A DNA stretch of 64,000 nucleotides. Origin: Gracilimonas sediminicola (GTDB lineage Bacteria; Bacteroidota; Rhodothermia; Balneolales; Balneolaceae). Each line of letters starts with the position of its first letter. The stretch's first letter is position 1. The translations under genes were made by a program, and so were the position numbers. This document shows, one piece after another, positions 1 through 64,000 of the stretch. The DNA lies in the NCBI RefSeq assembly GCF_024320785.1, contig NZ_JANDBC010000002.1, positions 310,001 through 374,000 of the forward strand, written 5' to 3'. The notes beneath the pieces were generated by a model. The model made no database searches and had not been told where the DNA came from. It was given only the letters and a program-made list of their open reading frames with translations.

Positions 1-1600
1 ATACCTCTAACTGCACAAAACCGCTTTCGGCTAAGCGATAACTGATCTGTGTAGTTGGGTTGAATGGGTTAGGGTAGTTCTGTTCCAGTGAGAAGTTTAC
101 GGGCTGCTCAGTGAGATCTTCCTCGTTGCTTACCAGTGTTGTGAACTGAAACCGTGTCCAGATTGGATAATGATCCGACGTTGAACTCAGGTAACTTCCG
201 ATGTACGTGGTATTCTCCACGCGTTCAGTTGCCACAATGTATTCATCCGTAAGTTCTGAGGTAATTGTTATATGGTCGATGAAAGAACCGGATGCCTGGG
301 AAGCAAATCCCCGTTCTTCAAGACTTTTGGTAAGGATGGTATATTCTTCATCCTCATCAAAATTATCATAGGGGGAGTCCTGACCCGATGTAATAGATCC
401 CTCAATAGTATCATTGTAATCACCTAAAAAGATGACATTCTCAGCTTCTCTTTCACTGTCAAGGTACTGCTTAAGTTCGGCTGATGCATTTTCTCTTTGG
501 TTATAGGAATTGAAATCATCAAATGCTTTTGCGTGAATATTGAAAGCATAAATCTCCCGTGTTTCTCCTTCTACAGTGGCATTGAACCGGAAGAATAACG
601 GATAGCGTCCATTTGCCCAGTTTGATTGGGTCATGCCGGAGGTTATCATCCCCGAGTCGAGCGAATCAATAGTGGCTCGTTTAAAGACAAAAGCTGTTTT
701 TTGGGATTGGGAGAAATCTGCCATAAAACCACCATAACCTTCCAGCCCGGCAATCAGGTCAGCAAAGGCCGTGGAACTGGAAATTTCCTGAAAAGCATAT
801 AAATCGGCATCCACCTCCGTAATCACCGTAGCTACATTCGCCATTTGCTCTGCTTCATCATCAGGGCCTTGTCCTTGACCGGTGGCCCCAAACCATTCAA
901 TATTCCAGGTTGCCACTTCAAATGTCTGGTCTTTGGAAACTTCTTCTCCCGGATATTCAAATGGATCCGCATTTAAATCTTCCGTATCGCGTGGTAGCAA
1001 CTGAAATGTGTCTCTGAACCTTCCTACAACACCCACAATGGTGGTAACGCCTTCAGGCGCCTCAGCTCCAACCAGATTGGTAAAACGGTCGATACGCAGC
1101 TCCCCGGTTCCACTGTTATCGGAAATGTCGTAATTCGTGTTCCCCTGTAAAGACCCGGTGTGATCAATATCCACAATCATGGAAACCAGCTGACTTTCAA
1201 AGTCACCGGAATTCATTTCTTCAACGGTAATCTCTGCAGGAGTGGTTTTATGAGTAGAGTCGGGGAAAAATTCCCAGGAGGTAGCATTTACCACCTGCAG
1301 CAGATCATTAAAAAAACCGATCTCTCCGGTTACTACGATGGAATCTCCGCGTTGGACATCCAGCGTAAATTCTTCCCGCATGTTGTCAAAATCGAACCAG
1401 GCAATGGCCCCGGTTTCATCCTGAAAATAAACGGGGCCTGAAAATTCATCGGTTACCGTCACATGCCCCGAAACGGTTACGGTAGTCCCTTCCGCCTGTT
1501 CACGGGCTTCAGAAATCGGAATGGGATCTTGGGCAAAAAGAGAGTTTACTGAAAAAAGAAGAGCAAAAAGAGTTAAAAGCGTATACCGTGTTTTCTTCAT
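1..1600 (-). CDS. Secreted endonuclease/exonuclease/phosphatase-family protein with sorting domain (3' end cut by window)
   Basis: Reading the complement from the ATG at 1600 gives 533 open codons that run off the left edge. A signal peptide (MKKTRYTLLTLFALLFSVNS, cleaved near AQ at about residue 24) precedes an OB-fold-like region (about 30-190), as in secreted nucleases that pair an OB domain with an EEP domain. The EEP (DNase I-like) domain spans about 210-490 and shows the expected landmarks WNIEW, FQEI, LGDYND and SDHYP, which supply the metal-binding and catalytic N, E, D and H. The last visible part contains NYPNPFNPTTQIS, the start of a type IX secretion C-terminal sorting domain, so the product is probably exported to the cell surface. 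It may be an extracellular nuclease or phosphodiesterase; the substrate cannot be read. It stands alone, divergent from the lipoprotein gene at 1803. Confidence 0.85.
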   Translation of the reverse strand, partial: MKKTRYTLLTLFALLFSVNSLFAQDPIPISEAREQAEGTTVTVSGHVTVTDEFSGPVYFQDETGAIAWFDFDNMREEFTLDVQRGDSIVVTGEIGFFNDLLQVVNATSWEFFPDSTHKTTPAEITVEEMNSGDFESQLVSMIVDIDHTGSLQGNTNYDISDNSGTGELRIDRFTNLVGAEAPEGVTTIVGVVGRFRDTFQLLPRDTEDLNADPFEYPGEEVSKDQTFEVATWNIEWFGATGQGQGPDDEAEQMANVATVITEVDADLYAFQEISSSTAFADLIAGLEGYGGFMADFSQSQKTAFVFKRATIDSLDSGMITSGMTQSNWANGRYPLFFRFNATVEGETREIYAFNIHAKAFDDFNSYNQRENASAELKQYLDSEREAENVIFLGDYNDTIEGSITSGQDSPYDNFDEDEEYTILTKSLEERGFASQASGSFIDHITITSELTDEYIVATERVENTTYIGSYLSSTSDHYPIWTRFQFTTLVSNEEDLTEQPVNFSLEQNYPNPFNPTTQISYRLAESGFVQLEV

Positions 1601-1802
1601 TGGGAACAGGATGGTTTGATGAATATTTAATCCTTAAAGATAGGACTTTTCAAAACCGAGTGCATATTGTAAGAGGCTTCACTTTGTAAATCCTTAGATC
1701 TTCTATCTCAAAATAGCCGGGACCATCCCCTAAAGGAATACCTATTGTTTATTCGGTGCAAAATTAGTAACTATAAACAACTGTTTATCAACCTTTAAGC
1801 AT

Positions 1803-2309
1803 ATGCGTATTCAGCTTCTTTCCCTAGCTCTAATTAGTGTTTTCAGCTTTGTCTCTTGTAACATTATCAGTGATGCTCCACAACTTTCCGGCTCAGAAGA
1901 AGTAGTGTATTTCTCTTCTTTTGAAAGTAAAGCAGAGCTGTCCGGCTGGAAAGGAGGCTATAAGGTAATAGAAGACTCTCCGAATGGCGGTGGCATTAAA
2001 TCTGCTCATATTTCCGGTGGATGCGTTTACCCTCACTTTTACCGCACTCTCTACCCCACCCAAGCCGAACAATGGGGTATAAATGCCTGGGCTAAAAACT
2101 TATCGAATGGTGGCAGCATAACCCTTGAAAACCGCACGACAGATCAATCCATATATCTGAGCATTCAGGATGATGAATGGAAACAGCTCAGTTCCGATGA
2201 TTTGTTAGCGGTTAAAGATGGGGATGAAGTTATACTCACCCTAAATGCCGGTGGATTTGTGTCGAGTTCTATGCTCGTAACCTCCGTCGAGGTAACAAAG
2301 GGATACTAA
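1803..2309 (+). CDS. Small predicted lipoprotein of unknown function
   Basis: 168 residues. The N-terminus is a lipoprotein signal: hydrophobic core LLSLALISVF followed by lipobox FVSC with Cys19 as the lipidated residue. The mature part (VYFSSFESKAELSGWKGGY...) is short, rich in Gly, Ser and aromatic residues, and looks like a single beta-sandwich of the carbohydrate-binding or concanavalin type, but no family signature is clear enough to name. The FESKAELSGWKGG start resembles the opening strand of such jelly-roll modules; this is inference. It is divergent from the secreted nuclease-like gene (start 1600) and convergent with the anti-sigma gene ending at 2339, so it is probably monocistronic. 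Confidence 0.7.
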   Translation: MRIQLLSLALISVFSFVSCNIISDAPQLSGSEEVVYFSSFESKAELSGWKGGYKVIEDSPNGGGIKSAHISGGCVYPHFYRTLYPTQAEQWGINAWAKNLSNGGSITLENRTTDQSIYLSIQDDEWKQLSSDDLLAVKDGDEVILTLNAGGFVSSSMLVTSVEVTKGY

Positions 2310-2338
2310 TTTTATAAGAGTGCATTATTCCCAACAGC

Positions 2339-2581
2339 TTACTGATACACTTCCAGGTTCTCCATTGCCTTTAATAGGGCTTTGTACTCTTCTCTGCATT
2401 CTCCGCATTTCTCCAAGTGCTCTTTAACCAGTGGCTTGGCTTTTTCGGGAGATTTCCCCAACAGCTCCATCTCGGCAAACTCGTGAATCTCATCAAAGCA
2501 TTCCCCACATCCCAGCTCATGCTCATGCGTAGCCTTTACGCTGCTTACTAATATTTTTATGATCTGTTTATTCAATTTCAT
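2339..2581 (-). CDS. Small zinc-binding anti-sigma factor-like protein
   Basis: 80 residues, soluble, no membrane helix. Cys25-x2-Cys28 and the later His55-x3-Cys59-x2-Cys62 recall the zinc-binding anti-sigma (ZAS) fold, in which the H-x3-C-x2-C motif packs against an ECF sigma factor. The gene lies 47 bp downstream of and in the same direction as the ECF sigma gene at 2629-3270, the usual sigma/anti-sigma order. As it lacks a transmembrane segment it would sense a cytoplasmic signal, possibly redox or metal through its cysteines, in the manner of RsrA/ChrR; that is inference. Partnership with the sigma factor rests on adjacency and the Cys/His motif only. Confidence 0.7.
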   Translation of the reverse strand: MKLNKQIIKILVSSVKATHEHELGCGECFDEIHEFAEMELLGKSPEKAKPLVKEHLEKCGECREEYKALLKAMENLEVYQ

Positions 2582-2628
2582 TTTTATATATCTCTTGCCT
2601 TATCCTGATGAGTTGTCGCTTCCATTTC

Positions 2629-3270
2629 TTACATCTCCTCCAAAAGTTTTTCCGGATCAATACCTTCCAACTCCAGGCTGTTTTTCAACTTCAGGCGGGC
2701 ATCGTGCACCAGCTTATAAATCGCATTTCGGTTCGTATCCATTTTATCCGCCACAACCGTTAACGGTATCTGATCTATAATTAAATACTGAAGCACCGTT
2801 TTCTGTTTTTCAGTGAGTTGCTCGTTCATCACTTTCATCACTTTCTCAACGGCCATCGACTCATGCGCAATCTGATCGGGCAAAGCTTCTTTCTCTTCAA
2901 TCTCAACCGCATGCTCTTTCTCTCCTTTTGGATTCACGTAATCTTGCAGGGAAATATCATCGTATCGTTTCCTCCTGAGCTCGGTATAGCCTTCTCTCAC
3001 TGCTATTTTCATGGCCCAGGTTGTGAATTTACTCTCTCCGCGAAAGGTATCCAGCTTGTCGAGAATTTTCAGAACGGAATCCTGGGCTATGTCTTCCACA
3101 AAATCGCCCAGATTTTTATCAACGTACTTATACAGAGAGGCTTTCAATCCCCTCACTAGGTAGGCTCTCAGCTTTGAGATGGCGGCATCTTCCGGCGGTG
3201 GAGACAGCGCTTCAATCCATTCTTCGTTTGTAAAAGAAGAAGCTGATTTCTTTTTAAACCAATTGAACAT
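2629..3270 (-). CDS. ECF-type RNA polymerase sigma factor
   Basis: 213 residues. Region 2 is recognisable (FVEDIAQDSVLKILDKLDTF then FTTWAMKIAVREGYTELRR, the helices that bind core polymerase and the -10 element), and region 4 near residues 140-200 shows LTEKQKTVLQYL followed by an HTH (LTVVADKMDTNRNAIYKLVHDARLKLK). The N-terminal 30 residues and the linker between the regions (about 105-140, rich in Glu and Lys) are longer than in minimal ECF factors. It is followed by a small zinc-binding anti-sigma-like gene, which fits a regulated pair. Its target promoter cannot be read here. The flavodoxin-like gene ends 109 bp upstream on the same strand, so an own promoter is likely. Confidence 0.9.
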   Translation of the reverse strand: MFNWFKKKSASSFTNEEWIEALSPPPEDAAISKLRAYLVRGLKASLYKYVDKNLGDFVEDIAQDSVLKILDKLDTFRGESKFTTWAMKIAVREGYTELRRKRYDDISLQDYVNPKGEKEHAVEIEEKEALPDQIAHESMAVEKVMKVMNEQLTEKQKTVLQYLIIDQIPLTVVADKMDTNRNAIYKLVHDARLKLKNSLELEGIDPEKLLEEM

Positions 3271-3379
3271 CCGGTAAAATCTTAATGACTAAGCACACAA
3301 AAGCCGCAGCCTGATGAAAATTCAAGATCAATTTACTGGATGTCTATATCATTTCACAACCCAATATTTGTTCGTCAAG

Positions 3380-4099
3380 CTACCGGTATTCCGGGTTTTC
3401 AAAGTTCCACCGAGTGCCATCATCCCACTCTTTTCGCGAGTTTCCATAAGCGGGATACCCGCCGTGTTCCTTGAGCATTTTTGCCAAATGAAGCAGGTTA
3501 TAGGTCATAAAAGTGGTGTTTCTCTGGGTAAACTCGTTATCAAACCCAACCGGCCCGTTTTTACTTTCATCTCCATAGCTTGGTCCGGGTCCTGCTTCTC
3601 CGATCCAGCCTGCATCCGCCTGTGGGGGAATACTGTACCCGATATGCTGAAGGGCATACAATACACCCATTGCACAATGCTTTATTCCGTCTTCATTACC
3701 CGTTACAATACAACCTCCGGCTTTTCCGTAAAAGAGATATTGTCCCCTTTCATTCTGGAGTCCACTCATAGCATACAGCCGTTCAATAAGCTTGGTTGCT
3801 ACCGACGACTTCTCCCCCAGCCAAATCGGCGTTCCGACTACAAGTATATCTGCAGCCTCCACTTTCTTCCAAAGCTCCGGCCATTCATCGGTATCTACTC
3901 CCTGCTCTTTCATATCAGGATACACACCATAGGCTACATCATGATCAACCAGACGGATACATTCAGCTTCCACGCCCTCTTTCTCCATGATGTTCATTGA
4001 CACTTCAATCAGCTTTCGGGTATGACTTTCCCTGGGTGATTTTTTCAACGTGCAGTTAATATATAAGGCCTTCAGACTGGAAAAATCAGGATTTGCCAT
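3380..4099 (-). CDS. Flavodoxin-fold NAD(P)H-dependent oxidoreductase
   Basis: 239 residues. The first strand and loop LKALYINCTLKKSPRESHTRKLI match the phosphate-binding loop of the NADPH-dependent FMN reductase/flavodoxin superfamily, and DILVVGTPIWLGEKSSVATKL is the second FMN-contacting loop (GTPIW). The C-terminal portion keeps GGCIVTGNEDG and a GIxxAL-type helix as in the WrbA/NQO-like flavodoxin-fold reductases. The protein would bind FMN and reduce quinones, azo compounds or similar substrates in the cytoplasm; the exact substrate cannot be told. It is preceded by the terminator of the folE2 operon, so it is transcribed separately. There is no sign of truncation. Confidence 0.8.
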   Translation of the reverse strand: MANPDFSSLKALYINCTLKKSPRESHTRKLIEVSMNIMEKEGVEAECIRLVDHDVAYGVYPDMKEQGVDTDEWPELWKKVEAADILVVGTPIWLGEKSSVATKLIERLYAMSGLQNERGQYLFYGKAGGCIVTGNEDGIKHCAMGVLYALQHIGYSIPPQADAGWIGEAGPGPSYGDESKNGPVGFDNEFTQRNTTFMTYNLLHLAKMLKEHGGYPAYGNSRKEWDDGTRWNFENPEYR

Positions 4100-4171
4100 T
4101 GTTATTGATTTGATTGGAGTTGATACTTGGGATTTGATGGGCTATAAATTGAAAACCTTACCTGATTTTCA

Positions 4172-4206
4172 TAAAAAAACCCCGCTCTTTATGGAGCGAG
4201 GCTTAG
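4172..4206 (-). terminator. Rho-independent terminator of the PTPS-folE2 operon
   Basis: On the complement, CCTCGCTC and GAGCGGGG form an 8-bp stem (one U-G pair) around a six-base loop, followed by a run of seven T. It lies 20 bp past the folE2 stop codon. Confidence 0.85.
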
Positions 4207-4225
4207 TTTAACAAAACAACTCCGG

Positions 4226-5176
4226 TTATCTCAAACCATTCGGGAGTCCTTTACAAATTCTGCTTACCGCATCATGGCTGTGCAAGCTTTCCATGTGTAC
4301 ACATCGGACTACAAAATCACGGATGCTGTTGTAGCTGTCCAATTCATCATAAAGAAGACGAGCGGCATCTTCCACGAATTTTTGATAAGCTCCGTTCAGT
4401 TCTGCAAACGCCTGTTCGTCTTCCCTTTTCACCATAACCTGTGTTTCAGTTTGAAGGGCTGTTCGACAGATATTGACCAAATCCTCTACGAAAAACTCAT
4501 CCTTCAGCGCTACCGTCACATTAGCCACGCTTCGCTGGCTGTGAGGTATGGCAGCTACTTCACGGGTTTCACGAGCATGTTCAGACAACTCGTACGAGCA
4601 CGGACATGCACTGCTGTATTCAAAATCGAGGTGCATGTATTTCTGAAACTGATTGTAATTGTCCAGCCGTCCCTCAAAGGAAACCTTGTAGTACTGGTAC
4701 CCTTTCATGTCGGAACGCAGACTGTCTTTGAGCAGCGGATAGTTGAAACTGACTCTCAAAAAAGATTCCTGGCTATCTAAATCATCTTTGTATGCCCGTA
4801 AAATTTCTTCAAGTCGGTCGAGATGAAAAACCTTATCCTGGAACTTATAAAAGGTGCGCATGATCCGACTCATGTTAATCCCCTTCTTATCCATTTCAAG
4901 ACTTACATATCCATCTACAGAAGCCTCAAGCGTAATGGGGTCGCCTTCTCTTCGTCTGAACTTCAGCGGAAGCTTGAAATTGGAAATGCCCACCTGCTGG
5001 ATAGGGACATTTGCCCCTTCTATAAGAGAAGCCGGCCCATTCTGTAAATCAGGCAGGGATTCTTTGTATTCTTCCGTTACCGTGAAGGTAGGGTCATAAA
5101 ATCGTTGTATTTCATTCTTAATCATATCTCTAACTGCTAATGATGAATAGTCTGTTATAGTCCTCTGTACGGACAA
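4226..5176 (-). CDS. folE2: GTP cyclohydrolase I type 2 (FolE2)
   Basis: 316 residues. FolE2 converts GTP to 7,8-dihydroneopterin triphosphate, the entry step to folate, biopterin and queuosine. The sequence shows the family's hallmarks: VPIQQVGISNFKLPL near residue 60, SLEMDKKGINMSRIMRTF near 95-110, and the metal/catalytic segment SACPCSYEL near 190 with its conserved Cys. Most bacteria use the zinc enzyme FolE; FolE2 accepts other divalent metals and is often kept by organisms facing zinc shortage (family knowledge). The gene overlaps the upstream PTPS/QueD gene by 22 bp, so the two are co-translated, and a strong terminator follows. Start chosen at ATG 5176, inside the end of the previous gene. 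Confidence 0.95.
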   Translation of the reverse strand: MSVQRTITDYSSLAVRDMIKNEIQRFYDPTFTVTEEYKESLPDLQNGPASLIEGANVPIQQVGISNFKLPLKFRRREGDPITLEASVDGYVSLEMDKKGINMSRIMRTFYKFQDKVFHLDRLEEILRAYKDDLDSQESFLRVSFNYPLLKDSLRSDMKGYQYYKVSFEGRLDNYNQFQKYMHLDFEYSSACPCSYELSEHARETREVAAIPHSQRSVANVTVALKDEFFVEDLVNICRTALQTETQVMVKREDEQAFAELNGAYQKFVEDAARLLYDELDSYNSIRDFVVRCVHMESLHSHDAVSRICKGLPNGLR

Positions 5177-5586
5177 TATTCGGCAATATTTCGTTCGGTT
5201 TCGTACAGCTTAACCTTGTACAACTTTCCGTCTTTGGAACAGGCGGCTTCCACATCAGGGCGCAATTCGTCGAAAAAAGCACGAACCAGGTTTTCCGTTG
5301 TGGGAATGATTCCCTGCAAAAAATCTACATCCAGATTCAGGTTTTTATGATCGCAGGGATCCAGAACCTTCTCTTTGATAATGGATTTTAATTTACCAAG
5401 ATCAATGGTATACCCCGTCTCCGGATCAGGCTCACCGGTTACGGTAACTTCAATTATATAGTTATGGCCGTGCCAGTTTGGAAGGTTGCACTTACCAAAC
5501 GTTTCCCGATTCCACTCCTCACTCTTATCGGGATTATGAAGGCGGTGGGCGGCATTAAAATGGGCTCTGCGTGTTACAAACGTCAA
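5155..5586 (-). CDS. 6-pyruvoyl-tetrahydropterin synthase / QueD family enzyme
   Basis: 143 residues, the normal size. It carries the zinc-binding histidines (FNAAHRL near residue 15 and NWHGHNY near 40), the preceding Cys of GKCNLPNWHGH, and the later DHKNLN motif with its catalytic Asp-His. The Cys-x5-HGH spacing is like that of eukaryotic PTPS (CNxPNGHGHNY) and many bacterial homologues. It acts on dihydroneopterin triphosphate, the product of FolE2, to give either 6-pyruvoyl-tetrahydropterin (biopterin) or 6-carboxy-tetrahydropterin (queuosine); sequence alone does not decide. The gene starts the operon and overlaps folE2. A 4a-carbinolamine dehydratase is also present at 37.6 kb, which gives some weight to a biopterin role. 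Confidence 0.9.
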   Translation of the reverse strand: MTFVTRRAHFNAAHRLHNPDKSEEWNRETFGKCNLPNWHGHNYIIEVTVTGEPDPETGYTIDLGKLKSIIKEKVLDPCDHKNLNLDVDFLQGIIPTTENLVRAFFDELRPDVEAACSKDGKLYKVKLYETERNIAEYCPYRGL

Positions 5587-5938
5587 TGTTCTGTACCTAA
5601 AATTTCATGTTGTTTGGTTAGCTAACATTTGGAAATTAGAAACAGTTCTGCAAGTAGAAATTTTTTTGCGAACCGATTTCTCTAACAACCCATCCGCTCC
5701 GACGCAGGGCATCAGAGTGAGTAATTACCAAAACTTCAGAGTAAATACTATTCAGGGGATTCGTTAATCCTGTAAATCATAGTTCAGAACCCGGGCAAGA
5801 GCTCTGTTTACAAGGCAAACAAGGCACAGGCCCACATTAACCTCAATGTATTATTTAGAGTACATTTTATGCAATAATTTTATATATACATCAAATATTG
5901 ACGGTTTTCTGGGTGGTATAACACTGACTTCTCTGCTT
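5587..5938. other. Intergenic region (352 bp) between PTPS and the RsbW-like gene
   Basis: Divergent promoter region. It holds a composite repeat copy at 5692-5793 (listed separately) and AT-rich DNA around 5846-5900. No TAnnTTTG box was found on either strand and no small gene stands out. An open frame extends upstream of the chosen start at 5939 as far as 5846, but its residues do not match the kinase family and it is treated as non-coding. Confidence 0.6.
5692..5793. repeat. Composite intergenic repeat, copy 1
   Basis: The 26-bp block at 5692-5717 matches 25 of 26 bases at 13127-13152, and both copies end in a related block near TAAATCATRGTTCARAACCCG (5770-5793 and 13184-13205). The spacer between blocks differs. 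The first block is itself an imperfect palindrome (CTCCGACGC against GCATCAGAG). Confidence 0.75.
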
Positions 5939-6343
5939 ATGAAAATTACGGGTACTTTTAAACGGGATGTTGATGAATTACAGAACATATTCGACTTCCT
6001 TAAAAAAAATTGGGCGGGTTATGAGGTCAATGAAAATGATCAACGAAAGATTGAATTATCCGTTGAAGAAATTTTCATGAACATGGTTCGGCATAATCCG
6101 AATGCAGAGTTTGATATTAAACTAATAGTTGAAAAAAAGAATCGTAAGATTATATTAAGCCTGAGTGATTTTGAAGAAAAGCCATTTGATATAACTCAAG
6201 CGAGAGATGTTAACTTTGAGGAATATTTCAGGCAAAAAAAATCCGGGGGATTGGGTATTCACCTGGTTAAAGAAATTATGGATGATATCAAGTTTGTTCA
6301 TCGGAACGGGATATCGACCATAACAATCACAAAATTGATTTAG
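5939..6343 (+). CDS. RsbW/SpoIIAB-like anti-sigma serine kinase (HATPase_c_2)
   Basis: 134 residues from the ATG at 5939. It has the GHKL ATPase boxes of the RsbW family: N-box EEIFMNMVRHN near residue 45-55 and G-box GGLGIHLVKEIMD near 105-115. Such proteins bind a sigma factor or regulator and phosphorylate a STAS-domain antagonist; the very next gene, 10 bp on, is a STAS protein, so a partner-switch pair is clear. The ECF sigma gene at 6717 follows after a terminator-like hairpin; ECF factors are not the usual RsbW targets, so the switch may act on another protein. The open frame extends 31 codons upstream to 5846, but those residues are unlike the family. Confidence 0.85.
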   Translation: MKITGTFKRDVDELQNIFDFLKKNWAGYEVNENDQRKIELSVEEIFMNMVRHNPNAEFDIKLIVEKKNRKIILSLSDFEEKPFDITQARDVNFEEYFRQKKSGGLGIHLVKEIMDDIKFVHRNGISTITITKLI

Positions 6344-6352
6344 GGTTTTTAC

Positions 6353-6640
6353 ATGCTGAAGATTGAAGAAGTAAGTGAAAACGAGTTAAAGTTTATTGGT
6401 GAGTTTAGTGCAAGTCAGGAAAGCATTGCTTCTGATAAGCTTTCTGAGCATGAAGAGACTTTGACCATTGATATGGGGGAATTAAAATACATTTCAAGCA
6501 TGGGGTTAGGGGTGTTGGTAAAAACAAACCACAGGCTGAATGAAAACGGGCACTCGCTCAGGTTAAAAAACCTGAACAGTCATATTAAAGATATTTTCAA
6601 ATTTACCCGCCTTGACCAGGTATTTGATTTAATCGATTAG
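6353..6640 (+). CDS. STAS-domain anti-sigma factor antagonist
   Basis: 95 residues, a single STAS domain. The signature region is LTIDMGELKYISSMGLGVLV, where the Ser-Ser-Met-Gly-Leu-Gly stretch (DxSxxxSxGLG pattern) holds the serine that the kinase partner phosphorylates. Unphosphorylated antagonist binds the kinase and frees its target. Directly downstream of the RsbW-like gene with a 9-bp gap, so co-transcribed. A terminator-like hairpin follows at 6647, separating this pair from the ECF sigma gene. Confidence 0.88.
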   Translation: MLKIEEVSENELKFIGEFSASQESIASDKLSEHEETLTIDMGELKYISSMGLGVLVKTNHRLNENGHSLRLKNLNSHIKDIFKFTRLDQVFDLID

Positions 6641-6646
6641 GTAAGG

Positions 6647-6672
6647 CGCGGCCTGTAAAGCAGGCCTTTATT
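6647..6672 (+). terminator. Terminator-like hairpin after the STAS gene
   Basis: GGCCTG and CAGGCC form a 6-bp GC-rich stem with a five-base loop, followed by TTTATT. The T-run is short, so read-through into the sigma gene is possible. A second small hairpin (GCTTTCA/TGAAAGC) sits at 6676-6694, 22 bp before the sigma start. Confidence 0.6.
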
Positions 6673-6716
6673 ACAGCTTTCAACGACTGAAAGCATTTTC
6701 CTAACTAATACATGTT

Positions 6717-7238
6717 ATGGCTGATGTAGGTGACTATGATCTTATCAAACGTTGTCTGAATGGGGACAATAGTGCTTTTGACCTTTTGGTAAAGCGATAT
6801 GAGCGCCAGATGTACAGAACAGCATGGGGTATTGTTAAAAACTCAGATACAGCCAAAGATATAACCCAAACTGGATTTCTGAAGTGCTGGAAAAAGCTGC
6901 ATACCTACAACCCTGATTTTAAATTTTACAGCTGGCTGTATCGAATAATGGTAAATGAGTCTCTTAATCACCTAAGAAACAAAAAAACACATTCCAGCCT
7001 GTCACTGTATCATAGTAGCGGAGAAAACCCTTATTTAAAATTATTAAAAAAAGAGGAAAACAGAATTCTGGCGAAATGTATTGGTGAGCTGCCTACAGAT
7101 TATCGGGTTGTAATCCAATTAAGACATTTCGAAGAACTAAGCTATAAAGAAATTGCAGGCATTTTGGACATAGAACCCAGAACAGTAAAATCGCGATTAT
7201 ACACGGCAAGAATTCAATTGCGTGAAAAACTGCTTTAG
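6717..7238 (+). CDS. ECF-type RNA polymerase sigma factor paired with a membrane anti-sigma protein
   Basis: 173 residues, the usual ECF size. Region 2 (FDLLVKRYERQMYRTAWGI, then DITQTGFLKCWKKL and YSWLYRIMVNESLNHLR) and region 4 (LPTDYRVVIQLRHFEELSYKEIAGIL, RTVKSRLYTARIQLREKL) are complete. It resembles the SigW/RpoE-like group that answers envelope stress. The next gene, 102 bp on, encodes a membrane protein with an anti-sigma-like N-terminus, so it is the likely regulator. Upstream lie a kinase and STAS antagonist of the partner-switch type. No consensus target promoter could be read. Confidence 0.92.
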   Translation: MADVGDYDLIKRCLNGDNSAFDLLVKRYERQMYRTAWGIVKNSDTAKDITQTGFLKCWKKLHTYNPDFKFYSWLYRIMVNESLNHLRNKKTHSSLSLYHSSGENPYLKLLKKEENRILAKCIGELPTDYRVVIQLRHFEELSYKEIAGILDIEPRTVKSRLYTARIQLREKLL

Positions 7239-7340
7239 CTACTTTTTATATCATTTTTATCGGGATACAAAAACTTACCAACTTTTTCCAATTTGTGGTG
7301 TACTTAAAGTAAACAATACCAATTCGACAGTAGATATTAG

Positions 7341-8960
7341 ATGGAACAGGAGCTTATATACTTAATTCAGGCTGAAATTGACGGGGAAAACTCAGCAGCA
7401 CAAAGCCTGAAAGTGAAAAAAATTCTGGAAGAAGACCAGGAAGCAAAAGCTCTTTATGACGATCTATTAAAAATTTCAAAAAACATTAAAAAACTTGGAT
7501 CGGAAATCGATCCTTCTGAGTCCATCTCAGCCCGGGTACAACAAGAAATAGTAAATGAATCATGGGTTTACGGGGTACAATCTAATTCTAACATCAATCA
7601 TAAACATAATAATGGGGACACTATGTCTGAATCAAACAAACTATTTTCGGGTCAAAATATAGCCTCTGCGCTTGTAGGAGCAGCCGTTGCTCTTTTGGTA
7701 GTTTTTATTACCGGAATGCCACAACCAAATCAAAGTGATGTAAGCGGGACAATCGGAGGAGACCCGGTTGAACGTGCCGAAAGGTATCGGGGAACACAAA
7801 TGACGCATGCAGATATTTCTCTGGATGACGAAGAATTTCAGCAGGTTTTACAAAGCGATGTTTTTATCGACTTGGTAGAATCGGGTGAGTTAAAGAAGCT
7901 CTCTCAAAATGAAGCTTTTGTCCAGCTAATGGCCAGTCCTGACTTTAACCAGCTGTTTGCAAGTCCGGAATTCAATCAACTGATAGCAAGTCCTGATTTT
8001 TCTCAGCTTATGTCAGAAGCCTCTTTCAATAAACTGATGGCAAGTCAAAGCTTTAATCAATTAATTGCAAGCGCAGCTTTCAATGAGTTAATGGCAAGCC
8101 CGGATTTCAGTCGTCTTGCAGCAAGCGCGGAGTTTAATGGGTTAATGGAATCACCTGAGTTTATACTGCTCACAGCCAGTCCCGATTTTAACCGGTTGGC
8201 AGAGAACCCCTCTTTCAACTCATTAATGGCAAGCCCTGACTTTAGTCAGCTTTTAGCAGTACCTGATTTCAGTCGCCTAATTGCGAACCCAAATTTTAGC
8301 CGCTTAATGGCAAATCCTGACTTTAACCAGCTTACTGCTGCTGCGGAATTTAATCAACTTGCAGCAAGTGCTGAATTTAACCGTTTGATGGCAAGCCCAA
8401 ATTTCAGCAGCCTGATGGCTAACCCAACATTCACCCAGTTAATGGCGAATCCAGACTTCAACAGATTAGTTTCCAGTCCTGGTTTTAACAATTTAATGTC
8501 CAGCGCCAGCTTTAGCAGACTGATCGCCAGTCCTGATTTTAGTCGCCTGGTTGCCAGTCCTGAATTTAGCCAATTAATGGCAAACCAGGGTTTCAGCCGA
8601 TTGGTTGCAAGTCCTGAATTCAGCCGATTAATGGCCATTCCCAGCTTTAACAGTTTGATGGCCAGCCCAGATTTCAGCCGACTCATGGCAATTCCGAATT
8701 TTAGCCAGCTCATGGCAAGTCCCGACTTCAACCGGCTTGTATCAAGTCGGGAATTTAATCAGCTCTTGGCTAGTCCTAATTTTAGTATGCTGATGGCCAG
8801 TCAAAACTTCAGACAGCTAATGGCGATGCCGAACTTCAGCCAATTGCTGGCAAGTCCGAACTTCAACCAGCTGATGGCAAGCCCTAATTTCAGCCGGTTA
8901 ATGGCCAATCCTAATTTCCATAGAATGGTTGCAAGCCCTGAGTTTGATCAAAGGCTATAA
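7341..8960 (+). CDS. Membrane anti-sigma-like protein with about 40 nine-residue extracytoplasmic repeats
   Basis: 539 residues in three parts. Residues 1-75 are a charged helical cytoplasmic region (MEQELIYLIQAEIDGENSAA...) of the kind found in anti-sigma factors next to ECF genes; no zinc motif is present. Residues about 105-126 form one transmembrane helix (ASALVGAAVALLVVFITGM), giving N-in, C-out topology. From residue about 170 to the end the chain is an unbroken array of nine-residue units with consensus (M/x)-A-S-P-(D/E/N)-F-(N/S)-(R/Q)-L. I count 38 clear units from residue 197 and two or three degenerate ones before. Phe and Leu are almost invariant; the SPD/E step looks like a helix cap. 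I do not know a family with this repeat. The outer array may bind a partner or envelope polymer (inference). Read-out of the ECF factor rests on adjacency. Confidence 0.8.
   Translation: MEQELIYLIQAEIDGENSAAQSLKVKKILEEDQEAKALYDDLLKISKNIKKLGSEIDPSESISARVQQEIVNESWVYGVQSNSNINHKHNNGDTMSESNKLFSGQNIASALVGAAVALLVVFITGMPQPNQSDVSGTIGGDPVERAERYRGTQMTHADISLDDEEFQQVLQSDVFIDLVESGELKKLSQNEAFVQLMASPDFNQLFASPEFNQLIASPDFSQLMSEASFNKLMASQSFNQLIASAAFNELMASPDFSRLAASAEFNGLMESPEFILLTASPDFNRLAENPSFNSLMASPDFSQLLAVPDFSRLIANPNFSRLMANPDFNQLTAAAEFNQLAASAEFNRLMASPNFSSLMANPTFTQLMANPDFNRLVSSPGFNNLMSSASFSRLIASPDFSRLVASPEFSQLMANQGFSRLVASPEFSRLMAIPSFNSLMASPDFSRLMAIPNFSQLMASPDFNRLVSSREFNQLLASPNFSMLMASQNFRQLMAMPNFSQLLASPNFNQLMASPNFSRLMANPNFHRMVASPEFDQRL
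7929..8957 (+). repeat. 27-bp tandem coding repeat array (about 38 units)
   Basis: The DNA is a tandem array of diverged 27-bp units coding for the nine-residue repeat. Codon use differs between units, so the array is old or under selection at the protein level rather than freshly expanded. Unit length stays exactly 27 bp over the entire stretch, with no frameshift. Confidence 0.9.
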
Positions 8961-9007
8961 AATTCATCCATTTATTCAAACATAGAAGCTAACTGCTGCG
9001 GCAAATC

Positions 9008-9047
9008 AAGAATGGCCCTTTAATCGGGGTCATTCTTTTGTTTTTTA
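9008..9047 (+). terminator. Terminator after the repeat anti-sigma gene
   Basis: AAGAATGGCCC pairs with GGGGTCATTCTT (one mismatch) around TTTAATC and is followed by a T-rich tract broken by a single G. It separates the sigma/anti-sigma unit from the metalloprotease gene. Confidence 0.7.
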
Positions 9048-9102
9048 AGTCAGGGTTGATTAAATAGGTGCGGGGTTAACAAAAAAATTAACGGAGTACA
9101 TT

Positions 9103-12051
9103 TTGGGTTATGCAAGCAAATTTATTTTGGGAGGTCTCATACTCTTATTATTTCAATCCTTTGCCTTCGGGCAGTACAAAACGGTAAAAACGGAAGATCT
9201 GAACCTTGTTTATTATAATTTCGGGCATGAATACCTCATCAACCACACAATCCGAAGCTACACCAACGCACTCGATTTCCATAAAGATAAGTTTAACTAC
9301 CAGGTTACTGAGCCGGTAACGGTGATAATGTCCGATTTTGGTGACTTTGCGCAGGGTGGTGCCTCAGCCGTACCTAATAATGTGATTTTGATGGGAATAG
9401 CTCCCTTCCATTATGCATACGAGACCAACCCCGCTAATGAACGAATAGGTGTGCTGATGAAGCACGAGTTGGTTCATATAATCGCTCAGGAGAAATCATC
9501 TTCAGCTGATCGTTTTTATCGTAAACTGTTTGCCGGTAAAGTTTTCCCTGATCGGGACAACCCCGTTTCTATGCTATACAGCTACCTGACGGTGCCCCGG
9601 ATTTTTTCCCCAAGATGGTACCATGAAGGTATTGCTGAGTATATGACCACGTGGATGTCGGGCGGCATCGGACGAGTAATGGGCGCATATGACGAAATGA
9701 TGTTCCGGACTATGGTGCGCGACTCTTCCTATATTTATGATGCCGTTGGGCTGGAGTCAGAAGGCACCACTACCGACTTTGAAGCCGGTGCAAATTCCTA
9801 CATGTATGGCACCCGCTTTATGGCTTACCTGTCTTACCAATATGGACCGGAATCTTTACTTGAGTGGGTTTCCCGGGATGACGACAGTAAAAGATTTTAT
9901 GCCCGACAATTTGAGCAGGTTTACGGAAATTCATTAGATGATGAATGGTCTGAATGGATAGAATGGGAAAAAGAATGGCAACAAAATAATCTGGCTAACA
10001 TCAGAAGGAATCCGGTTACAGAGAGAACCTTACTCTCAGAAACACCCATTGGAGGTGTTTCTTCAGCTATCTATGCAAAAGAATTGAATAAAATTATTTT
10101 TGCAGCTGATCTCCCGGGCCAGATTGCACATATCGCTTTGTTAGATCCAAGAACGGGGGGAATGGAGCGTGTTGCAGATATTAATGGATCTGCTCTCTAC
10201 TTCGTTAGTTCATTAGCCTATAATGCTGACGGCCAAACGATATTCTATACCAATGATAATAACGGCTGGCGTGATTTATTTGCCGTAAACATAGAAACCG
10301 GCAACTCAAGGCAATTGATAAAAGATCTGCGCGCCGGAGATCTGGTGTTCAATCCCAATGACCGATCTCTTTGGGGAGTCAGGCATTTAAATGGCATTGT
10401 ATCCTTAATTCGCATCCCGGAGCCATATACAGAATGGAACCGAATCCATTCCATGCCTTATGGTGAAGATCTCTTTGATATCGATATCTCTCCCGACGGC
10501 AAATATTTGAGTGCTGCTATCGGTGATGTGCAAGGCCTGCAAAAGCTGGTCATGATGAGTACCGACTCTTTAATGCAGGGGAAATTTGAGCCTAAGGAAA
10601 TCTATGATTTCGAAGTGAGTTCCCCCGCCAGTTTTAAGTTTTCTAAAGATGGAAAGTTCTTGTTTGGTTCCAGCTATTACTCCGGTGTATCAAATATTAC
10701 CAGATATGACATCGAAAACGATCAAATGGAATGGCTTACCAATGTAGAAACCGGTTATTTCAAACCTATTCCCATTACGGATGACACCCTCATGGCGTTC
10801 GAATATACGGGAAAAGGATTCTTACCTGTACTCATTGAGAACAAGCCTGCGGAAAGAGTAAGTGCCATTAATTTTCTTGGGCAAGAAATAGTTGAAAAGC
10901 ACCCCGTTGTTATAGACTGGATGCTTCCCCCGCCTTCTCCCGAAAAGTATAACGTGGATGAATTACGGACGGGACAATCCGATTATACACCTTTCTCAAA
11001 CATGGCTTTAACCTCGGCCTACCCTATTATTCAGGGATTCAAAGACTATGCCGCAGCCGGAATGCGATTCAATTTCAACGACCCACTCAGGTTTCACAAT
11101 TTGGGCATTGCACTATCTTATTCCCCCTATTCCAGTCTGGCCGGTGATGAAAGATTCCATGCTTCTTTTTCCTATGAAGCTCAAAAGTGGAGATATTTCG
11201 GTAACTATAACGGAGCTGATTTCTATGACCTTTTTGGCCCTACCAAACAGTCACGTAAAGGGTATTCCATTGGATTGGGAAGAAATTTTCAACTGATGGA
11301 CGAGGTTGATAAAACGCTTACGGCTGATTTAAGTACCGCTTACTATGGTGGGATGGAACGACTGCCAAGTTTCCAGAATGTAATTACCTCTTTTTCTGAA
11401 TTCGTTTCTCTTTCGGGCAGTTTATCTTATAAAGCCATGTTGGCATCATTAGGAGCAGTGGATTATGAAAAAGGATGGGGTTGGGAGCTGCAGACCTATC
11501 ACAATTATGTTGAGGGCACTTTATTTCCGAGGGTAAATCAAAATTTGGACTATGGAATTGCATTGCCTATTCACCACTCTTCCATTTGGCTAAGGTCTTC
11601 GGCAGGCATTTCATTCTCCCCCAGAAGAGAGCCTCTTGGCAACTTCTATTTTGGAGGATTTGGTAACAACTGGATTGATTACAAACCCAGTAAAAGATAC
11701 CGATCGCCACAGGCTTTTCCCGGTGCGGATCTAAACCAGGTTGGCGGTACCAATTATGGAAAACTGATGGTGGAATGGTCCCTCCCACCTGTGCGATTTA
11801 AAAGGGCCGGTTTTATGAACCTATATGCTAACTGGGCACAACTTAATCTATTCACCACAGGATTACTCACCAACATAGATGATGATACCTTTTTGCAACG
11901 ATATTACAATGCCGGGGCACAGTTAGACTTCAGGTTATCCGTCATTTCCATCTTGGAATCTACCTTTTCAGTAGGTTATGCCTCTGCCTGGAACGATATT
12001 GCAGGCACCCGCAGTGATGAACTGATGATTTCATTAAGATTGATGAGATAA
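9103..12051 (+). CDS. Secreted HELVH metalloprotease / beta-propeller / outer-membrane barrel protein
   Basis: 982 residues starting at TTG 9103, with GGAG 7 bp upstream supporting this start. Residues 1-23 are a signal peptide ending AFG-Q. The N-terminal domain (about 25-300) is a gluzincin-type peptidase: H121-E-L-V-H125 binds zinc and WYHEGIAEY (Glu175) gives the third ligand, as in peptidase MA-like proteins. Residues about 320-620 carry WD40/TolB-like blades (SPDGKYLSA, FSKDGKFLFG). The last 330 residues (from about 650) have alternating aromatic/polar strands and end in LMISLRLMR, resembling a surface-antigen barrel. It would be an outer-membrane-anchored protease facing the periplasm or surface. 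The prsW-like gene follows after 16 bp, so the two are co-transcribed. Confidence 0.85.
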   Translation: MGYASKFILGGLILLLFQSFAFGQYKTVKTEDLNLVYYNFGHEYLINHTIRSYTNALDFHKDKFNYQVTEPVTVIMSDFGDFAQGGASAVPNNVILMGIAPFHYAYETNPANERIGVLMKHELVHIIAQEKSSSADRFYRKLFAGKVFPDRDNPVSMLYSYLTVPRIFSPRWYHEGIAEYMTTWMSGGIGRVMGAYDEMMFRTMVRDSSYIYDAVGLESEGTTTDFEAGANSYMYGTRFMAYLSYQYGPESLLEWVSRDDDSKRFYARQFEQVYGNSLDDEWSEWIEWEKEWQQNNLANIRRNPVTERTLLSETPIGGVSSAIYAKELNKIIFAADLPGQIAHIALLDPRTGGMERVADINGSALYFVSSLAYNADGQTIFYTNDNNGWRDLFAVNIETGNSRQLIKDLRAGDLVFNPNDRSLWGVRHLNGIVSLIRIPEPYTEWNRIHSMPYGEDLFDIDISPDGKYLSAAIGDVQGLQKLVMMSTDSLMQGKFEPKEIYDFEVSSPASFKFSKDGKFLFGSSYYSGVSNITRYDIENDQMEWLTNVETGYFKPIPITDDTLMAFEYTGKGFLPVLIENKPAERVSAINFLGQEIVEKHPVVIDWMLPPPSPEKYNVDELRTGQSDYTPFSNMALTSAYPIIQGFKDYAAAGMRFNFNDPLRFHNLGIALSYSPYSSLAGDERFHASFSYEAQKWRYFGNYNGADFYDLFGPTKQSRKGYSIGLGRNFQLMDEVDKTLTADLSTAYYGGMERLPSFQNVITSFSEFVSLSGSLSYKAMLASLGAVDYEKGWGWELQTYHNYVEGTLFPRVNQNLDYGIALPIHHSSIWLRSSAGISFSPRREPLGNFYFGGFGNNWIDYKPSKRYRSPQAFPGADLNQVGGTNYGKLMVEWSLPPVRFKRAGFMNLYANWAQLNLFTTGLLTNIDDDTFLQRYYNAGAQLDFRLSVISILESTFSVGYASAWNDIAGTRSDELMISLRLMR

Positions 12052-12067
12052 AATAAAATTTGCGAGC

Positions 12068-13072
12068 ATGATCCAGGTTTTAGAGTTTAGTTTTGCCCTT
12101 TTGCCCATAGTCATTTTTCTGATTGGCATGTGGATGCTTGACAGCTTTCAGCTTATAAAAACAAGAGAAGTGATAATCACCATTCTCTTTGGATTCTTAA
12201 TAGCCGGTATAGCTGTACTGTTTCATGGAACCATTCTGAATAATACAGGTATTGACAGAGCGGCGTTATCCAGGTATATAGCACCGGTTAGTGAAGAGTT
12301 TTTAAAATTTCTCCCTGTTATTTTTCTGATTGTGACTCGTAGGGTCGGGTTTATGGTAGATGCTGCAATTTTTGGCCTGGCTGTAGGAGCCGGATTCGCC
12401 ATTATTGAAAACCTGTATTACCTTAGAGCATTAGAAGAAGCTACTTTGATCACCTGGTTTGTACGGGGATTCGGCACAGCTATAATGCATGGTTGTACAA
12501 CAGCCATCGCAGCTATCATCAGTAAGGATTTATTCGATACTAAAGACTGGCCGGCTATGCTTTCATTTGTCCCCGGTTTCCTGCTCGCTGTGGTACTGCA
12601 TGCTTTATTTAACATGTTTCTGCTGCCACCTACTACTTCAGCCTTACTCATCACCATTTCTTTACCGCCTGTTTTATACCTCGTATTCAAGAAAAGTGAG
12701 GCTCACACCCGCTCCTGGCTCGGCACCGGGCTCGACAGTGACATGGAGCTGTTACAAATCTTATTAGCCGGCAATATCTCACAGACAAGAATTGGAGGAT
12801 ATATTCAATCTATACGTGATAAGTTTCCGCCGGCAGTAGTAGGCGATATTATTTGCTACTTACGCGTTTACCTGGAGCTATCCATTAAAGCAAAAGGCAT
12901 TCTGATTATGAAAGACAGTGGTGTGGAGTTACCTCCCGATCCAGATGTTGAAGCTCAGTTTGAAGAACTTGAATACCTGGAATCACAAATTGGAAAAATT
13001 GGGCTTCTTGCCATCCAGCCTCTTTTAAAGATTGACAACACGGATCTATGGCAGCTATCTCTAATGCGTTAG
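12068..13072 (+). CDS. PrsW-family intramembrane metalloprotease
   Basis: 334 residues with about eight membrane helices in residues 1-225 and a soluble tail. The family motifs are visible: E76-E77-x2-K80 in SEEFLKF, F110-x3-E114 in FAIIENLYY, His141 in AIMHGCTTA, and His178 in VVLHALFNMF. PrsW of Bacillus cleaves the anti-sigma factor RsiW at site 1 and so frees an ECF sigma factor (established). Here it sits in the same gene neighbourhood as an ECF sigma factor and a one-helix membrane anti-sigma-like protein, which makes that protein its most likely substrate (inference). It is the second gene of a two-gene unit with the secreted metalloprotease. The C-terminal 110 residues are a soluble extension of unknown role. 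Confidence 0.88.
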   Translation: MIQVLEFSFALLPIVIFLIGMWMLDSFQLIKTREVIITILFGFLIAGIAVLFHGTILNNTGIDRAALSRYIAPVSEEFLKFLPVIFLIVTRRVGFMVDAAIFGLAVGAGFAIIENLYYLRALEEATLITWFVRGFGTAIMHGCTTAIAAIISKDLFDTKDWPAMLSFVPGFLLAVVLHALFNMFLLPPTTSALLITISLPPVLYLVFKKSEAHTRSWLGTGLDSDMELLQILLAGNISQTRIGGYIQSIRDKFPPAVVGDIICYLRVYLELSIKAKGILIMKDSGVELPPDPDVEAQFEELEYLESQIGKIGLLAIQPLLKIDNTDLWQLSLMR

Positions 13073-13126
13073 ACTATTATTTGGGCCTCCTTGCGGATGC
13101 GAACTGTACAATACTTACAAACTAAT

Positions 13127-13205
13127 ATCCGCTCCGACGCAGAGCATCAGAGCCAGTACTAATCATTGCAATCCTATCATCCTACAAATCATGGTTCAAA
13201 ACCCG
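13127..13205. repeat. Composite intergenic repeat, copy 2
   Basis: Second copy of the element at 5692-5793, in the gap between the prsW-like gene and acr3 (convergent). The leading 26 bp and the trailing 22 bp are shared; the middle is shorter and different. Confidence 0.75.
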
Positions 13206-13252
13206 AAATCCACAATTAGCAGAAATCAGATAAACTACCCTCGTTACGTGTA

Positions 13253-14290
13253 TCAGTAGCTTGCTCGCTTGCTGTTAGCAAATCTTACCAGCGATAGCAT
13301 CACAGGCACTTCAATCAAAACACCAACAACGGTTACTAAAGCTGCACCAGACTGCAGTCCGAATAAAGCGATAGCCACGGCAACTGCAAGCTCAAAAAAG
13401 TTACTGGCCCCGATCATAGATCCCGGTGCACAAACCTGATACGGCAACCCGATCCACTTTCCCCCAAACCATGCGATTCCAAAGATGAAATATGTCTGGA
13501 TGATCAGAGGGATGGCAATGAAGATGATATCCAAAGGCTGTGATATAATGCGTTCTCCCTGGTAAGCAAACAGCAGAATCAATGTGATCAATAATGCTGA
13601 AATGGAAACAGGTTTGAACTTTGGCAGGAAGGTTTCGGTGTACCACTGCTTCCCTTTTTTAGCGATGGCCACTTTGTGTGTCAGATAACCCGCTACTAAT
13701 GGAATCACCACAAAAACGATAATGGAGGCTGCCAATGTATTCCACGGAATGATAATATCCGTAATACCCAGCAACAGACCAACAATAGGAATGAACAATA
13801 CCAATATCAGCAAGTCATTTACCGAGACTTGCACCAGGGTATAATTAGGATCTCCGTCCGATAAATAGGACCATACAAACACCATAGCCGTACAAGGAGC
13901 GGCTCCCAGCAGGATTGCCCCGGCAATATATTGGTCAGCCAGCTCAGGACTCAGCCATGCAGAATACAGCTGATCAAAGAATATCCAGGCAAAGAATGCC
14001 ATGGTAAAGGGTTTTATAGCCCAGTTGATGATAACAGTCCACACTACTCCTTTCGGTGACTTTCCGATCTCTTTGAGCGAAGCAAAATCAACCTGTAGCA
14101 TCATGGGGTAAATCATCAGCCAGATCAAAACAGCTACGGGTATGTTGACTTTGTAAATCTCCCATCGGCTGATGACTTCGATGGAATCCCCGGCCAGATA
14201 TCCTACCCCAATTCCAATTCCGATACACAGCAATACCCAAACTGTCAGGTATCGCTCAAAAAAGTCCATGCTCTTTTCCGAATTTGACAT
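13253..14290 (-). CDS. acr3: Arsenite efflux transporter, ACR3 family
   Basis: 345 residues, ten predicted membrane helices, the family's normal length. The ACR3 signature GAAPCTAMVFVWSYLSDGD (around residue 130) holds the essential cysteine in helix 4, and the later GASNFFELAVAVAIALFG segment is equally typical. It pumps As(III), and in some cases Sb(III), out of the cytoplasm using the proton gradient. It is the last gene of the arsenic cluster and follows the small DUF6428-like gene by 1 bp, so the two are one transcript, probably started at the operator at 14742. Confidence 0.95.
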   Translation of the reverse strand: MSNSEKSMDFFERYLTVWVLLCIGIGIGVGYLAGDSIEVISRWEIYKVNIPVAVLIWLMIYPMMLQVDFASLKEIGKSPKGVVWTVIINWAIKPFTMAFFAWIFFDQLYSAWLSPELADQYIAGAILLGAAPCTAMVFVWSYLSDGDPNYTLVQVSVNDLLILVLFIPIVGLLLGITDIIIPWNTLAASIIVFVVIPLVAGYLTHKVAIAKKGKQWYTETFLPKFKPVSISALLITLILLFAYQGERIISQPLDIIFIAIPLIIQTYFIFGIAWFGGKWIGLPYQVCAPGSMIGASNFFELAVAVAIALFGLQSGAALVTVVGVLIEVPVMLSLVRFANSKRASY

Positions 14291-14291
14291 C

Positions 14292-14738
14292 TTAACAACA
14301 AGCCCCCGCTTTCACTTCTCTGTTTAAACTTGGTTTGCATACAGTGGGTTTTACCGACAATGCCATAATAAGCATTTCTGAATTTTCCTTTACATCTTGT
14401 ATAGAATATCGAATAGTGGGATGAGCGGAATCGCCGAACTCAATAAACAATTCAGCTTCATCACGGTATTCTTGTTTTTCCCCCACAAGCCCGATGATCT
14501 TAAGTGCCTTGTCGGTTGTCCATTCAGCCTTATTTTCAGAGTTCTCATTCACCCAAAGCTGAATTACCGTTTCATTGTATGAGTGCTCGTTTCCGCCACA
14601 ATCCACTGAATCTACCGAATGGTGTTGTATTTCGGTGATGTGAAGATCACCGGATATTACCGTTGAGTCCGGAAGACTGAATTGCAGCTCTTTTCCTGTG
14701 TTATTTACCAAAGTGGTTATAAAAGTTGAAGTATTCAT
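14292..14738 (-). CDS. Small conserved protein of arsenic clusters (DUF6428-like)
   Basis: 148 residues, acidic, soluble. It shares the pattern of a small family often found between arsR and acr3 in Bacteroidota arsenic operons (DUF6428, named from memory without a search). Cysteines occur at SVDCGGNEH, KPTVCKPS and the C-terminal GACC, which could bind arsenite. It overlaps nothing but sits 1 bp before acr3 on the same strand. A candidate ArsR operator lies only 3 bp upstream of its ATG. A role as arsenite chaperone or sensor is inference. Confidence 0.7.
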   Translation of the reverse strand: MNTSTFITTLVNNTGKELQFSLPDSTVISGDLHITEIQHHSVDSVDCGGNEHSYNETVIQLWVNENSENKAEWTTDKALKIIGLVGEKQEYRDEAELFIEFGDSAHPTIRYSIQDVKENSEMLIMALSVKPTVCKPSLNREVKAGACC

Positions 14739-14741
14739 TTT

Positions 14742-14757
14742 ATCGTATTTTTGCGAT
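14742..14757 (-). promoter_or_regulatory. Second ArsR-type operator, upstream of the DUF6428-acr3 unit
   Basis: ATCGTA-TTTT-TGCGAT has the same half-site and 4-bp spacing as the arsR site ATCGTA-ATTA-TACGAT at 16683-16698, with one base different. It lies between arsC and the ATG at 14738, so ArsR probably also controls this promoter. Confidence 0.6.
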
Positions 14758-14775
14758 TAATATGGATAAATTTTT

Positions 14776-15384
14776 TTAGACGTTGCTCATCATATAAAAC
14801 ATCTCTTTAGCAATCTGAAAACATCGTTCATCATAGGTTTCTTTCTCTTTATCGGTGCCGTCTGATTCTTTTGGATCACGATAGGTAACAGCAATCCTGA
14901 ATTCGGTACCGGGCACAAACGGGCAATTTTCATCTGCATCGGAACAGGTCATTACAGCCGCAAAAGATGCATCCGGGTTGACATCATCATCGAATTTCTT
15001 GGAAAAACAAGTAAGCGATTCTGCCTCATCACTAAATGTGACCTGATACCGGGGATTGTCTCCACCGGGATTTTCAACCTCAAAACCGGCTCTTTCAATA
15101 GCTGCCACCGCCCTCGGATTAAAGGCTATTGCTTCTGTCCCGCCTGAATAGGTTTCAATATTATCGATCCCATAATAATGCGCAGCCGCTGCAGTCCAGA
15201 TCTGGGCGAGGTGACTCCGCCGGCTGTTATGCGTACAAATGAAGTTCAGTTTGGCTACCCGGTCATTCTCTGTTTTTTTCCTGATATAATCAGACAGTTT
15301 CTTCAGGTTTTCCTTTCTTTTGTCAGGAATGGAATCGTAACCGGGTTCCAGCTTTTGAATGTATTCTTTCAGTTTATGATACAT
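14776..15384 (-). CDS. arsC: Arsenate reductase, LMW protein-tyrosine-phosphatase type
   Basis: 202 residues, longer than the usual 130-140 because of a helical N-terminal extension of about 45 residues. The P-loop is C50-THNSR-R56 (CX5R), where Cys50 attacks arsenate. The redox pair needed for thioredoxin-type ArsC is present: C147 and C154 in TCSDADENCPFVPG. It reduces As(V) to As(III), which ArsM methylates or Acr3 exports. The gene follows arsM by 12 bp. The extension is also seen in some Bacteroidota homologues (family recollection); its role is not known. Confidence 0.9.
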   Translation of the reverse strand: MYHKLKEYIQKLEPGYDSIPDKRKENLKKLSDYIRKKTENDRVAKLNFICTHNSRRSHLAQIWTAAAAHYYGIDNIETYSGGTEAIAFNPRAVAAIERAGFEVENPGGDNPRYQVTFSDEAESLTCFSKKFDDDVNPDASFAAVMTCSDADENCPFVPGTEFRIAVTYRDPKESDGTDKEKETYDERCFQIAKEMFYMMSNV

Positions 15385-15396
15385 CAGTTAACAAAC

Positions 15397-16302
15397 TTAG
15401 CAGCATCCCGAACCGGGCTCACAAGCATTTGCATTGGCATTTCCGAGCATCGTCACGGCTTCCTTTTTCGCAGATTTACCTTCCCCGGCTTTCCGGGCAA
15501 ATACAGTGATGCTGTAAATACCGGTTCCGCCTGAGTTAAATTCGGCTATTTCGTCCTCAGCTAAATATTGACTTAGAATATCCTCGGGAATCTCAATCGG
15601 TTTTTCTTTCTGGATGGTGATGTCTTCAAATCCGGCTTCTTTGATATAGCCCAGATAGGTTTCTTTTTGGATGGCGCCGGCTACACATCCTGCATACATT
15701 TCGGCATCTTCCCGAAGGGCTTCCGGGAGATCTCCCTCCAATACAATATCAGAAATACTGAAATGTCCGCCGGGTTTAAGCACCCTGTGAATTTCGGTAA
15801 AAACTTTTTCTTTGTCGGGAACCAGGTTCAATACACAGTTGCTGACCACTACATCGGCTACATCATCAGAAGCCGGCAGTTCTTCTATATCCCCATATCG
15901 AAATTCCACATTATTAAACCCGAGCTTGTCTGCATTTTGCCGTGCTTTAGCAATCATCGGTTCTGCAAAGTCAATTCCCAACACCTTCCCTTCTGCCCCT
16001 GCCTCATGCCTTGCTACAAAACAATCATTTCCAGCCCCGGAACCCAGGTCAATTACATAGTCCCCTTTCTTGATTTGCGCGAATTGTGTTGGCAGCCCGC
16101 AACCCAAACCTAAATCTGCATCAGCATTATACCCCTCCAGTTCACTGTAATCATCCGTCATGATGTTATATACTTTGGTAGATTCTCCCCCTGCACCACA
16201 ACATGAACGAGCGTTATAATCTTTAGCCTGCTCACTGATCTGGCTGTACTTCTGGCGAACTGTTTCTTTTAGCTCTTCGGGTGATTTTTGATGTGATTTC
16301 AT
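15397..16302 (-). CDS. arsM: Arsenite S-adenosylmethionine methyltransferase
   Basis: 301 residues. The SAM-binding motif I is DLGSGAGND (85-93), and GIDFAEPMI gives motif II. The arsenic-binding cysteines are where the family puts them: C156 in SNCVLNLVPDK and C206 in YAGCVAGAIQ, plus the N-terminal CC pair at 34-35 and a C-terminal GSGCC. It methylates As(III) to volatile or extruded methylarsenicals. Gene order arsR-arsM-arsC is a normal operon with a 39-bp gap after arsR. A Cys-rich tail like this is common in ArsM homologues and may help capture arsenite. Confidence 0.93.
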   Translation of the reverse strand: MKSHQKSPEELKETVRQKYSQISEQAKDYNARSCCGAGGESTKVYNIMTDDYSELEGYNADADLGLGCGLPTQFAQIKKGDYVIDLGSGAGNDCFVARHEAGAEGKVLGIDFAEPMIAKARQNADKLGFNNVEFRYGDIEELPASDDVADVVVSNCVLNLVPDKEKVFTEIHRVLKPGGHFSISDIVLEGDLPEALREDAEMYAGCVAGAIQKETYLGYIKEAGFEDITIQKEKPIEIPEDILSQYLAEDEIAEFNSGGTGIYSITVFARKAGEGKSAKKEAVTMLGNANANACEPGSGCC

Positions 16303-16341
16303 AATTGGGAAATTTTGAATTGGGGGATTATGAATACTTTT

Positions 16342-16674
16342 TCAACAGCAATTTGGGTTTTGGGTCGTCAGATCTTTTAACAGTGATTCCATCACGGTTT
16401 TCAATTCAGCTACATTTTCTTCATCCAGGCAATAACAGGTTCGGACTCCGTCGATCTCACCTTTTATAATTCCCGCAGACTTCAATGCTTTCAAATGCTG
16501 GGAAACGGTGGATTGAGCCAGGGGCAGCTCTTCGGTGATATCTCCACATATACAGGTATTTCGTTTTGCCAGTATTTCCAGAATAGCTATACGTGCGGGA
16601 TGAGCCAGAGCCTTTGCAAACTCAGCAGCTTTCACCTGTTTTTCGTCGAATAATTGTGCTTTTGTGAGTGCCAT
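16342..16674 (-). CDS. arsR: ArsR-family arsenic-responsive repressor
   Basis: 110 residues. Winged-helix DNA-binding region [22 protein letters not shown] spans about 50-70. The metal site is the Cys41-Ile-Cys43 pair of NTCICGD at the start of the alpha-3 helix, with a further C-terminal NCC pair. Binding of As(III) releases the repressor from DNA. It heads the operon and its ATG (16672-16674) touches the operator, so its own transcript would be nearly leaderless. No Shine-Dalgarno site is visible. Confidence 0.93.
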
Positions 16675-16699
16675 AATCGTATATCGTAATTATACGATT
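16675..16699 (-). promoter_or_regulatory. ArsR operator, primary
   Basis: AATCGTATA and TATACGATT form a perfect 9-bp inverted repeat with a 7-bp spacer directly before the arsR start. A nested ATCGTA-ATTA-TACGAT site (16683-16698) gives three half-sites. A matching site lies at 14742-14757. Confidence 0.8.
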
Positions 16700-16784
16700 A
16701 ATGGTACGGGAATATCTGCTGAGTGTCAACAACTTTGTTACCAAGATTGATACCGAAAATGTCATTTCACTGTAAATGTCCGAG

Positions 16785-16815
16785 AACCAGACTCCTGCCT
16801 CCGCAGGAATGACAA
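16785..16815. repeat. Short intergenic hairpin (REP-like)
   Basis: TCCTGC-CTCC-GCAGGA is a perfect 6-bp stem at 16793-16808, followed by ATGACA. Short stems of this kind occur as dispersed intergenic repeats in many bacterial genomes. Only one copy is seen in the window. Confidence 0.5.
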
Positions 16816-16861
16816 AGAGGTTAAGTAATCCCAGTAATCCTTAAATCCAATATCTGTAGTC

Positions 16862-16896
16862 AAAAAAAAGAGAGCCCCGGTTCCCCGGAGCTCTCT
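16862..16896 (-). terminator. Terminator of the duplicated secreted protein gene
   Basis: On the complement GAGAGCTCCGG pairs with CCGGGGCTCTC (one U-G) around GGAA, followed by eight T. A strong rho-independent terminator 56 bp after the stop codon. Confidence 0.88.
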
Positions 16897-16952
16897 CTGA
16901 TCAGCACACCTCACAGTGATGTGAGACGTTTATGTGAGTAGGAATAGGTTAA

Positions 16953-19865
16953 TTACTTAATCAGTGTCATCTTACGCGTTATAGCCACATTTCCACTGGT
17001 TAAGCGATAGATGTATAAACCACTTGAGAGATTGCTTGCATTAAAGTTCAGGGTATTCATACCTGAAGAGAACATTTCTCTGTTTGCAAGCGTAGCAACT
17101 TCACGTCCCAGCATGTCATACACCTTCAGTGTTACCTGCTGCGCTTTTGGCAGTGTAAAGCTGATTTGTGTAGTTGGGTTGAATGGGTTCGGATAGTTTT
17201 GGTTCAGAGAAACCGCATTTGGCACTTCGGCAACCGGTTCTTCTGTATCCGTAACCACGCCGTCTCCCAGGAAGCCGTAAGCATCCAGAGCAGTCCATCC
17301 TGCTGCCCAGTTAGTACCATCGAAGGCACCAACGTAATTTGTGCTGTAGAACCAGCTGTCTCCCATCGAGCCGGCTGCACCATAGACAGGGCTTGTTGGA
17401 ACAGGACGAGGATCCAAACCTCCGTCAGTAGTTCGGCTGATACCAATCAGTTGTGGGTCGGTCACTGAGTTTCCGTTTTCATTCAGCATGGTGGCTTCGT
17501 AATCGTTGGTGGCAATTTCAGCAATAGTTGAACCTGTACCGAAGTCGAAAAAGAAGCTGTTGTTGATGTTGAGTGAGTCTGCTTCCAGTCGGGCACGTGA
17601 ATCGAAGTCATCTACGCCATCTACATCTTCCACGCGAAGAGCATTGCCCGGGTGGTCGGTGAATACAGAGTTGGCGTAAAGAGCACCGGTGTTATCACGA
17701 AATTCCAGCATTTGTCCCGGATCTCCGGATGGTGTTGAGGATGAACCCGGTCCAATATAGGTAGCATTTGCAATTACAGGGTAAGCAAATGGCGTACCGG
17801 TTTCATCTCCGCCGGCTCCGTCCATTTCAGCTGAACGACCTGCTTGGTCACTATCCTGAATTACAAACCAGAACTGACCTTTTCCACGGAAGCCCTGATC
17901 CCAGTCAAAAGCGTCATCATTGTTGAAAGCGGAAATCAGGTAACGGGTGTTTACCGTTCCACCGAACCACTCGTATCCGTCATCACCTGAGGCAAATGAC
18001 TCAACATACTCGATAGTTGTACCGGCACCTACTCCACCTAAAGTCAGTCCCTGAATCTCATTACCTGAACTTGATCCAATGTTGATCCCTGTGTGTCGGA
18101 TCGATACATAACGAAGTACACCGGAATCATCCATGTCGTCTGTACCGCCATATCCTACCAGTGCAGGATCAGACTCAATCTCATTCACACCTTCGATGGT
18201 CGCTTCAACAGTATTATTGGTTGATGCTCGGCCAAGAATTACAATACCACCCCATTCTCCAACATCATCTTTGGTTAAGTTGGCATCCTCTTCAGCTGTA
18301 AATACAATAGGGTTGCTTGGAGAACCTTCAGCAAAAATTCTGGAATCGCGAGTAATTACTAATCCGGAAGCATCAAGGTCCTGACCGGCTGCTCCTCGAA
18401 CAGTGGTTCCGGCTTCGATATAAAGATCCGCACCATTGGTTACGAAGATCATCCCGTCCAGAAGATATTCATTGTCTGCGGTCCAGTATGTATCCTCGGT
18501 AATATTGGCTGAAACAGTTACCGTTCCAGCTGTCCCTTCAGCTGCCAGATATCCGTATTGATCCAGGGCAGTCCATCCGGCTAACCAGTTGTTACCGCCA
18601 AAAGCACCTTTGTAAGCTACATTACTGAAGAAAGCATCATTTGGAATTTCTGCTCCCTCAAGAACATCAGCATTACCCGGACGCGGGTCTAAACCTGCAT
18701 CATCGGTTCGGCTAATTCCCCCTAACTGAGGATCTGTAACGCTATTGCCGTTTTCATTCAGCATGGTGGCTTCGTAATCGTTGGTAGCCATGTCGGCCAG
18801 GGTGTTTCCTGTACCAAAGCTGAAGAATACACTATTATTGATGTTCAAAGAATCTGCTTCGAGACGAGCTCTTGAATCGAATTCATCAACTCCGTCCACA
18901 TCTTCCACACGAAGGGCGTTACCCGGGTGGTCGGTAAAGATAGAGTTAGTATAAAGAGCACCGGTGTTGTCACGGAACTCAAGCATTTGTCCAGGATCTC
19001 CGGATGGAGTGGAAGAAACTCCCGGCCCTACATAGGTAGCGTTGGAGATAACAGGATAGGCGAATGGAGTACCTGTTTCATCTCCTCCGGCTCCGTCCAT
19101 TTCAGCAGAACGTCCGGCCTGATCACTGTCCTGAATCACAAACCAGAACTGACCTTTTCCACGAAAGCCCTGGTCCCAGTCAAAGGCATCATCATTATTA
19201 AAAGCAGACACCAAATATTTGGTATTTACTGTTCCACCGAACCACTCGTATCCGTCATCACCTGAGGCAAATGACTCAACGTATTCGATGGTAGTACCGG
19301 CACCTACTGCACCTAAAGTCAGTCCTTGAATTTCATTACCTGAACTGGAACCAATGTTGATTCCTGTATGTCGAATAGATACATAACGAAGAACACCCGA
19401 ATTGTCCATGTCGTTATCTCCACCGTAGCCTACAAGAGCAGGATCAGATTCGATCTCATTCACACCTTCGATGGTCGCTTCAACTGTATTATTTGTTGAT
19501 GCGCGACCAAGAATTACAATACCACCCCACTCACCAACATCATCTTTGGTTAAGTTGGCATCATCTTCTGCTGTGAAGATAATTGGGGAATCTGCAGTGC
19601 CTTCAGCGAAGATTCTGGAACCGCGGGTAATTACCAGCCCGGAAGCATCAAGGTCTTGCCCTGCCGCTCCGCGAACAGTGGTTCCGGCTTCGATATAAAG
19701 ATCCGCACCGTCGGTTACGAAAATCATACCATCGAGCAGGTATTCGTTGTCAGAAGTCCATTCGGTGTCTTCCGTTATGTTAGAACTGACAGTCACTGTT
19801 GTTTGCGCCATCGCAAGAGCGGGAACAATCATCAGTGCTGCAATAAGTAGCGTTACTTTTTTCAT
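16953..19865 (-). CDS. Secreted T9SS-type protein made of two near-identical repeat domains
   Basis: 970 residues. Signal peptide MKKVTLLIAALMIVPALAMA precedes two homologous halves, about 22-440 and 445-865, each opening with VTVS-x-NITED and sharing blocks such as LDGMIFVT, GEWGGIVILGRAST and GDDGYEWFGGTVNT. The chain has the G-rich rung pattern of a right-handed beta-helix. Residues 885-970 form the sorting domain (NQNYPNPFNPTTQISFTLPK ... SGLYIYRL...MTLIK), so the protein is exported to the surface by a type IX-like system. It follows the TonB-dependent receptor by 40 bp and is co-transcribed with it. No catalytic motif was recognised. A surface binding protein feeding the receptor is a guess from context. 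Confidence 0.85.
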   Translation of the reverse strand: MKKVTLLIAALMIVPALAMAQTTVTVSSNITEDTEWTSDNEYLLDGMIFVTDGADLYIEAGTTVRGAAGQDLDASGLVITRGSRIFAEGTADSPIIFTAEDDANLTKDDVGEWGGIVILGRASTNNTVEATIEGVNEIESDPALVGYGGDNDMDNSGVLRYVSIRHTGINIGSSSGNEIQGLTLGAVGAGTTIEYVESFASGDDGYEWFGGTVNTKYLVSAFNNDDAFDWDQGFRGKGQFWFVIQDSDQAGRSAEMDGAGGDETGTPFAYPVISNATYVGPGVSSTPSGDPGQMLEFRDNTGALYTNSIFTDHPGNALRVEDVDGVDEFDSRARLEADSLNINNSVFFSFGTGNTLADMATNDYEATMLNENGNSVTDPQLGGISRTDDAGLDPRPGNADVLEGAEIPNDAFFSNVAYKGAFGGNNWLAGWTALDQYGYLAAEGTAGTVTVSANITEDTYWTADNEYLLDGMIFVTNGADLYIEAGTTVRGAAGQDLDASGLVITRDSRIFAEGSPSNPIVFTAEEDANLTKDDVGEWGGIVILGRASTNNTVEATIEGVNEIESDPALVGYGGTDDMDDSGVLRYVSIRHTGINIGSSSGNEIQGLTLGGVGAGTTIEYVESFASGDDGYEWFGGTVNTRYLISAFNNDDAFDWDQGFRGKGQFWFVIQDSDQAGRSAEMDGAGGDETGTPFAYPVIANATYIGPGSSSTPSGDPGQMLEFRDNTGALYANSVFTDHPGNALRVEDVDGVDDFDSRARLEADSLNINNSFFFDFGTGSTIAEIATNDYEATMLNENGNSVTDPQLIGISRTTDGGLDPRPVPTSPVYGAAGSMGDSWFYSTNYVGAFDGTNWAAGWTALDAYGFLGDGVVTDTEEPVAEVPNAVSLNQNYPNPFNPTTQISFTLPKAQQVTLKVYDMLGREVATLANREMFSSGMNTLNFNASNLSSGLYIYRLTSGNVAITRKMTLIK
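17236..19802 (-). repeat. Long tandem repeat within the secreted protein gene (period about 1.28 kb)
   Basis: The two halves of the gene are alike at DNA as well as protein level over most of their length. Coordinates are approximate. Long identical tracts, for example around 17860-18010 and 19140-19290, suggest recent duplication or gene conversion. Confidence 0.8.
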
Positions 19866-19905
19866 TTGTACGTTTTGGTTATTTGGGATTTAAGTTAAAG
19901 CCTCT

Positions 19906-22773
19906 TTAAATCTTGTATTTAATGCCCAGAGAAAATGTACGTCCACGCTTATATCGCTGATAGAAATATTCGTCACCATTAAAGGATTGTGACTGAATGA
20001 TATACGGGTCCAGAATATTGCCCACCTTAAAGCTGAGCTCGAAATGATCAGCAATGGTTTTGTTGGCGGTGAAGTTGAGAGAGCCATATCCTCGTTCATA
20101 AATATCCGGGGTGGCGCCCTCAGAGATAATCCCCAATCGGTCTCCAAAGTAGTTGTAGCTCACCGAGGAGTTGAACTCGATGTCAGGGTTTGAGTACCCC
20201 AAATCAAAATTGAAGAGGAAAGGAGATTGGCCCTGCAGTTCCCTGGTATCTTCTGCATCAGGTTTTGCATTTCGAATTACAAGCAGTTCTAATTCAGGAA
20301 TATCCACATAAGAGCGTACAAGCGTATAGTTGGTAGCTAATGAAAAGTGACGCAGATTCTCGGTAAGGAAGCCCAGGTTCTTGCGGATTTCAAGTTCGAG
20401 CCCGTACACACGACCTTCTTCTACGTTCTGAATGGAAAGTGCATCATTCCCGATATCTGTTCTGATTACCCGCTCTAAAGGATTTTTCAGTTCTTTATAG
20501 AACCCACTTACAGCCAGTATTTCACCCGGACCAGTGAATAATTCCCAGCGAATATCATAATTGGTAATCAGCGTGCGCTTCAGGTTTTCATTCCCCTGAA
20601 ATAATAATCCTCCTACAAAGTCGAAGGTGATATAAGGTGCAAGCTCTCTGAATGTCGGGCGTGCTACCGTTTTGGTATAAGCTGCCCGGATGTTCATATT
20701 ATCGGTGAGGCTGAAAATACCGTTCACAGAAGGCAGATAATCGGTATTGGAGATTGAACCAACAGCGAGCGATGTATCCTGACTTACCACTTCAATATCA
20801 GCCTGCTCAAGCCGCACTCCCCCAATTAGCCTGAACCAATCGGTAACGGGCAATTCGGCCATGAGGTAAGCAGCAGAAACGGTTCGAGTGGCGTCATAAT
20901 TACTTCTTGGGGTGGAAGCATTCTGCACATAGTTTCCGAATTGTGGCCGGCCACTGTTGCTGTATCTTAAGATTCCCAGTGAATCAAAAAACGCATCCAC
21001 ATTCCCTTCCACATCGTTCAGGGTGAAGTTCTGTGTGTCGGTATAGAAGTCAAATCGTTGTTCTCTGAAATCACGATCAACATCAACAAGGTTACCACCA
21101 AACTTGATGTTACCTGCCACTCCGTTGAAGGAATTAAAAGGAATGGTTACATCCACACCAACTGAACGGTTTGACTCTTCCAGATTTCGGTAGAAACGTC
21201 CTGGTCGCTGGAAGTTATTGGTTGGGCTTGAATGGAGAATTGCCCCTGATGGAAAAGTATCCACCTGGGTAGTGAAGTAACGCAAATCAGGTTCATCCTG
21301 AATATTTGTTGCGCTTGCGGCTTTCCACTCCACCGTAGTTTTGAGAAAGTTCTCGAAATAGCTCTTCCCGCTTAACTGGAATGAAGACAGACTTCGCTCC
21401 GTATATTGAACCACACGCGTTTGGAAAAGAGCATTGGGGATGTCGTACTGAAAACCTTCTAAATAGCGGCCTTCGCCGGTACCGCTTTGAGTTCTCAGGA
21501 AACGTGCGGAAACTTTATGCGCATCAGACAGTCGATACGATAGTGTTGCCATTCCACCCCAGTCCACATTGCGCTGGCCTTTGATGTCAGTCACATCAAG
21601 CCGGCGAAACAGCTGCTCAGAATCGTCGAAATTACCAACCAGGTCGTATCTTGATACCACTCCGTCATCATAACCTGAATACCCCTGGCTGTATGAAAAG
21701 CTGGCCGTGTATCCCAGGTCGTTTCCTAAAAAGGGAACCTGATTCCCTACGGAAATACCATAACTCTGGTCCATCACCCCATACTGCTCACGGGGACGAA
21801 ATTCGTTGTTGAAAGCATTTGATAAACGATCGAGCGTTTCTGCAGCTTCCGGATCATTGCGGGTATCACGCAGGGTTGGAAATTCCTGTCCGCTTTTTAT
21901 AAAGTCCCGGACTTCCTGAGGGACTCCTCTTCTTCCTCCGTCAAAACCCAAATAATCGGTGCTGCTTGCATCTCCTACAACAAGGTCTGTAAATGTAGAT
22001 TTGGTATTAAACCCTGTTGAGGCAGAAGCCTGGAATGAGAATTGCTCCGGAAAATCCTTGGTTGCAATATCTACCAACCCCCCACTGAAGTTACCCGGCT
22101 TATCGGGTGTAAATGTTTTCAGGGTTACGATATTCTCCAGAAGATTGCTTGGGAATATATCGAGCTGAAAAGATTTCCTGTTAGGATCTGCAGAAGGCAG
22201 TTCTGATCCATTCAGGTGGGTACTGGTGTATCGGTCTCCCAATCCCCGGATGAATACATATTTACCATCCACTACAGAAGCCCCAACAACTTTCTTTAGG
22301 GCTCCGGCTGCATCTCCGCTACCGCTGCTGGAGATACTTTCAGCAGAAATAGCATCGCTGAATGAAATGGCTTTTTGGCGCTGCCTGAGCAACCCGGCTT
22401 CATTATCCAAAATAGCTTCGGCCGTAATAATTACGTCGTCAAGCTTTTCGGTTTCGGGTTGAAGGGTAATATCCAGCTTGGTTACTTCGCCGGAATTTAC
22501 CTCTACGCCGGTAATGGTTTGTTTTTGAAAAGAAATATAACTGACTTCAAGGGTATAACTGCCCGGCTCAATATTCTTGATGGTATATTGGCCATCAAGG
22601 TTTGTGGAAGTACCAATGGTAGTTCCCTGAAGTACTACATTAACTCCGATAAGAGTTTCGCCGCTTTCGGCATCTACTACGGTACCGGTGATGGTACCTG
22701 CATCCTGCGCTTTTAGGTTAAACGAAAAAGAAAGCGCAAAACAAACGAGTGCTGATATTATGTGTGTTTTCAC
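19906..22773 (-). CDS. TonB-dependent outer-membrane receptor
   Basis: 955 residues. Signal peptide (residues 1-22), then a CarboxypepD_reg-like domain about 23-110 (GTITGTVVDAESGETLIGVNV), a plug domain (about 120-260, with KLDDVIITAEAI) and the beta-barrel, whose last strand ends SLGIKYKI. This is the arrangement of SusC-like and TonB receptors that import polymers, siderophores or vitamin complexes. The ligand cannot be read, as no SusD partner is adjacent; the co-transcribed gene instead codes for the duplicated surface protein. Energy would come from an ExbB/ExbD/TonB system, and an ExbB/ExbD set lies at 26.2-28.3 kb. A promoter with an inverted repeat precedes it. Confidence 0.92.
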   Translation of the reverse strand: MKTHIISALVCFALSFSFNLKAQDAGTITGTVVDAESGETLIGVNVVLQGTTIGTSTNLDGQYTIKNIEPGSYTLEVSYISFQKQTITGVEVNSGEVTKLDITLQPETEKLDDVIITAEAILDNEAGLLRQRQKAISFSDAISAESISSSGSGDAAGALKKVVGASVVDGKYVFIRGLGDRYTSTHLNGSELPSADPNRKSFQLDIFPSNLLENIVTLKTFTPDKPGNFSGGLVDIATKDFPEQFSFQASASTGFNTKSTFTDLVVGDASSTDYLGFDGGRRGVPQEVRDFIKSGQEFPTLRDTRNDPEAAETLDRLSNAFNNEFRPREQYGVMDQSYGISVGNQVPFLGNDLGYTASFSYSQGYSGYDDGVVSRYDLVGNFDDSEQLFRRLDVTDIKGQRNVDWGGMATLSYRLSDAHKVSARFLRTQSGTGEGRYLEGFQYDIPNALFQTRVVQYTERSLSSFQLSGKSYFENFLKTTVEWKAASATNIQDEPDLRYFTTQVDTFPSGAILHSSPTNNFQRPGRFYRNLEESNRSVGVDVTIPFNSFNGVAGNIKFGGNLVDVDRDFREQRFDFYTDTQNFTLNDVEGNVDAFFDSLGILRYSNSGRPQFGNYVQNASTPRSNYDATRTVSAAYLMAELPVTDWFRLIGGVRLEQADIEVVSQDTSLAVGSISNTDYLPSVNGIFSLTDNMNIRAAYTKTVARPTFRELAPYITFDFVGGLLFQGNENLKRTLITNYDIRWELFTGPGEILAVSGFYKELKNPLERVIRTDIGNDALSIQNVEEGRVYGLELEIRKNLGFLTENLRHFSLATNYTLVRSYVDIPELELLVIRNAKPDAEDTRELQGQSPFLFNFDLGYSNPDIEFNSSVSYNYFGDRLGIISEGATPDIYERGYGSLNFTANKTIADHFELSFKVGNILDPYIIQSQSFNGDEYFYQRYKRGRTFSLGIKYKI

Positions 22774-22787
22774 GTGTGCTGATATGT

Positions 22788-22823
22788 TTTAGTTTTGCTT
22801 TCATAATGCACTGCAAAACTAAA
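22788..22823 (-). promoter_or_regulatory. Promoter and inverted repeat upstream of the TonB receptor
   Basis: On the complement TAGTTTTG (22814-22821) fits the Bacteroidota -7 box TAnnTTTG. It lies inside one arm of a perfect 11-bp inverted repeat, TTTAGTTTTGC at 22788-22798 and GCAAAACTAAA at 22813-22823. A repressor covering the -7 box, or a leader hairpin, could use it. No convincing -33 box was found. Confidence 0.5.
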
Positions 22824-22902
22824 CCTCAGCCTTTGCGCTACTGTTAAGGAGGCGTTATCCTTTGTTTACCTGTAGATTATCTCAATGTTAATAGCCAATC
22901 TT

Positions 22903-25023
22903 TCAGGCCTTGGACTCTTCACTCTCTTTTTTGTCTGAAGAATCTTCTGTGTCGTTTTTTGTCTCTTCTTTTGCCTCTTGAGTATCCTCAGATTCAACTA
23001 TCTCAGCATCAGCCACATCAGATTTTTCTTCGTCCTCTTTCTGAACTCCATTTTTCTTGGAATCAGAGCGTGGCTCGAAAATTCCATCCGGATATTTTCC
23101 GTGCGGACGATCACCCAGCAAGTCCCTCAGGGCGTGGTGGTCAAGAACTTCTCTTTCAAGAAGTGCTTCAGCCAGTTTCTCGAGCTCATCCTTATGCTTC
23201 TTGAGCAACTCGATGGTTCGGTCATGATTCAGGTCAATAATTCTGCGGACCTCTTTATCGATTTGCTCACTGGTCTGCTCTGAATACTTTTTATTGAATC
23301 CGTAGCTGTTTTCAGGGTTCTGGGAATCTTTCAGAGAAATATATCCAAGTTTCTCACTCATACCGTATTCGGCAACCATAGCAAACGCCATTGTTGTGAT
23401 ACGCTCAAGGTCGTTTTGTGCACCGGTTGAGATTCGGCCAAAGATAATTTCTTCAGCTACTCGTCCACCAAGCAACGCACAGATTTTATCATTCAATTCC
23501 TCGGTTGTCATGAGGAATCGTTCTTCCAGAGGAGTCTGTAAAGTATAACCCAATGCGGCTAAGCCACGTGGTACAATACTTACTTTCAATACCGGATCGG
23601 TATGCTCCAGGAACCAGCCTACAACAGCATGACCGGCCTCGTGATATGCCACAATCTTTCGCTCGTCTGGACTAATCAACTTATTCTTACGCTCTAATCC
23701 GGCAATTACTTTCTCAATAGAATCCTGGAAGTCTTCCATCTCAATGCTGCTCTTCTCTCGTCGTGCAGCCAAAAGGGCAGCCTCATTACAGAGGTTGGCC
23801 AAATCAGCACCGGCAAAACCCGGAGTTTGAGATGCTAACACTCTCAAGTCAATATTATCCGACAGCTTCAATTTTTTGGTGTGAACCCTCAGGATTTCGA
23901 CCCGACCGTTTAAGTCCGGCTTGTCAATCATAATCTGACGATCAAAACGACCGGGGCGTAACAAGGCTGAATCCAGAATATCCGGACGGTTCGTGGCCGC
24001 CATCAGAATTACTCCTTTGTCAGAGTTAAATCCATCCATTTCACTGAGCAGCTGATTCAACGTGTTTTCCCGCTCATCATTGGAACCCATTGCCATTCCT
24101 CTTCCACGGGTACGACCAATGGAATCAATTTCATCAATAAATATAATACATGGGGCTTTTTCCTTGGCTTGCTTGAACAAGTCACGAACTCGGGCTGCTC
24201 CCACTCCAACAAACATTTCCACGAAGTCTGACCCACTTAAGCTAAAGAATGGCACGCTGGCTTCTCCAGCAGTTGCTTTTGCAAGCAATGTTTTACCGGT
24301 TCCGGGAGGGCCCACCAACAGCACGCCTTTAGGGAGTACACCGCCAAGCTTGGTAAACTTCTGAGGGTTTTTCAGGAATTCTACAACCTCTTCAACTTCA
24401 GCTTTTGCTTCCTGAAGTCCGGCCACATCTTCAAACGTAACTTTGGTTTCTTTTTGCTGATCGTAGAGAGAGGCTTTGTTCTTTCCAATGTTGAGAACTT
24501 GTTGTCCGGGATTCATTTTTCTGAAAATGAATATCCAGATTACAATCAATAGCGCAATTGGGATCAGCCAAACGAAAATACCGCTAAACCAGTCTTCTTC
24601 AATCCGAACGTCATACTCAACAGCATTGGCGTCCAGTACAGGGCGAATTTCATCCCCGCGCAGCATGGTGGTTCTGAATTTTCTAAAATCTTCAACGCTT
24701 TCTGTTGAAAACGGAAGATTGTTATTGTCTTCCTGAGCCGGCCGGTTTATAATTCCATCGGATATGGCTTTATCAGAATAGACCCCGGTTACATCCACTC
24801 CATTGGTGATTGTTATTTCATTTACATATCCATTTTCAACATGTTCGAGAAACTTGCTGTATTTAATTCTGTTTCCGGTGTCGGGAGAAAAGAAAAGTAT
24901 TTGTGCAAGTAGAAGTACGAAGAATAATACAAATATGCTCCAGGTGGGAAATTTAGGGGAGTTACCGCCTTTTTTGCCGTCTGGCTTTACTGATTTTTTT
25001 TGATTTTGGTCTTTCTGCGCCAT
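22903..25023 (-). CDS. ftsH: ATP-dependent zinc metalloprotease FtsH
   Basis: 706 residues. Two N-terminal membrane helices (about 29-46 and 150-168) flank a periplasmic domain. The AAA module has Walker A GPPGTGKT at 238-245 and Walker [10 protein letters not shown] near 295, plus the second-region-of-homology Arg finger (PGRFDRQ). The protease site is H461-E-A-G-H465 with a downstream Asp in the ENDLERIT-like segment (QNDLERIT). The tail from about 650 is Glu/Asp/Lys-rich and longer than in Escherichia coli. FtsH degrades membrane and regulatory proteins. It is flanked by gaps, so it is probably transcribed alone. Confidence 0.97.
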
Positions 25024-25150
25024 TAAAACAAGCTTATAAAATTATCTTAGACTATAATATAACGAACCTTACACTCAGATGAGTTTACCAGATCGAATTA
25101 TCTTTATTGAACCGAACTAACTCTTGGCAAAAAACGTGCCACTGAGTTTA

Positions 25151-26179
25151 TTATGACAAATCATCAAATGAGACCACGTCGCCCTCTGCCGTCTGCATTT
25201 TCATGCCCTCTTCTTTAGGAACCATGCGCCCTATTACTACAAAATCATTAAAATGATTAACGAACTCTTCCACTTTCTCTTCCGACAAAGTGAACATAAG
25301 TTCCAAATCCTCTCCGCCAAACAGCGCGTAGCGATCTACGTCTTCTTGCATTTCGTCGGCTACCTGACGGGTTTCGATTGCTATAGGCAATGCCGCCTGA
25401 TAAATGTAGGCTCCGAGATCAGATGCCTCGGAAATGGAATTTACTTCACTAACCAACCCTTTGGTGATATCAATCATGGAGGTGGGTATAAAGTTCTGCT
25501 CTCTTAACGTATCCACAAGATCTTTTCTTGCTTCAGGTACCAATTGTCTCTTTACCACAAACTGATAATCTCCCAGCTCGGGCTGAATAGATTCATCGCC
25601 ATGCTCCTCCCAGAATTTCTTTTCACGCATTAGAATCCGTAGTCCGGCAAGGGCTCCGCCAAGATCTCCGGTTATACAAATGGCATCGCCTTCATTGGCA
25701 CCTTTACGATATGTGATGTGTTCTTCATCTACTTTACCATACACGCTAATGGAAACCACCAGGTTGGCGTGATTGGCTTTCAGGTCGCCACCAACAACTT
25801 CAACCTCATGGAGCTTACCGGCTGCATAAATTCCCTGATATAAATCTTCAACCATTTGGACAGACATTCGGTTGGGTACGGCAAGATTTACCAGAACTGC
25901 CTCCGGTTTGCCATTCATGGCATAGATATCACTTACGCCCGCTGAAAGTATTTTATAGCCAAGGTGATTAAAAGGAGTATAAGTAGGATCAAAATCTACG
26001 CCCTCAACGTAGGTATCGCTGGAAAGAAGGGTCAGGTTTCCGCCATCTTCTTTGATAACGGCAGCATCATCTCCAATAGATTGCGTTACCTTTTCGTTTT
26101 TGAAAGCATCATAGTTTGAAATCTTTTCAAGAAGCCCTTTGCTTCCTATGCTTTGTATCGTTTGAAATTCTTCAGACAT
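25151..26179 (-). CDS. thiL: Thiamine-monophosphate kinase
   Basis: 342 residues from the ATG at 26179. ThiL phosphorylates TMP to the cofactor TPP with ATP. Motifs: SIGDDAAVI near residue 30 (Asp residues bind Mg-ATP), LLSSDTYVEGVDFD near 55, AVSDIYAMNGKPE-like stretch AGVSDIYAMNGKPEAVLVNL, and the ThiL/PurM-type GDLGGALAGLR and DITKGLVSEV segments. The frame extends 13 codons upstream to 26218, but that stretch (MVQVPFFILTPLF) overlaps the terminator of the ExbD gene and is not family-like. It stands on its own. Confidence 0.93.
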   Translation of the reverse strand: MSEEFQTIQSIGSKGLLEKISNYDAFKNEKVTQSIGDDAAVIKEDGGNLTLLSSDTYVEGVDFDPTYTPFNHLGYKILSAGVSDIYAMNGKPEAVLVNLAVPNRMSVQMVEDLYQGIYAAGKLHEVEVVGGDLKANHANLVVSISVYGKVDEEHITYRKGANEGDAICITGDLGGALAGLRILMREKKFWEEHGDESIQPELGDYQFVVKRQLVPEARKDLVDTLREQNFIPTSMIDITKGLVSEVNSISEASDLGAYIYQAALPIAIETRQVADEMQEDVDRYALFGGEDLELMFTLSEEKVEEFVNHFNDFVVIGRMVPKEEGMKMQTAEGDVVSFDDLS

Positions 26180-26197
26180 AAAGAGAGGGGTTAAAAT

Positions 26198-26236
26198 AAA
26201 AAAAGGCACCTGCACCATTGGGTACAGCTGCCTTAA
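26198..26236 (-). terminator. Terminator after the ExbD gene
   Basis: On the complement AAGGCA pairs with TGCCTT and an inner stem (CTG..ACC with GGT..CAG) follows, ending in a T-run. It closes the ExbB/ExbD cluster and lies just before thiL. Confidence 0.75.
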
Positions 26237-26252
26237 TCTTTAAAAAATATAA

Positions 26253-26699
26253 TTAAGGTTCGCGACGTGTAGAGTAGTTTATACGAAACGTGCTGGCCTG
26301 CTTCAATTCTTCCTGAACGTCGGTGAGAAGTCCGAACTCGGAGTTCTCATCCACACGTAAAGACACAATCAATTTAGGCTGTTCGCGAAGCTTGTCGTAC
26401 ATCAGCGTTCTTATTCCGCCAATATCTTCAACGATAGCATCATCAATCTGAACCTTATCTTCACCAAGTTTATTACCCGGAAGTCGTTCCGGTCCGATGT
26501 ATACATAAGAAAGAAGTCGCTTTTGCTCAATCTTTTCAATGTTTTCGGCCTGGGTGAGGTTAACGCGAACCTTTAATGTTACTTCTCTCAATACGGTGGT
26601 TACCATAAAGAAGAAGAGTAACATAAATACAACATCCGGCATGGCGGAAGTTGGCACTTCCTGCTTACTGCCTGCATTTTTCTTTTTAAAATGAGCCAT
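26253..26699 (-). CDS. Biopolymer transport protein ExbD/TolR
   Basis: 148 residues. One N-terminal membrane helix (VPTSAMPDVVFMLLFFFMVTTV) includes the Asp of the PD motif that carries protons in the ExbB/ExbD motor. The periplasmic part is about 100 residues with the usual alpha/beta pattern. It is the last gene of the cluster and starts 6 bp after the other ExbD gene. Two different ExbD-type subunits next to one ExbB-type gene are common in Bacteroidota (family recollection). Confidence 0.92.
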   Translation of the reverse strand: MAHFKKKNAGSKQEVPTSAMPDVVFMLLFFFMVTTVLREVTLKVRVNLTQAENIEKIEQKRLLSYVYIGPERLPGNKLGEDKVQIDDAIVEDIGGIRTLMYDKLREQPKLIVSLRVDENSEFGLLTDVQEELKQASTFRINYSTRREP

Positions 26700-26705
26700 G
26701 ATAGA

Positions 26706-27248
26706 TTATTCGTTAGGTTCTGCTATTGAGATTTTCTTCGGATACATATCCTTTACCTGCTCTTGCTGAGGACTGTCTTCTGTGAGTGCTCCATACGGCA
26801 CACCATAGTTTGCCCTTGAAGCTTCGTCTCTGAGATCCTTGTAAGCGCCCATTACCTCATCTAACATATCAACATAAATGCGGTAAGGAGTTTCGCGTTG
26901 GGTTCTGATAGAAACAATCGCCAAATCGGGAGTCTCTGCCAGATTCGGATCTTGTGTTGGATTCTTAATGAACTCAATCAACCGGGCTTTTACTTCACCA
27001 AGCTGATAGAATTCTTCATCCATCACAATTCGTCCTTCCTGATTTACAAGAATGTTCATCAGGTTTCTTTCTTTAATGGGTGGTGGTTCCACATCATCTT
27101 CTAATGGTGGAGGTAGCACCAACCCGATTCCGGTATCAACGTTAATCGTTGTTGTTACCAGAAAGAAGATCAGCAAGAGAAAGGCGATATCGGCCATGGA
27201 AGATCCATTGATCTCCGCACTTTCTCTTTTTCTTTTTTTAAGTAGCAT
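26706..27248 (-). CDS. Biopolymer transport protein ExbD/TolR (longer paralogue)
   Basis: 180 residues. Membrane helix MADIAFLLLIFFLVTTTINV has the key Asp (SSMADIAFLL). A longer periplasmic loop follows (DDVEPPPIKERNLMNILVNQ) and a C-terminal extension ends YPKKISIAEPNE. It starts 12 bp after the 88-residue membrane gene and is followed by the second ExbD after 6 bp. Which receptor the motor serves cannot be read; the TonB receptor at 19.9 kb is one candidate. Confidence 0.92.
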   Translation of the reverse strand: MLLKKRKRESAEINGSSMADIAFLLLIFFLVTTTINVDTGIGLVLPPPLEDDVEPPPIKERNLMNILVNQEGRIVMDEEFYQLGEVKARLIEFIKNPTQDPNLAETPDLAIVSIRTQRETPYRIYVDMLDEVMGAYKDLRDEASRANYGVPYGALTEDSPQQEQVKDMYPKKISIAEPNE

Positions 27249-27260
27249 ATTGCGTTCCTA

Positions 27261-27527
27261 CTAAAACTTAAATGTTCCGCGAAGTCCGGTAAGGACTATC
27301 GCTGCAACCATACCAAGCATCATTAGAGCTGCTGTCATCACTCCGGCATCAGAAAACTCGCCGGATATTGCATATGCAATTCCGAAGACAACAAATGGGA
27401 TGGCCATCATTCCAATCTTTTTGTAGTCCTGCTTGCCCATTACCAGGCTTCGTACTCCGGCACCGGCCATAGTGACCACGCCGAGAACGATTAACCCGAG
27501 AGCAAGTCCGACACTAATTGCAACCAT
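27261..27527 (-). CDS. Small membrane protein within the ExbB-ExbD cluster
   Basis: 88 residues with two or three hydrophobic stretches (VALGLIVLGVVTMAGAG, MMAIPFVVFGIAYAISG, MTAALMMLGMVAAIVL). I do not recognise the family with certainty. It sits between the ExbB-type gene (31 bp upstream) and the first ExbD, all on one strand, so it is probably an accessory part of the motor complex. A homologous small membrane ORF is often seen at this place in Bacteroidota clusters (recollection only). Confidence 0.75.
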   Translation of the reverse strand: MVAISVGLALGLIVLGVVTMAGAGVRSLVMGKQDYKKIGMMAIPFVVFGIAYAISGEFSDAGVMTAALMMLGMVAAIVLTGLRGTFKF

Positions 27528-27558
27528 ATCTATATCCTTTTTATTGTTTGGATTCTAA

Positions 27559-28278
27559 TTATGCGTCAGTGTCGCTGGTAGATGGAGGAACTAAATCTTT
27601 TCCTTCATTCAGCATAATAATGGAGTCAATCAGGGTGATTGAACTTTCTTCCATTTCTGCAATCAGTCGGTCAATTTTAGACACGCAATAGTTGTATCCA
27701 ATTTGAAGAATAATACCCGCAATCAAACCTCCGGCGGTTGTCAAAAGAGCTGTCTTAATACCACCGGCAACAATACTTGGTGAAATATCAGCAGCAGCTT
27801 CAATATCATCGAAAGCCTCAATCATACCTACTACGGTACCAAGGAATCCGAATAGCGGAGCAATTGCAATGAAAAGTGATAACCATACAAGGCCGCGCTC
27901 GAGGAAGCTCATTTCAATAGAGCCGTAGGCTGAAATTGCTTTTTCGGCGGCTTCAATACCTTCGTGAGAACGCATTAAACCAGCTTGAAAAACTGACGCT
28001 ACAGGACCTCGGGTTTGTGCACAAAGTTCTTCAGCAGCTTCGATACCACCGTCTTGAAGAGCTTCTTGTACGTTAACGATAAATTTACGTGTGTTGATGT
28101 CAGCAAGGTTGAGAGTAATGATCCGCTCAAGAAAAATGGCGAGACCGAGGATCAATGTAACCAATACAGGCCACATCCATCCACCTTCATTACCTTCGTT
28201 AAATTTTGCTACTACAACATTAAAAAACCCTTCGTCAGCAGGGGCTTGTAAGAGAAAAAGAGCAATCGACGATATCAT
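27559..28278 (-). CDS. MotA/TolQ/ExbB proton-channel family protein
   Basis: 239 residues with three membrane helices (around 30-50, 125-160 and 175-200). The conserved ExbB segments GFLGTVVGMIEAFDDIE and IVAGGIKTALLTTAGGLIAGIILQI are clear; these line the channel where the ExbD Asp works. It heads the four-gene cluster ExbB-small protein-ExbD-ExbD and drives TonB- or Tol-type energy transfer across the periplasm. Confidence 0.95.
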   Translation of the reverse strand: MISSIALFLLQAPADEGFFNVVVAKFNEGNEGGWMWPVLVTLILGLAIFLERIITLNLADINTRKFIVNVQEALQDGGIEAAEELCAQTRGPVASVFQAGLMRSHEGIEAAEKAISAYGSIEMSFLERGLVWLSLFIAIAPLFGFLGTVVGMIEAFDDIEAAADISPSIVAGGIKTALLTTAGGLIAGIILQIGYNYCVSKIDRLIAEMEESSITLIDSIIMLNEGKDLVPPSTSDTDA

Positions 28279-28447
28279 GTCTACTCCACTAATAGTTTAA
28301 TTGTTAAAGGCTAAGATTAATGAAGCGAAAGAATAGTTCATTTTATACTAAATGTCAAAGTAACATCCGTCATAAAAAGTCATTTTTACGTAATGTTACC
28401 CACTTTCCGATTCACTCCTTTAACTTACAGATTTTTAAGGAGTTTTA

Positions 28448-31400
28448 TCAAAAAGTTGCACTCATAACTAATTTTATAGTATGTATGGCAGCACGGTCTG
28501 AGACGGTTCTCCCGTCATAATTAAAACTTATTCGAATTAAATTACTTGCACGGTATGTACTATTGAGCGACCATATCAGATTTGCCCCCTCCCCGGTTCC
28601 CTCCGTCAGCTCATAGTTTCCGTAGGATGATGAGCTTCCATTCACTGTCGTATTTCGTAATTCCAACCTGATATTAGATTGTAGTTTCCTCCATAAAAAA
28701 GTCCGGTGGGTTGTAGAAATCTTGAGCAGATCTGCCGTCACATTTTCGATTGGAAACCGATCTTCTTTTCGGGCATAAGAAATCTCCAGTCCTGCGTTCC
28801 ATGATCGATTGATGGTCCCGTTTACCCCCGGTTTGAGAGAAAGCGTTCTGATATCATAATTCCTGTTTTGAAGCCGGCTGCTTTCGCTTCGGTTTGTACT
28901 TCCCAAAGCATCAAGGGAAATCCGAATGCGATCGGTAATATCTAATGCCGTATTCAGGTATGTCAAGTCCATGTAGCTTTCAATCGACTCGGTACTTCTC
29001 TGATTCAGGCTCCGGTTTTGTGAATATCCCAGGCGCAGGTCGGCTCGATTCACTCCATTCAATAGATTTAATTCTTTTTCCCAAAGCAGCCTGCCCTGCA
29101 CGGTGTTGGAGTCATTTCGGAACGAGCTCAGCTTCAGCAAATAAACATCGGCCAAATCACGGGTTGTAGAATTTTCGGTAATGTCTATTCTCGATCTTAA
29201 CCTGATTTCACGAAGCCAGCTTCCTTCCTCCAAAAAGACTAAAGGCTGAATAGTATTAAGCAACCGGGCATTCAAGTCTATGACCGGCAACAACTCATCG
29301 GAGGGTAAAAACTGGCGAATGAACGTTCCTTCATTAGGGCTCACTTCCAGGAAAAACTCATCCACCTGTTGAGTGCCGTCTCCGTTCAGATCATCCCATA
29401 CATACTGCCCAATTTCAGGACCTACTTCGATATAGGTTTCCTGTAATAAAGCACGCCGCTGAGTGTTAGCCTCGTAGAAAAACTCCCCATCCAGCAACTC
29501 ATTATTGGTTGAATAGTTTGTAACCGATTTAATAAGTAAACCCTGCCGGTTTCTCCCACCTTCTGCTTCAAAAGCGTCGGTAAACTGTTTATCCCTCAGG
29601 CGCACTTCGTTGGTAGTCCCAAAATTACTGCCGGGCCGGTAGCTTACCCGGTATCGCTGCTCAATGGCTCTGGCTTCATCCTGCAGCCGGTTATCAAGCA
29701 CGCCCTCCTCTTCGCGATATGCTACAGATGCATCCAGTTCCAGATCTGAAAATGTCACCCGTAATCCCGGCCCCACATCGTAGAAGTTCCGGGAAAGTTG
29801 AGTGAGTGAATCTGTTTGGGGGGTACGTTGTTCCCTGTTCTCTTGTTCAAAGGATACGTAAGGAGTAATAAGGGTTGAACCAGCATCAAATCCTTTACTT
29901 ACTGACCCGTTTTGCCTGAACCAGTTACCATTCTGATTCAAAACTTCATCTTCACTTTGCACCCAATCCTGATTGTAAATCAAATCCAATATTCCTTCTT
30001 CCGAACTTGAGATAGCGGAAGCCTGACGAATCCCATAAAACCGATCCCTTTCAACAATTCCCAGCTCACCCCCAATTGTTGTTTGCCCCGTTGGACTCAC
30101 ACTCAAACTCGCCTGATTGATCACTTCCTTACTTTCTCCGGTTCGGGTGATATTCCATTTGCGGTCAAACTCAACGTCACGGGTGCGTTCAAAAAACTGA
30201 AATCTCCTGCCTGAATATCTTCTGCTCACGGAGGCATTAATTTTGCCAATAGCTGAATTTGCTTCCGAAATCCTCAAACCGGATTCATAAGCCATATCAG
30301 TATTTTTGGCGTCATCAAGAGAGGAAAAACGGTTTGCATCAAAATCACTGGCCGCCCATTCCCCGAATAACTGAATGTTATCGCTGATATTGAAGCTCCC
30401 ATAAATAGCCGCCATTTGTTGTTTTTGGGGAGCCGGAAGCTGGCGAAAAGGTTCATAACTGCCAAGCCCGGGGCCAACCCATTCATATAATAAGCCATTA
30501 ACCTGACTGCTCACCCGGCGGTAGCTGCCCTCTCCTTCTCCTACATTGGTAAACTGTACTCTGTAAATTGCATCCTCCGAGCCGGGCTGATTTTGATAGA
30601 TCGTGTAGCTTTGTCCATCCAAAACAGTATCCACCTCTACATACATAACGAACCGATCCCGTTCTTCTTCGGTAGCAACTCGAGCTCCACTTACTACCGC
30701 GTCATCAAGGTCATCTCCAACATCCTGAAGTAATTCAATATCATTTTGGGTGAGCACTTGTTGAGACAACAGGTCATCACCATCTGCCTGGCGAATAACC
30801 GATGCCCCGATGCTCATTCTCCCATCTAAAAAACTCCCGCCACCTTCTGCAGCTACCATCGTTCGGTTGAAATCCTGATCTACATACTCATACTCAATCA
30901 CAATTCGGGTTTCATCTTTGATAAGCAGGTTGTTGGTGAAGGTGACTTCCCCTAAGCCATAGTCGATAATATAGTCATGCTCTGCTCCCCGCTGCACCTG
31001 TTGTCCGTTTACATAAACCCGCTCGGTTCCGGCAAGGATAATCACAAACTCCTGATCGTTACGGCCGGTTAGCCGATAAGGTCCCTGAAACCCATCTTGT
31101 CCTGAAAAACTCATGGATTTATAAGTACCCCTCACCACCGAAGCCGCACCGCTATAATCGCCATAGTCCGAATTCACATATCCGGTGGCTCCCTGAAGCC
31201 TTCTGTTGAGTCGGGCAAACGTACTTTGTTCCAGGCTGATGTCCACATCCCCCATTTCCACTGTTGTGTTCGGGGCTTCCACCTGAATAAACACCTTATC
31301 AAATTCCCGGAGGTTTTGCGTGGTACCATCGGGCTGAATGGGAATGCTTTGATCGGTTAAAGAGGCGTTGATGTTTATATTCTCGGTCAGGGCTCCGCTG

Positions 31401-31873
31401 AGTTCAAAATTCAATCCGCTCTCGAGCGCAAAATCCTGATTGGAACCTACAATAATGCCTCTGCTCAAGCTTCCCGATTGCCTTAGATTGGATTCGGCTA
31501 AAGCGGGTTGTTGTTGCCGGCTTGCAATTTCTTCATCCAGAGAATCCGGATCAGCAAATAACTTACTATCCAGTTCTATCGGTTTTCTGGGTTGATAGGT
31601 TCTGGAAATAGTAAAAGGATATTCCTGATAGCGAACTACTACCTGCCTGTAATCGGGAAGATCATTTTCCGGAAAAGAAAGCAATCCTGATTGTTCATCG
31701 AAAGTCCATTTTTCTGAGCTAAGCTCCATTCCATCGCCAGTGATATTTATGCTTGATGGAATCACCCATTCTCCTAAAAAATAGGAGGAATCCGGGTCAA
31801 AGGGTTGCAGTAATTTTTGCTTATCGATGGGATTTTGTGCCTGTACGGAACCCAAACTTGCGAAGCACAACAA
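28448..31873 (-). CDS. Very large outer-membrane beta-barrel-type protein of FCB bacteria
   Basis: 1141 residues from TTG 31873. The sequence GSLSRGIIVGSNQDFALESGLNFELSG, then IQPDGTTQNLREFDKVFIQVEAPNTTVEMGD, matches a conserved family of FCB surface proteins remembered from Ignavibacteria and relatives. The C-terminal two thirds show the long alternating pattern of beta-strands. A cleavable signal is expected, but from the TTG the leader (MLCFASLGSVQAQ) is only 13 residues; the in-frame open reading continues back to 31930 with no ATG or GTG, so the true start is unsettled. The gene follows dsbD by 112 bp on the same strand. Function is unknown; a gliding- or secretion-related role like SprA is speculation. 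Confidence 0.7.
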   Translation of the reverse strand: MLCFASLGSVQAQNPIDKQKLLQPFDPDSSYFLGEWVIPSSINITGDGMELSSEKWTFDEQSGLLSFPENDLPDYRQVVVRYQEYPFTISRTYQPRKPIELDSKLFADPDSLDEEIASRQQQPALAESNLRQSGSLSRGIIVGSNQDFALESGLNFELSGALTENININASLTDQSIPIQPDGTTQNLREFDKVFIQVEAPNTTVEMGDVDISLEQSTFARLNRRLQGATGYVNSDYGDYSGAASVVRGTYKSMSFSGQDGFQGPYRLTGRNDQEFVIILAGTERVYVNGQQVQRGAEHDYIIDYGLGEVTFTNNLLIKDETRIVIEYEYVDQDFNRTMVAAEGGGSFLDGRMSIGASVIRQADGDDLLSQQVLTQNDIELLQDVGDDLDDAVVSGARVATEEERDRFVMYVEVDTVLDGQSYTIYQNQPGSEDAIYRVQFTNVGEGEGSYRRVSSQVNGLLYEWVGPGLGSYEPFRQLPAPQKQQMAAIYGSFNISDNIQLFGEWAASDFDANRFSSLDDAKNTDMAYESGLRISEANSAIGKINASVSRRYSGRRFQFFERTRDVEFDRKWNITRTGESKEVINQASLSVSPTGQTTIGGELGIVERDRFYGIRQASAISSSEEGILDLIYNQDWVQSEDEVLNQNGNWFRQNGSVSKGFDAGSTLITPYVSFEQENREQRTPQTDSLTQLSRNFYDVGPGLRVTFSDLELDASVAYREEEGVLDNRLQDEARAIEQRYRVSYRPGSNFGTTNEVRLRDKQFTDAFEAEGGRNRQGLLIKSVTNYSTNNELLDGEFFYEANTQRRALLQETYIEVGPEIGQYVWDDLNGDGTQQVDEFFLEVSPNEGTFIRQFLPSDELLPVIDLNARLLNTIQPLVFLEEGSWLREIRLRSRIDITENSTTRDLADVYLLKLSSFRNDSNTVQGRLLWEKELNLLNGVNRADLRLGYSQNRSLNQRSTESIESYMDLTYLNTALDITDRIRISLDALGSTNRSESSRLQNRNYDIRTLSLKPGVNGTINRSWNAGLEISYARKEDRFPIENVTADLLKISTTHRTFLWRKLQSNIRLELRNTTVNGSSSSYGNYELTEGTGEGANLIWSLNSTYRASNLIRISFNYDGRTVSDRAAIHTIKLVMSATF

Positions 31874-31985
31874 CAGTGTGCAGGCCAGATAGTGAACGAA
31901 TGTTTGGGTCGCAGGGGCAGCCAGGGGAATCTACATTTATTTGGGTGTGATTAAGGCTAAAGCTTTCCGTGGAAAGGGTCAACAA

Positions 31986-33893
31986 TCAGCGATTATTAAA
32001 TGCCTGAAGTCCACGATCCAGAAATGCCACAAACTCATCTTTCTTGCTGTACCCTAAACTTTGGGTAATTACCCGCCCCGATTCAGGATCAACAATAGCG
32101 TAAGTTGGAAGGGCTACGTTTCCGGTCAGCTCAAACTGGAACATCTGATTTTCTGGCCCGTCCGGACCGCCATCGGTGTATAGTTTAACCAGCTCCATCT
32201 GATCGAAGCGCTGTACAACCTCATCCAGCGGAAAAATATTTGATTCCATAGCGCGGCAATTAGTACAGGTATATCCCGTGAAGTCGATAAAGATGGGTAT
32301 CCCTTCTTCTTTGGCTGCCTCCCGGGAGGCTTCATAATCTTTTGACCAGCCTTCATCGGCACTGGTAGCTGCTCCCGTGCCCGGAGTTGTTCCGATTGAT
32401 GCCACTAAACTTACATCCGTAGCTTGTTTTGGTGGAAGGAATGCATCCCAGATGCCCAGTGAAGAACCCAACAGTCCCGGAATTAAGTAGAAACTGAACA
32501 GCAGAAAAGGAATCGAAAGCAGCATTCTTCCGGTAGAAATACTTTCGGGCTTTTGCTCATGCTTTAGCGAATATGTGCCCAACAGGTATAAGCCAGTGAG
32601 TAAGAAAATGGCAATCCACGCGGCGATGGTCAGCGGGCGGGAAACGACTCCCCATTCCCAAACCAAATCTACATTAGAAAGGAATTTAAAAGCCGCTGCA
32701 AGTTCTATAAAACCCAGGAGTACTTTCACAATATTCATCCATGAACCGCTTTTGGGTAACGATTCCATCCATTTGGGGAAAATGGCCAGGATCACAAAAG
32801 GACTGGCAAATGCGGCTGAAAACCCAATCATCCCAATGATGGGATAAAACCACTCTCCGCCGGTAGTGGCAGCAAACACACCGCCCACAAAGGGTGCAGT
32901 ACATGAAAATGAAACGGCACTGATAGTTAGTGCCATAAATAATATCCCGGCAATGCCGGAGCTCTCATTACTTTGCCGGTTCAGCCAGTTTGTTAACTGA
33001 TGAGGCAGCCGGAGTTCATACATCCCCAGCAAACTGAAGGCAAAAGCGACCAGCACAAAAGCAATAAACAGGTTCACCCATGGGTTGGAAGCAAAATTCT
33101 GCGCACCGGATACTCCAAAAATAGCCGCAAGCAAAACACCCAGAATCGTGAAAGTGATGACTATTGCAATCCCGAATAAAACAGCACCTCCAATTCCCTT
33201 ACCTGAACCTTCCTGTTTAGAGAAATATGAAACCGTCAATGGAATCATTGGAAAGACACACGGCGTAAGCAAGGCTGCAAACCCGGCCAGAATAGCCACC
33301 CAAATAAAGGAGAAAATCCCGTCTCCACCCAACGAAGACTCTTTAATTTCACTCCCGGATGAACCTGACTCTTCTTTATAAACAGCTTGTTCAACAGGAC
33401 TTTCTGAAATCCCGGTTACCGTTACTCCCGCAATAATCGATTTTGATTTGGGCGGAAGACAGACCCGGTCGTCACATACCTGGTAAAAAACTTCGATATC
33501 CAGGTTTTGTGATCCTGTCTGATTGGTTTTGATAGCAACGGGAACGGTAAAACTGGCGAAACTACTGTGCCAGCCTAATTCAGCCTCAAAGTTGGGGTCG
33601 AACTCAATATCGGCCTTTGACTCTACTACATCACCGGTGATTACGAAATTGGTGGACTTAGCCGAAAACTCCGTTGGGAAAGGGCCGGCGTCTTTGTCGT
33701 TTAGAATAGAATATAGGTGCCAGTCACCTTCGATAGAGGCATCAATTTTTATCTCAAAAACTTCACCGGCCAGCACTTCTTCCGGGGCTTCCGAAACGCT
33801 GAATTTAACAGGGTCAGGAATTTGGGCATGAATAAAAAATGGGGATAACATCATGATGATGATCCCCATTAATAGTGTTTGAGTTGATTTCAT
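31986..33893 (-). CDS. dsbD: Thiol:disulfide interchange protein DsbD
   Basis: 635 residues from ATG 33893. Three parts: a signal peptide and periplasmic alpha-like domain (about 25-190, with the CDDRVCLPP cysteine pair), an eight-helix membrane domain whose redox cysteines are in LLTPCVFPMIPLTVSYF and SFSCTAPFVGG, and a C-terminal thioredoxin-fold domain with TCTNCRAME (CxxC). It carries electrons from cytoplasmic thioredoxin to periplasmic substrates such as DsbC or c-type cytochrome maturation. The open frame extends 15 codons further to 33938, but the signal peptide fits the inner ATG. Confidence 0.93.
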   Translation of the reverse strand: MKSTQTLLMGIIIMMLSPFFIHAQIPDPVKFSVSEAPEEVLAGEVFEIKIDASIEGDWHLYSILNDKDAGPFPTEFSAKSTNFVITGDVVESKADIEFDPNFEAELGWHSSFASFTVPVAIKTNQTGSQNLDIEVFYQVCDDRVCLPPKSKSIIAGVTVTGISESPVEQAVYKEESGSSGSEIKESSLGGDGIFSFIWVAILAGFAALLTPCVFPMIPLTVSYFSKQEGSGKGIGGAVLFGIAIVITFTILGVLLAAIFGVSGAQNFASNPWVNLFIAFVLVAFAFSLLGMYELRLPHQLTNWLNRQSNESSGIAGILFMALTISAVSFSCTAPFVGGVFAATTGGEWFYPIIGMIGFSAAFASPFVILAIFPKWMESLPKSGSWMNIVKVLLGFIELAAAFKFLSNVDLVWEWGVVSRPLTIAAWIAIFLLTGLYLLGTYSLKHEQKPESISTGRMLLSIPFLLFSFYLIPGLLGSSLGIWDAFLPPKQATDVSLVASIGTTPGTGAATSADEGWSKDYEASREAAKEEGIPIFIDFTGYTCTNCRAMESNIFPLDEVVQRFDQMELVKLYTDGGPDGPENQMFQFELTGNVALPTYAIVDPESGRVITQSLGYSKKDEFVAFLDRGLQAFNNR

Positions 33894-34081
33894 TAAACCT
33901 AATTTCTTTGAGTTAGCCGTCACGGTTATTATCTGCAATCTGTATGTTCAATCAATTCCGGCATCACTACGTTTCCTTGTAATAAATGCGTTTGTTCTTG
34001 GATGACTGCGCAACCGTTTATCTTACGAATGCTAACTCAATTTATCCGAAATTAGTGTGTCGAAATCGAGTCAGTAAGTTA

Positions 34082-34528
34082 TCACTCGTCTTTAACAACC
34101 CAGAACTTAACCTGTGGATTTAGATCTCCAACAAGGTTTACAGTGGCTGTGTATTCACCAAGTGCTTTCACGTCCTGATCAAGCGAGATGTCTTTCTTGT
34201 CAACAAGAATTTCACGCTCTTCCAGAGCCGCTGCAATGTCAGCATTGGTTACGGTTCCGTGAATTTTGTCTTCTTCACCGGTTGTTACAGGGATAGTAAG
34301 TGAAGTTACTTCCAGCTGCTTAGCCAGTTCTTTAGCTTCCTTAACGGTAAACTCAGCCTGACGAGCTGCTTCCTTCTTCAGTCTTTCAAGTTCCTGAATC
34401 GCTCCTTTGGTTGCCATAACGGCTTTTCCTTGAGGAATCAGGTAATTACGTCCGTAGCCGTCTTTTACATCAACAACTTCGCCGGACTGTCCTAATTTTT
34501 CTACGTCTTCTCTAAGTATGATTTTCAT
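34082..34528 (-). CDS. rplI: 50S ribosomal protein L9
   Basis: 148 residues, full length. The N-terminal rRNA-binding domain MKIILREDVEKLGQSGEVVDV and its GYGRNYLIPQGKAV motif are exact for L9, with the long connecting helix and the C-terminal globular domain following. It is last in the rpsF-rpsR-rplI operon, 20 bp after rpsR. Confidence 0.98.
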   Translation of the reverse strand: MKIILREDVEKLGQSGEVVDVKDGYGRNYLIPQGKAVMATKGAIQELERLKKEAARQAEFTVKEAKELAKQLEVTSLTIPVTTGEEDKIHGTVTNADIAAALEEREILVDKKDISLDQDVKALGEYTATVNLVGDLNPQVKFWVVKDE

Positions 34529-34548
34529 AATTCTGTCAACTTAAAATT

Positions 34549-34800
34549 TTATCTAAGGTTTTCAGCTACGTATGGCATAAGAGCTAAAAATCGGGCTCTT
34601 TTCACGGCCGTTGTTAACTGTCGCTGGTGCTTTGCACTGGTACCGGTAACACGACGAGGGAGAATTTTACCCTGGTCGTTAGTAAAACGCTGGAGAGTAT
34701 CTACGTCTTTGTAATCAATGTACTCAACTCCGGCACGTGTAAATTTGCACTGTTTTACCTTACGTTGACCTTTCTTTGGATGTGATGGATTCTTAATCAT
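34549..34800 (-). CDS. rpsR: 30S ribosomal protein S18
   Basis: 83 residues. The S18 core is [19 protein letters not shown] followed by [15 protein letters not shown] and [13 protein letters not shown]18 sits next to S6 on the platform of the 30S subunit. It is between rpsF (33 bp upstream) and rplI. Confidence 0.98.
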
Positions 34801-34833
34801 AATTCAAAATCTTTAGGTGTGGGTTCTCTTTAA

Positions 34834-35220
34834 TTAATCGTCGTCTTCTTCCGATTCGTCTTCATCTTCAATCGCGAAGATATCCGGCACTTCATTTTTC
34901 TTTTGAAGTTCACGGTGACGTAGCATTTTGGCGTCATATTTCAGCGTCAGGTATCGAAGAATGTCATCATCGATTCTTAATTGACGTTCAACGCTGGCAA
35001 TAGCTTCAGCGGGTGCTGTGAAATACATATTCACATAATAACCACTGCCTTTTTTATCGATGTTGTATGCGAACTGACGTAAGCCCCACTCATCTACTTC
35101 ATCAATTTCTCCGCCGTTCTTTTCGATCAGATTGGTAACTTTATCGACGGTTTCTTTGAACTTATCCTCTTCGAGAACAGGATTTATGATATAGGTAAAC
35201 TCGTAATAGTTTTTGCTCAT
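34834..35220 (-). CDS. rpsF: 30S ribosomal protein S6
   Basis: 128 residues. S6 hallmarks: YEFTYIINPVLEE at the start, WGLRQFAYNIDKKGSGYYVNMYF in the middle and an RIDDDILRYLTLK strand. The tail is acidic (EDEDESEEDDD), as in several S6 proteins. First gene of the operon; ssb, which often sits between rpsF and rpsR, is missing. Confidence 0.98.
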   Translation of the reverse strand: MSKNYYEFTYIINPVLEEDKFKETVDKVTNLIEKNGGEIDEVDEWGLRQFAYNIDKKGSGYYVNMYFTAPAEAIASVERQLRIDDDILRYLTLKYDAKMLRHRELQKKNEVPDIFAIEDEDESEEDDD

Positions 35221-35347
35221 TTTGATATGTTTTTCTTTGGTTGCTTCCTAAGGTGAAAGCAGTCGCTCTGGCACTTTGCCGAGCAACAGAAGACTCTTAA
35301 GATACGCTTTTTTTGTTGTCTATTCCAACCTCTCAAAAAGGTTTATT

Positions 35348-35761
35348 TTACTGATCCAATAGGTTTGACAGGTATTGGCCGTTACTCAATTTATATACTT
35401 CAAAATCACTGTCCAGTGTAATAATTGATTCAAGGTCGCGAGCCTCAGCTGTAACAATCAGGGATGCATCCGCGAAATCTGCTTGTAAATCAGCATACCT
35501 CTCCATCACTTCTCTTACTTTTATGAGCTGCCACTGTTCAAGGTTTACAACTTCGATACCTCCTTCCGCTACCCAATCCAAAAAGTTCAACTGTGTTTCT
35601 TTGTTAAAATCGAGCATGTAGGATACTTCCGTTAAAACCGGCCACGTAGAAATCAGCCTCCCCCTGAAATCTCTCATAAATTCCAATACTCTGGAATGAT
35701 GCTGATCATCGCGATCAAACAGAGCAATTACAGGACCCGCATCAATCATTGTGCTTATCAC
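35348..35761 (-). CDS. PIN-domain toxin (VapC-like)
   Basis: 137 residues. PIN acidic residues are visible: Asp7 of IDAGPVIALFD, the Glu of LTEVSYML near 45, and Asp in the ADFADASLIVTAE helix near 95. These bind Mg for RNA cleavage. It overlaps the end of the antitoxin gene by 20 bp, the normal toxin-antitoxin order. An inner ATG (residue 5) is an alternative start. Confidence 0.85.
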   Translation of the reverse strand: MISTMIDAGPVIALFDRDDQHHSRVLEFMRDFRGRLISTWPVLTEVSYMLDFNKETQLNFLDWVAEGGIEVVNLEQWQLIKVREVMERYADLQADFADASLIVTAEARDLESIITLDSDFEVYKLSNGQYLSNLLDQ

Positions 35762-35990
35762 GGATCTTATCTTTTATGCGGGATTTATAGGTTACGGATC
35801 GGTTTGCTTCACCGCTCCCATGCTTTCCAAAGTAGGCTGCGCCCGCTTCATAGGGTTTGTTATATTTCTTCTCTTTTGCCATATACTCCACCAAGGCTTC
35901 TTTTATAATATTGGAGCGGGATACATTTTTTTGATCGGCCAACATCTCCAGCTCTTTCTCTAAATCTTCCGGCAAACGAACTGATCTCAT
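35742..35990 (-). CDS. Ribbon-helix-helix antitoxin (VapB-like)
   Basis: 82 residues. The N-terminus MRSVRLPEDLEKELEMLADQ and KNVSRSNIIKEALVEYM fit an RHH fold (beta-strand, two helices), which binds the operon promoter. The C-terminal basic part (YKSRIKDKIRDKH) would wrap the toxin. It is translated ahead of and overlapping the PIN toxin. The 160 bp upstream hold a REP-like palindrome but no clear operator. Confidence 0.82.
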   Translation of the reverse strand: MRSVRLPEDLEKELEMLADQKNVSRSNIIKEALVEYMAKEKKYNKPYEAGAAYFGKHGSGEANRSVTYKSRIKDKIRDKHND

Positions 35991-36079
35991 GACATTATAT
36001 TAATTGTTTTACAAAATGTATTACAATTTTCGATTATGCACAAATCTCTCGCAGATAAATTAACACAGTTCGATTAGCT

Positions 36080-36119
36080 CCACCGGCCCGATGTGTCAGT
36101 ACATCAGCTTGGCGGGTGG
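36080..36119. repeat. Intergenic palindrome between the VapBC pair and nuoN
   Basis: Outer arms CCACC and GGGTGG flank an inner perfect stem GATGT/ACATC (36090-36105 region). There is no T-run on either strand, so it does not look like a terminator; it resembles a REP-type hairpin. Confidence 0.5.
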
Positions 36120-36150
36120 GGTTAGTTACTGAATGAAAAGCGACTGATTA

Positions 36151-37617
36151 TCAGGGAGCGACTGAAATGGCAGGTGTCGAATAGCCACCGAAAGTGTTCA
36201 GCAGATCCATTAACCCGCCGGTAGGCAGCAGCGGCTCCACTCCATAATAAAGTGTCAAAATAGCGAGAATAGCGATGGTTCCCTTATAAAGCAGTGTGGG
36301 CTTGAATAGCTCAACTGGCTGATGTTCTTCACGGAAGTACAAGTAAACCATAACGCGAAGATAATAATACACACTGGCTGCACTGGCCAACACACCTACA
36401 ATTGCTAACCCAACCATCTCGGCATTAATAGCTGCAGCAAATACATAATACTTTCCTACAAAACCCACCAGTGGTGGAATACCGGCCAGAGAGAATAGGA
36501 ATACGGAAAGAGAAATTCCCATCATTGGTTCTTTGTAGCCCAATCCGGCAAGGTTTTGAACCTGGTTGAAATCAAGGCCTTTGTTGCGCTCGTAATAAGC
36601 AATCACTCCAAAAGCTCCCACATTCATCAGGGTATAGGCGAACAGGTAAAAGAGCACGGCGCTGTACCCCTCAAATGTGCCGGCAGCTAAGCCAACCAGT
36701 GCATAACCGGCATGTGCCACACTTGAATAGGCAAGCATGCGTTTTACATTATCCTGCACAAGGGCAATGATGTTACCAAATATCATAGTTACAATTGCGA
36801 TAAGGCTGAGCACCGATTGCCAGTCCAATCCTTCCATAATCGGAAGTGCTCTTGCAAGCACCAAAATAAAAGCTACAAACGTACCCGCTTTAGAGGCCGT
36901 AGCCATGTAAGCTGTTAAAGTAGTTGGCGTTCCCTGATAAACATCGGGAGTCCACATATGGAATGGCACCGCTGACACTTTGAATAAAAATCCTACTAAA
37001 AGAAGTCCGGTTCCGGCAAGGAATAATAAATCGGTACTTGCAGCTGCGCCTATTTCAGGAATGTTTGTTGTACCGGTAGCTCCATAGAGTAGAGCCATTC
37101 CATATAAAAGGAACCCTGTTGAGAAGGCACCGAGTAAGAAATACTTCAGAGCTGATTCGGCTCCGGCTTTTTCGTCTTTAATCAAACCGGCCATCACATA
37201 TAAACAAATAGACATGGTTTCCAGGCCTACAAATAGCGTAATCAGGTCGTTGGAACCGGCAAGGGCAAGCATACCGGATGTAGCAAATAACATCAGTGCA
37301 TAAATTTCACCGTAGTAATGTCCGATGCCTCTCAGGTAGTCTTCACTAATGAAAACACAAAACACAGCACCGGTGAGAATAACCATATTCCCGAATGCTA
37401 CCGGTCCACCGTAAACCAACATCCCGGAAAAAGCCGTATCCAGGTTGGTGCCTAATGATTGCACACTTACAATGAGTGCAGCAATCAGGGAAAGTGAGGT
37501 AATCCAGAAATTTAACGGGCTGTCTTTTTTGAGTGATTCAACCACGATTACTACTAAACCGGCTACAGCAGTAATTACACCGGGTAGAAAAGCTTGTATG
37601 TCGCCTAAATAATCCAT
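36151..37617 (-). CDS. nuoN: NADH-quinone oxidoreductase subunit N
   Basis: 488 residues, fourteen membrane helices. The antiporter-like core shows the NuoN pattern with the broken-helix lysine in FLFKVSAVPFHMWTPDVYQGTPT and the later conserved stretch NVKRMLAYSSVAHAGYAL. It forms one of three proton channels of complex I. It is the last gene of nuoL-nuoM-PCD-nuoN, separated from the pterin dehydratase by 9 bp. Confidence 0.95.
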   Translation of the reverse strand: MDYLGDIQAFLPGVITAVAGLVVIVVESLKKDSPLNFWITSLSLIAALIVSVQSLGTNLDTAFSGMLVYGGPVAFGNMVILTGAVFCVFISEDYLRGIGHYYGEIYALMLFATSGMLALAGSNDLITLFVGLETMSICLYVMAGLIKDEKAGAESALKYFLLGAFSTGFLLYGMALLYGATGTTNIPEIGAAASTDLLFLAGTGLLLVGFLFKVSAVPFHMWTPDVYQGTPTTLTAYMATASKAGTFVAFILVLARALPIMEGLDWQSVLSLIAIVTMIFGNIIALVQDNVKRMLAYSSVAHAGYALVGLAAGTFEGYSAVLFYLFAYTLMNVGAFGVIAYYERNKGLDFNQVQNLAGLGYKEPMMGISLSVFLFSLAGIPPLVGFVGKYYVFAAAINAEMVGLAIVGVLASAASVYYYLRVMVYLYFREEHQPVELFKPTLLYKGTIAILAILTLYYGVEPLLPTGGLMDLLNTFGGYSTPAISVAP

Positions 37618-37626
37618 TCGCTAATT

Positions 37627-37911
37627 TTATAAAACGCTTTCAATTGCTTTGGCAAGATCCACATCTTTCTGTGTGACCTTATCACCCGCATCATGTGTAT
37701 TCAAACTGATATTTACTGTGTTATACACATTAAATAGTTGCGGATGATGTACCTGTTTTTCAGCTTCTACTCCAACACGGACAATAAATCCGAGTGCTTC
37801 GCTGAAGTCTTTAAATGAAAATTCTTTTTTTATAACGTCATCGCCAAACTCCCACCCTTCTAAGGAATTCAGAGCTTCGCGAATGTCCTGTTCTGAAAGT
37901 GGTTGTGCCAT
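37627..37911 (-). CDS. 4a-hydroxytetrahydrobiopterin dehydratase
   Basis: 94 residues from ATG 37911, the family's usual size. It has the pterin-binding signature VEAEKQVHHPQLFNVYNTVNI with the paired histidines that dehydrate 4a-carbinolamine, and TWEF-like LEGWEF near residue 20. The enzyme regenerates the cofactor of aromatic amino-acid hydroxylases, or works as a transcription co-factor in animals (DCoH). Its place between nuoM and nuoN, 1 nt after the nuoM stop, is unexpected and may be only operon packing. The frame reaches 37938, but that would run back into nuoM. Confidence 0.92.
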   Translation of the reverse strand: MAQPLSEQDIREALNSLEGWEFGDDVIKKEFSFKDFSEALGFIVRVGVEAEKQVHHPQLFNVYNTVNISLNTHDAGDKVTQKDVDLAKAIESVL

Positions 37912-37912
37912 T

Positions 37913-39523
37913 TTACTTGGATGCCATTTGTGATTCAACTTGATCTACGTCATAGAATCTTGCAGTCCAGTCAGGAAGGTCTTCATCAAGTTTGGACTGC
38001 TCTATTACAGCCATACTTTTTTCCTGAGATGCTTCAATTAATTCCTCAACCTGAGCTTCTGAATATTTTGTGAAATCAACAGGGTGGATTCCAATCCAAA
38101 ACATGAAAATAACTAAAGGAACCAAAAGCCCGATTTCACGACCATTCAGATCTACTAATTTCTCATTTTCTTCATTGGTGATTGGGCCAAACATCACGCG
38201 CTGGAACATCCATAACATGTAAACGGCCGCTAAAATCACACCGGTTGCAGCCAGTATTGCAAATACTTTATTGTTATAGAGCTCAGAGAAAAACGAGCCG
38301 TTCAGTATCAAAAATTCACCTACAAATCCATTCAGTCCCGGAAGCCCGATGGATGCCAGCGTTGCAATCATAAACATTACGGTAAATACCGGAACCTTCT
38401 TCGCGATGCCTCCGAAATCTTTAATCATTCGGGTGTGTCGGCGATCATATATCATCCCAACAATAAGGAAGAGCGCGCCGGTTGAAAGTCCGTGATTAAT
38501 CATCTGAATGATGGCTCCCTGAACAGCAACAGTGTTCAGAGCAAAAATTCCCAATACAACAAAACCTAAGTGACTAACCGATGAGTAGGCCACCAATTTC
38601 TTCACATCTTTCTGAACCATGGCCACCAGTGCACCATAAATGATTCCGATCACGGCAAGGGTAGCCATCCATGGGGCAAATTCCATAAAAGCATTCGGGA
38701 AAATCGGCAGACAAACGCGGATCAATCCATAAGTACCCATCTTAAGCATAATGGCAGCAAGCACAACTGATCCTGCTGTTGGTGCCTCGGTGTGTGCATA
38801 TGGTAACCAGGTATGGAAAGGAAACAGCGGTACTTTAATACAAAACGCCAATGCAAAGGCCAGGAATAAATACGTCTGCTCAACCAGACCAATGGTGTAC
38901 ATATCACCGGACAGAAATCTCCAGTCGGTAGTAAAGGTGGTTCCGCCTCCCATTGCAGCACCGGCATCGTAACCCAGGTAAATCAACCCAACCAACATGA
39001 TCAATGAACCAACCAGCGTATAGATAAAAAACTTAACCGTGGCTTGTATTCTTCCGGCTCCACCCCAGATTCCAATCAGAAAGTACATGGGAATGAGTGA
39101 AAGCTCGAAGAAAACGTAGAATACCATCAGGTCGAGAGAAGCAAAAACACCGAGTGAAGCCGTTTGAAGCAATAATAACATGCTCAGGTACCCGGCCAGG
39201 TGCTTTTTAACTGAATTCCATGAAGAAAGAATTACGATTGGCCCCATGAAAGTAGTCAGCATAAATAAGAGCAGACTCAATCCATCTAATCCTACCAGGT
39301 ATTTAATATCCAGAGTTTCCATCAGTCGCCCGCCCTCAGTCAAGAACTGAGGAGTTCCCGAAGCAGCCACGTCAAAACTTAACATTAATGGCAATGAAGC
39401 CACAAAAGTAAGGACTGTCACTAACAGGGCAATCCACTTACGGGAGGTTTCATTCCTGATCAGTAAAATCAGCGGAATGCCTAACAGCGGTAAATAAATA
39501 ACGATATTTAAAAGAGTTTCCAT
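37913..39523 (-). CDS. nuoM: NADH-quinone oxidoreductase subunit M
   Basis: 536 residues, fourteen membrane helices. NuoM signatures: FYVFFELSLIPMYFLIGIWGG with the channel Glu, FCIKVPLFPFHTWLPYAHTEAPTAGSV with the broken-helix Lys, and MVQKDVKKLVAYSSVSHLGFV. One of the three proton-pumping antiporter-like subunits of complex I. It follows nuoL by 17 bp on the same strand. Confidence 0.96.
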   Translation of the reverse strand: METLLNIVIYLPLLGIPLILLIRNETSRKWIALLVTVLTFVASLPLMLSFDVAASGTPQFLTEGGRLMETLDIKYLVGLDGLSLLLFMLTTFMGPIVILSSWNSVKKHLAGYLSMLLLLQTASLGVFASLDLMVFYVFFELSLIPMYFLIGIWGGAGRIQATVKFFIYTLVGSLIMLVGLIYLGYDAGAAMGGGTTFTTDWRFLSGDMYTIGLVEQTYLFLAFALAFCIKVPLFPFHTWLPYAHTEAPTAGSVVLAAIMLKMGTYGLIRVCLPIFPNAFMEFAPWMATLAVIGIIYGALVAMVQKDVKKLVAYSSVSHLGFVVLGIFALNTVAVQGAIIQMINHGLSTGALFLIVGMIYDRRHTRMIKDFGGIAKKVPVFTVMFMIATLASIGLPGLNGFVGEFLILNGSFFSELYNNKVFAILAATGVILAAVYMLWMFQRVMFGPITNEENEKLVDLNGREIGLLVPLVIFMFWIGIHPVDFTKYSEAQVEELIEASQEKSMAVIEQSKLDEDLPDWTARFYDVDQVESQMASK

Positions 39524-39540
39524 CTACTAATCAGTGACAA

Positions 39541-41562
39541 TTACATTATCATTAAATAAAGGATCACAATTACGCCAATCACAAATGCCAGCGCATAACT
39601 TGAAACCACCCCGGTTTGAACGTATCGGAATAAGCTACCAAACAGACGAACCGTTCCGGCTGTGGCGTTTACAATTCCGTCCACTACTTTCATGTCGAAC
39701 ACGGCTAATACTTTATCCGAAAATTTCACAATAGGATCTGAAATTAATCCTTCATACACCTCATCGAGGTTGTACTTGTCTTTCCAGGTTTGGTAAAGCC
39801 CGCCAAATCGATCGGCGAGTTTTGCGTCCGATTCAAGCTGCTGATTGTTGTTGTACATTCTGAAGGCTGTCCAGGTACCGGCAATGGCAATCACGATAGA
39901 AAACGCCATGATACCCCATTTGATCGGCTTGCCAAGAATCAGTTCATAATCAGCATTAATATTGTACAGCCAGTTATGCAGTAAATTTATATGTGCAGTT
40001 TCTCCGGTGAAAGTTTCTACAACAAAATTAGGTACACCTAAGAATCCACCTACAGCTGCCAGGCCTGCCAAAGTCCAAAGAGGAATGGTCATGGTTGCAG
40101 GACTTTCGTGCAGATATTTTTCAGCTCCGATAGCTTCTTTAAAACGCTGCCCCAGTTTGAACTCCCCATGGAAGGTTGTAAGTGTAAGTCGGAACATATA
40201 AAAAGCGGTAAGGAACGCGGTAATCATTCCAACACCCCACAGTGCCATGTACATATAGCTTCCAAATTCACCGGCTCCGGCGTTGGCGGTCATCGCTAAA
40301 ATTTCATCTTTCGAAAAGAACCCGGCCAATGGGGGAATACCGGCAATAGCAATAGTTGAAATCAGAAAAGTCTTGTAGGTAGATGGCATGTATTTTCGAA
40401 GGCCACCCATATTTCTCATATCCTGCGGGTCGAAATGCACATCTTTGCCTTCGTGCTCAAGTTCATGCTCTACATGGTGCATGGCATGGATAACAGATCC
40501 TGAACCGAGGAACAGGCAAGCTTTAAAGAAAGCGTGGGTTACTACATGGAACATTGCAGCAGTAAAAGCTCCGGAACCTAACGCCAGGAACATATACCCC
40601 AACTGTGAAACCGTAGAGTAAGCAAGCACACTTTTAATATCGTTTTGAGTAATGGCAATGGTTGCAGCAACAATAGCTGTTAATGCACCAATAACGGCAA
40701 CAATCAGCATTACTTCCGGTGACATCACAAACATAGGCGACATACGGGAAATCAGGTAAATCCCTGAAGTTACCATGGTAGCCGCATGGATTAATGCAGA
40801 AACCGGAGTCGGACCAGCCATCGCATCGGGCAGCCAAACAAACAATGGAATCTGAGCAGATTTACCGGTTGCACCGATAAACATCAACAGACCAATGGTG
40901 AATACATATTCACCGGAAAAAGCATCAAGGTTACCCAGTATCACATCAAAATTCAGGCTTCCCACTGTTTGGAAAACCATAAACATGGCAATCAAAAAGG
41001 CAAAATCACCGATACGATTGTATATAAAAGCTTTTTTGGCAGCATCGGATTTAGCCATATCGGTGTACCAGAAGCCAATCAAAAGGTAAGAACAAACACC
41101 TACACCCTCCCATCCAAGAAACAGCAACAATAAGTTATTACCCAGAACCAGGTTCAACATCGCAAAGATGAAGAGGTTCAGGTAAGCAAAAAACTTCCAG
41201 TAACCTTCATCATCCGCCATATACCCCATTGAGTACAGGTGAATAAGAAAGCCGACACCGGTTACCACCAATGTCATAAGTATAGAAAGCTGGTCGAGGC
41301 GATAAGCAATATCAACGCTGAAGCTACCCACTTCCATCCAGGTAAACAGCTTATACACTACTGCTTCGGAGTCAGCATTAATATTAAGGAAGAAATAAAC
41401 CGCAATAGCAAAAGGTACAAATACGGCCAGATTAGCAATCAATCCAATGAGTTGCTTCTTATTTCTATAGTTCTCTGCGAACAGGCCGATAATTCCGTTG
41501 ATCAGAAAACCAGCTAATGGAAGAGCAATTATGAGTGAAAACAGCGCCGTAGCGGATTCCAT
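39541..41562 (-). CDS. nuoL: NADH-quinone oxidoreductase subunit L
   Basis: 673 residues. The core has LFLGWEGVGVCSYLLIGFWY, GKSAQIPLFVWLPDAMAGPTPVSALIHAATMVT (with the helix-7 Lys) and VLAYSTVSQLGYM, all typical of NuoL. The long C-terminal part contains the lateral helix that ties NuoL to M and N. The gene opens the nuoLMN block and has a TAnnTTTG promoter of its own at 41629. Upstream, where nuoK would be expected, lies the oppositely oriented mrp operon. Confidence 0.97.
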   Translation of the reverse strand: MESATALFSLIIALPLAGFLINGIIGLFAENYRNKKQLIGLIANLAVFVPFAIAVYFFLNINADSEAVVYKLFTWMEVGSFSVDIAYRLDQLSILMTLVVTGVGFLIHLYSMGYMADDEGYWKFFAYLNLFIFAMLNLVLGNNLLLLFLGWEGVGVCSYLLIGFWYTDMAKSDAAKKAFIYNRIGDFAFLIAMFMVFQTVGSLNFDVILGNLDAFSGEYVFTIGLLMFIGATGKSAQIPLFVWLPDAMAGPTPVSALIHAATMVTSGIYLISRMSPMFVMSPEVMLIVAVIGALTAIVAATIAITQNDIKSVLAYSTVSQLGYMFLALGSGAFTAAMFHVVTHAFFKACLFLGSGSVIHAMHHVEHELEHEGKDVHFDPQDMRNMGGLRKYMPSTYKTFLISTIAIAGIPPLAGFFSKDEILAMTANAGAGEFGSYMYMALWGVGMITAFLTAFYMFRLTLTTFHGEFKLGQRFKEAIGAEKYLHESPATMTIPLWTLAGLAAVGGFLGVPNFVVETFTGETAHINLLHNWLYNINADYELILGKPIKWGIMAFSIVIAIAGTWTAFRMYNNNQQLESDAKLADRFGGLYQTWKDKYNLDEVYEGLISDPIVKFSDKVLAVFDMKVVDGIVNATAGTVRLFGSLFRYVQTGVVSSYALAFVIGVIVILYLMIM

Positions 41563-41628
41563 TTATTAAACTTTGTTTTGATTTCAGTAAAAACAAAGCC
41601 GCGACAGGCACGGCTCCGAAATGGATGG

Positions 41629-41636
41629 CAAAGATA
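41629..41636 (-). promoter_or_regulatory. Probable -7 box of the nuoL promoter
   Basis: TATCTTTG on the complement fits TAnnTTTG, about 67 bp before the nuoL ATG. The -33 box is weak. Confidence 0.4.
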
Positions 41637-41862
41637 CAAAAAACTATAGGAAGGTAAAGACAGATTTAGGGGATTTTTCTGAAATTTAAATTAGTTCTGC
41701 CTTTGGCCGATAAACAAAAAATTGAATGAATCGCGGTGGCTCGAACCAAGCATTAGTTTGCTTATTTGAATTTGTGGATGCCCGACAACCAACTCTTAAT
41801 ATATAACCCAAAACAAACATCAAATTTACCCAATTTAAATTTCAGGTAATTATCAGAATTTG

Positions 41863-41870
41863 TATGTTTG
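41863..41870 (+). promoter_or_regulatory. Possible -7 box of the mrp operon promoter
   Basis: TATGTTTG fits TAnnTTTG, 40 bp before the TTG start of mrpE. No good -33 box was found. Confidence 0.35.
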
Positions 41871-41910
41871 GAGCCATTAAAAATTCCCAAAATCCTAATT
41901 CATCAGAATC

Positions 41911-42468
41911 TTGAAGTCTTTTTCAATTCAAAGCCCGATTGTATCTTTTCTGACCCTGATGGGGTTTTGGTATGTCATGAGCGGTTTTTTTGATATCACG
42001 CACACCATTATGGGTGTTATCAGCGTGACTATTGTAATGGCATTCAACTATAAGTTAAAAGCACATTCTTTTTACGATAACGAGAGTGATGTAATTAAAG
42101 ATCTTCGGTTTTTATATCTGCCCTGGTATTTTATTTGGTTATTCTGGCAGATCATCGTTTCCGGAATTCATGTTGCAAAAATTTTACTGAGCCCTTCGCT
42201 GCCTATTAAATCATCCGTGGTTCGTTTTAAGGTGAATTATCCCAACCCTCATGCTAAAATGATTTTGGGTAATTCTATTACACTCACCCCGGGAACGCTA
42301 ACGGTAGACATTAACGACGACGAATTTATAGTACACGCAATTTCCCCGGTTTCCTTTGAGGGAATTGCCAACGATAAAATGCCCCAACAGGTACTCAAAT
42401 TATTTACTACAGAAATGCACGATGTGGTGTCAGACTTTGAAGTGATTCACAGCAAGGAGGACTTATAA
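41911..42468 (+). CDS. mrpE: Mrp antiporter subunit E
   Basis: 185 residues from a TTG at 41911. Two or three N-terminal membrane helices are followed by a soluble domain with the MrpE signature (PNPHAKMILGNSITLTPGTLTVDI), matching the NSITLTPGT motif of this family. Usual MrpE is about 160 residues, so the start could be an internal Met at residue 17. The TAA stop overlaps the ATG of mrpF by one base. First gene of an 11-gene, tightly packed operon. Confidence 0.9.
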   Translation: MKSFSIQSPIVSFLTLMGFWYVMSGFFDITHTIMGVISVTIVMAFNYKLKAHSFYDNESDVIKDLRFLYLPWYFIWLFWQIIVSGIHVAKILLSPSLPIKSSVVRFKVNYPNPHAKMILGNSITLTPGTLTVDINDDEFIVHAISPVSFEGIANDKMPQQVLKLFTTEMHDVVSDFEVIHSKEDL

Positions 42469-42749
42469 TGGATTCCTTCTTTCTATATAGCGCCGTTATT
42501 TTGACCGCTATTATTGTTGTTCCCGCCTATCGGGTAATGAAAGGCCCAACCGTTTTTGACCGGTTGGTAGGTACCAATGCCATTGCCACAAAAACAATTG
42601 TTCTTATTTGCCTGATTGGATACGTATTCGGCCGCATCGATATGTTTATAGATATAACTCTGGCCTATGCCATTCTTGGATTCATCGGCTCGCTGACGAT
42701 TGCAAAATATTTCTCATCCGAAAAAGTAGATGTCCGATTTGATGATTGA
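42468..42749 (+). CDS. mrpF: Mrp antiporter subunit F
   Basis: 93 residues, three membrane helices. YRVMKGPTVFDRLVGTNAIATKTI is the MrpF signature (RxxxGPTxxDRxxA pattern). Overlaps mrpG by 20 bp. Confidence 0.93.
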   Translation: MDSFFLYSAVILTAIIVVPAYRVMKGPTVFDRLVGTNAIATKTIVLICLIGYVFGRIDMFIDITLAYAILGFIGSLTIAKYFSSEKVDVRFDD

Positions 42750-43071
42750 TTTCACTTCCATATTAACCATTGTATTTGTTGTAGCAGGCATCTTCTTTTT
42801 GTTGGTGGGAAGTATCGGCATCATCCGACTGCCGGATTTTTACTCCCGTACGCACGCCACCAGTAAAAGTGATACCCTTGGAATGATTCTCATTATTATA
42901 GGCCTCATTATTTTTGAAGGACTCACGATCAACAGTGGGAAATTAGTTCTGGTGCTCTTATTTATTTTGCTTGCCAACCCTGTTGGAGCCCATGCACTGG
43001 CCCGGGCAGCTTATAATTCGGGACTCAAACCCCTGTTCCCCGATAACAAAAAAGACAAAACGGAAGGCTAA
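42730..43071 (+). CDS. mrpG: Mrp antiporter subunit G
   Basis: 113 residues, three membrane helices. SIGIIRLPDFYSRTHATSKSDTLGM is the MrpG signature (RLPDxxxRxHAxxKxxTLG). The ATG overlaps mrpF; an inner ATG 4 codons on is possible. The next gene starts in the TAATG overlap. Confidence 0.93.
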   Translation: MSDLMIDFTSILTIVFVVAGIFFLLVGSIGIIRLPDFYSRTHATSKSDTLGMILIIIGLIIFEGLTINSGKLVLVLLFILLANPVGAHALARAAYNSGLKPLFPDNKKDKTEG

Positions 43072-43316
43072 TGTACTGGGAACTTGAACTCATATTATTC
43101 ATCTTTTTGTTAATAACCGGCTATATAGCGCTGGAAGCGAATGATTTACTTATATCCGTAGTCATGCTTACTGCATTCAGCTTTCTAATGGCTCTTTTAT
43201 TCACCACCATGGGAGCTGTAGATGTTGGATTTACCGAAGCAGTGGTCGGCGCCGGGGTTACAGGAATTCTATTAATTGTTGCCATTTATCAAACCACATT
43301 TAAAACAGAAGATTGA
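43071..43316 (+). CDS. MbhD-type membrane subunit (part of a split MrpA C-terminus)
   Basis: 81 residues, three helices. The sequence around GAVDVGFTEAVVGAGVTGILLI is that of the MbhD/DUF4040 domain, which in many bacteria is fused near the C-terminus of MrpA, but here is free. Its stop overlaps the next start (TTGA). In MBH, Mrp and similar complexes this unit lies between the antiporter-like subunits and the MrpB part. Confidence 0.85.
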   Translation: MYWELELILFIFLLITGYIALEANDLLISVVMLTAFSFLMALLFTTMGAVDVGFTEAVVGAGVTGILLIVAIYQTTFKTED

Positions 43317-43636
43317 AGTATCTGAAGCTACTTATAATTATGGCATTTACTACCGTGCTGCTCTTTGCAGCATCGGACTTGCCCTATCGTGGAAACCCTG
43401 ACAACCAGATGAACCAGGAAGTCAGCATGACCGGCACTGAAGTTCCGGGCAACTATTACATTCAGGAAGCTTACAATGATGCCCACACCCCAAACATCGT
43501 AACCGTAATATTGGGCGACTATCGTAGCATTGATACTCTGGGTGAGCAAATTGTAATCTTCACAGCTGGGCTCATTACTTTTTTGCTGCTTAGAAACCGA
43601 AAAGAAGAAGCAGAGGGAGAAAACGATGACGAATAA
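43313..43636 (+). CDS. MbhE-type membrane subunit (second part of the split MrpA C-terminus)
   Basis: 107 residues from TTG 43313 in a 4-bp overlap with the previous stop. An N-terminal helix (LLIIMAFTTVLLFAAS), a loop with NIVTVILGDYRSIDTLGEQIVIFTAG and a second helix match the MbhE domain, whose family motif is NxVTxIIxDxRxxDTxGE. In common Mrp operons this is fused to MrpA. The hydrophilic tail (RKEEAEGENDDE) is acidic. Confidence 0.85.
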   Translation: MKYLKLLIIMAFTTVLLFAASDLPYRGNPDNQMNQEVSMTGTEVPGNYYIQEAYNDAHTPNIVTVILGDYRSIDTLGEQIVIFTAGLITFLLLRNRKEEAEGENDDE

Positions 43637-44066
43637 AGAACACAGCCCCATTATTTTGTTGGGTTCCCGTTTTTTGAGTCCTTATATCATGCTCTTCGGT
43701 TTTTATGTGATCTTTCATGGTCACTATTCTCCCGGAGGAGGATTTCAGGGTGGAACACTGCTTGCCGCTTCTCTTTTATTGATTCGCATTGCCAGTGGCA
43801 CCGAAATTGCCGCCCTTCAGTTTAAGGACTATTTAGCCACCCCCTATGCTGCACTTGGTGTACTCATTTATTTCGGAACCGGGTTAGTAGCCATTTTCAC
43901 CGGCGGGTATTTTCTGGATTATGAACAACTACCTATTCCCGGCCTCGAAGCTGCAGACCTGCGCTATTGGGGGATCCTGATTATTGAATTAGGCATTGGG
44001 TTAACGGTAATGACCGTGCTTGTACTTATTTACGATAATATGGTAAAAGGAGAAGATTATGCTTGA
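43626..44066 (+). CDS. mrpB: Mrp antiporter subunit B
   Basis: 146 residues, four helices. MrpB signature FYVIFHGHYSPGGGFQGG (HGHxSPGGGFxGG) is exact. Overlaps the previous gene by 11 bp and mrpC by 8 bp. Confidence 0.95.
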   Translation: MTNKEHSPIILLGSRFLSPYIMLFGFYVIFHGHYSPGGGFQGGTLLAASLLLIRIASGTEIAALQFKDYLATPYAALGVLIYFGTGLVAIFTGGYFLDYEQLPIPGLEAADLRYWGILIIELGIGLTVMTVLVLIYDNMVKGEDYA

Positions 44067-44427
44067 ATTCTTTTTAGGCCACTATGCTTATTGGTTTACC
44101 ATTATTCTGTTGGCTTTGGGCTTATATGGAATGCTCCTGAAAAAGAACCTGGTAAAGAAAACCATTGGGCTTTCCATTTTCCAGGCCGGTGTCATCCTGT
44201 TTTTTGTTTCTGTAGCCATGAAAGAAGGCGCAACGGTGCCAGTTAAAGCTTATGATTTACCCGTTAGTGAAGTCTCAAATTACATGAATGCGCTTCCCCA
44301 CACGTTAATGCTGACTGCCATTGTAGTTGGTGTGGCAACTTTGGGAGTCGCCTTTGCTCTGTTGATCAACATTTACAATCGCTACGGCACCCTCAACGAA
44401 GAAGAACTTTTAGATAAGATTCAATGA
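44059..44427 (+). CDS. mrpC: Mrp antiporter subunit C (NuoK-like)
   Basis: 122 residues, three helices. The NuoK/MrpC fold is plain: GLYGMLLKKNLVKKTIGLSIFQAGVILFFV and NALPHTLMLTAIVVGVATLGVAFAL (LPxALVLTAIVIGxA pattern). ATGA overlap with mrpD. Confidence 0.94.
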   Translation: MLEFFLGHYAYWFTIILLALGLYGMLLKKNLVKKTIGLSIFQAGVILFFVSVAMKEGATVPVKAYDLPVSEVSNYMNALPHTLMLTAIVVGVATLGVAFALLINIYNRYGTLNEEELLDKIQ

Positions 44428-45917
44428 TTGGATCCGAAATACCGGCGTTAATACCCGTTACATACATCTTTTTTGCGATTCTGATTCCTGTCGTCGGACT
44501 CTGGAGGCGTGAAATTACCTGGCATTTGAGTCTGCTGGGAACAGGAATAGCTACCTTCTTTTCCGCATGGGGATTTTGGCACCTCATACAAACCGGTGAA
44601 ACAATTCGCTACTTTTTTGGAGGTTGGGCGCCTCCCATAGGTATTGAGTTTGTGTATGATGGCCTTGCGGCTTTCATAGTTCTGGTAATCAATGCCATTG
44701 CCTTTTTTGTACTCATTCACTCCAAAGAAATCAGCAAGGTTGAATTTCCCGGCAAAAAGATGGCCTATTACACCGTTTCTATGCTGCTGATGCTGGGCTT
44801 CAACGGAATGGTGCTTACCGGAGACCTCTTTAACCTTTATGTATTCCTTGAGATTTCCTCTCTTTCCAGTTATGCCCTGATTGCCATTGGTGAGAAACGA
44901 GCTCCCTTTTCAGCTTTCCGCTATTTGATTATTGGTACCGTTGGCGGATCACTCTATTTATTGGGGGTTGGATTTTTATATACCGTAACCGGCACGCTGA
45001 ATATTATTGACATGCACGCCATGCTTCCGCAAGTGATTGGTCATTCTTCAGTAATCGCTGCATTGATTCTGATGATCATTGGTGTTGGGGTGAAAGCCGC
45101 ATTGTTCCCGCTTCATGGCTGGTTGCCGGATTCTTATACCTTTGCCTCTTCCACCTCTTCTGCTTTGATTGCTCCCATCGGAACTAAAGTTGCAGCTTAT
45201 ATTCTATTCAGGATTGTACTGTTTTTATTCGGAGTTGAACTGATCGACGATCAACTTCCGGTTACCACTATTATCGGGATTTTTGCAGGGATCGGCATTC
45301 TCTACGGTTCCATCATGGCTATTGCCCAAAGCGAATTAAAGAAAATGCTGGCATACAGCTCGGTTTCACAAATCGGGTATATCATCATGGGGATAAGCCT
45401 TGCTAATCCGTTTGGATTTATAGGAGCCGTGCTTCATATCCTCAATCACGCCATGATGAAAGCCCTTCTCTTTCTTGTTTCAGGAAGTATGAGACTCAAA
45501 GAAGGGCATTCACTCATTACAAAATTTGACAATTCATACCGAAAGAAATACCCATGGACGATGGCTGCTTTTACAACAGCTGCTATTTCTATGGTAGGAC
45601 TTCCCCCACTCGCAGGATTTTTCTCAAAATGGTACCTGGCATTGGGAACCATTGAGAACAGCGATTGGCTGTTACTCGCAGTAATACTGATCAGTTCGCT
45701 GCTAAACGCGGTGTATTTCTTCCGGATTTTGGAAAAAATATATCTCAATAATCCCGACGCGGAAGAAGCCACCGAAACGGAAGCCGTTCAGAATAACGAA
45801 GTAAGCTTCAGCATGATGTTTCCTATGGCCGTAATGGCGATCGGGCTACTACTGGTTGGTATTTTCAACGTGTATATCGTAAATGTAATTTTCACCATGT
45901 TTCCGGCAGGATTTTAA
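44424..45917 (+). CDS. mrpD: Mrp antiporter subunit D
   Basis: 497 residues, fourteen helices. FNLYVFLEISSLSSYALIAIG holds the channel Glu, and GVGVKAALFPLHGWLPDSYTFASS the helix-7 Lys; LKKMLAYSSVSQIGYIIMG is equally typical. A cation/proton antiporter subunit homologous to NuoN/M. Followed after 15 bp by a second such subunit. Confidence 0.94.
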   Translation: MIGSEIPALIPVTYIFFAILIPVVGLWRREITWHLSLLGTGIATFFSAWGFWHLIQTGETIRYFFGGWAPPIGIEFVYDGLAAFIVLVINAIAFFVLIHSKEISKVEFPGKKMAYYTVSMLLMLGFNGMVLTGDLFNLYVFLEISSLSSYALIAIGEKRAPFSAFRYLIIGTVGGSLYLLGVGFLYTVTGTLNIIDMHAMLPQVIGHSSVIAALILMIIGVGVKAALFPLHGWLPDSYTFASSTSSALIAPIGTKVAAYILFRIVLFLFGVELIDDQLPVTTIIGIFAGIGILYGSIMAIAQSELKKMLAYSSVSQIGYIIMGISLANPFGFIGAVLHILNHAMMKALLFLVSGSMRLKEGHSLITKFDNSYRKKYPWTMAAFTTAAISMVGLPPLAGFFSKWYLALGTIENSDWLLLAVILISSLLNAVYFFRILEKIYLNNPDAEEATETEAVQNNEVSFSMMFPMAVMAIGLLLVGIFNVYIVNVIFTMFPAGF

Positions 45918-45932
45918 ATAGATAAATAAACG

Positions 45933-47417
45933 ATGGATCTTACGTACATCCCTTTATATGCTGTTCTTGTATCGCTGGCTGCGGTGCCGTTCATCTTGCT
46001 GAGTTCGAAGAAACCGAACCTTCGCGAGTTCTGGACCATCCTGGCCGGGGTCATCAAATTCCTGTTGGTACTCACGTTACTTCCCTCAGCCCTTCAGGGA
46101 AATACCATAGAGCTGGAGCTGCTTGAGATCGCCCCGAATCTCCCTCTCGTGCTCAAAGCCGATACCTTCGGAGTATTCTTTGCGCTCATTGCATCTGGAT
46201 TATGGATCTTTACCTCCTTCTATTCCATCGGCTACATGCGCGGTCATCATGAGAAAAAACAGACCCGCTATTTCGCCAGTTTTGCCATATGTCTGAGCTC
46301 TACCATCGGTATTGCCTTTTCCGGCAATCTGTTGACCTTCATCATTTTTTATGAGATGCTGACGCTGGCGACCTATCCCCTGGTTATTCACAGTGAGACC
46401 AAGAAAGGAATTGCTGCCGGCCGCAAGTATCTGACCTATACGTTAACCGCCGGATTACTTTTGATTGCTGCAGCCGGGATCACCTATTCCCTCACAGGGA
46501 CACTTGATTTTCAGGCCGGCGGAATCTTTGAAGGCGTTGAGCTTTCTCAAACCATGGCAGTGACTATTTTCATCCTTTTTCTCGGAGGTGTTGGGGTGAA
46601 AGCAGGTATTATGCCGTTGCATAGCTGGCTTCCATCCGCGATGGCGGCTCCAACCCCCGTTAGTGCTTTATTGCATGCCGTAGCCGTGGTAAAATCCGGT
46701 GTATTTGGGGTGATCCGTGTAGTCGGATTTATATTCGGCCCGGAAGTTATGGCTGAATTCGGCCTGAATGAAATTCTGATGGTACTGGCCGGAATCACCG
46801 TATTGGTGGCTTCCCTCCTCGCTTTTGCCCAAGATAATTTAAAACGACGACTGGCATATTCTACCGTAGGGCACCTTTCCTACATCGTACTGGGAGTTGC
46901 TCTGCTAACCGAGACAGGCTTGATCGGTAGTATTATGCATATTTCCTTTCATGCCACCATGAAGATCACCCTCTTTTTCTGTGCAGGGGCCATCATGGTG
47001 AATCTCCATAAAAAGAATATCAGCGACCTGAACGGAATCGCCAAAGTAATGCCGTGGACCATGGCCGCGTTTGTAATTGGGTCGATGGGCCTGGCAGGAA
47101 TTCCCCCTGTAAACGGTTTTGTAAGTAAATGGTACCTCGCCTCCGGAGCATTGGAAGGCGGAATGCTTATCCCTGTCATTATATTAGTAGTCAGTGGTTT
47201 ATTAAATGTGGGATATTTCTTCCCGATCATTCACCGTGCATATTTCCGAAAAGGAGGCCCTGAGTTGGAAGGCCATACGGAAGCTTCACCATTTATGGTG
47301 GTTCCGTTGTTTGGTACAGCCGTTCTCTCCATCTTATTCGGTTTGAACCCTGACCTCTTCTTTAACTTTTTTGATATGGCCACTTCGGTAGCATCCACAA
47401 TTTTTAATCCACTGTAA
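45933..47417 (+). CDS. Second MrpD/NuoM-like antiporter subunit
   Basis: 494 residues, fourteen helices. TFIIFYEMLTLATYPLVIHS has the channel Glu and GVGVKAGIMPLHSWLPSAMAAPTPVSAL the helix-7 Lys; LKRRLAYSTVGHLSYIVLG is the next marker. It belongs to the same superfamily as NuoL/M/N and MrpA/D; the APTPVSALLHA stretch is closer to NuoL/MrpA. With mrpD and the 575-residue protein it makes three antiporter-like subunits in one operon. Confidence 0.9.
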   Translation: MDLTYIPLYAVLVSLAAVPFILLSSKKPNLREFWTILAGVIKFLLVLTLLPSALQGNTIELELLEIAPNLPLVLKADTFGVFFALIASGLWIFTSFYSIGYMRGHHEKKQTRYFASFAICLSSTIGIAFSGNLLTFIIFYEMLTLATYPLVIHSETKKGIAAGRKYLTYTLTAGLLLIAAAGITYSLTGTLDFQAGGIFEGVELSQTMAVTIFILFLGGVGVKAGIMPLHSWLPSAMAAPTPVSALLHAVAVVKSGVFGVIRVVGFIFGPEVMAEFGLNEILMVLAGITVLVASLLAFAQDNLKRRLAYSTVGHLSYIVLGVALLTETGLIGSIMHISFHATMKITLFFCAGAIMVNLHKKNISDLNGIAKVMPWTMAAFVIGSMGLAGIPPVNGFVSKWYLASGALEGGMLIPVIILVVSGLLNVGYFFPIIHRAYFRKGGPELEGHTEASPFMVVPLFGTAVLSILFGLNPDLFFNFFDMATSVASTIFNPL

Positions 47418-47419
47418 TT

Positions 47420-47635
47420 ATGAAAAACTGGCACTGGATAGCACTTGGTATTTTACTCATTACGAGCTTAATCCTCGAGTTTACGTATCTCGCGGATTAC
47501 GCTTCTCATTGGTGGAACCATGTCCCGGCATTTTATGCACTTTGGGGCGGACTTGGATGTGCAGCTTTGATTTTCATTTCCAAAGGATTAGGTAAAATTT
47601 TCATCTTAAGCGACGAAGACTACTATGATGCTTGA
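47420..47635 (+). CDS. Small membrane protein in the mrp operon
   Basis: 71 residues, two helices (WHWIALGILLITSLILEFTY and FYALWGGLGCAALIFISKGL). Trp-rich (HWWNHVP between helices). It lies 2 bp after one antiporter subunit gene and overlaps the next by 11 bp, so it is translated with them. I do not know the family; an accessory subunit is the simplest view. Confidence 0.75.
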   Translation: MKNWHWIALGILLITSLILEFTYLADYASHWWNHVPAFYALWGGLGCAALIFISKGLGKIFILSDEDYYDA

Positions 47636-49352
47636 GCTTCTTTCTGTACCTGCTGTGATACTTATTTTAGGAGCTTTTGTGCTTCCACTGATACCGGAGC
47701 GTTTCCGAAGTATAGCCTTTATCACTTTCCCATTGGTTGCACTCGTAATGGTCTGGACCATGCCGGAAGGGAATCTTCTTCAAGTGCCTTTTGCAAGTTA
47801 TGAATTAGATCTTTTAGCCGTTGACGGCCTGAGCCGAATATTCGGAATTATCTTTGCATTAATAACTGTAATCGGTGGAGTATATGCGTTCCACATTAAA
47901 GATCTTGGACAACAGAGTTCAGCCCTTGCCTATGCCGGGGGTGCTTTAGGGGTTACTTTTGCCGGAGATTTCTTCACTCTTTTTATTTTTTGGGAAATCA
48001 TGGCCGCGGCTTCCTCTTACCTGATTTGGGCCAGAGAAACCAAAGAATCTGCCAAAGCAGGAATGCGCTACCTGTTGGTTCACATTTTTGGCGGGGGACT
48101 ATTATTCACCGGAATTTTATTGCACCTGAGCAGCGGTGGCTCTTTATACATAGAAAGTATTGAACCTGCTTACACTGCAGCAAACATTTTTATGTTACTG
48201 GGTGTGGCTTTGAACACAGCCGTTCCCCCACTTCATGCATGGCTTGCAGATGCATATCCCAAAGCGACTATAACCGGTGCAGTATTTATGTGTGCACTTA
48301 CCACCAAGTCTGCCGTTTACGTTATGATCCGCCTTTTTCCCGGCTGGGAGATCCTGATCTGGGTTGGTGTGATTATGGCCATCTATGGTACTATTTATGC
48401 CCTACTCGCTAATGATATCCGCGAGATTCTGGCCTACAGTATTATAAGTCAGATAGGGTATATGGTAACGGCAATAGGGATTGGAACAGAATTGGCGCTG
48501 AATGGAGCAACGGCTCACGCCTTCAATCACATCATTTATAAGTCTCTGCTTTTCATGGCGGCCGGAGCTGTTATTCATGCTACCGGAACCAGTAAGCTGA
48601 GCGAAATGGGTGGATTTGCCAAAAAAATGCCATTGATCGTTGGGCTTTATATGATTGGAGCGCTATCTATTTCAGGGATGCCCTTCCTGAACGGTTTTGT
48701 AAGTAAAACCATGATCTCAGGAGCACTTGGAGATGCACATTTAGAATGGCCTATTTTACTCTTACTTATAGCTACCATTGGAACCTTCCTTCATACCGGA
48801 CTTAAACTTCCATACTTCACCTGGTTTGCTGAAAAGAAAACTGATTTTGAAGTTTCATCCATCCCAACCAATATGAAAGTAGCTATGGGACTGGGCGCTT
48901 TATTTTGCATTCTGTTTGGCGTGGCTCCACAGCTACTATACAGCCAGCTTCCATATCCAACCGACTTCCAGCCATTTTCTATCTATAACTTTGTAGAGAT
49001 GACACAAATACTTGTTTTAGCATTTGTTGGATTCTGGTTCCTGAAAAACCACCTCAATATATCTTCTACCATTTCACTCGATACCGATTGGTTTTATCGC
49101 CGACCTGCAGGTGTAGTTCGTACGGTCTTTGTTGAGTTTCCTAATAATCTTTTTGGCCTTGCTGAAACATTTTCCCTGCAAATTGCTGACAGGCTTTCAG
49201 GTCTTTCCGAAAACCCAATCAAGGTGCTGCTTCCCTCATTTGTCTTTAGTGGCAGAGAGATCAAATCAGACGGTTTTACTGCATCTATGAGTGCTGCTCT
49301 TGCTTTTATTTTGTTTGGATTTATTGTAGCTGCATTATTTGTATTACTTTGA
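47625..49352 (+). CDS. Third antiporter-like subunit of the mrp operon, helix-7 lysine replaced
   Basis: 575 residues, about sixteen helices. Core motifs: LFIFWEIMAAASSYLIWA with the channel Glu and IREILAYSIISQIGYMV. At the place of the conserved helix-7 lysine (GVxVKxAxxPLHxWLPDA in relatives) it reads GVALNTAVPPLHAWLADA, with Asn instead of Lys. A second Lys (ALTTKSAVYVMIR) is kept. The C-terminal extension after residue 450 has two further helices. It may be a non-pumping or altered-cation member of the three-subunit set (inference). Last gene of the operon. Confidence 0.85.
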   Translation: MMLELLSVPAVILILGAFVLPLIPERFRSIAFITFPLVALVMVWTMPEGNLLQVPFASYELDLLAVDGLSRIFGIIFALITVIGGVYAFHIKDLGQQSSALAYAGGALGVTFAGDFFTLFIFWEIMAAASSYLIWARETKESAKAGMRYLLVHIFGGGLLFTGILLHLSSGGSLYIESIEPAYTAANIFMLLGVALNTAVPPLHAWLADAYPKATITGAVFMCALTTKSAVYVMIRLFPGWEILIWVGVIMAIYGTIYALLANDIREILAYSIISQIGYMVTAIGIGTELALNGATAHAFNHIIYKSLLFMAAGAVIHATGTSKLSEMGGFAKKMPLIVGLYMIGALSISGMPFLNGFVSKTMISGALGDAHLEWPILLLLIATIGTFLHTGLKLPYFTWFAEKKTDFEVSSIPTNMKVAMGLGALFCILFGVAPQLLYSQLPYPTDFQPFSIYNFVEMTQILVLAFVGFWFLKNHLNISSTISLDTDWFYRRPAGVVRTVFVEFPNNLFGLAETFSLQIADRLSGLSENPIKVLLPSFVFSGREIKSDGFTASMSAALAFILFGFIVAALFVLL

Positions 49353-49445
49353 GGTTAATACCTGCCGTTTGCCTTTATCCTCGCAATTCTTTTTCGGTAT
49401 AATCTCTGCTTTCTTTTTTCATCATTAAAACTGGTTGTACAATAG

Positions 49446-50633
49446 TTGAACATTTCCATCAAACATAAATTCTACCTTTGCCTGTTGCTTTTTTTTGTTG
49501 GTTTGATCCCAAACTCACTCCTTCAGGCTCAGGCTCCAAGTCCGTCTGCACAAATTGCCGCACAGCAAGATAGTATCGAGTTCGCCTTTTTGCCCGCCAT
49601 CGCTTACGACAGTGACCTTGGGGTGATTGCCGGAGGAATAGCCAGCCGGTACCATTATCGCGGAGATATGAAGCCCTTCTATTCTTTTTTGAACATGTAT
49701 GGCCTCATCACCACCAAAGGATTGATCTCGGTATTCGTGGAATACGACAAGCCCCACATCTTCGGCTCTGATAAACGGTTTTATACCGAGACTTTTGTAT
49801 CGCGGTTTACCGGTAATCAGTATTACGGGATTGGGAATTATGGCAAACTACCTGATGCGTTAAAAGACAGTAGCGACTATTACTTCTATAACTCCTTCTC
49901 CCTCGGCTTTGATATCATGTTGCGGAAGCCATGGCTGCAAAAAGCGAGTGGCAAACAGCTGGATGTATATGGAAAAGCCGTATTTGAATATGAAACTCCG
50001 TGGGGTAATGATGATGCTCAGTTATTGGTCGCAGACCAACCCAAGGGCATCAACGGCTCCCATATTTCGGCGCTGGGCGGAGGTGTTGTCTGGGAAGGAC
50101 GCAATAATGAATTCAACCCCACAACCGGAACCTATGCCCGCGCAGGAGCTGAGATTGGAAGTAAACTAATTGCCAGCTCCTACAATTACCTGCTGCTTGA
50201 AACGGACACCCGTGCTTACACTTCATTCACCCTTCTGCGTGAAATCACCTTTGCAAACCGGCTCTCATTTAAACACACCTCCGGAACGGTACCCTACTGG
50301 AAAATGCCGGCCTTGGGTGGCGGAGATATGATGCGTGGATATCCCGAGTACCGATTCCGGGATGACAACTCTGTCCTGCTGAATTCAGAATTAAGAACCT
50401 GGCTTTTTGAAATTCCGTCTATCACCTCGAAGTTCGGTGTATCCTTATTCACCGACATCGGCCGGACGTTCCCGAATGGCGAATCTGTTGATACCATCGT
50501 AAACGACCTAAAATATACATACGGTTTCGGTATTACTGCATCCTTCTTCACGGAAGACTTCATACTCAGAACAGATGTCGGATTCTCAGAAGAAGAGTAT
50601 GGAATCTATGTCACCGCCGGATATTTATTCTGA
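49446..50633 (+). CDS. Omp85/surface-antigen-type outer-membrane barrel
   Basis: 395 residues from TTG 49446, with a signal peptide ending LLQAQ. The barrel-like chain contains FNPTTGTYARAGAE, ALGGGDMMRGYPEYRFRDD (the GxxxxRGY motif of the Omp85/BamA barrel) and a last strand ending GYLF with a C-terminal Phe. There are no POTRA domains, so it is a short BamA-like or patatin-associated type barrel of unknown role. It follows the mrp operon by 93 bp in the same direction. Confidence 0.85.
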   Translation: MNISIKHKFYLCLLLFFVGLIPNSLLQAQAPSPSAQIAAQQDSIEFAFLPAIAYDSDLGVIAGGIASRYHYRGDMKPFYSFLNMYGLITTKGLISVFVEYDKPHIFGSDKRFYTETFVSRFTGNQYYGIGNYGKLPDALKDSSDYYFYNSFSLGFDIMLRKPWLQKASGKQLDVYGKAVFEYETPWGNDDAQLLVADQPKGINGSHISALGGGVVWEGRNNEFNPTTGTYARAGAEIGSKLIASSYNYLLLETDTRAYTSFTLLREITFANRLSFKHTSGTVPYWKMPALGGGDMMRGYPEYRFRDDNSVLLNSELRTWLFEIPSITSKFGVSLFTDIGRTFPNGESVDTIVNDLKYTYGFGITASFFTEDFILRTDVGFSEEEYGIYVTAGYLF

Positions 50634-50709
50634 TTGAGTTTTTTTTTGGAGAGTCTCTAAGTTCGATACTTTAGTATTCACACCCAGTATGAGTTAAAAA
50701 AGAAAGAAC

Positions 50710-50735
50710 CTCCAAGCGTCCGTAGGACCTTGGAG
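50710..50735. repeat. REP-like palindrome, unit 1
   Basis: CTCCAAG and CTTGGAG flank GTCC and GGAC, with one bulged base on the left arm: a near-perfect hairpin. No T-run. Confidence 0.65.
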
Positions 50736-50785
50736 TGTTCGCCGGTCGTTTAAGCTCACCGATATCCAGCCAAGCCAACGCAACG

Positions 50786-50810
50786 CTTCCAGGACCTGCG
50801 GACGCTGAAA
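50786..50810. repeat. REP-like palindrome, unit 2 (inverted)
   Basis: The complement contains AGCGTCCGCAGGTCCT, alike to AGCGTCCGTAGGACCT in unit 1 apart from two bases, so the two units form a larger inverted pair about 50 bp apart. Confidence 0.65.
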
Positions 50811-50876
50811 GGTTGTTTTTAATGAGTACCAAGATGATTCGCGTATCCATCACAAATGGTTCAATTGTCGCCCGAC

Positions 50877-50909
50877 TGGTCCAACTGGTTCAAACGTCCG
50901 CTTGGACCA
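50877..50909. repeat. Inverted repeat with ACGTCCGCTTGG core
   Basis: TGGTCCAA (50877-50884) and TTGGACCA (50902-50909) are an exact 8-bp inverted repeat; the loop holds CGTCCGC, which recalls the palindromes just upstream. Confidence 0.5.
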
Positions 50910-50971
50910 ATTAGCAATTTCCTTCCCCTGCCTTCAGTAACTCTTCCATCTTTCTACAAACTTATCTACAT

Positions 50972-51004
50972 AAAAAAGCCCTCCTGAAATCAGGAAGGCT
51001 TTAA
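50972..51004 (-). terminator. Terminator of nuoJK
   Basis: On the complement AAAGCCTTCCTGA pairs with TCAGGAGGGCTT (one mismatch) and ends in six T, 45 bp after the nuoK stop. Confidence 0.85.
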
Positions 51005-51048
51005 CCAAAACAACACAAAAGGTTGTTGTGTCGTATAAAATCGGTTTA

Positions 51049-51351
51049 CTACCAGCGCAGTAAGTTAATCTTGCCAACATCCACCGTAAGGTTATTCCGG
51101 AAAATGGCAATGATAATAGCTAACCCTACCACAGCTTCAGCAGCTGCTACAGCCAGGGCAAAAAATACAAGCACCTGACCGTCAATATTTCCATGGTGGC
51201 TGGCAAAAGAAACCAGCGATAAGTTCACGGCATTCAACATCAGTTCCACACACATAAAAATTACAATGGCATTACGCCGAACCAGTACACCAATAATACC
51301 AATGGTGAACATGATCGCACTTAATCCTAAAAACCAGTCAATTCCAACCAT
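51049..51351 (-). CDS. nuoK: NADH-quinone oxidoreductase subunit K
   Basis: 100 residues, three helices: [38 protein letters not shown] contains the two channel Glu/VELML region, and [23 protein letters not shown] the AEAAxGLAI motif. Part of the complex I membrane arm. It follows nuoJ by 2 bp. nuoL, which normally comes next, is 9.5 kb away. Confidence 0.97.
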
Positions 51352-51353
51352 AA

Positions 51354-51872
51354 TTAAATCTCGTCTGTTCTTTTAATTTTATGCTGTGCAATCATCAATG
51401 CCCCAACTACGGCTGCGGTAAGTAAAACGGCCGTCAGTTCGAATGGCAGCAGGTAATCGGTGTAGAGCACATCACCAACAGCTTCCACCGTTCCTATAGT
51501 AGCCATCTGCTCGGAAATTTGTGGGAGCATGTCTGTAACTCCGGCAAGGCTGTAAAAAATTTGCCCCATCACTACCATTGCTAATAAAAACGTCAGCAAA
51601 TATTTCACGCGGAATTTGTCAAATAACTTCTCTTCATCTTCCACATTCAGTAACATGATTACGAACAGGAACAATACCATGATGGCTCCGGCATATACCA
51701 GAATTTGAATAACCGCCAGGAACTGAGCATTCAGTATCAGAAAGATTCCGGCCAGTGAAACCATGTTCAAAACAAGGAACAAGGCACTGTTTACGACATT
51801 TTTGTTGATGACCATAGCCAGGGCAGAACCAATGGCTAAGACTGCTAACATGATGAAAAAATAAACGATCAT
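51354..51872 (-). CDS. nuoJ: NADH-quinone oxidoreductase subunit J
   Basis: 172 residues, five helices. [27 protein letters not shown] is the NuoJ signature (the pi-bulge helix of TM3). It has a good promoter at 51895. It is the first gene of a two-gene nuoJK unit, so the remaining complex I genes (nuoA-I) lie outside the window. Confidence 0.95.
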
Positions 51873-51894
51873 AAATAATCTGTTTTGTGAGCGC

Positions 51895-51926
51895 CAAAGG
51901 TAGCCATATTTGCTTCCGGCTTCAAG
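51895..51926 (-). promoter_or_regulatory. nuoJ promoter
   Basis: On the complement CTTG, a 20-base spacer and TACCTTTG fit the Bacteroidota -33/-7 pattern. The -7 box ends 23 bp before the nuoJ ATG. Confidence 0.55.
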
Positions 51927-51975
51927 AACTGACGGCGCTATTTTTTCGATTTAATGAATTTTATTCCAAAAAACA

Positions 51976-52782
51976 TCAGATAATGAAGTAGATGAGTCCG
52001 GCACCGCCTACCAACCAGCAGTAATATGAAAAATAATGAAATCCTTTTTTCTTGAGTATCATGATCAGGTACTTCAATGCAAAATACCCGGAAATAAATG
52101 AGGTCAGGAATCCAACCACCAGGCTTATCATTTGGGCGTCACTCACACCTACTTCCATCATCTCCTTGAACTGAAGCAGCATGGCTCCGGCTATTACCGG
52201 AATCACCATCAGGAATGAAAAGTTGGCGGCTTCTTCCCTCTTCACTCCTAAATACAAAGAGACTGAAATGGTTGAGCCGGCTCTGCTCACACCGGGAATC
52301 ATGGCAAAGGCCTGTGCCAATCCAATTATAAAGCTTTTGGGAAGATTAATGTTTTTCGTAGTGTCTCCGGCAAATCGGGTTAGAAACAAAATCAAGCCGG
52401 TTACCATTAACATGATTGAAACCAGCAAGGGATCCATAAATATTTCTTCGATATAATCTTTCATAGTGAATCCAATTACCATGGCAGGAATCATACTCAC
52501 CAAAATGAAACCGATCAGTTTTACCTGAGGATCTTCCTTCTTCTGAGTCGGTGCTTTCAGAAATCCTACTCCCGACATCAGTAAATCTCCCAATAGTTTC
52601 CGGTAGTAGAGCAGAATGGCGCACAAGCTCCCAAAGTGAACTACGACCTCGTAGGTAATGCCGGCTTCAAGGTCACCGCCCAAAATGTATTTACCTAATA
52701 CTAGATGCCCCGAGCTGCTGATAGGAAGAAATTCTGTGATTCCCTGGATGAGTCCTAATAAAAAAGATTGTAAAACGTCCAT
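51976..52782 (-). CDS. uppP: Undecaprenyl-diphosphatase
   Basis: 268 residues, eight helices. UppP/BacA motifs are clear: GLIQGITEFLPISSSGHLVLG and MIPGVSRAGSTI (with the catalytic-loop Arg and Ser). It recycles undecaprenyl pyrophosphate for peptidoglycan and lipopolysaccharide synthesis. Divergent from moxR. Confidence 0.96.
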   Translation of the reverse strand: MDVLQSFLLGLIQGITEFLPISSSGHLVLGKYILGGDLEAGITYEVVVHFGSLCAILLYYRKLLGDLLMSGVGFLKAPTQKKEDPQVKLIGFILVSMIPAMVIGFTMKDYIEEIFMDPLLVSIMLMVTGLILFLTRFAGDTTKNINLPKSFIIGLAQAFAMIPGVSRAGSTISVSLYLGVKREEAANFSFLMVIPVIAGAMLLQFKEMMEVGVSDAQMISLVVGFLTSFISGYFALKYLIMILKKKGFHYFSYYCWLVGGAGLIYFII

Positions 52783-52786
52783 TTAT

Positions 52787-52794
52787 TATATTTG
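52787..52794 (+). promoter_or_regulatory. Possible moxR -7 promoter box
   Basis: TATATTTG fits TAnnTTTG, 64 bp before the ATG at 52859. The nearest upstream TTG is at 16 bp, shorter than expected. Confidence 0.4.
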
Positions 52795-52858
52795 TTCACT
52801 TTTTGAAGGCGAGAAAATAATCATATCATCAGCTAATACTAAAAAAAGAATTTACGAA

Positions 52859-53860
52859 ATGAGCGAATACGCAATTGACATGGAAGCGCTGGGCGAGAAA
52901 ATCGAAAAGAACAGCGCCTTTATTGAAGACATTCGAAAAGAGTTAGACAAAGTTATTATCGGGCAGCGGTATATGATTGACCGGTTGTTGGTGGGGTTAT
53001 TGACCAACGGACACGTACTGCTTGAAGGAGTTCCCGGCCTGGCCAAGACCCTGACGGTCTCCAGCCTGGCTACGGTTTTGGATACCGCTTTCCAGCGCAT
53101 TCAGTTTACGCCCGACCTTCTCCCTGCCGACCTGATCGGTACGCTCATTTACAATCAAAAAGAAGCGGAGTTCCTGGTTAAAAAAGGCCCGATTTTCGCG
53201 AACATCATTCTGGCGGATGAGATTAACCGTTCTCCGGCTAAAGTACAAAGTGCACTCCTCGAAGCCATGCAGGAAAAGCAGGTTACCATTGGTGAGAATA
53301 CTTTTAAGCTGGATGAACCTTTCCTGGTACTGGCTACTCAAAACCCTGTGGAACAGGAAGGAACGTATCCGCTGCCGGAAGCACAGGTCGACCGTTTTAT
53401 GCTGAAGCTGAAAATTGACTACCCGACCGAAAAAGAGGAAATGTTGATTATGCGTCAGCAGGCCAAAACCGGCAAAAAGGAAGAACTAAATAAAGTGGTG
53501 AGTCCTGCCAAAATCTTAGAGGCTCGTGCTACCATCAACGAAATTTATATGGATGAGAAGGTGGAACAATATATCGTTGACCTGGTTTTTGCCACCCGTA
53601 AACCAAAAAACTACAACCTGGATGATCTTGAGGATTTAATAAGCTTTGGAGCCTCTCCGCGAGCCACTATCAACCTGAACCTTGCCTCCCGGGCGCAAGC
53701 TTTTATGGAGCACCGTGCGTACGTTACACCGGAAGATGTGCGGACTATAGCGATGGATGTATTAAGGCACCGCATTATCCCTACTTTTGAAGCGGAAGCC
53801 GAGGACATCACTCCGGAAGATATTGTGACGAAGATCATGAACAACGTTCAGGTTCCGTAG
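52859..53860 (+). CDS. MoxR-family AAA ATPase
   Basis: 333 residues from ATG 52859. MoxR signature: Walker A GHVLLEGVPGLAKT near residue 55 and NIILADEINRSPAKVQSALLEAMQE as Walker B/motif, then VLATQNPVEQEGTYPLPEAQVDRF. These ATPases mature metallo- or VWA-domain proteins; a DUF58/VWA partner usually follows, but here a terminator comes next and none is seen. The frame extends about 65 codons upstream, into the uppP gene, without family similarity. Confidence 0.95.
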   Translation: MSEYAIDMEALGEKIEKNSAFIEDIRKELDKVIIGQRYMIDRLLVGLLTNGHVLLEGVPGLAKTLTVSSLATVLDTAFQRIQFTPDLLPADLIGTLIYNQKEAEFLVKKGPIFANIILADEINRSPAKVQSALLEAMQEKQVTIGENTFKLDEPFLVLATQNPVEQEGTYPLPEAQVDRFMLKLKIDYPTEKEEMLIMRQQAKTGKKEELNKVVSPAKILEARATINEIYMDEKVEQYIVDLVFATRKPKNYNLDDLEDLISFGASPRATINLNLASRAQAFMEHRAYVTPEDVRTIAMDVLRHRIIPTFEAEAEDITPEDIVTKIMNNVQVP

Positions 53861-53902
53861 GAATATTGAACATTCAACATTGAATTCAGAACATTGAATT
53901 TT

Positions 53903-53928
53903 AAGGGCGCCGGTTGGCGCCTTTTTTT
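53903..53928 (+). terminator. moxR terminator
   Basis: AGGGCGCC-GGTT-GGCGCCTT is a strong stem followed by seven T, 42 bp after the stop codon. Confidence 0.88.
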
Positions 53929-54059
53929 ATTCAATGAGTCATCGCGAGGAGCCCACATGCCTACCTTAAATCTCTTAGTATTTCGACGTGGCGATCTCCC
54001 TGTTCTATTTCTGACACTTTTTTAATTAACTAACCCGTTCTACTCCCCGAAAAATTCAA

Positions 54060-54128
54060 AAATCGGACGTTCGGTCCATCAGTTAATCGCAGTTCTTGTT
54101 GATTTGTGAAAGATCGAACGACCGATTT
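54060..54128. repeat. Inverted repeat pair (14-bp arms)
   Basis: AAATCGGACGTTCG (54060-54073) and CGAACGACCGATTT (54115-54128) match 13 of 14 bases as an inverted pair with a 41-bp loop. It could be a large hairpin or a REP-like element. Confidence 0.55.
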
Positions 54129-54217
54129 GCGAAGGACGATATTAGCTAGTTTCAAAGGTTCATCGTCCTAACTCAGTTCGGAAAGCATAAATTTCGATAC
54201 GAGTATTAAATCAATCC

Positions 54218-54655
54218 CTAATATTGAATCGTAATATCTAAGTTTGGCAAATAAACTAAACTTTCATTCTTGTCCCAGATCATTTTTTCATAACTATGAC
54301 CATAAAATTTTGACGGTACTTCAATAGTATATTCTTTAAGTATCGTAAACTTTGAAACATCAACTGAAAAACCTTCATCCCAACTGTTTTTACTTATGAC
54401 GCTTAAACTTTCGGCATCACCTTCAACAGCTAACCTCATTAACGAGTCCCTCTGTAAATAGATCTTACTAAGAGAATCTGGAATACTATATAATTGGAAG
54501 TGAACTTTATTTAAATCCTCTCCTATGTTTTCTCCAAAAGTAGCATAATTCTTAAAATCTTGTGAAAAAGAGGCAACAACACCACCATTAAAAACATCAT
54601 TTCTACTACATGAAGACAGTAAAATTATTAGTAATACTCTCAATATAATTTTCAT
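54218..54655 (-). CDS. Orphan lipoprotein of unknown function
   Basis: 145 residues. Lipobox LLSSC at residues about 12-16 after LRVLLIIL. The mature part is rich in Asn, Lys, Tyr and Phe, has no known motif, and reads as one small beta-rich domain. Its DNA is visibly more AT-rich than the neighbouring core genes, and it sits between an inverted repeat and the rpsA terminator with no operon partner. It may be a recently acquired or fast-changing gene. Confidence 0.6.
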   Translation of the reverse strand: MKIILRVLLIILLSSCSRNDVFNGGVVASFSQDFKNYATFGENIGEDLNKVHFQLYSIPDSLSKIYLQRDSLMRLAVEGDAESLSVISKNSWDEGFSVDVSKFTILKEYTIEVPSKFYGHSYEKMIWDKNESLVYLPNLDITIQY

Positions 54656-54752
54656 AGTACCAATTTTATCTAGTAACTAAGATTCACGCCTCCTAACTCA
54701 ATCCGGGAAGCTTTGGCTTCCAATAATCATAATCTAAAAATTCTATTCCAAT

Positions 54753-54787
54753 AAAAAAGCCTCGTTCAACTTAATGAACGAGGCTTA
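54753..54787 (-). terminator. rpsA terminator
   Basis: On the complement AAGCCTCGTTCA and TGAACGAGGCTT are a perfect 12-bp stem, followed by six T. Confidence 0.92.
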
Positions 54788-54813
54788 ATAACTTTTAGAA
54801 AGCTATTCGAGAA

Positions 54814-56817
54814 TTATTCTTCTTCGTCAGAAGATTCGTCCTCTGTCTCTTCAGCTTTTGCTTCATCCTCAGCCTCTTTCTTCTTGGCTTTGGCAGCATC
54901 CGCTTTCTTCTGAGCTTCGGCTTTCTCTTTTTCTTCCATGTCTTTCTTCAAAGCTGCTAGGCCTGACATTTCACCGAGTGTTGGAGCACCGGTTTCTGTG
55001 TTAGCACTTTCAACTTTTTTCTTGGCTTTCTTGGCTTTGTTCTTGTCAGAATCAAGCTGACTCAATTCGATGTTTTTGTTTCCTTCATCGAAGTTCAGAA
55101 CAAATGCATCTTCAACTTTGTCGCCTTCTTTGTATTCGGCTTCGGTTGATTTGGCATAGCTTAAGAATGCTTCAGCACCTAATGGAAGTTTCACGAATAC
55201 GCCTTTGTCGGTAGTTTTAACAACTTCACCTTCAACGGTGTTACCCGGTGCGTACTCTTCTGCATATTGTTTCCATGGGTTGTCTTCCACTTGCTTGTGG
55301 CCAAGGGTGATTCGACGGTTGTCGAAGTCAACACCAAGAATTACAACCTCGATTTCCTGATCTTTGTCAACCACTTCATTTGGATGGTCAACTTTCTCAG
55401 TCCAGCTCAGGTCAGAAACGTGAATCAAGCCGTCAATACCGGGCTCGAGCTCAACGAATACTCCAAAGTTGGTAAGGTTGCGAACAACGCCGGTGTGCTT
55501 GGATCCAACAGGGAAACGATCGAGGATGTCTGCCCATGGATCATCTTCAAGCTGCTTAACACCAAGAGAAATTTTCTTCTCTTCTTCGTTGATGTTCAGA
55601 ACAATACATTCTACGATGTCATCTTTCTCAACTAACTGAGACGGATGCTTGATGTGCTGTGTCCACGACATTTCAGAAATGTGGATCAGACCTTCAACAC
55701 CTTTCTCGAGCTCAATAAATGCACCGTAATCAGCGATAGAAACAACGCGACCCTGTACTTTATTTCCTTCAGGGAACTTCTCGTTGATAGCGTCCCATGG
55801 GTGTGGCTGAAGTTGCTTCAGACCCAGAGATACTCGTTTACTTTTCTCGTCAAAGTCGATAACAGCAACGTTCATGCGCTGGTCGAGCTGTACAATCTCG
55901 TGCGGATCGTCAACACGTCCCCAAGAGAGGTCCGTAATGTGAAGCAGTCCGTCAACACCACCAAGGTCGATGAATACACCGAAGTCAGTAATGTTTTTAA
56001 CAGCACCTTCGAGAACCTGACCGGCTTCGATGGTTTCGAGAATTTCTTCACGCTGCTCTTCAAGATCAGACTCAATAAGAGCACGGTGAGATACAACCAC
56101 GTTTTCAGCAGCCATATTCAGCTTAACAACCTGGAACTCCATGGTTTTGCCTACATAGGCGTCGAAGTCACGTACAGGTCGTACGTCGATTTGAGAACCG
56201 GGCAGGAATGCGTCGATGCCTAATACATCTACAACCATACCACCTTTAATGCGTCGCTTGATATATCCTTCAATAATATCACCATCGTCATGAGAAGCTT
56301 CAATTTTCTCCCATGCTTTCAGGATATCTGCTTTACGGCGGGATAGAATTAACTGTCCTTCTTTGTCCTCAACGCGATCAAGGAATACTTCTACTTCATC
56401 GCCGGGCTCCATTGCTTCCAGAGCTTCGTTAGAAAACTCATTTACCTGGATGATACCTTCAGACTTGAAACCGATATCTACAACAACGTACTTCTCATCT
56501 ACTGAGACAACACGGCCGTGTACAATTTCTTTTTCTTCAATTTCATTGAGGGTGTCTTCATACATATCCACCATCTCATTGTACTCATCATCGGAGTATT
56601 CATCGGATGGACGCTGGAGGTCTTCAAGATTGTACACCTCTCCTTCCACGTCTCCGGAGTACACATGAGTCATTGTTTCTTTTCTCTCTTCAGCGGCTTG
56701 CTCTTCGGCTGTAGTTTCTTCTTGTACTTGCTCTTCCGCTTCAGCTACTGCTGTTTCCTCAGCCGTGTTTTCAGCTGTTTCTTGTTCTGCTTGTTCTTGT
56801 TTTACTTCGTCAGTCAT
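54814..56817 (-). CDS. rpsA: 30S ribosomal protein S1
   Basis: 667 residues with six S1 domains (starting about 95, 180, 265, 350, 435 and 525), each showing GxVxxIxDYGAFVEL and HISEMSW-like strands. The N-terminal 75 residues are a Glu/Ala-rich tail and the C-terminal 60 residues a Lys/Glu-rich coiled extension. S1 helps the ribosome load mRNA that lacks Shine-Dalgarno sites, which suits this genome. Downstream of cmk by 58 bp, as in many bacteria. Confidence 0.97.
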   Translation of the reverse strand: MTDEVKQEQAEQETAENTAEETAVAEAEEQVQEETTAEEQAAEERKETMTHVYSGDVEGEVYNLEDLQRPSDEYSDDEYNEMVDMYEDTLNEIEEKEIVHGRVVSVDEKYVVVDIGFKSEGIIQVNEFSNEALEAMEPGDEVEVFLDRVEDKEGQLILSRRKADILKAWEKIEASHDDGDIIEGYIKRRIKGGMVVDVLGIDAFLPGSQIDVRPVRDFDAYVGKTMEFQVVKLNMAAENVVVSHRALIESDLEEQREEILETIEAGQVLEGAVKNITDFGVFIDLGGVDGLLHITDLSWGRVDDPHEIVQLDQRMNVAVIDFDEKSKRVSLGLKQLQPHPWDAINEKFPEGNKVQGRVVSIADYGAFIELEKGVEGLIHISEMSWTQHIKHPSQLVEKDDIVECIVLNINEEEKKISLGVKQLEDDPWADILDRFPVGSKHTGVVRNLTNFGVFVELEPGIDGLIHVSDLSWTEKVDHPNEVVDKDQEIEVVILGVDFDNRRITLGHKQVEDNPWKQYAEEYAPGNTVEGEVVKTTDKGVFVKLPLGAEAFLSYAKSTEAEYKEGDKVEDAFVLNFDEGNKNIELSQLDSDKNKAKKAKKKVESANTETGAPTLGEMSGLAALKKDMEEKEKAEAQKKADAAKAKKKEAEDEAKAEETEDESSDEEE

Positions 56818-56875
56818 TATGTTTGGTTATTGGTTTACCTCACAATTGACTTTCAATTGTGGGATAAGTTTATGG

Positions 56876-57544
56876 TTAATTGTTTTTCTGTGTTGATATC
56901 AATCGTTCTATTTTTTCACTGATGAAAGCGACTTGCTCCTCAAAGCTCATTTCGGATGTATCCACCAAAATGGCATCATCGGCTTTTTTGAGCGGATCAG
57001 AATCCCGGTTAGAGTCTTTCTCATCCCGCCCGGCAATGTTTTGCTTCACTTCTTCAAGCGTCACATCTTTGCCCTGAGCTTTCACTTCCTGATATCTTCG
57101 CTGTGCTCGTGTATCCAAATCGGCAACCATAAAAAACTTTAAGGCTGCGTCCGGGAAAACAGCGGTTCCTAAGTCCCTTCCATCGGCGATGTATATATCG
57201 CTTTTAACAACTTCGCGCATTAAATCATTTATATGTGCGCGCACATCCGGGTTAGAAGCCACCTCACTTACATGCTCAGAAACTTCCATGCTTCTTATCT
57301 GATCGCTAACATCACGACCATTTAAATACGCATGAAACTTTTCATTCTTGAAGTGAAAGCTAATCTCACTTTCTCTCAGTGTGTCAAAGAACTGTGGTAA
57401 ATCTTTATTAACGTCCAGGTATAACAAGGTAGCAACGCGATACAACGCTCCGGAGTCAAGAAATTGAATCTGAAGGTTGGCCGCTACGGCCTTTGCTGTT
57501 GAACTTTTGCCCGATCCTGCGGGTCCATCAATTACCACTATCAT
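56876..57544 (-). CDS. cmk: Cytidylate kinase
   Basis: 222 residues. P-loop GPAGSGKSSTAKAVA at residues 7-21; GALYRVATLLYL and ADGRDLGTAVFPDAALKFF are the CMP-binding and lid segments typical of the family. It phosphorylates CMP and dCMP. First gene of the cmk-rpsA unit, divergent from rpsT. Confidence 0.97.
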   Translation of the reverse strand: MIVVIDGPAGSGKSSTAKAVAANLQIQFLDSGALYRVATLLYLDVNKDLPQFFDTLRESEISFHFKNEKFHAYLNGRDVSDQIRSMEVSEHVSEVASNPDVRAHINDLMREVVKSDIYIADGRDLGTAVFPDAALKFFMVADLDTRAQRRYQEVKAQGKDVTLEEVKQNIAGRDEKDSNRDSDPLKKADDAILVDTSEMSFEEQVAFISEKIERLISTQKNN

Positions 57545-57591
57545 AACAGATCAGCTAAATTAAACTTATCCTGTTAATTATTCAATCATTT

Positions 57592-57623
57592 CTTGTTTAA
57601 TATTTTCATAACTCTTAATTTTG
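57592..57623 (+). promoter_or_regulatory. rpsT promoter
   Basis: CTTG, 20 bases and TAATTTTG fit the Bacteroidota -33/-7 pattern, with the same spacing as the nuoJ promoter; the -7 box ends 50 bp before the rpsT start. Confidence 0.55.
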
Positions 57624-57672
57624 GTTTCTCGGAAAAATCCGGGGAAAAGATAATTTCAAAAGCATATTAGCA

Positions 57673-57924
57673 ATGCCAATAACTGAACAAGCCAAAAAAA
57701 GAGTACGACAGGCTGAAAAACACAGAGATCATAACCGAAGCCGAAAGTCTAAAATGAGATCTTTGGTTAAGAACGTGTACGAGATTGAAGATAAAGCCAA
57801 AGCCGAAGAAGCTTTAAAAGAAGCTGTATCGTACCTCGACCGTATGAGTGTGAAGGGTATTATTCACAAGAATAACGCAGCCCGCAAAAAAGCTCAGTTA
57901 ACTAAATACGTTAACAACCTATAA
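57673..57924 (+). CDS. rpsT: 30S ribosomal protein S20
   Basis: 83 residues, very basic helical bundle. AKKRVRQAEKHRDHNRSRKSKMRSLVKNV and GIIHKNNAARKKAQLTKYVN are the S20 signature. Gap of 12 bp to gpmI, so co-transcribed. Confidence 0.97.
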   Translation: MPITEQAKKRVRQAEKHRDHNRSRKSKMRSLVKNVYEIEDKAKAEEALKEAVSYLDRMSVKGIIHKNNAARKKAQLTKYVNNL

Positions 57925-57936
57925 AGATATAGCTGG

Positions 57937-59457
57937 ATGGCCAACGCCGAATCGAAAGCTCTACTCGTCATTTTAGATGGATTCGGGTTGGCTGAAAACC
58001 CAGATGTCAGCGCAGTGGATAAAGCTGACACGCCTTTCATCGACTCCCTTTTCCAAAATCATCCGCACGCCAAACTTTCTGCCAGTGGAGAAAATGTAGG
58101 TCTCCCCGATGGTCAATTCGGAAATTCTGAAGTCGGACACCTTAATATAGGTGCCGGCAGAATCGTATGGCAGGAACTTTCCCGAATCAATAAAGCCATT
58201 AAAGACGGTTCGTTCTTTGAGAACGAAGAACTGCTGGAGGCTGTAGAAAAAGCCAAGTCCAGGAACAAGATCCATATTATGGGTCTTTTTTCTGACGGGG
58301 GCGTTCACAGCCATAACGAACACCTGTTTGCTTTACTCGAGCTCTGCAAAAAGCATGGCATCGAAAATGTAAACGTGCATGCTTTCACCGATGGGCGTGA
58401 TACCTCCCCTAACGGTGGAATTGAATACGCAAAAGAGTTTGAGGCCAAAGCACAGGAAGTTGGCGTTGGCCGGCTGTCTTCCATCATAGGAAGGTATTAC
58501 GCTATGGACCGGGATAACCGCTGGGAGCGTATCAAGCTGGCCTACGACCTGCTTGTACATGGAGAAGGAGAGAAATTTGAGTCGGCCTCCAAAGGTTTTA
58601 AAGCTTCATACGAGGCAAAGGTATCCGATGAATTTATAAAGCCGATTTTGCTGGATGATAGCCCCGAATCACGCATACAGAAAGGTGATGTGGTGATTTT
58701 CTATAACATTCGTGGTGATCGGGCCCGTCAGATTTCCCGAGCTTTAAATGAAGACGGGTTCAGTGAATTTGAGGTGGAAGACCTGGATCTTCATTACACC
58801 ACCTTTACTTCCTATGATGAAACTTTTGAGTTTGCACGGGTAGCCTATCCCCCGCAGGAACTCTCAAATACCATGGGTGAATGGATCAGTAATCAGGGAC
58901 TGAGACAATTTCGAATTGCAGAGACGGAAAAATATCCGCACGTGACCTATTTCTTTAACGGCGGAGTGGAAACTCCGAACAAGGGAGAAGAACGAATCGT
59001 GATTCCAAGCCCGAAGGTAGCCACCTACGACCTTCAACCCGAAATGAGCGCAGAGCAGGTTGCGGACACTTTGTGCGAGCAGCTCTCAACTGAAAAACAT
59101 CATTTTGTTGTGCTCAATTTTGCCAATCCCGATATGGTTGGCCATACCGGTGTGATGGAAGCCGCTATAGAAGCTGTAGAAACGGTCGATAAACAACTGG
59201 AGCGCGTGATCGAAACCGCAAACAAACACGGTTATCGCTCGCTCATAATTGCAGATCATGGCAATGCCGACTGCATGATTAAGGAAGATGGAAGTCCGCA
59301 CACGGCGCATACTACCGCTCTGGTACCGGTTATTATTGTTAATTATCCGGAAGAAATCAGCTTAAGCGACGGAATACTAGCGGACGTATCCCCTACGCTC
59401 CTAAAGCTTATGGGGATTGAGCAACCAAAAGAAATGACCGGCAAATCGTTATTTTAA
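57937..59457 (+). CDS. gpmI: 2,3-bisphosphoglycerate-independent phosphoglycerate mutase
   Basis: 506 residues. The phosphatase-domain and transferase residues of the alkaline-phosphatase fold are visible: LDGFGL (metal Asp), GNSEVGHLNIGAGR (the Ser nucleophile), HAFTDGRDT and GRYYAMDRDNRWER, NFANPDMVGHTG and ADHGNADCM. It interconverts 3- and 2-phosphoglycerate in glycolysis and needs Mn. Follows rpsT. Confidence 0.98.
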   Translation: MANAESKALLVILDGFGLAENPDVSAVDKADTPFIDSLFQNHPHAKLSASGENVGLPDGQFGNSEVGHLNIGAGRIVWQELSRINKAIKDGSFFENEELLEAVEKAKSRNKIHIMGLFSDGGVHSHNEHLFALLELCKKHGIENVNVHAFTDGRDTSPNGGIEYAKEFEAKAQEVGVGRLSSIIGRYYAMDRDNRWERIKLAYDLLVHGEGEKFESASKGFKASYEAKVSDEFIKPILLDDSPESRIQKGDVVIFYNIRGDRARQISRALNEDGFSEFEVEDLDLHYTTFTSYDETFEFARVAYPPQELSNTMGEWISNQGLRQFRIAETEKYPHVTYFFNGGVETPNKGEERIVIPSPKVATYDLQPEMSAEQVADTLCEQLSTEKHHFVVLNFANPDMVGHTGVMEAAIEAVETVDKQLERVIETANKHGYRSLIIADHGNADCMIKEDGSPHTAHTTALVPVIIVNYPEEISLSDGILADVSPTLLKLMGIEQPKEMTGKSLF

Positions 59458-59498
59458 TTTCAGCGATTCGCATTTAGTTTGCATTTACTTTTCCGCGC

Positions 59499-59516
59499 TA
59501 CTACCTTCGAGTAGTA
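59499..59516 (+). promoter_or_regulatory. Inverted repeat upstream of clpC
   Basis: TACTAC-CTTCGA-GTAGTA is a perfect 6-bp inverted repeat 82 bp before the clpC ATG. It does not match the CtsR or CIRCE consensus. A possible operator, not proven. Confidence 0.35.
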
Positions 59517-59597
59517 ATGAACTAAAGCAGTGTTTCACACGTTTTTTTATCTGAATATTCACAGATTTATTTAGCAATTATTTAAGGAACTCGTCAG

Positions 59598-62183
59598 ATG
59601 GAGGGAAATTTTTCAAGCAAAGTTCGAGATGTAATTCAGTTTAGCCGTGAAGAAGCTTTACGGTTAGGGCATGATTATATCGGAACGGAGCATTTAATAT
59701 TAGGTATCGTACGGTTAGGTGATGGAGTGGCAGTCCGGATTCTCAAAAACCTGGATTGTGATCTTTTCAAACTAAAAAAGACCATTGAAGACACCGTTCG
59801 AGGAACCGGTGGATCTGTACAGGTTGGCAACATTCCACTCACCAAACAAGCCGAAAAAGTACTACGGATCACTTATTTGGAGGCTAAGCTTTACAAAAGT
59901 GATACCATCGGCACCGAACACCTTCTGTTGTCTCTCTTGAGAGATGATGAAAATATCGCTGCACAAATACTGCAACAGTTCAGCATATCTTACGATGCAG
60001 TTCGCGAAGAACTGGATCTTATCATATCCGGAAAATCTCGTGATGACCATAGCGATTCCTCGTCTATGACTGCGAGTGCTTCTACATCCAAAGGATCCGG
60101 TTCCGGATCAGGGAGCTCAAGGGAAAAGAAAATGGAAAAATCAAAAACACCAGTACTCGACAACTTTGGCCGTGACCTTACCGAGATGGCTGAAGAAGGT
60201 CGCCTCGATCCAATCATCGGTCGTGAAAAAGAAATTGAACGTGTGGCACAGGTACTGAGTCGCCGTAAAAAGAACAATCCGGTGCTTATTGGTGAACCGG
60301 GTGTTGGTAAAACCGCCATTGCTGAAGGACTGGCAACTCGCATCATAGAACGCAAAGTATCACGCGTTCTCTATGATAAGCGCGTTATTGCCCTGGATCT
60401 GGCTGCACTGGTAGCAGGCACAAAATACCGGGGTCAGTTTGAAGAACGCATGAAAGCGGTAATGACTGAACTCGAAAAAACAGACGATGTTATTCTGTTT
60501 ATTGATGAACTTCACACTATTGTTGGAGCCGGTGGAGCAAGCGGATCGCTGGATGCATCCAATATGCTTAAACCAGCCCTTGCGCGTGGTGATGTTCAGG
60601 CTATTGGTGCCACTACCCTGAATGAATACCGTCAGTTTATTGAAAAAGACGGTGCACTGGAGCGGCGTTTCCAAAAAATAATGGTTGACCCGACAACACC
60701 GGAAGAAACCACAGAGATTTTAAATCAGATTAAACCCAAGTATGAGAAACACCACAGCGTTCGCTTCACTGATGACGCGATTGATGCGTGCGTGAAACTC
60801 ACCGATCGATATGTATCCGATCACTTCCTCCCCGATAAAGCCATTGATGCTTTAGATGAAGCCGGGGCTCGTGTTCACTTATCCAATATCACGGTTCCGC
60901 AGAACATCATTGATCTGGAAGAGGAAATTGAGACCACCAGCGAAGAGAAGAACTCGATGGTGAAAAAGCAGCGCTTTGAAGAAGCTGCCCGTCTCCGTGA
61001 TAAAGAAAAACGACTGATTGAAGAGCTTGAAGTTGCTCAACGCCAGTGGGAAAAAGAGTCTGAAAACATTGTTTATGATGTTAATGAAGAAGACGTTGCT
61101 TCCGTAATTGCCATGATGAGTGGCGTTCCTGTTAACAAAATCACCCAGAAAGAAGGCCAGAAACTGCTCAAGATGAAGAAAGAGCTGAGCGGCCAGGTGA
61201 TTGGACAAGACGAAGCAATTGTGAAATTGACCAAAGCTATCCAGCGTACCCGCGCCGGACTGAAAGATCCAACCCGACCCATCGGTTCATTCATATTTCT
61301 CGGGCCGACCGGTGTTGGTAAAACAGAAATGGCCAAGGTTCTTTCCAAGTATTTATTTGATAAAGAAGACACACTCATTCGCATCGACATGAGTGAGTAT
61401 ATGGAGAAGTTCTCCGTTTCCCGACTGGTAGGAGCTCCTCCGGGCTACGTTGGATATGAAGAAGGCGGAGTGCTCACTGAAAAAGTACGCCGTAAGCCAT
61501 ATAGCGTTATTCTTCTGGATGAAATTGAAAAAGCCCATCCGGATGTATTCAACATCTTACTACAGGTGCTGGATGATGGAATCCTGACCGACAGCCTCGG
61601 CCGTCGCGTTGACTTCCGTAATACGATTATCATTATGACTTCCAACATTGGAGCACGTGATATACGGAATATGGGTAAAGGCATCGGTTTTGATACTGAT
61701 GACTCTGCTTTCGATTACGCTAAGATGAAATCAACCATCCAGGATGCTCTTAAAAAGGTATTCAATCCTGAATTCCTGAATCGTATCGATGACGTGATTA
61801 CATTCCGTCCGCTCGAGAAAGACGATATCTTCCAAATCATCGACCTGATGAATGAAGATCTCTTCAAGCGCATCAAGGAGCTGGGTTATGAAATTGAAGT
61901 GACCAAAGCTGCCAAGGAATTCATCACTGATAAAGGCTTCGATCAGAAGTACGGAGCACGACCACTGAAGCGTGCTATCCAGAAGTATATCGAAGATCCT
62001 TTAGCCGAAGAGTTGCTCGAGAACGAACATAATGAAGGTTCTCTCATCAAGATTAAGATGAACAACTCTCGTGACGGACTCGAGTTCGACTGGAAAGAAG
62101 CGGAACCTTCTGCCTCCAAAAGCGAGAACGGCGAAGAAGCTAAGGAAGAAGAGGATACATCAGAAAAGCCGAAAGAAGCTTAA
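59598..62183 (+). CDS. clpC: ATP-dependent Clp protease ATP-binding subunit ClpC
   Basis: 861 residues. N-terminal double Clp repeat (about 3-150), AAA domain 1 with Walker A GEPGVGKT, a UVR-like middle segment ([16 protein letters not shown] near 460), AAA domain 2 with [13 protein letters not shown] and the ClpC C-terminal region, ending in an acidic tail. A Gly/Ser-rich linker ([11 protein letters not shown] near 160-170) follows the N domain. It unfolds proteins for ClpP. Own terminator follows, so likely monocistronic. Confidence 0.97.
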
Positions 62184-62206
62184 GCTGAGATTCTTCTTAA
62201 AGAAAC

Positions 62207-62242
62207 TAAAGCCGGTGCATAATATATGTACCGGCTTTTTTA
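62207..62242 (+). terminator. clpC terminator
   Basis: AAAGCCGGT and ACCGGCTTT pair around an AT-rich loop, followed by a T-run, 24 bp after the stop codon. Confidence 0.88.
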
Positions 62243-62306
62243 TTGAGTACACTTTCCGGAATTAATGCTTACTTGATACTAATTCTCCCAAGCCCGGATT
62301 AAGGAG

Positions 62307-62328
62307 ATCGCGGGTCTAAGCCCGCGAT
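62307..62328. repeat. Intergenic hairpin (REP-like)
   Basis: ATCGCGGG-TCTAAG-CCCGCGAT is a perfect 8-bp stem, followed by GACGG. Such GCGGG hairpins are common as dispersed repeats in bacterial genomes. Only one copy is seen here. Confidence 0.55.
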
Positions 62329-62353
62329 GACGGTTCAGAGATATTAGATTAGA

Positions 62354-63439
62354 TTAAAAACTAACGCTCAGGTTAAGCGCTTTACTCAATCCGGTTAAAG
62401 AATAGCTATTCGAACCGGTACGATCTAAGCTCACAGAAAGCAAATCAGAGATACCCAACTGCCCGTTGTAGTCTTGACGCTCAATGGCTCTTGCTTCTAC
62501 ATTGATGGCATGAAATTCCACTCCCGATAATACTGAACCGGCTATATCGGCGGTTAAGGCAATGATCGTGTTGTCTTGCGGTACATATTCCGCGAAATGG
62601 AGCATAGAACGGAAGCTCGTGCTTCCTTCTCTTTCTCCGTCAATCAAAGAATACACTCCCACCCTGCTATTAGATCGGATCGTTACAAATTCTCCATCTT
62701 TAGAAAACCTCAGATCAGCTACCGTCTGATTAAAGGAAAAAGTCTCAAGTTCATTTCCAAAACGATCCATCACATCAACTTTATCGTCTTCACCGTCTTT
62801 GTAAGAAACAACGGCTATAAACTGACCATCCTCAGAAACTTTAACGAAACGTATAGCACGATCTCCGCTGTAAAAAATATCAGTGGTTGTCCAGTTCGGC
62901 TTAACAATACGTGCACGGGATCCTTCGATCTGATCACGAACTATCTTGGGGTTATACAAAACCACGGTTTTAAAAGCAGGGTCGGCAGCCAGCTCTGAAA
63001 CCGATTCACCTTCTGTACTTTGAGAGCTATTGGAAATCGATTGTTCAATGCTTCCCGATTCATCAAAAAACAGGAAATTGGCAATATTCTCGCGAACAAT
63101 AAATCCGCCATTCGGCTTTACATAGACTTTTGCTGAATTGTCACCTGACTGAAGTTCATAAGCGGATGAATTATACAATTCCTTACCACCACCTTCATAA
63201 ACGGTAATGCCGTTTATGCCCAATGCTCCGGATAAAGCCGTAAGGGAATTCAGGTCGGAAGAAGCAGCTCCTGATGTGAAACCAAGAGAGGTTTTGGTCA
63301 TGCTGATTTGATGTCCGGCTACCGTAAATTCACCGGCACTGTTACTGCGGGTGGAAGATGATTCGGATATGCGAAGCGACTGTGAAAAAGCCGTAACAGA
63401 AACCAATGTAAAAACAATAAAGGGAATAGTATATTTCAT
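62354..63439 (-). CDS. Exported WD40/propeller-like protein of unknown function
   Basis: 361 residues from ATG 63439, with a signal peptide (MKYTIPFIVFTLVSVTAFSQ). Repeated VKVSEDGQFIAVVS- and FSKDGEFVTIRS-type strands suggest a small beta-propeller. No enzyme motif was seen. It is followed by no operon partner and convergent with clpC. The frame extends 16 codons upstream without family-like sequence. Confidence 0.75.
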   Translation of the reverse strand: MKYTIPFIVFTLVSVTAFSQSLRISESSSTRSNSAGEFTVAGHQISMTKTSLGFTSGAASSDLNSLTALSGALGINGITVYEGGGKELYNSSAYELQSGDNSAKVYVKPNGGFIVRENIANFLFFDESGSIEQSISNSSQSTEGESVSELAADPAFKTVVLYNPKIVRDQIEGSRARIVKPNWTTTDIFYSGDRAIRFVKVSEDGQFIAVVSYKDGEDDKVDVMDRFGNELETFSFNQTVADLRFSKDGEFVTIRSNSRVGVYSLIDGEREGSTSFRSMLHFAEYVPQDNTIIALTADIAGSVLSGVEFHAINVEARAIERQDYNGQLGISDLLSVSLDRTGSNSYSLTGLSKALNLSVSF

Positions 63440-63559
63440 GGGTGATTTTTGATTTAATGCACTGCAAAGAACGGGATTTTTCAACAATATTTCTTCTTTT
63501 TCAAAGGCTTTTTCTCAAAATTCATATCTTCAGCAAAAATCTGAAAACAAACTCTTTAT

Positions 63560-64000
63560 ATGGGCTATCATCTAATTACAGGCGGATGCGGATTCGTCGG
63601 AAGAAACTTTGTAAAACGACTTCACAAAACCACTGACGATACCATCTTTTTTATTGATGATTTATCCGTCGGCACTCACCCTTCTGACTGGCTTCCGGAT
63701 GGCACTCCGGCCCGTAAAGAAAACGGACTCGAGTTTTTCGGGGATGATGAGCGCATGGTATTCCTGAAGCAGGATGCCCGCTATTTTATCCGGGCCATGC
63801 TGGATAACGAGAACCACATCAAAGACACTTACGGGCTGGACGTAACCCGTTTCAAAGATGTATTTCACTTTGCAGCCATTGTGGGTGGAAGAGCAAAAAT
63901 TGATGGCGACCCCATGCTTGTGGCCCTCGACCTTTCTATTGATGCAGAATTCTTTCTGTGGGTATGCCGTCAAAAACCCAATCGTGTTCTGTATCCAAGT
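63560..64000 (+). CDS. NAD-dependent epimerase/dehydratase (5' part only)
   Basis: 147 codons from ATG 63560, open to the window edge. The Rossmann motif is GGCGFVGRNF at residues 8-17, and FHFAAIVGGRAKIDGDP near 105-120 has the AAxxG-type loop of extended SDR sugar-nucleotide epimerases. Acidic Asp-32/33 after the second strand (FFIDDLSVG) favours NAD over NADP. Sugar specificity cannot be told. Confidence 0.85.
   Translation, partial: MGYHLITGGCGFVGRNFVKRLHKTTDDTIFFIDDLSVGTHPSDWLPDGTPARKENGLEFFGDDERMVFLKQDARYFIRAMLDNENHIKDTYGLDVTRFKDVFHFAAIVGGRAKIDGDPMLVALDLSIDAEFFLWVCRQKPNRVLYPS

Follow-up and report, generated by a model that had tools for sequence, protein, structure and literature searches.

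A sigma factor cassette of Balneolales in which an RsiW-like anti-sigma domain is fused to a nonapeptide-repeat arm and paired with a predicted barrel metallopeptidase

The window analyzed here is a stretch of 64,000 nucleotides from Gracilimonas sediminicola (contig NZ_JANDBC010000002.1, positions 310,001 to 374,000 of the forward strand). Six genes on its plus strand fill positions 5939-13072, a block that an initial annotation had proposed and that is borne out by open reading frames and domain matches for all six members. They encode, in this order, an RsbW/SpoIIAB-like anti-sigma kinase (5939..6343, with an alternative ORF start at 5846), a STAS anti-anti-sigma protein (6353..6640), an ECF sigma factor (6717..7238), a 539-aa protein joining an anti-sigma domain to a repeat arm (7341..8960), a HExxH metallopeptidase predicted to be exported (9103..12051, TTG start with GGAG 5' of it), and a PrsW-family intramembrane protease (12068..13072). 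In the window, a weak, terminator-like hairpin lies at 6650..6666 between the STAS and ECF genes. All features described below are on the plus strand unless stated otherwise. No PADLOC model matched at the locus, and thus it does not classify as an anti-phage defence system.

The kinase matches HATPase_c_2 (PF13581, E = 9e-14), and its N-box residues E44 and N48 and its GGLG motif are invariant at nine loci. The STAS protein matches PF01740 (E = 1e-10) and carries a conserved Ser-Ser phospho-site (YISSxGL), with S48 and S49 invariant at 11 loci. The partner switch is often completed by a GAF-SpoIIE (RsbU-type) phosphatase gene beside the cassette, which is the seventh gene, directly 3' of prsW, in L074, L075, and L083-L085 and occupies the kinase position in L080. 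The sequence hallmarks of an RsbW-RsbV-RsbU system, namely the kinase N-box and G boxes, the phospho-serine of the STAS protein, and a PP2C phosphatase beside part of the cassettes, are therefore all found, with the window kinase scoring far below the RsbW equivalog cut-off. Where the RsbW/RsbV/RsbU system shares the HATPase_c_2 kinase, the phospho-Ser STAS protein, and often the GAF-SpoIIE phosphatase, the locus differs in that its partner switch is coupled to an ECF factor already having an anti-sigma factor of its own. The ECF partner switch of Alphaproteobacteria, EcfG-NepR-PhyR, is built from other proteins (PMC8103513). Since the kinase is missing from the otherwise complete locus L072 and is replaced by the phosphatase in L080, the partner switch as encoded does not appear to be essential.

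The ECF factor (173 aa) contains sigma regions 2 and 4 but lacks region 3 (matches to PF04542 and PF08281 only, E about 2e-16), as expected for this class, and its sequence is conserved over 13 cassettes. An ECF-type promoter, ACCAACTTTT-N11-GTGTACT (7277..7304), the sole exact site in the genome, precedes the anti-sigma/arm gene, and ACCAACTTTT-N11-GTGTAaTT or a near variant is found 5' of the anti-sigma gene at the fused loci. A hairpin followed by a T-run separates the anti-sigma and protease genes at 19 of 20 fused loci (18 of the 19 others tested and the window, where this intrinsic terminator spans 9008..9037). The regulon was probed by pattern searches in 78 genomes, with the reversed pattern as a control. 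The stringent pattern ACCAACWTW-N12-STGTAHT gave 14 exact matches versus 0 for the control; 11 of them lie directly 5' of the anti-sigma gene, one in each of 11 genomes, and the remaining three are in genomes lacking a detected anti-sigma/arm match. Hits of a relaxed motif were no more numerous in cassette genomes than in cassette-free ones or than those of the reversed control, and a second relaxed-motif site in the window's genome was rejected as a target, being located inside a coding frame and recurring in a cassette-free relative. With patterns of this stringency, no candidate target of the ECF factor other than the anti-sigma/arm gene is detectable, more degenerate promoters being possible; a broad stress regulon was seen with neither the stringent nor the relaxed pattern.

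Residues 1-58 of the fusion protein (7341..7514) are predicted to form a cytoplasmic domain whose model superimposes on RsiW from the complex with SigW (5wuq_C; Z = 7.2, rmsd 1.7 A, 56 of 70 residues), and a profile comparison also matched RsiW (E = 0.037); besides RsiW, Foldseek with the full anti-sigma model returned unrelated proteins only. By its fold this is an RsiW-type anti-sigma domain with putative sigma binding, and the residues of the fold are conserved among cassettes. The HxxxCxxC site of zinc anti-sigma (ZAS) proteins is absent, there being no Cys in residues 1-100. A single transmembrane helix (residues about 107-125, 7659..7715; Kyte-Doolittle maximum 2.46, helical in the model) leads into a juxtamembrane stem, QP...SGTIG...VERAERYRGTQ (7722..7799), whose motif QP..SGTIG..VERAERYR is the most conserved segment of the exported part throughout the phylum and likely serves for cleavage or recognition. 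It is followed by about 42 tandem nonapeptides with the consensus ASPDFSRLM (7836..8957). The earlier description of a one-helix anti-sigma-like protein is right about the hydrophobic helix and the N-terminal domain but misses this arm, and the label of a repeat anti-sigma factor, although the repeats are real, understates an array in which 41 units keep a single unbroken 9-residue register.

The sequence of the unit varies by lineage (ASPDFSRLM, ASADFNRLL, MREPAFVEL, NNPAFAELA) with the 9-residue period largely kept, and AlphaFold2, supplied with 13 sequences, predicts one short helix per unit (pLDDT mostly 70-82, the middle of the array being less certain). Between the window and G007, dS of the array is 0.91, compared to 0.03-0.18 for the anti-sigma domain, stem, ECF factor, protease, and PrsW and 0.30 for the kinase; dN/dS of the array is 0.1, and both genes encode 539 aa. 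Among eight other close pairs, the array dS is clearly higher in about half (for example, 0.53 vs 0.12 in L073/L076) and similar in the rest. The exported length, counted from VERAERYR, clusters by clade, with 350 aa in one (four of four members), 359-361 aa in a second (five of five), and 363-367 aa in a third (four of four). Such near-constancy within clades despite sequence turnover, well illustrated by the window and G007, would suit a trans-envelope ruler, that is, a helical rod anchored in the inner membrane and docked on the outer-membrane protease, so that a change in spacing or loss of the outer membrane triggers the cut. However, lengths differ between clades (304 to 465 aa overall), and remote homologues described below are exported without an anchor, which makes a ruler improbable. 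By its exact 9-residue period, near-fixed length per clade, and predicted helix per unit, the array is an unusual solenoid candidate. Its match to the STI1/HOP DP domain (PF17830, 39.6 bits with a cut-off of 29.1) covers 22 of 55 positions in low-complexity repeats; the short helical motifs are similar, and the array keeps one unbroken 9-residue register. Matches to ribosomal, BACK, TPR, and ATP-synthase families in Pfam and NCBIfam were rejected as low-complexity. A profile match to human coagulation factor V (E = 1e-7) involves the B-domain nonapeptides, a 9-residue repeat of similar composition; kinship with this unrelated eukaryotic region was rejected, the likeness being almost certainly convergent.

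Directly before the membrane helix, the fused gene contains a candidate internal start, GGGGA followed by an in-frame ATG at codon 95 (7614..7625). Each of the 24 fused orthologues examined has an in-frame ATG at this place, mostly with GGAGG, GGAG, or GAGG 5' of it at the spacing of a ribosome-binding site. In a hand-picked set of 14 fused orthologues, one per clade, the Shine-Dalgarno scores sum to 68, whereas reshuffling of synonymous codons for the same residues gives 50.8 +/- 3.9 (p<0.001), and no other position in the surrounding region scores higher; the window's own GGGGA is weak and no better than its synonymous shuffles. Distant families encode the arm by a gene of its own, whose ATG is preceded in L152 and L153 by aaggagg. 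As the arm has its own gene in the split families and the Shine-Dalgarno signal of the fused loci exceeds that of shuffles, the statistical evidence argues that the fused gene still gives an arm-only product, and in Balneolales it probably makes both the full anti-sigma protein and the free arm.

For the exported HELVH protease with a propeller and a barrel, postulated in the initial annotation, a signal peptide and the zinc-ligand motif HELVH (9463..9477) were found together with a propeller resembling TolB (Z = 21.6); a barrel of the outer-membrane type is predicted at the C-terminus, the model being of low confidence for the protease domain and of moderate confidence for the barrel. HExxH is present in 44 of 44 homologues, and the downstream Glu (in the window that of RWYHEGIA, which lies about 50 residues past HELVH and is assigned as the third ligand) in every sequence inspected, the arrangement typical of HExxH gluzincins; among the peptidase families of Pfam and NCBIfam no match was found. 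The propeller fold is shared with TolB, but here it sits between a metallopeptidase and a barrel. The last gene product matches PF13367 with 79 bits (cut-off 23.5), and its residues E76 and E77 and K80 of the EExxK motif, E114, H141, and H178 are invariant phylum-wide, in accordance with an intramembrane protease; its 33.6 bits in the equivalog model NF033739, where more than 225 are needed, characterize it as a PrsW-family protein and not as the Bacillus subtilis orthologue. The catalytic residues of both proteases are conserved in the cassettes. In B. subtilis, RsiW is the founding substrate of PrsW, which acts as its site-1 protease (PMC3482391, PMC4183432).

Conservation of gene order in relatives was one point at which the initial annotation had considered itself open to refutation, and it withstood this test. 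The six genes are collinear in the window and in 13 other Balneolales loci (L023, L024, L025, L026, L028, L030, L031, L033, L067, L074, L075, L079, and L085), the kinase gene of L067 running off its contig; the other loci are collinear up to contig ends. Searches for the anti-sigma protein, PrsW, and the metallopeptidase in 78 relatives match largely the same genomes, and exceptions among true matches are mostly due to contig ends. Both the conserved order and this co-occurrence support the proposal that the six genes act as one unit. The cassette is found in only three of ten genomes of the window's genus, and, judging by this distribution, it is patchy but moves as a whole, in an all-or-none manner. 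In G027 the kinase, STAS, and ECF genes, the promoter, and a bare anti-sigma domain are kept, and the arm, protease, and PrsW are jointly lost. A scan of species genomes, which recovered close relatives only, found protease homologues essentially confined to Balneolales bins, with one bin labelled Rhodothermaceae and one labelled Bacteroidia. Two loci contain additional genes: in L085 (5198-6436) a stand-alone paralogue of the arm, with a membrane helix, stem, and degenerate repeats and without the anti-sigma domain, stands between the fused and protease genes, and in L067 (6093-7556) a gene for a PAF-acetylhydrolase-like lipase is inserted between those of the protease and PrsW.

Two wider groups, split cassettes and a remote group, emerged from a repeat-only search and from a search with the protease profile in 395 genomes of the phylum (30 positive). 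Among the split cassettes, the order kinase-STAS-ECF-anti-sigma-arm-protease-PrsW is seen in L152 and L153, and ECF-anti-sigma-arm-protease-PrsW in L185, L188 (which also has the kinase and STAS genes), L189, and, up to the contig end, L186. L187 has arm-protease-PrsW; L151 has an arm, a protease, and a weak PrsW without an ECF gene; and L184 carries an independent anti-sigma/arm fusion with units of about 24 residues and no detected PrsW. In several split cassettes the same promoter element precedes the ECF gene, most clearly in L152, L184, and L189. All PrsW genes detected stand next to arms with a membrane helix. Because L186 and L187 lack clear repeats, we abandoned the view that all arms are repetitive.

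A remote group (L190-L203) has proteases about 31% identical to that of the window. Whenever the sequence extends upstream of the protease gene, it encodes there an exported protein of tandem repeats with units of 15-16 residues (L198, where this DNA is absent, stands outside the count), and those arms whose start is visible have VExAxRYR close behind a predicted signal peptide. The ECF factor, anti-sigma domain, and PrsW were not found in the stretches retrieved around these proteases. One remote cluster examined has a sigma-54 activator and sensor kinases alongside, and a sigma-54-like promoter precedes five of seven remote repeat genes, where 0.03 would be expected. Since the remote VExAxRYR follows so closely behind the signal peptide, a tethered arm plausibly needs a cut in its stem to be released; and since, in addition, PrsW accompanies only anchored arms, the SGTIG-VERAERYR segment is a likely candidate for cleavage. 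The arm and the barrel protease are the apparent functional core, and the sigma circuits the variable part. Contigs of L190, L191, L194, L202, and L203 stop inside the array just 5' of the protease gene, so that draft assemblies probably miss a share of these arms.

An exported protein of L195 (4744-5703), encoded directly 5' of a protease homologue, has 16 near-identical copies of SGSQLDELGSKYGWVR in 48-nt units 99% identical; sister loci carry lineage-specific versions of the repeat. Units alike within a genome and different between lineages, a dedicated protease gene directly 3' of the arm, and high synonymous turnover in several arrays are what one would expect of a tandem peptide precursor, cut by the protease into 9-, 12-, or 16-residue signals or antimicrobials with the sigma circuit timing production. 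At the same time, the 9-residue array is predicted to fold into ordered helices, its length is near-fixed within clades, a constraint that would be superfluous in a store of peptides, and the arms of L186 and L187 have no clear repeats; a precursor of peptides is therefore improbable.

The initial annotation placed its emphasis on an envelope-stress cascade that cuts the anti-sigma protein in two steps and releases the sigma factor. In its classical form, known from sigma-W and sigma-E, envelope damage would activate the exported protease or PrsW, the ECF factor would switch on a stress regulon, and the repeats would be only a sensor domain. An RsiW-like domain, PrsW, and an ECF factor in a conserved locus, with all catalytic residues retained, are in agreement with it. 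Among the closest known systems is SigW-RsiW-PrsW of B. subtilis, with an ECF factor, a membrane anti-sigma protein having the RsiW-type domain, and PrsW with EExxK/E/H/H; the present anti-sigma protein differs in lacking the Cys residues of the zinc site and in having about 42 nonapeptides, and the locus differs in its added barrel metallopeptidase and partner-switch genes and in showing no broad regulon. However, targets beyond the anti-sigma/arm gene, which the cascade predicts, were seen with neither the stringent nor the relaxed motif, and it explains neither a probable arm-only product nor the core pair of arm and HExxH barrel protease, which persists elsewhere without the ECF factor, anti-sigma domain, or PrsW. 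Overall, we regard a stress cascade as rather unlikely.

We tentatively prefer, with a probability of about 0.45, a fill-level loop, in which a self-contained sigma switch produces the membrane-anchored repeat arm. Of its elements, the cassette, the promoter, the domains, the array, and, on statistical grounds, the internal start are supported, whereas localization, the order of cleavage, the freeing of the sigma factor, and the action of the kinase/STAS pair are inferred. Free ECF factor would transcribe the anti-sigma/arm gene from its dedicated promoter. The full-length product, composed of the RsiW-like domain, membrane helix, stem, and about 42 nonapeptides presumably exposed to the periplasm, would act as a tethered anti-sigma factor that reports an intact arm, and the internal start would yield extra arms without the anti-sigma domain. 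The arms would work with the partner protease, whose domain order suggests that the barrel resides in the outer membrane and the metallopeptidase in the periplasm. The anti-sigma domain of an intact arm would retain the sigma factor; a cut in the stem by the metallopeptidase and/or PrsW, completed by general proteases, would remove the anti-sigma domain, re-open the promoter, and lead to more arms. The kinase/STAS pair, often together with the GAF-SpoIIE phosphatase, may supply a cytoplasmic input. If this is true, the inhibitor and the product under its control are covalently joined in one protein, which would amount to direct counting of an envelope component.

In a broader and somewhat more tentative generalization, the locus may represent an undescribed class of envelope systems, widespread in the phylum, where an exported arm and a metallopeptidase-propeller-barrel protein are placed under a dedicated alternative sigma factor, the anti-sigma domain of Balneolales being fused to the arm with an internal start, so that the sigma factor would read the level of its own product. 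Arm units of this class would have 9, 12, 16, or 24 residues behind a stem of the VExAxRYR type, and the sigma factor would be of the ECF type in one branch and sigma-54 in another. The paired barrel protease provides a concrete partner for the arm, and the two branches provide parallel cases in which the arm as the output can be tested. A large exported sensing part on a membrane anti-sigma factor is known from SigI/RsgI of Clostridium thermocellum. The proposed class resembles that system in this architecture, but differs from it in having another ectodomain, a tandem arm, and a paired barrel protease. No description of this arrangement was found in the open-licence literature.

Several other genes surround the cassette. 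Just upstream, overlapping genes that by their translations encode a FolE2-like GTP cyclohydrolase and a QueD/PTPS-like protein occupy 4226-5586 on the minus strand, and a second sigma-70-family or ECF-like gene is located at 2629-3270, also on the minus strand and outside the conserved block. Directly downstream, an arsenic-type cluster on the minus strand (13253-16674), likewise judged by its translations, encodes an ArsR-like regulator, a methyltransferase-like protein, an ArsC-like phosphatase, and an ACR3-like permease. It is followed on the same strand (16953-19865) by the gene of a secreted protein that consists of two near-identical halves and carries a C-terminal sorting segment of the NYPNPFNP type.

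Follow-up and report, generated by a model that had tools for sequence, protein, structure and literature searches.

A nine-residue repeat array joined to an RsiW-like anti-sigma domain and the conserved gene neighbourhood of the fusion in Balneolales

Gene cluster and nine-residue array

The window, a stretch of 64,000 nucleotides from Gracilimonas sediminicola, carries a gene cluster (Table 1) encoding, in this order, an RsbW-like ATPase, a STAS-domain protein, an ECF sigma factor, a fused anti-sigma/repeat protein, a predicted metalloprotease called here PEP and a PrsW-family protease. This order recurs in most Balneolales loci and, with the anti-sigma and repeat proteins as separate genes, in other classes of the phylum. 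The sigma gene is located directly upstream of the anti-sigma gene in nearly all loci, and within the genus a sigma orthologue (68-100%) is found only in the three of ten genomes that carry the repeat gene. Equally, the linkage of PrsW to the anti-sigma gene is conserved across loci, and in L085 PrsW adjoins the anti-sigma gene although the repeat gene and PEP are absent. In two genomes with missing PEP, G065 and G102, the arm is missing or degenerate (proteins of 84 and 277 amino acids, respectively; the G102 genome is 84% complete). In four loci (L032:2378-3655, also L033, L035 and L036) a GAF-SpoIIE phosphatase gene follows 3' of PrsW, which suggests a partner-switching branch together with the RsbW-like and STAS genes. 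Elsewhere in the window, a second sigma-like gene stands beside a small Cys/His-containing anti-sigma-like gene (2339-3270, reverse strand), and a hairpin of the terminator type is located between the STAS and sigma genes (6650-6666, forward strand). A search of a defence-system library gave no match.

Table 1. Genes, protein segments and candidate signals of the cluster, in window coordinates
Feature	Position	Strand	Basis
RsbW-like HATPase (HATPase_c_2), first gene of the conserved cluster	5846..6343	+	Pfam PF13581, 9e-14; precedes STAS and sigma in most loci
STAS-domain protein, anti-sigma antagonist-like	6353..6640	+	PF01740, 1.3e-10; conserved position
ECF sigma factor	6717..7238	+	Sigma70_r2 and Sigma70_r4_2; SigW model 1.5e-33, under that model's cut-off
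Candidate ECF promoter CCAACTTTT-N11-GTGTA, ~60 nt before the fused gene	7278..7302	+	Conserved position; genome-wide search
Fused anti-sigma/membrane helix/nine-residue repeat protein, 539 aa	7341..8960	+	Stop-free translation
RsiW-like anti-sigma domain without zinc ligands, residues 1-74	7341..7562	+	Profile and structure matches
Degenerate ribosome-binding box GGGGA (7614-7618) and in-frame ATG (7623-7625, codon 95)	7614..7625	+	Probable start of a product without anti-sigma domain
Membrane helix, residues 105-126	7653..7718	+	Sequence; AlphaFold helix 108-123, low confidence
Juxtamembrane segment GTIGG..VERAERYRGTQMTHADISL...QSDxF, residues 136-188, including three weak units	7746..7904	+	Conservation extends to other classes of the phylum
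39 nine-residue units, residues 189-539	7905..8957	+	Phase analysis; modelled as 7-residue helices joined by 2-residue links
Intrinsic terminator between repeat gene and PEP	9001..9046	+	Present in 25/25 loci tested
PEP: signal peptide, HELVH metalloprotease domain, TolB-like propeller, Omp85-like C-terminal barrel (predicted)	9103..12051	+	
PrsW-family intramembrane metalloprotease	12068..13072	+	PF13367, 4.5e-22; conserved position

In the fused protein a presumably cytoplasmic domain is followed by a single membrane helix and a gapless array of nine-residue units with the consensus A-S-P-(D/E/N)-F-(N/S)-(Q/R)-L-M, which extends to the C-terminus. Phenylalanine occupies position 5 in 39/39 units and leucine position 8 in 37/39, while alanine (32/39), proline (28/39) and serine or asparagine (33/39) are less strictly kept and the variation at positions 4, 6 and 7 is confined to D/E/N, N/S and Q/R. 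Forty-one of the 42 phenylalanines after residue 160 share one phase modulo 9 and, since every gap between F..L anchors is a multiple of 9, the periodicity is not due to chance. Residues 162-188 (DDEEFQQVL QSDVFIDLV ESGELKKLS) add three weaker units in the same register, which brings the total to 42. A first-pass annotation of this DNA had described 'about 38-40' or 'about 40' units of the form xASPxFxxL with never-varying length, near-invariant Phe and Leu and variation limited to D/E/N, N/S and R/Q. The array is real, its units are free of insertions and deletions and the pattern of substitutions is as described; the count becomes 39 canonical units, or 42 with the weak ones, Phe is actually invariant with Leu nearly so, and Pro is present in only 72% of the units.

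Between units, the mean identity amounts to 0.57 at the DNA and 0.52 at the protein level, and the array is therefore of old origin and maintained by protein-level selection. The units differ at synonymous sites, which rules out recent slippage as the origin of the array, and the conserved phenylalanines freely use both codons (TTT 23, TTC 18). Compared with G026, dS reaches ~1.08 in the array versus 0.07 in the flanks of the same gene, with Phe/Leu positions unchanged and quiet array ends; other pairs display a similar but smaller silent-divergence excess, and copy number and register are constant despite it. Against the closest relative (L027), window positions 8013-8900 show ~15 times the silent differences of the flanks at the same copy number and with unchanged Phe and Leu. 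Recombination between units or allelic replacement is a possible source of this divergence. Diversity-generating mutagenesis was ruled out, as the spectrum of differences between the window and G026 has no adenine bias.

AlphaFold, run on a three-sequence alignment, predicts 7-residue helices with Ser/Asn-Pro caps joined by two-residue links at a pLDDT of 70-83 over much of the array, and the isolated first half is modelled similarly at lower confidence. Foldseek searches with the low-confidence array models reached a best E of 0.18 with no STI1 among the matches listed, and the only matches that Foldseek and a VIA fold search gave were non-significant ones to designed repeat proteins and TAL effectors. 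The repeat had not been assigned to any recognised family by the first-pass annotation. A described repeat family is nominally matched, as Pfam STI1-HOP_DP (PF17830) scores 39.6 bits on the window array (cut-off 29.1) and 33.6 on L080, and UBQLN1 31.3 on L081, yet this match is not specific because column-permuted nine-residue repeats score equally high (39-63 bits) against STI1 or unrelated families. STI1 membership was set aside as unproven after these controls, as were matches to NCBIfam TPR_END_plus, Ribos_L4 and other weak hits, for which permuted repeats give similar scores, so that no specific known family is matched. While the HOP DP and ubiquilin STI1 domains share short helices, N/S-P caps and spaced hydrophobic residues with the array, they are eukaryotic cytosolic domains of ~55 residues, in contrast to 40 uniform units with no fold match. 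The B-domain of human coagulation factor V, with nine-residue LSPDLSQ-type tandem units, is retrieved by phmmer (E 3.5e-20), but belongs to a secreted protein with another hydrophobic pattern and no Phe-x-x-Leu; the resemblance is one of period and composition, not homology. A literature search found no paper on the gene cluster or on the nine-residue repeat.

Anti-sigma domain, gene fusion and expression signals

A profile of 11 homologous N-termini searched against the PDB found its best match in RsiW of the SigW-RsiW complex (5wuq; E 1.7e-6 over 72 residues), with RseA (1or7_C) as a weak match (E 0.18), and the VIA structural alignment of the predicted N-terminal model placed the RsiW chain 5wuq_D on top with a Z of 7.3, followed by 3.8 in the next row. 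By homology and synteny, the assignment as an RsiW-type anti-sigma domain is well supported, which bears out the earlier description as an anti-sigma-like membrane protein; zinc ligands and the HxxxCxxC (ZAS) motif are absent, with no Cys among the 539 residues of the fused protein. The one helix described earlier agrees with the single hydrophobic segment and with the predicted model. From this topology, the N-terminus would be cytoplasmic and the array would lie outside the inner membrane, and the fused protein probably retains a gene-control factor within the cell.

The repeat protein is present in 28 of 128 Balneolales genomes, with further members in other classes among 395 genomes sampled from the phylum. 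Across the family the unit drifts (ASPDFNQLM, ANPAFAELA, REPAFTELM, KDARFAELA, KNPQFAELA, QSEDFLKAI), but period nine and the aromatic/aliphatic pair are kept. In one species (L057) unit position 3 is Ala array-wide, where the close relatives L056 and L058 have Pro or Val. Outside the array the strongest conservation resides in the juxtamembrane GTIGG..ERAERYRGTQMTxxDVxLE...QSDxF; the motif A.[RK][YV][RS]..[QN] occurs in 33 of 564 surveyed open reading frames, 30 of which are the repeat gene, with looser versions in L092-L094. From the GTIG motif to its end the arm measures on average 369 +/- 41 residues (n=30 proteins), a length compatible with the earlier proposal that it could cross the periplasm.

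In L080, L082, L083, L084, L092 and L094 a separate anti-sigma gene with its own membrane helix precedes the repeat gene, while in Balneolales both are fused in one frame, which points to a link between the two. The outgroup anti-sigma factors, anchored by a helix of their own, therefore do not require the arm for their function, a point against the explanation given below. The fusion of anti-sigma and repeat protein in L091 is probably independent of that in Balneolales.

All 24 fused Balneolales genes have an ATG in frame a short distance ahead of the membrane helix, and 20 of them a GGAG/GAGG/AGGA box at -18 to -4 of it, whereas such a box occurs at 7% of random positions, in 17 of 134 other ATG genes of >200 aa and in 0 of 21 sigma genes; the 16S tail in G000 contains CCTCC, and a matching ribosome-binding box precedes the stand-alone repeat genes of L080 and L082. 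A second product initiating at codon 95 is likely on these signals, such that two proteins would arise from one gene. Alternatively, ATG and box might be relics of the fusion which give rise to no product, a reading that concerns this one part of the explanation only. It would fit that the ATG stands where these stand-alone genes begin, and that both the window and its closest relative have a degenerate box. On the other hand, Met is invariant at codon 95 in 14/14 representatives amid variable flanking residues, GGAGG keeps its place at -10 to -6 across genomes from three families although it encodes differing amino acids, and such a box is rare elsewhere in the cluster, which makes mere relics improbable. 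No paper describing an internal start in an anti-sigma factor was found in the literature search.

In nearly every Balneolales locus the candidate promoter motif precedes the repeat gene by 37-103 nt, and a close variant precedes the sigma gene in L084 and L094. Exact CCAACTTTT-N11-GTGTA occurs in 20 copies in 24 genomes with the repeat gene, 17 of them at this gene and the other three (G046, G057 and G064; L139, L140 and L141) ~60-107 nt before a gene for an HlyD/MacA-like adaptor, and is found in none of eight control genomes devoid of the repeat gene. Such a near-private motif suggests that the genes served by the sigma factor are chiefly those of its own partners. The motif is also kept in the two genomes lacking a nearby PEP gene, at the gene for an 84-residue anti-sigma domain with no membrane helix in G065 (L042:8001-8255) and at the gene with the short degenerate arm in G102 (L064:395-1228). 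The terminator between the repeat gene and PEP, found in all loci tested, has few counterparts among the controls (3 of 80 shuffles, 0 of 48 other stretches) and suggests that the arm protein should be in excess over PEP. A search of Rfam gave no match.

PEP and its exported partners

Among 12 diverse PEP members, HExxH and a downstream Glu are invariant in 12/12, and domain matches comprise PD40 (4/12), Peptidase_MA_2 (1/12) and, weakly, Omp85_2 (2/12), while the propeller is related to TolB (TolB chains in the PDB). PEP is thus predicted to be an outer-membrane-anchored metalloprotease, whose barrel is suggested by the weak Omp85_2 matches in those two members and whose protease domain may reside either in the periplasm or at the cell surface.

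Directly upstream of PEP, a gene for an exported (signal peptide or membrane helix), long-armed and mostly tandem-repeat protein is present in 46/46 cases, the 46 being the PEP genes with readable upstream DNA (three further ones at contig ends were left out). The partner is a nine-residue array in 27 of these loci; in six (L083, L084, L091-L094) it is a membrane-anchored arm, period-nine-like in L083 and helical or irregular in the others, and in 13 it consists of 15-16-residue tandem repeats such as SGSQLDELGSKYGWVR, of which the complete ones start with a signal peptide. As all readable PEP genes adjoin such a protein, and as the pair also occurs with no sigma, anti-sigma or PrsW gene nearby (L081 and the period-16 group), PEP is the probable partner of the arm. 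Binding of peptidoglycan or of another polymer, as proposed in the first-pass annotation, is not indicated by any domain or neighbour; the neighbourhood suggests an outer-membrane metalloprotease partner instead.

Role of the arm

The explanation which we consider modestly probable as a whole is that of an RsiW-type transmembrane anti-sigma factor with a periplasmic helix array that is a partner or substrate of PEP, PrsW-coupled sigma release and a dual start. In the resting cell, residues 1-74 would hold the neighbouring ECF sigma factor, as homology and synteny suggest, while the array would extend into the periplasm as partner or substrate of PEP, to which the obligate gene pairing points. 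A signal that alters the state of arm and PEP could, by analogy with RsiW and PrsW, lead to periplasmic trimming, cleavage by PrsW and release of the sigma factor, which would then transcribe the repeat gene from its candidate promoter, and PEP and PrsW via read-through, with the terminator 3' of the repeat gene holding the arm protein in excess. The start at codon 95 probably yields an arm devoid of the anti-sigma domain, as the separate outgroup gene does. Against this explanation as a whole, the substrate of PrsW could be a different protein.

PrsW is the site-1 protease of RsiW (PMC3498285). The SigW-RsiW-PrsW system of Bacillus subtilis resembles the cluster in its ECF sigma factor, its single-pass anti-sigma factor with a related N-terminal domain and its PrsW-family protease; in contrast, here the anti-sigma domain is free of zinc-binding Cys/His and fused to a 400-residue repeat arm in a diderm organism, the protease gene is clustered with an outer-membrane-type metalloprotease, and RsbW-like and STAS genes are located upstream. 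In its working, the proposed mechanism is akin to SigE-RseA-DegS-RseP, the envelope-stress pathway in which a membrane anti-sigma factor is read out by envelope proteases, but PEP is a metalloprotease with a propeller and a predicted barrel, whereas the DegS type is a serine protease. Anti-sigma factors normally possess small sensor domains, while here a repeat arm of fairly constant length is found. With a partner of the arm nameable from gene pairing, a route from the outer membrane to a sigma factor becomes testable in a little-studied phylum, and predictions that are clear and cheap follow from the terminator, the near-private promoter and the probable second start of the gene.

The repeat protein might otherwise be structural or surface material that is made in excess and processed or exported by PEP, with the sigma/anti-sigma pair keeping its amount constant via the nearly private promoter. 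The conserved terminator with its predicted surplus of arm over PEP, the concentration of exact promoter copies at the repeat gene, the distant lineages in which the pair occurs without a sigma gene and with a signal peptide replacing the membrane helix, and the fast silent divergence of an array of constant pattern are all consistent with such a role; the anti-sigma fusion in all Balneolales members and the conserved arm length, however, favour a role in signalling or spanning, and we regard structural material as an unlikely, though not far-fetched, function. Quite improbable is an array that acts as a sensor or chaperone surface whose short amphipathic helices bind unfolded outer-membrane protein segments, with occupancy controlling anti-sigma cleavage and PEP degrading the clients: the above-cut-off STI1-type scores, the capped 7-residue helices and the promoter before the HlyD/MacA-like adaptor gene, which fits an envelope-stress regulon, speak for it, but the scores are matched by permuted repeats, the array has no fold match and an unrelated 15-16-residue unit fills the same slot elsewhere, which argues that the fold of the unit is not the conserved feature.

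Beyond the anti-sigma factor with its periplasmic arm, a wider reading, which taken jointly in all its points falls just short of probable, sees arm and PEP as a two-gene module that runs through the phylum, is undescribed in the literature searched and was captured by an anti-sigma factor in Balneolales. Here, an outer-membrane metalloprotease would be accompanied by an obligate exported, mostly tandem-repeat partner that keeps a short AxRYRxxQ-like anchor motif, the unit might have been exchanged between lineages (nine-residue helical; 15-16-residue LGSRYGF type), and the dual-start gene, driven by an almost private promoter, would encode both a free arm and a sensor that holds the sigma factor. 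One metalloprotease family combined with interchangeable tandem repeats would give a new hint as to what many hypothetical repeat proteins do.

For the 15-16-residue repeat proteins upstream of PEP no specific known family was found. Those of L095-L103 and L105-L108 are secreted proteins with near-identical repeats (16 copies of SGSQLDELGSKYGWVR in L099), several of which begin with a VEEATRYRVxQ motif.
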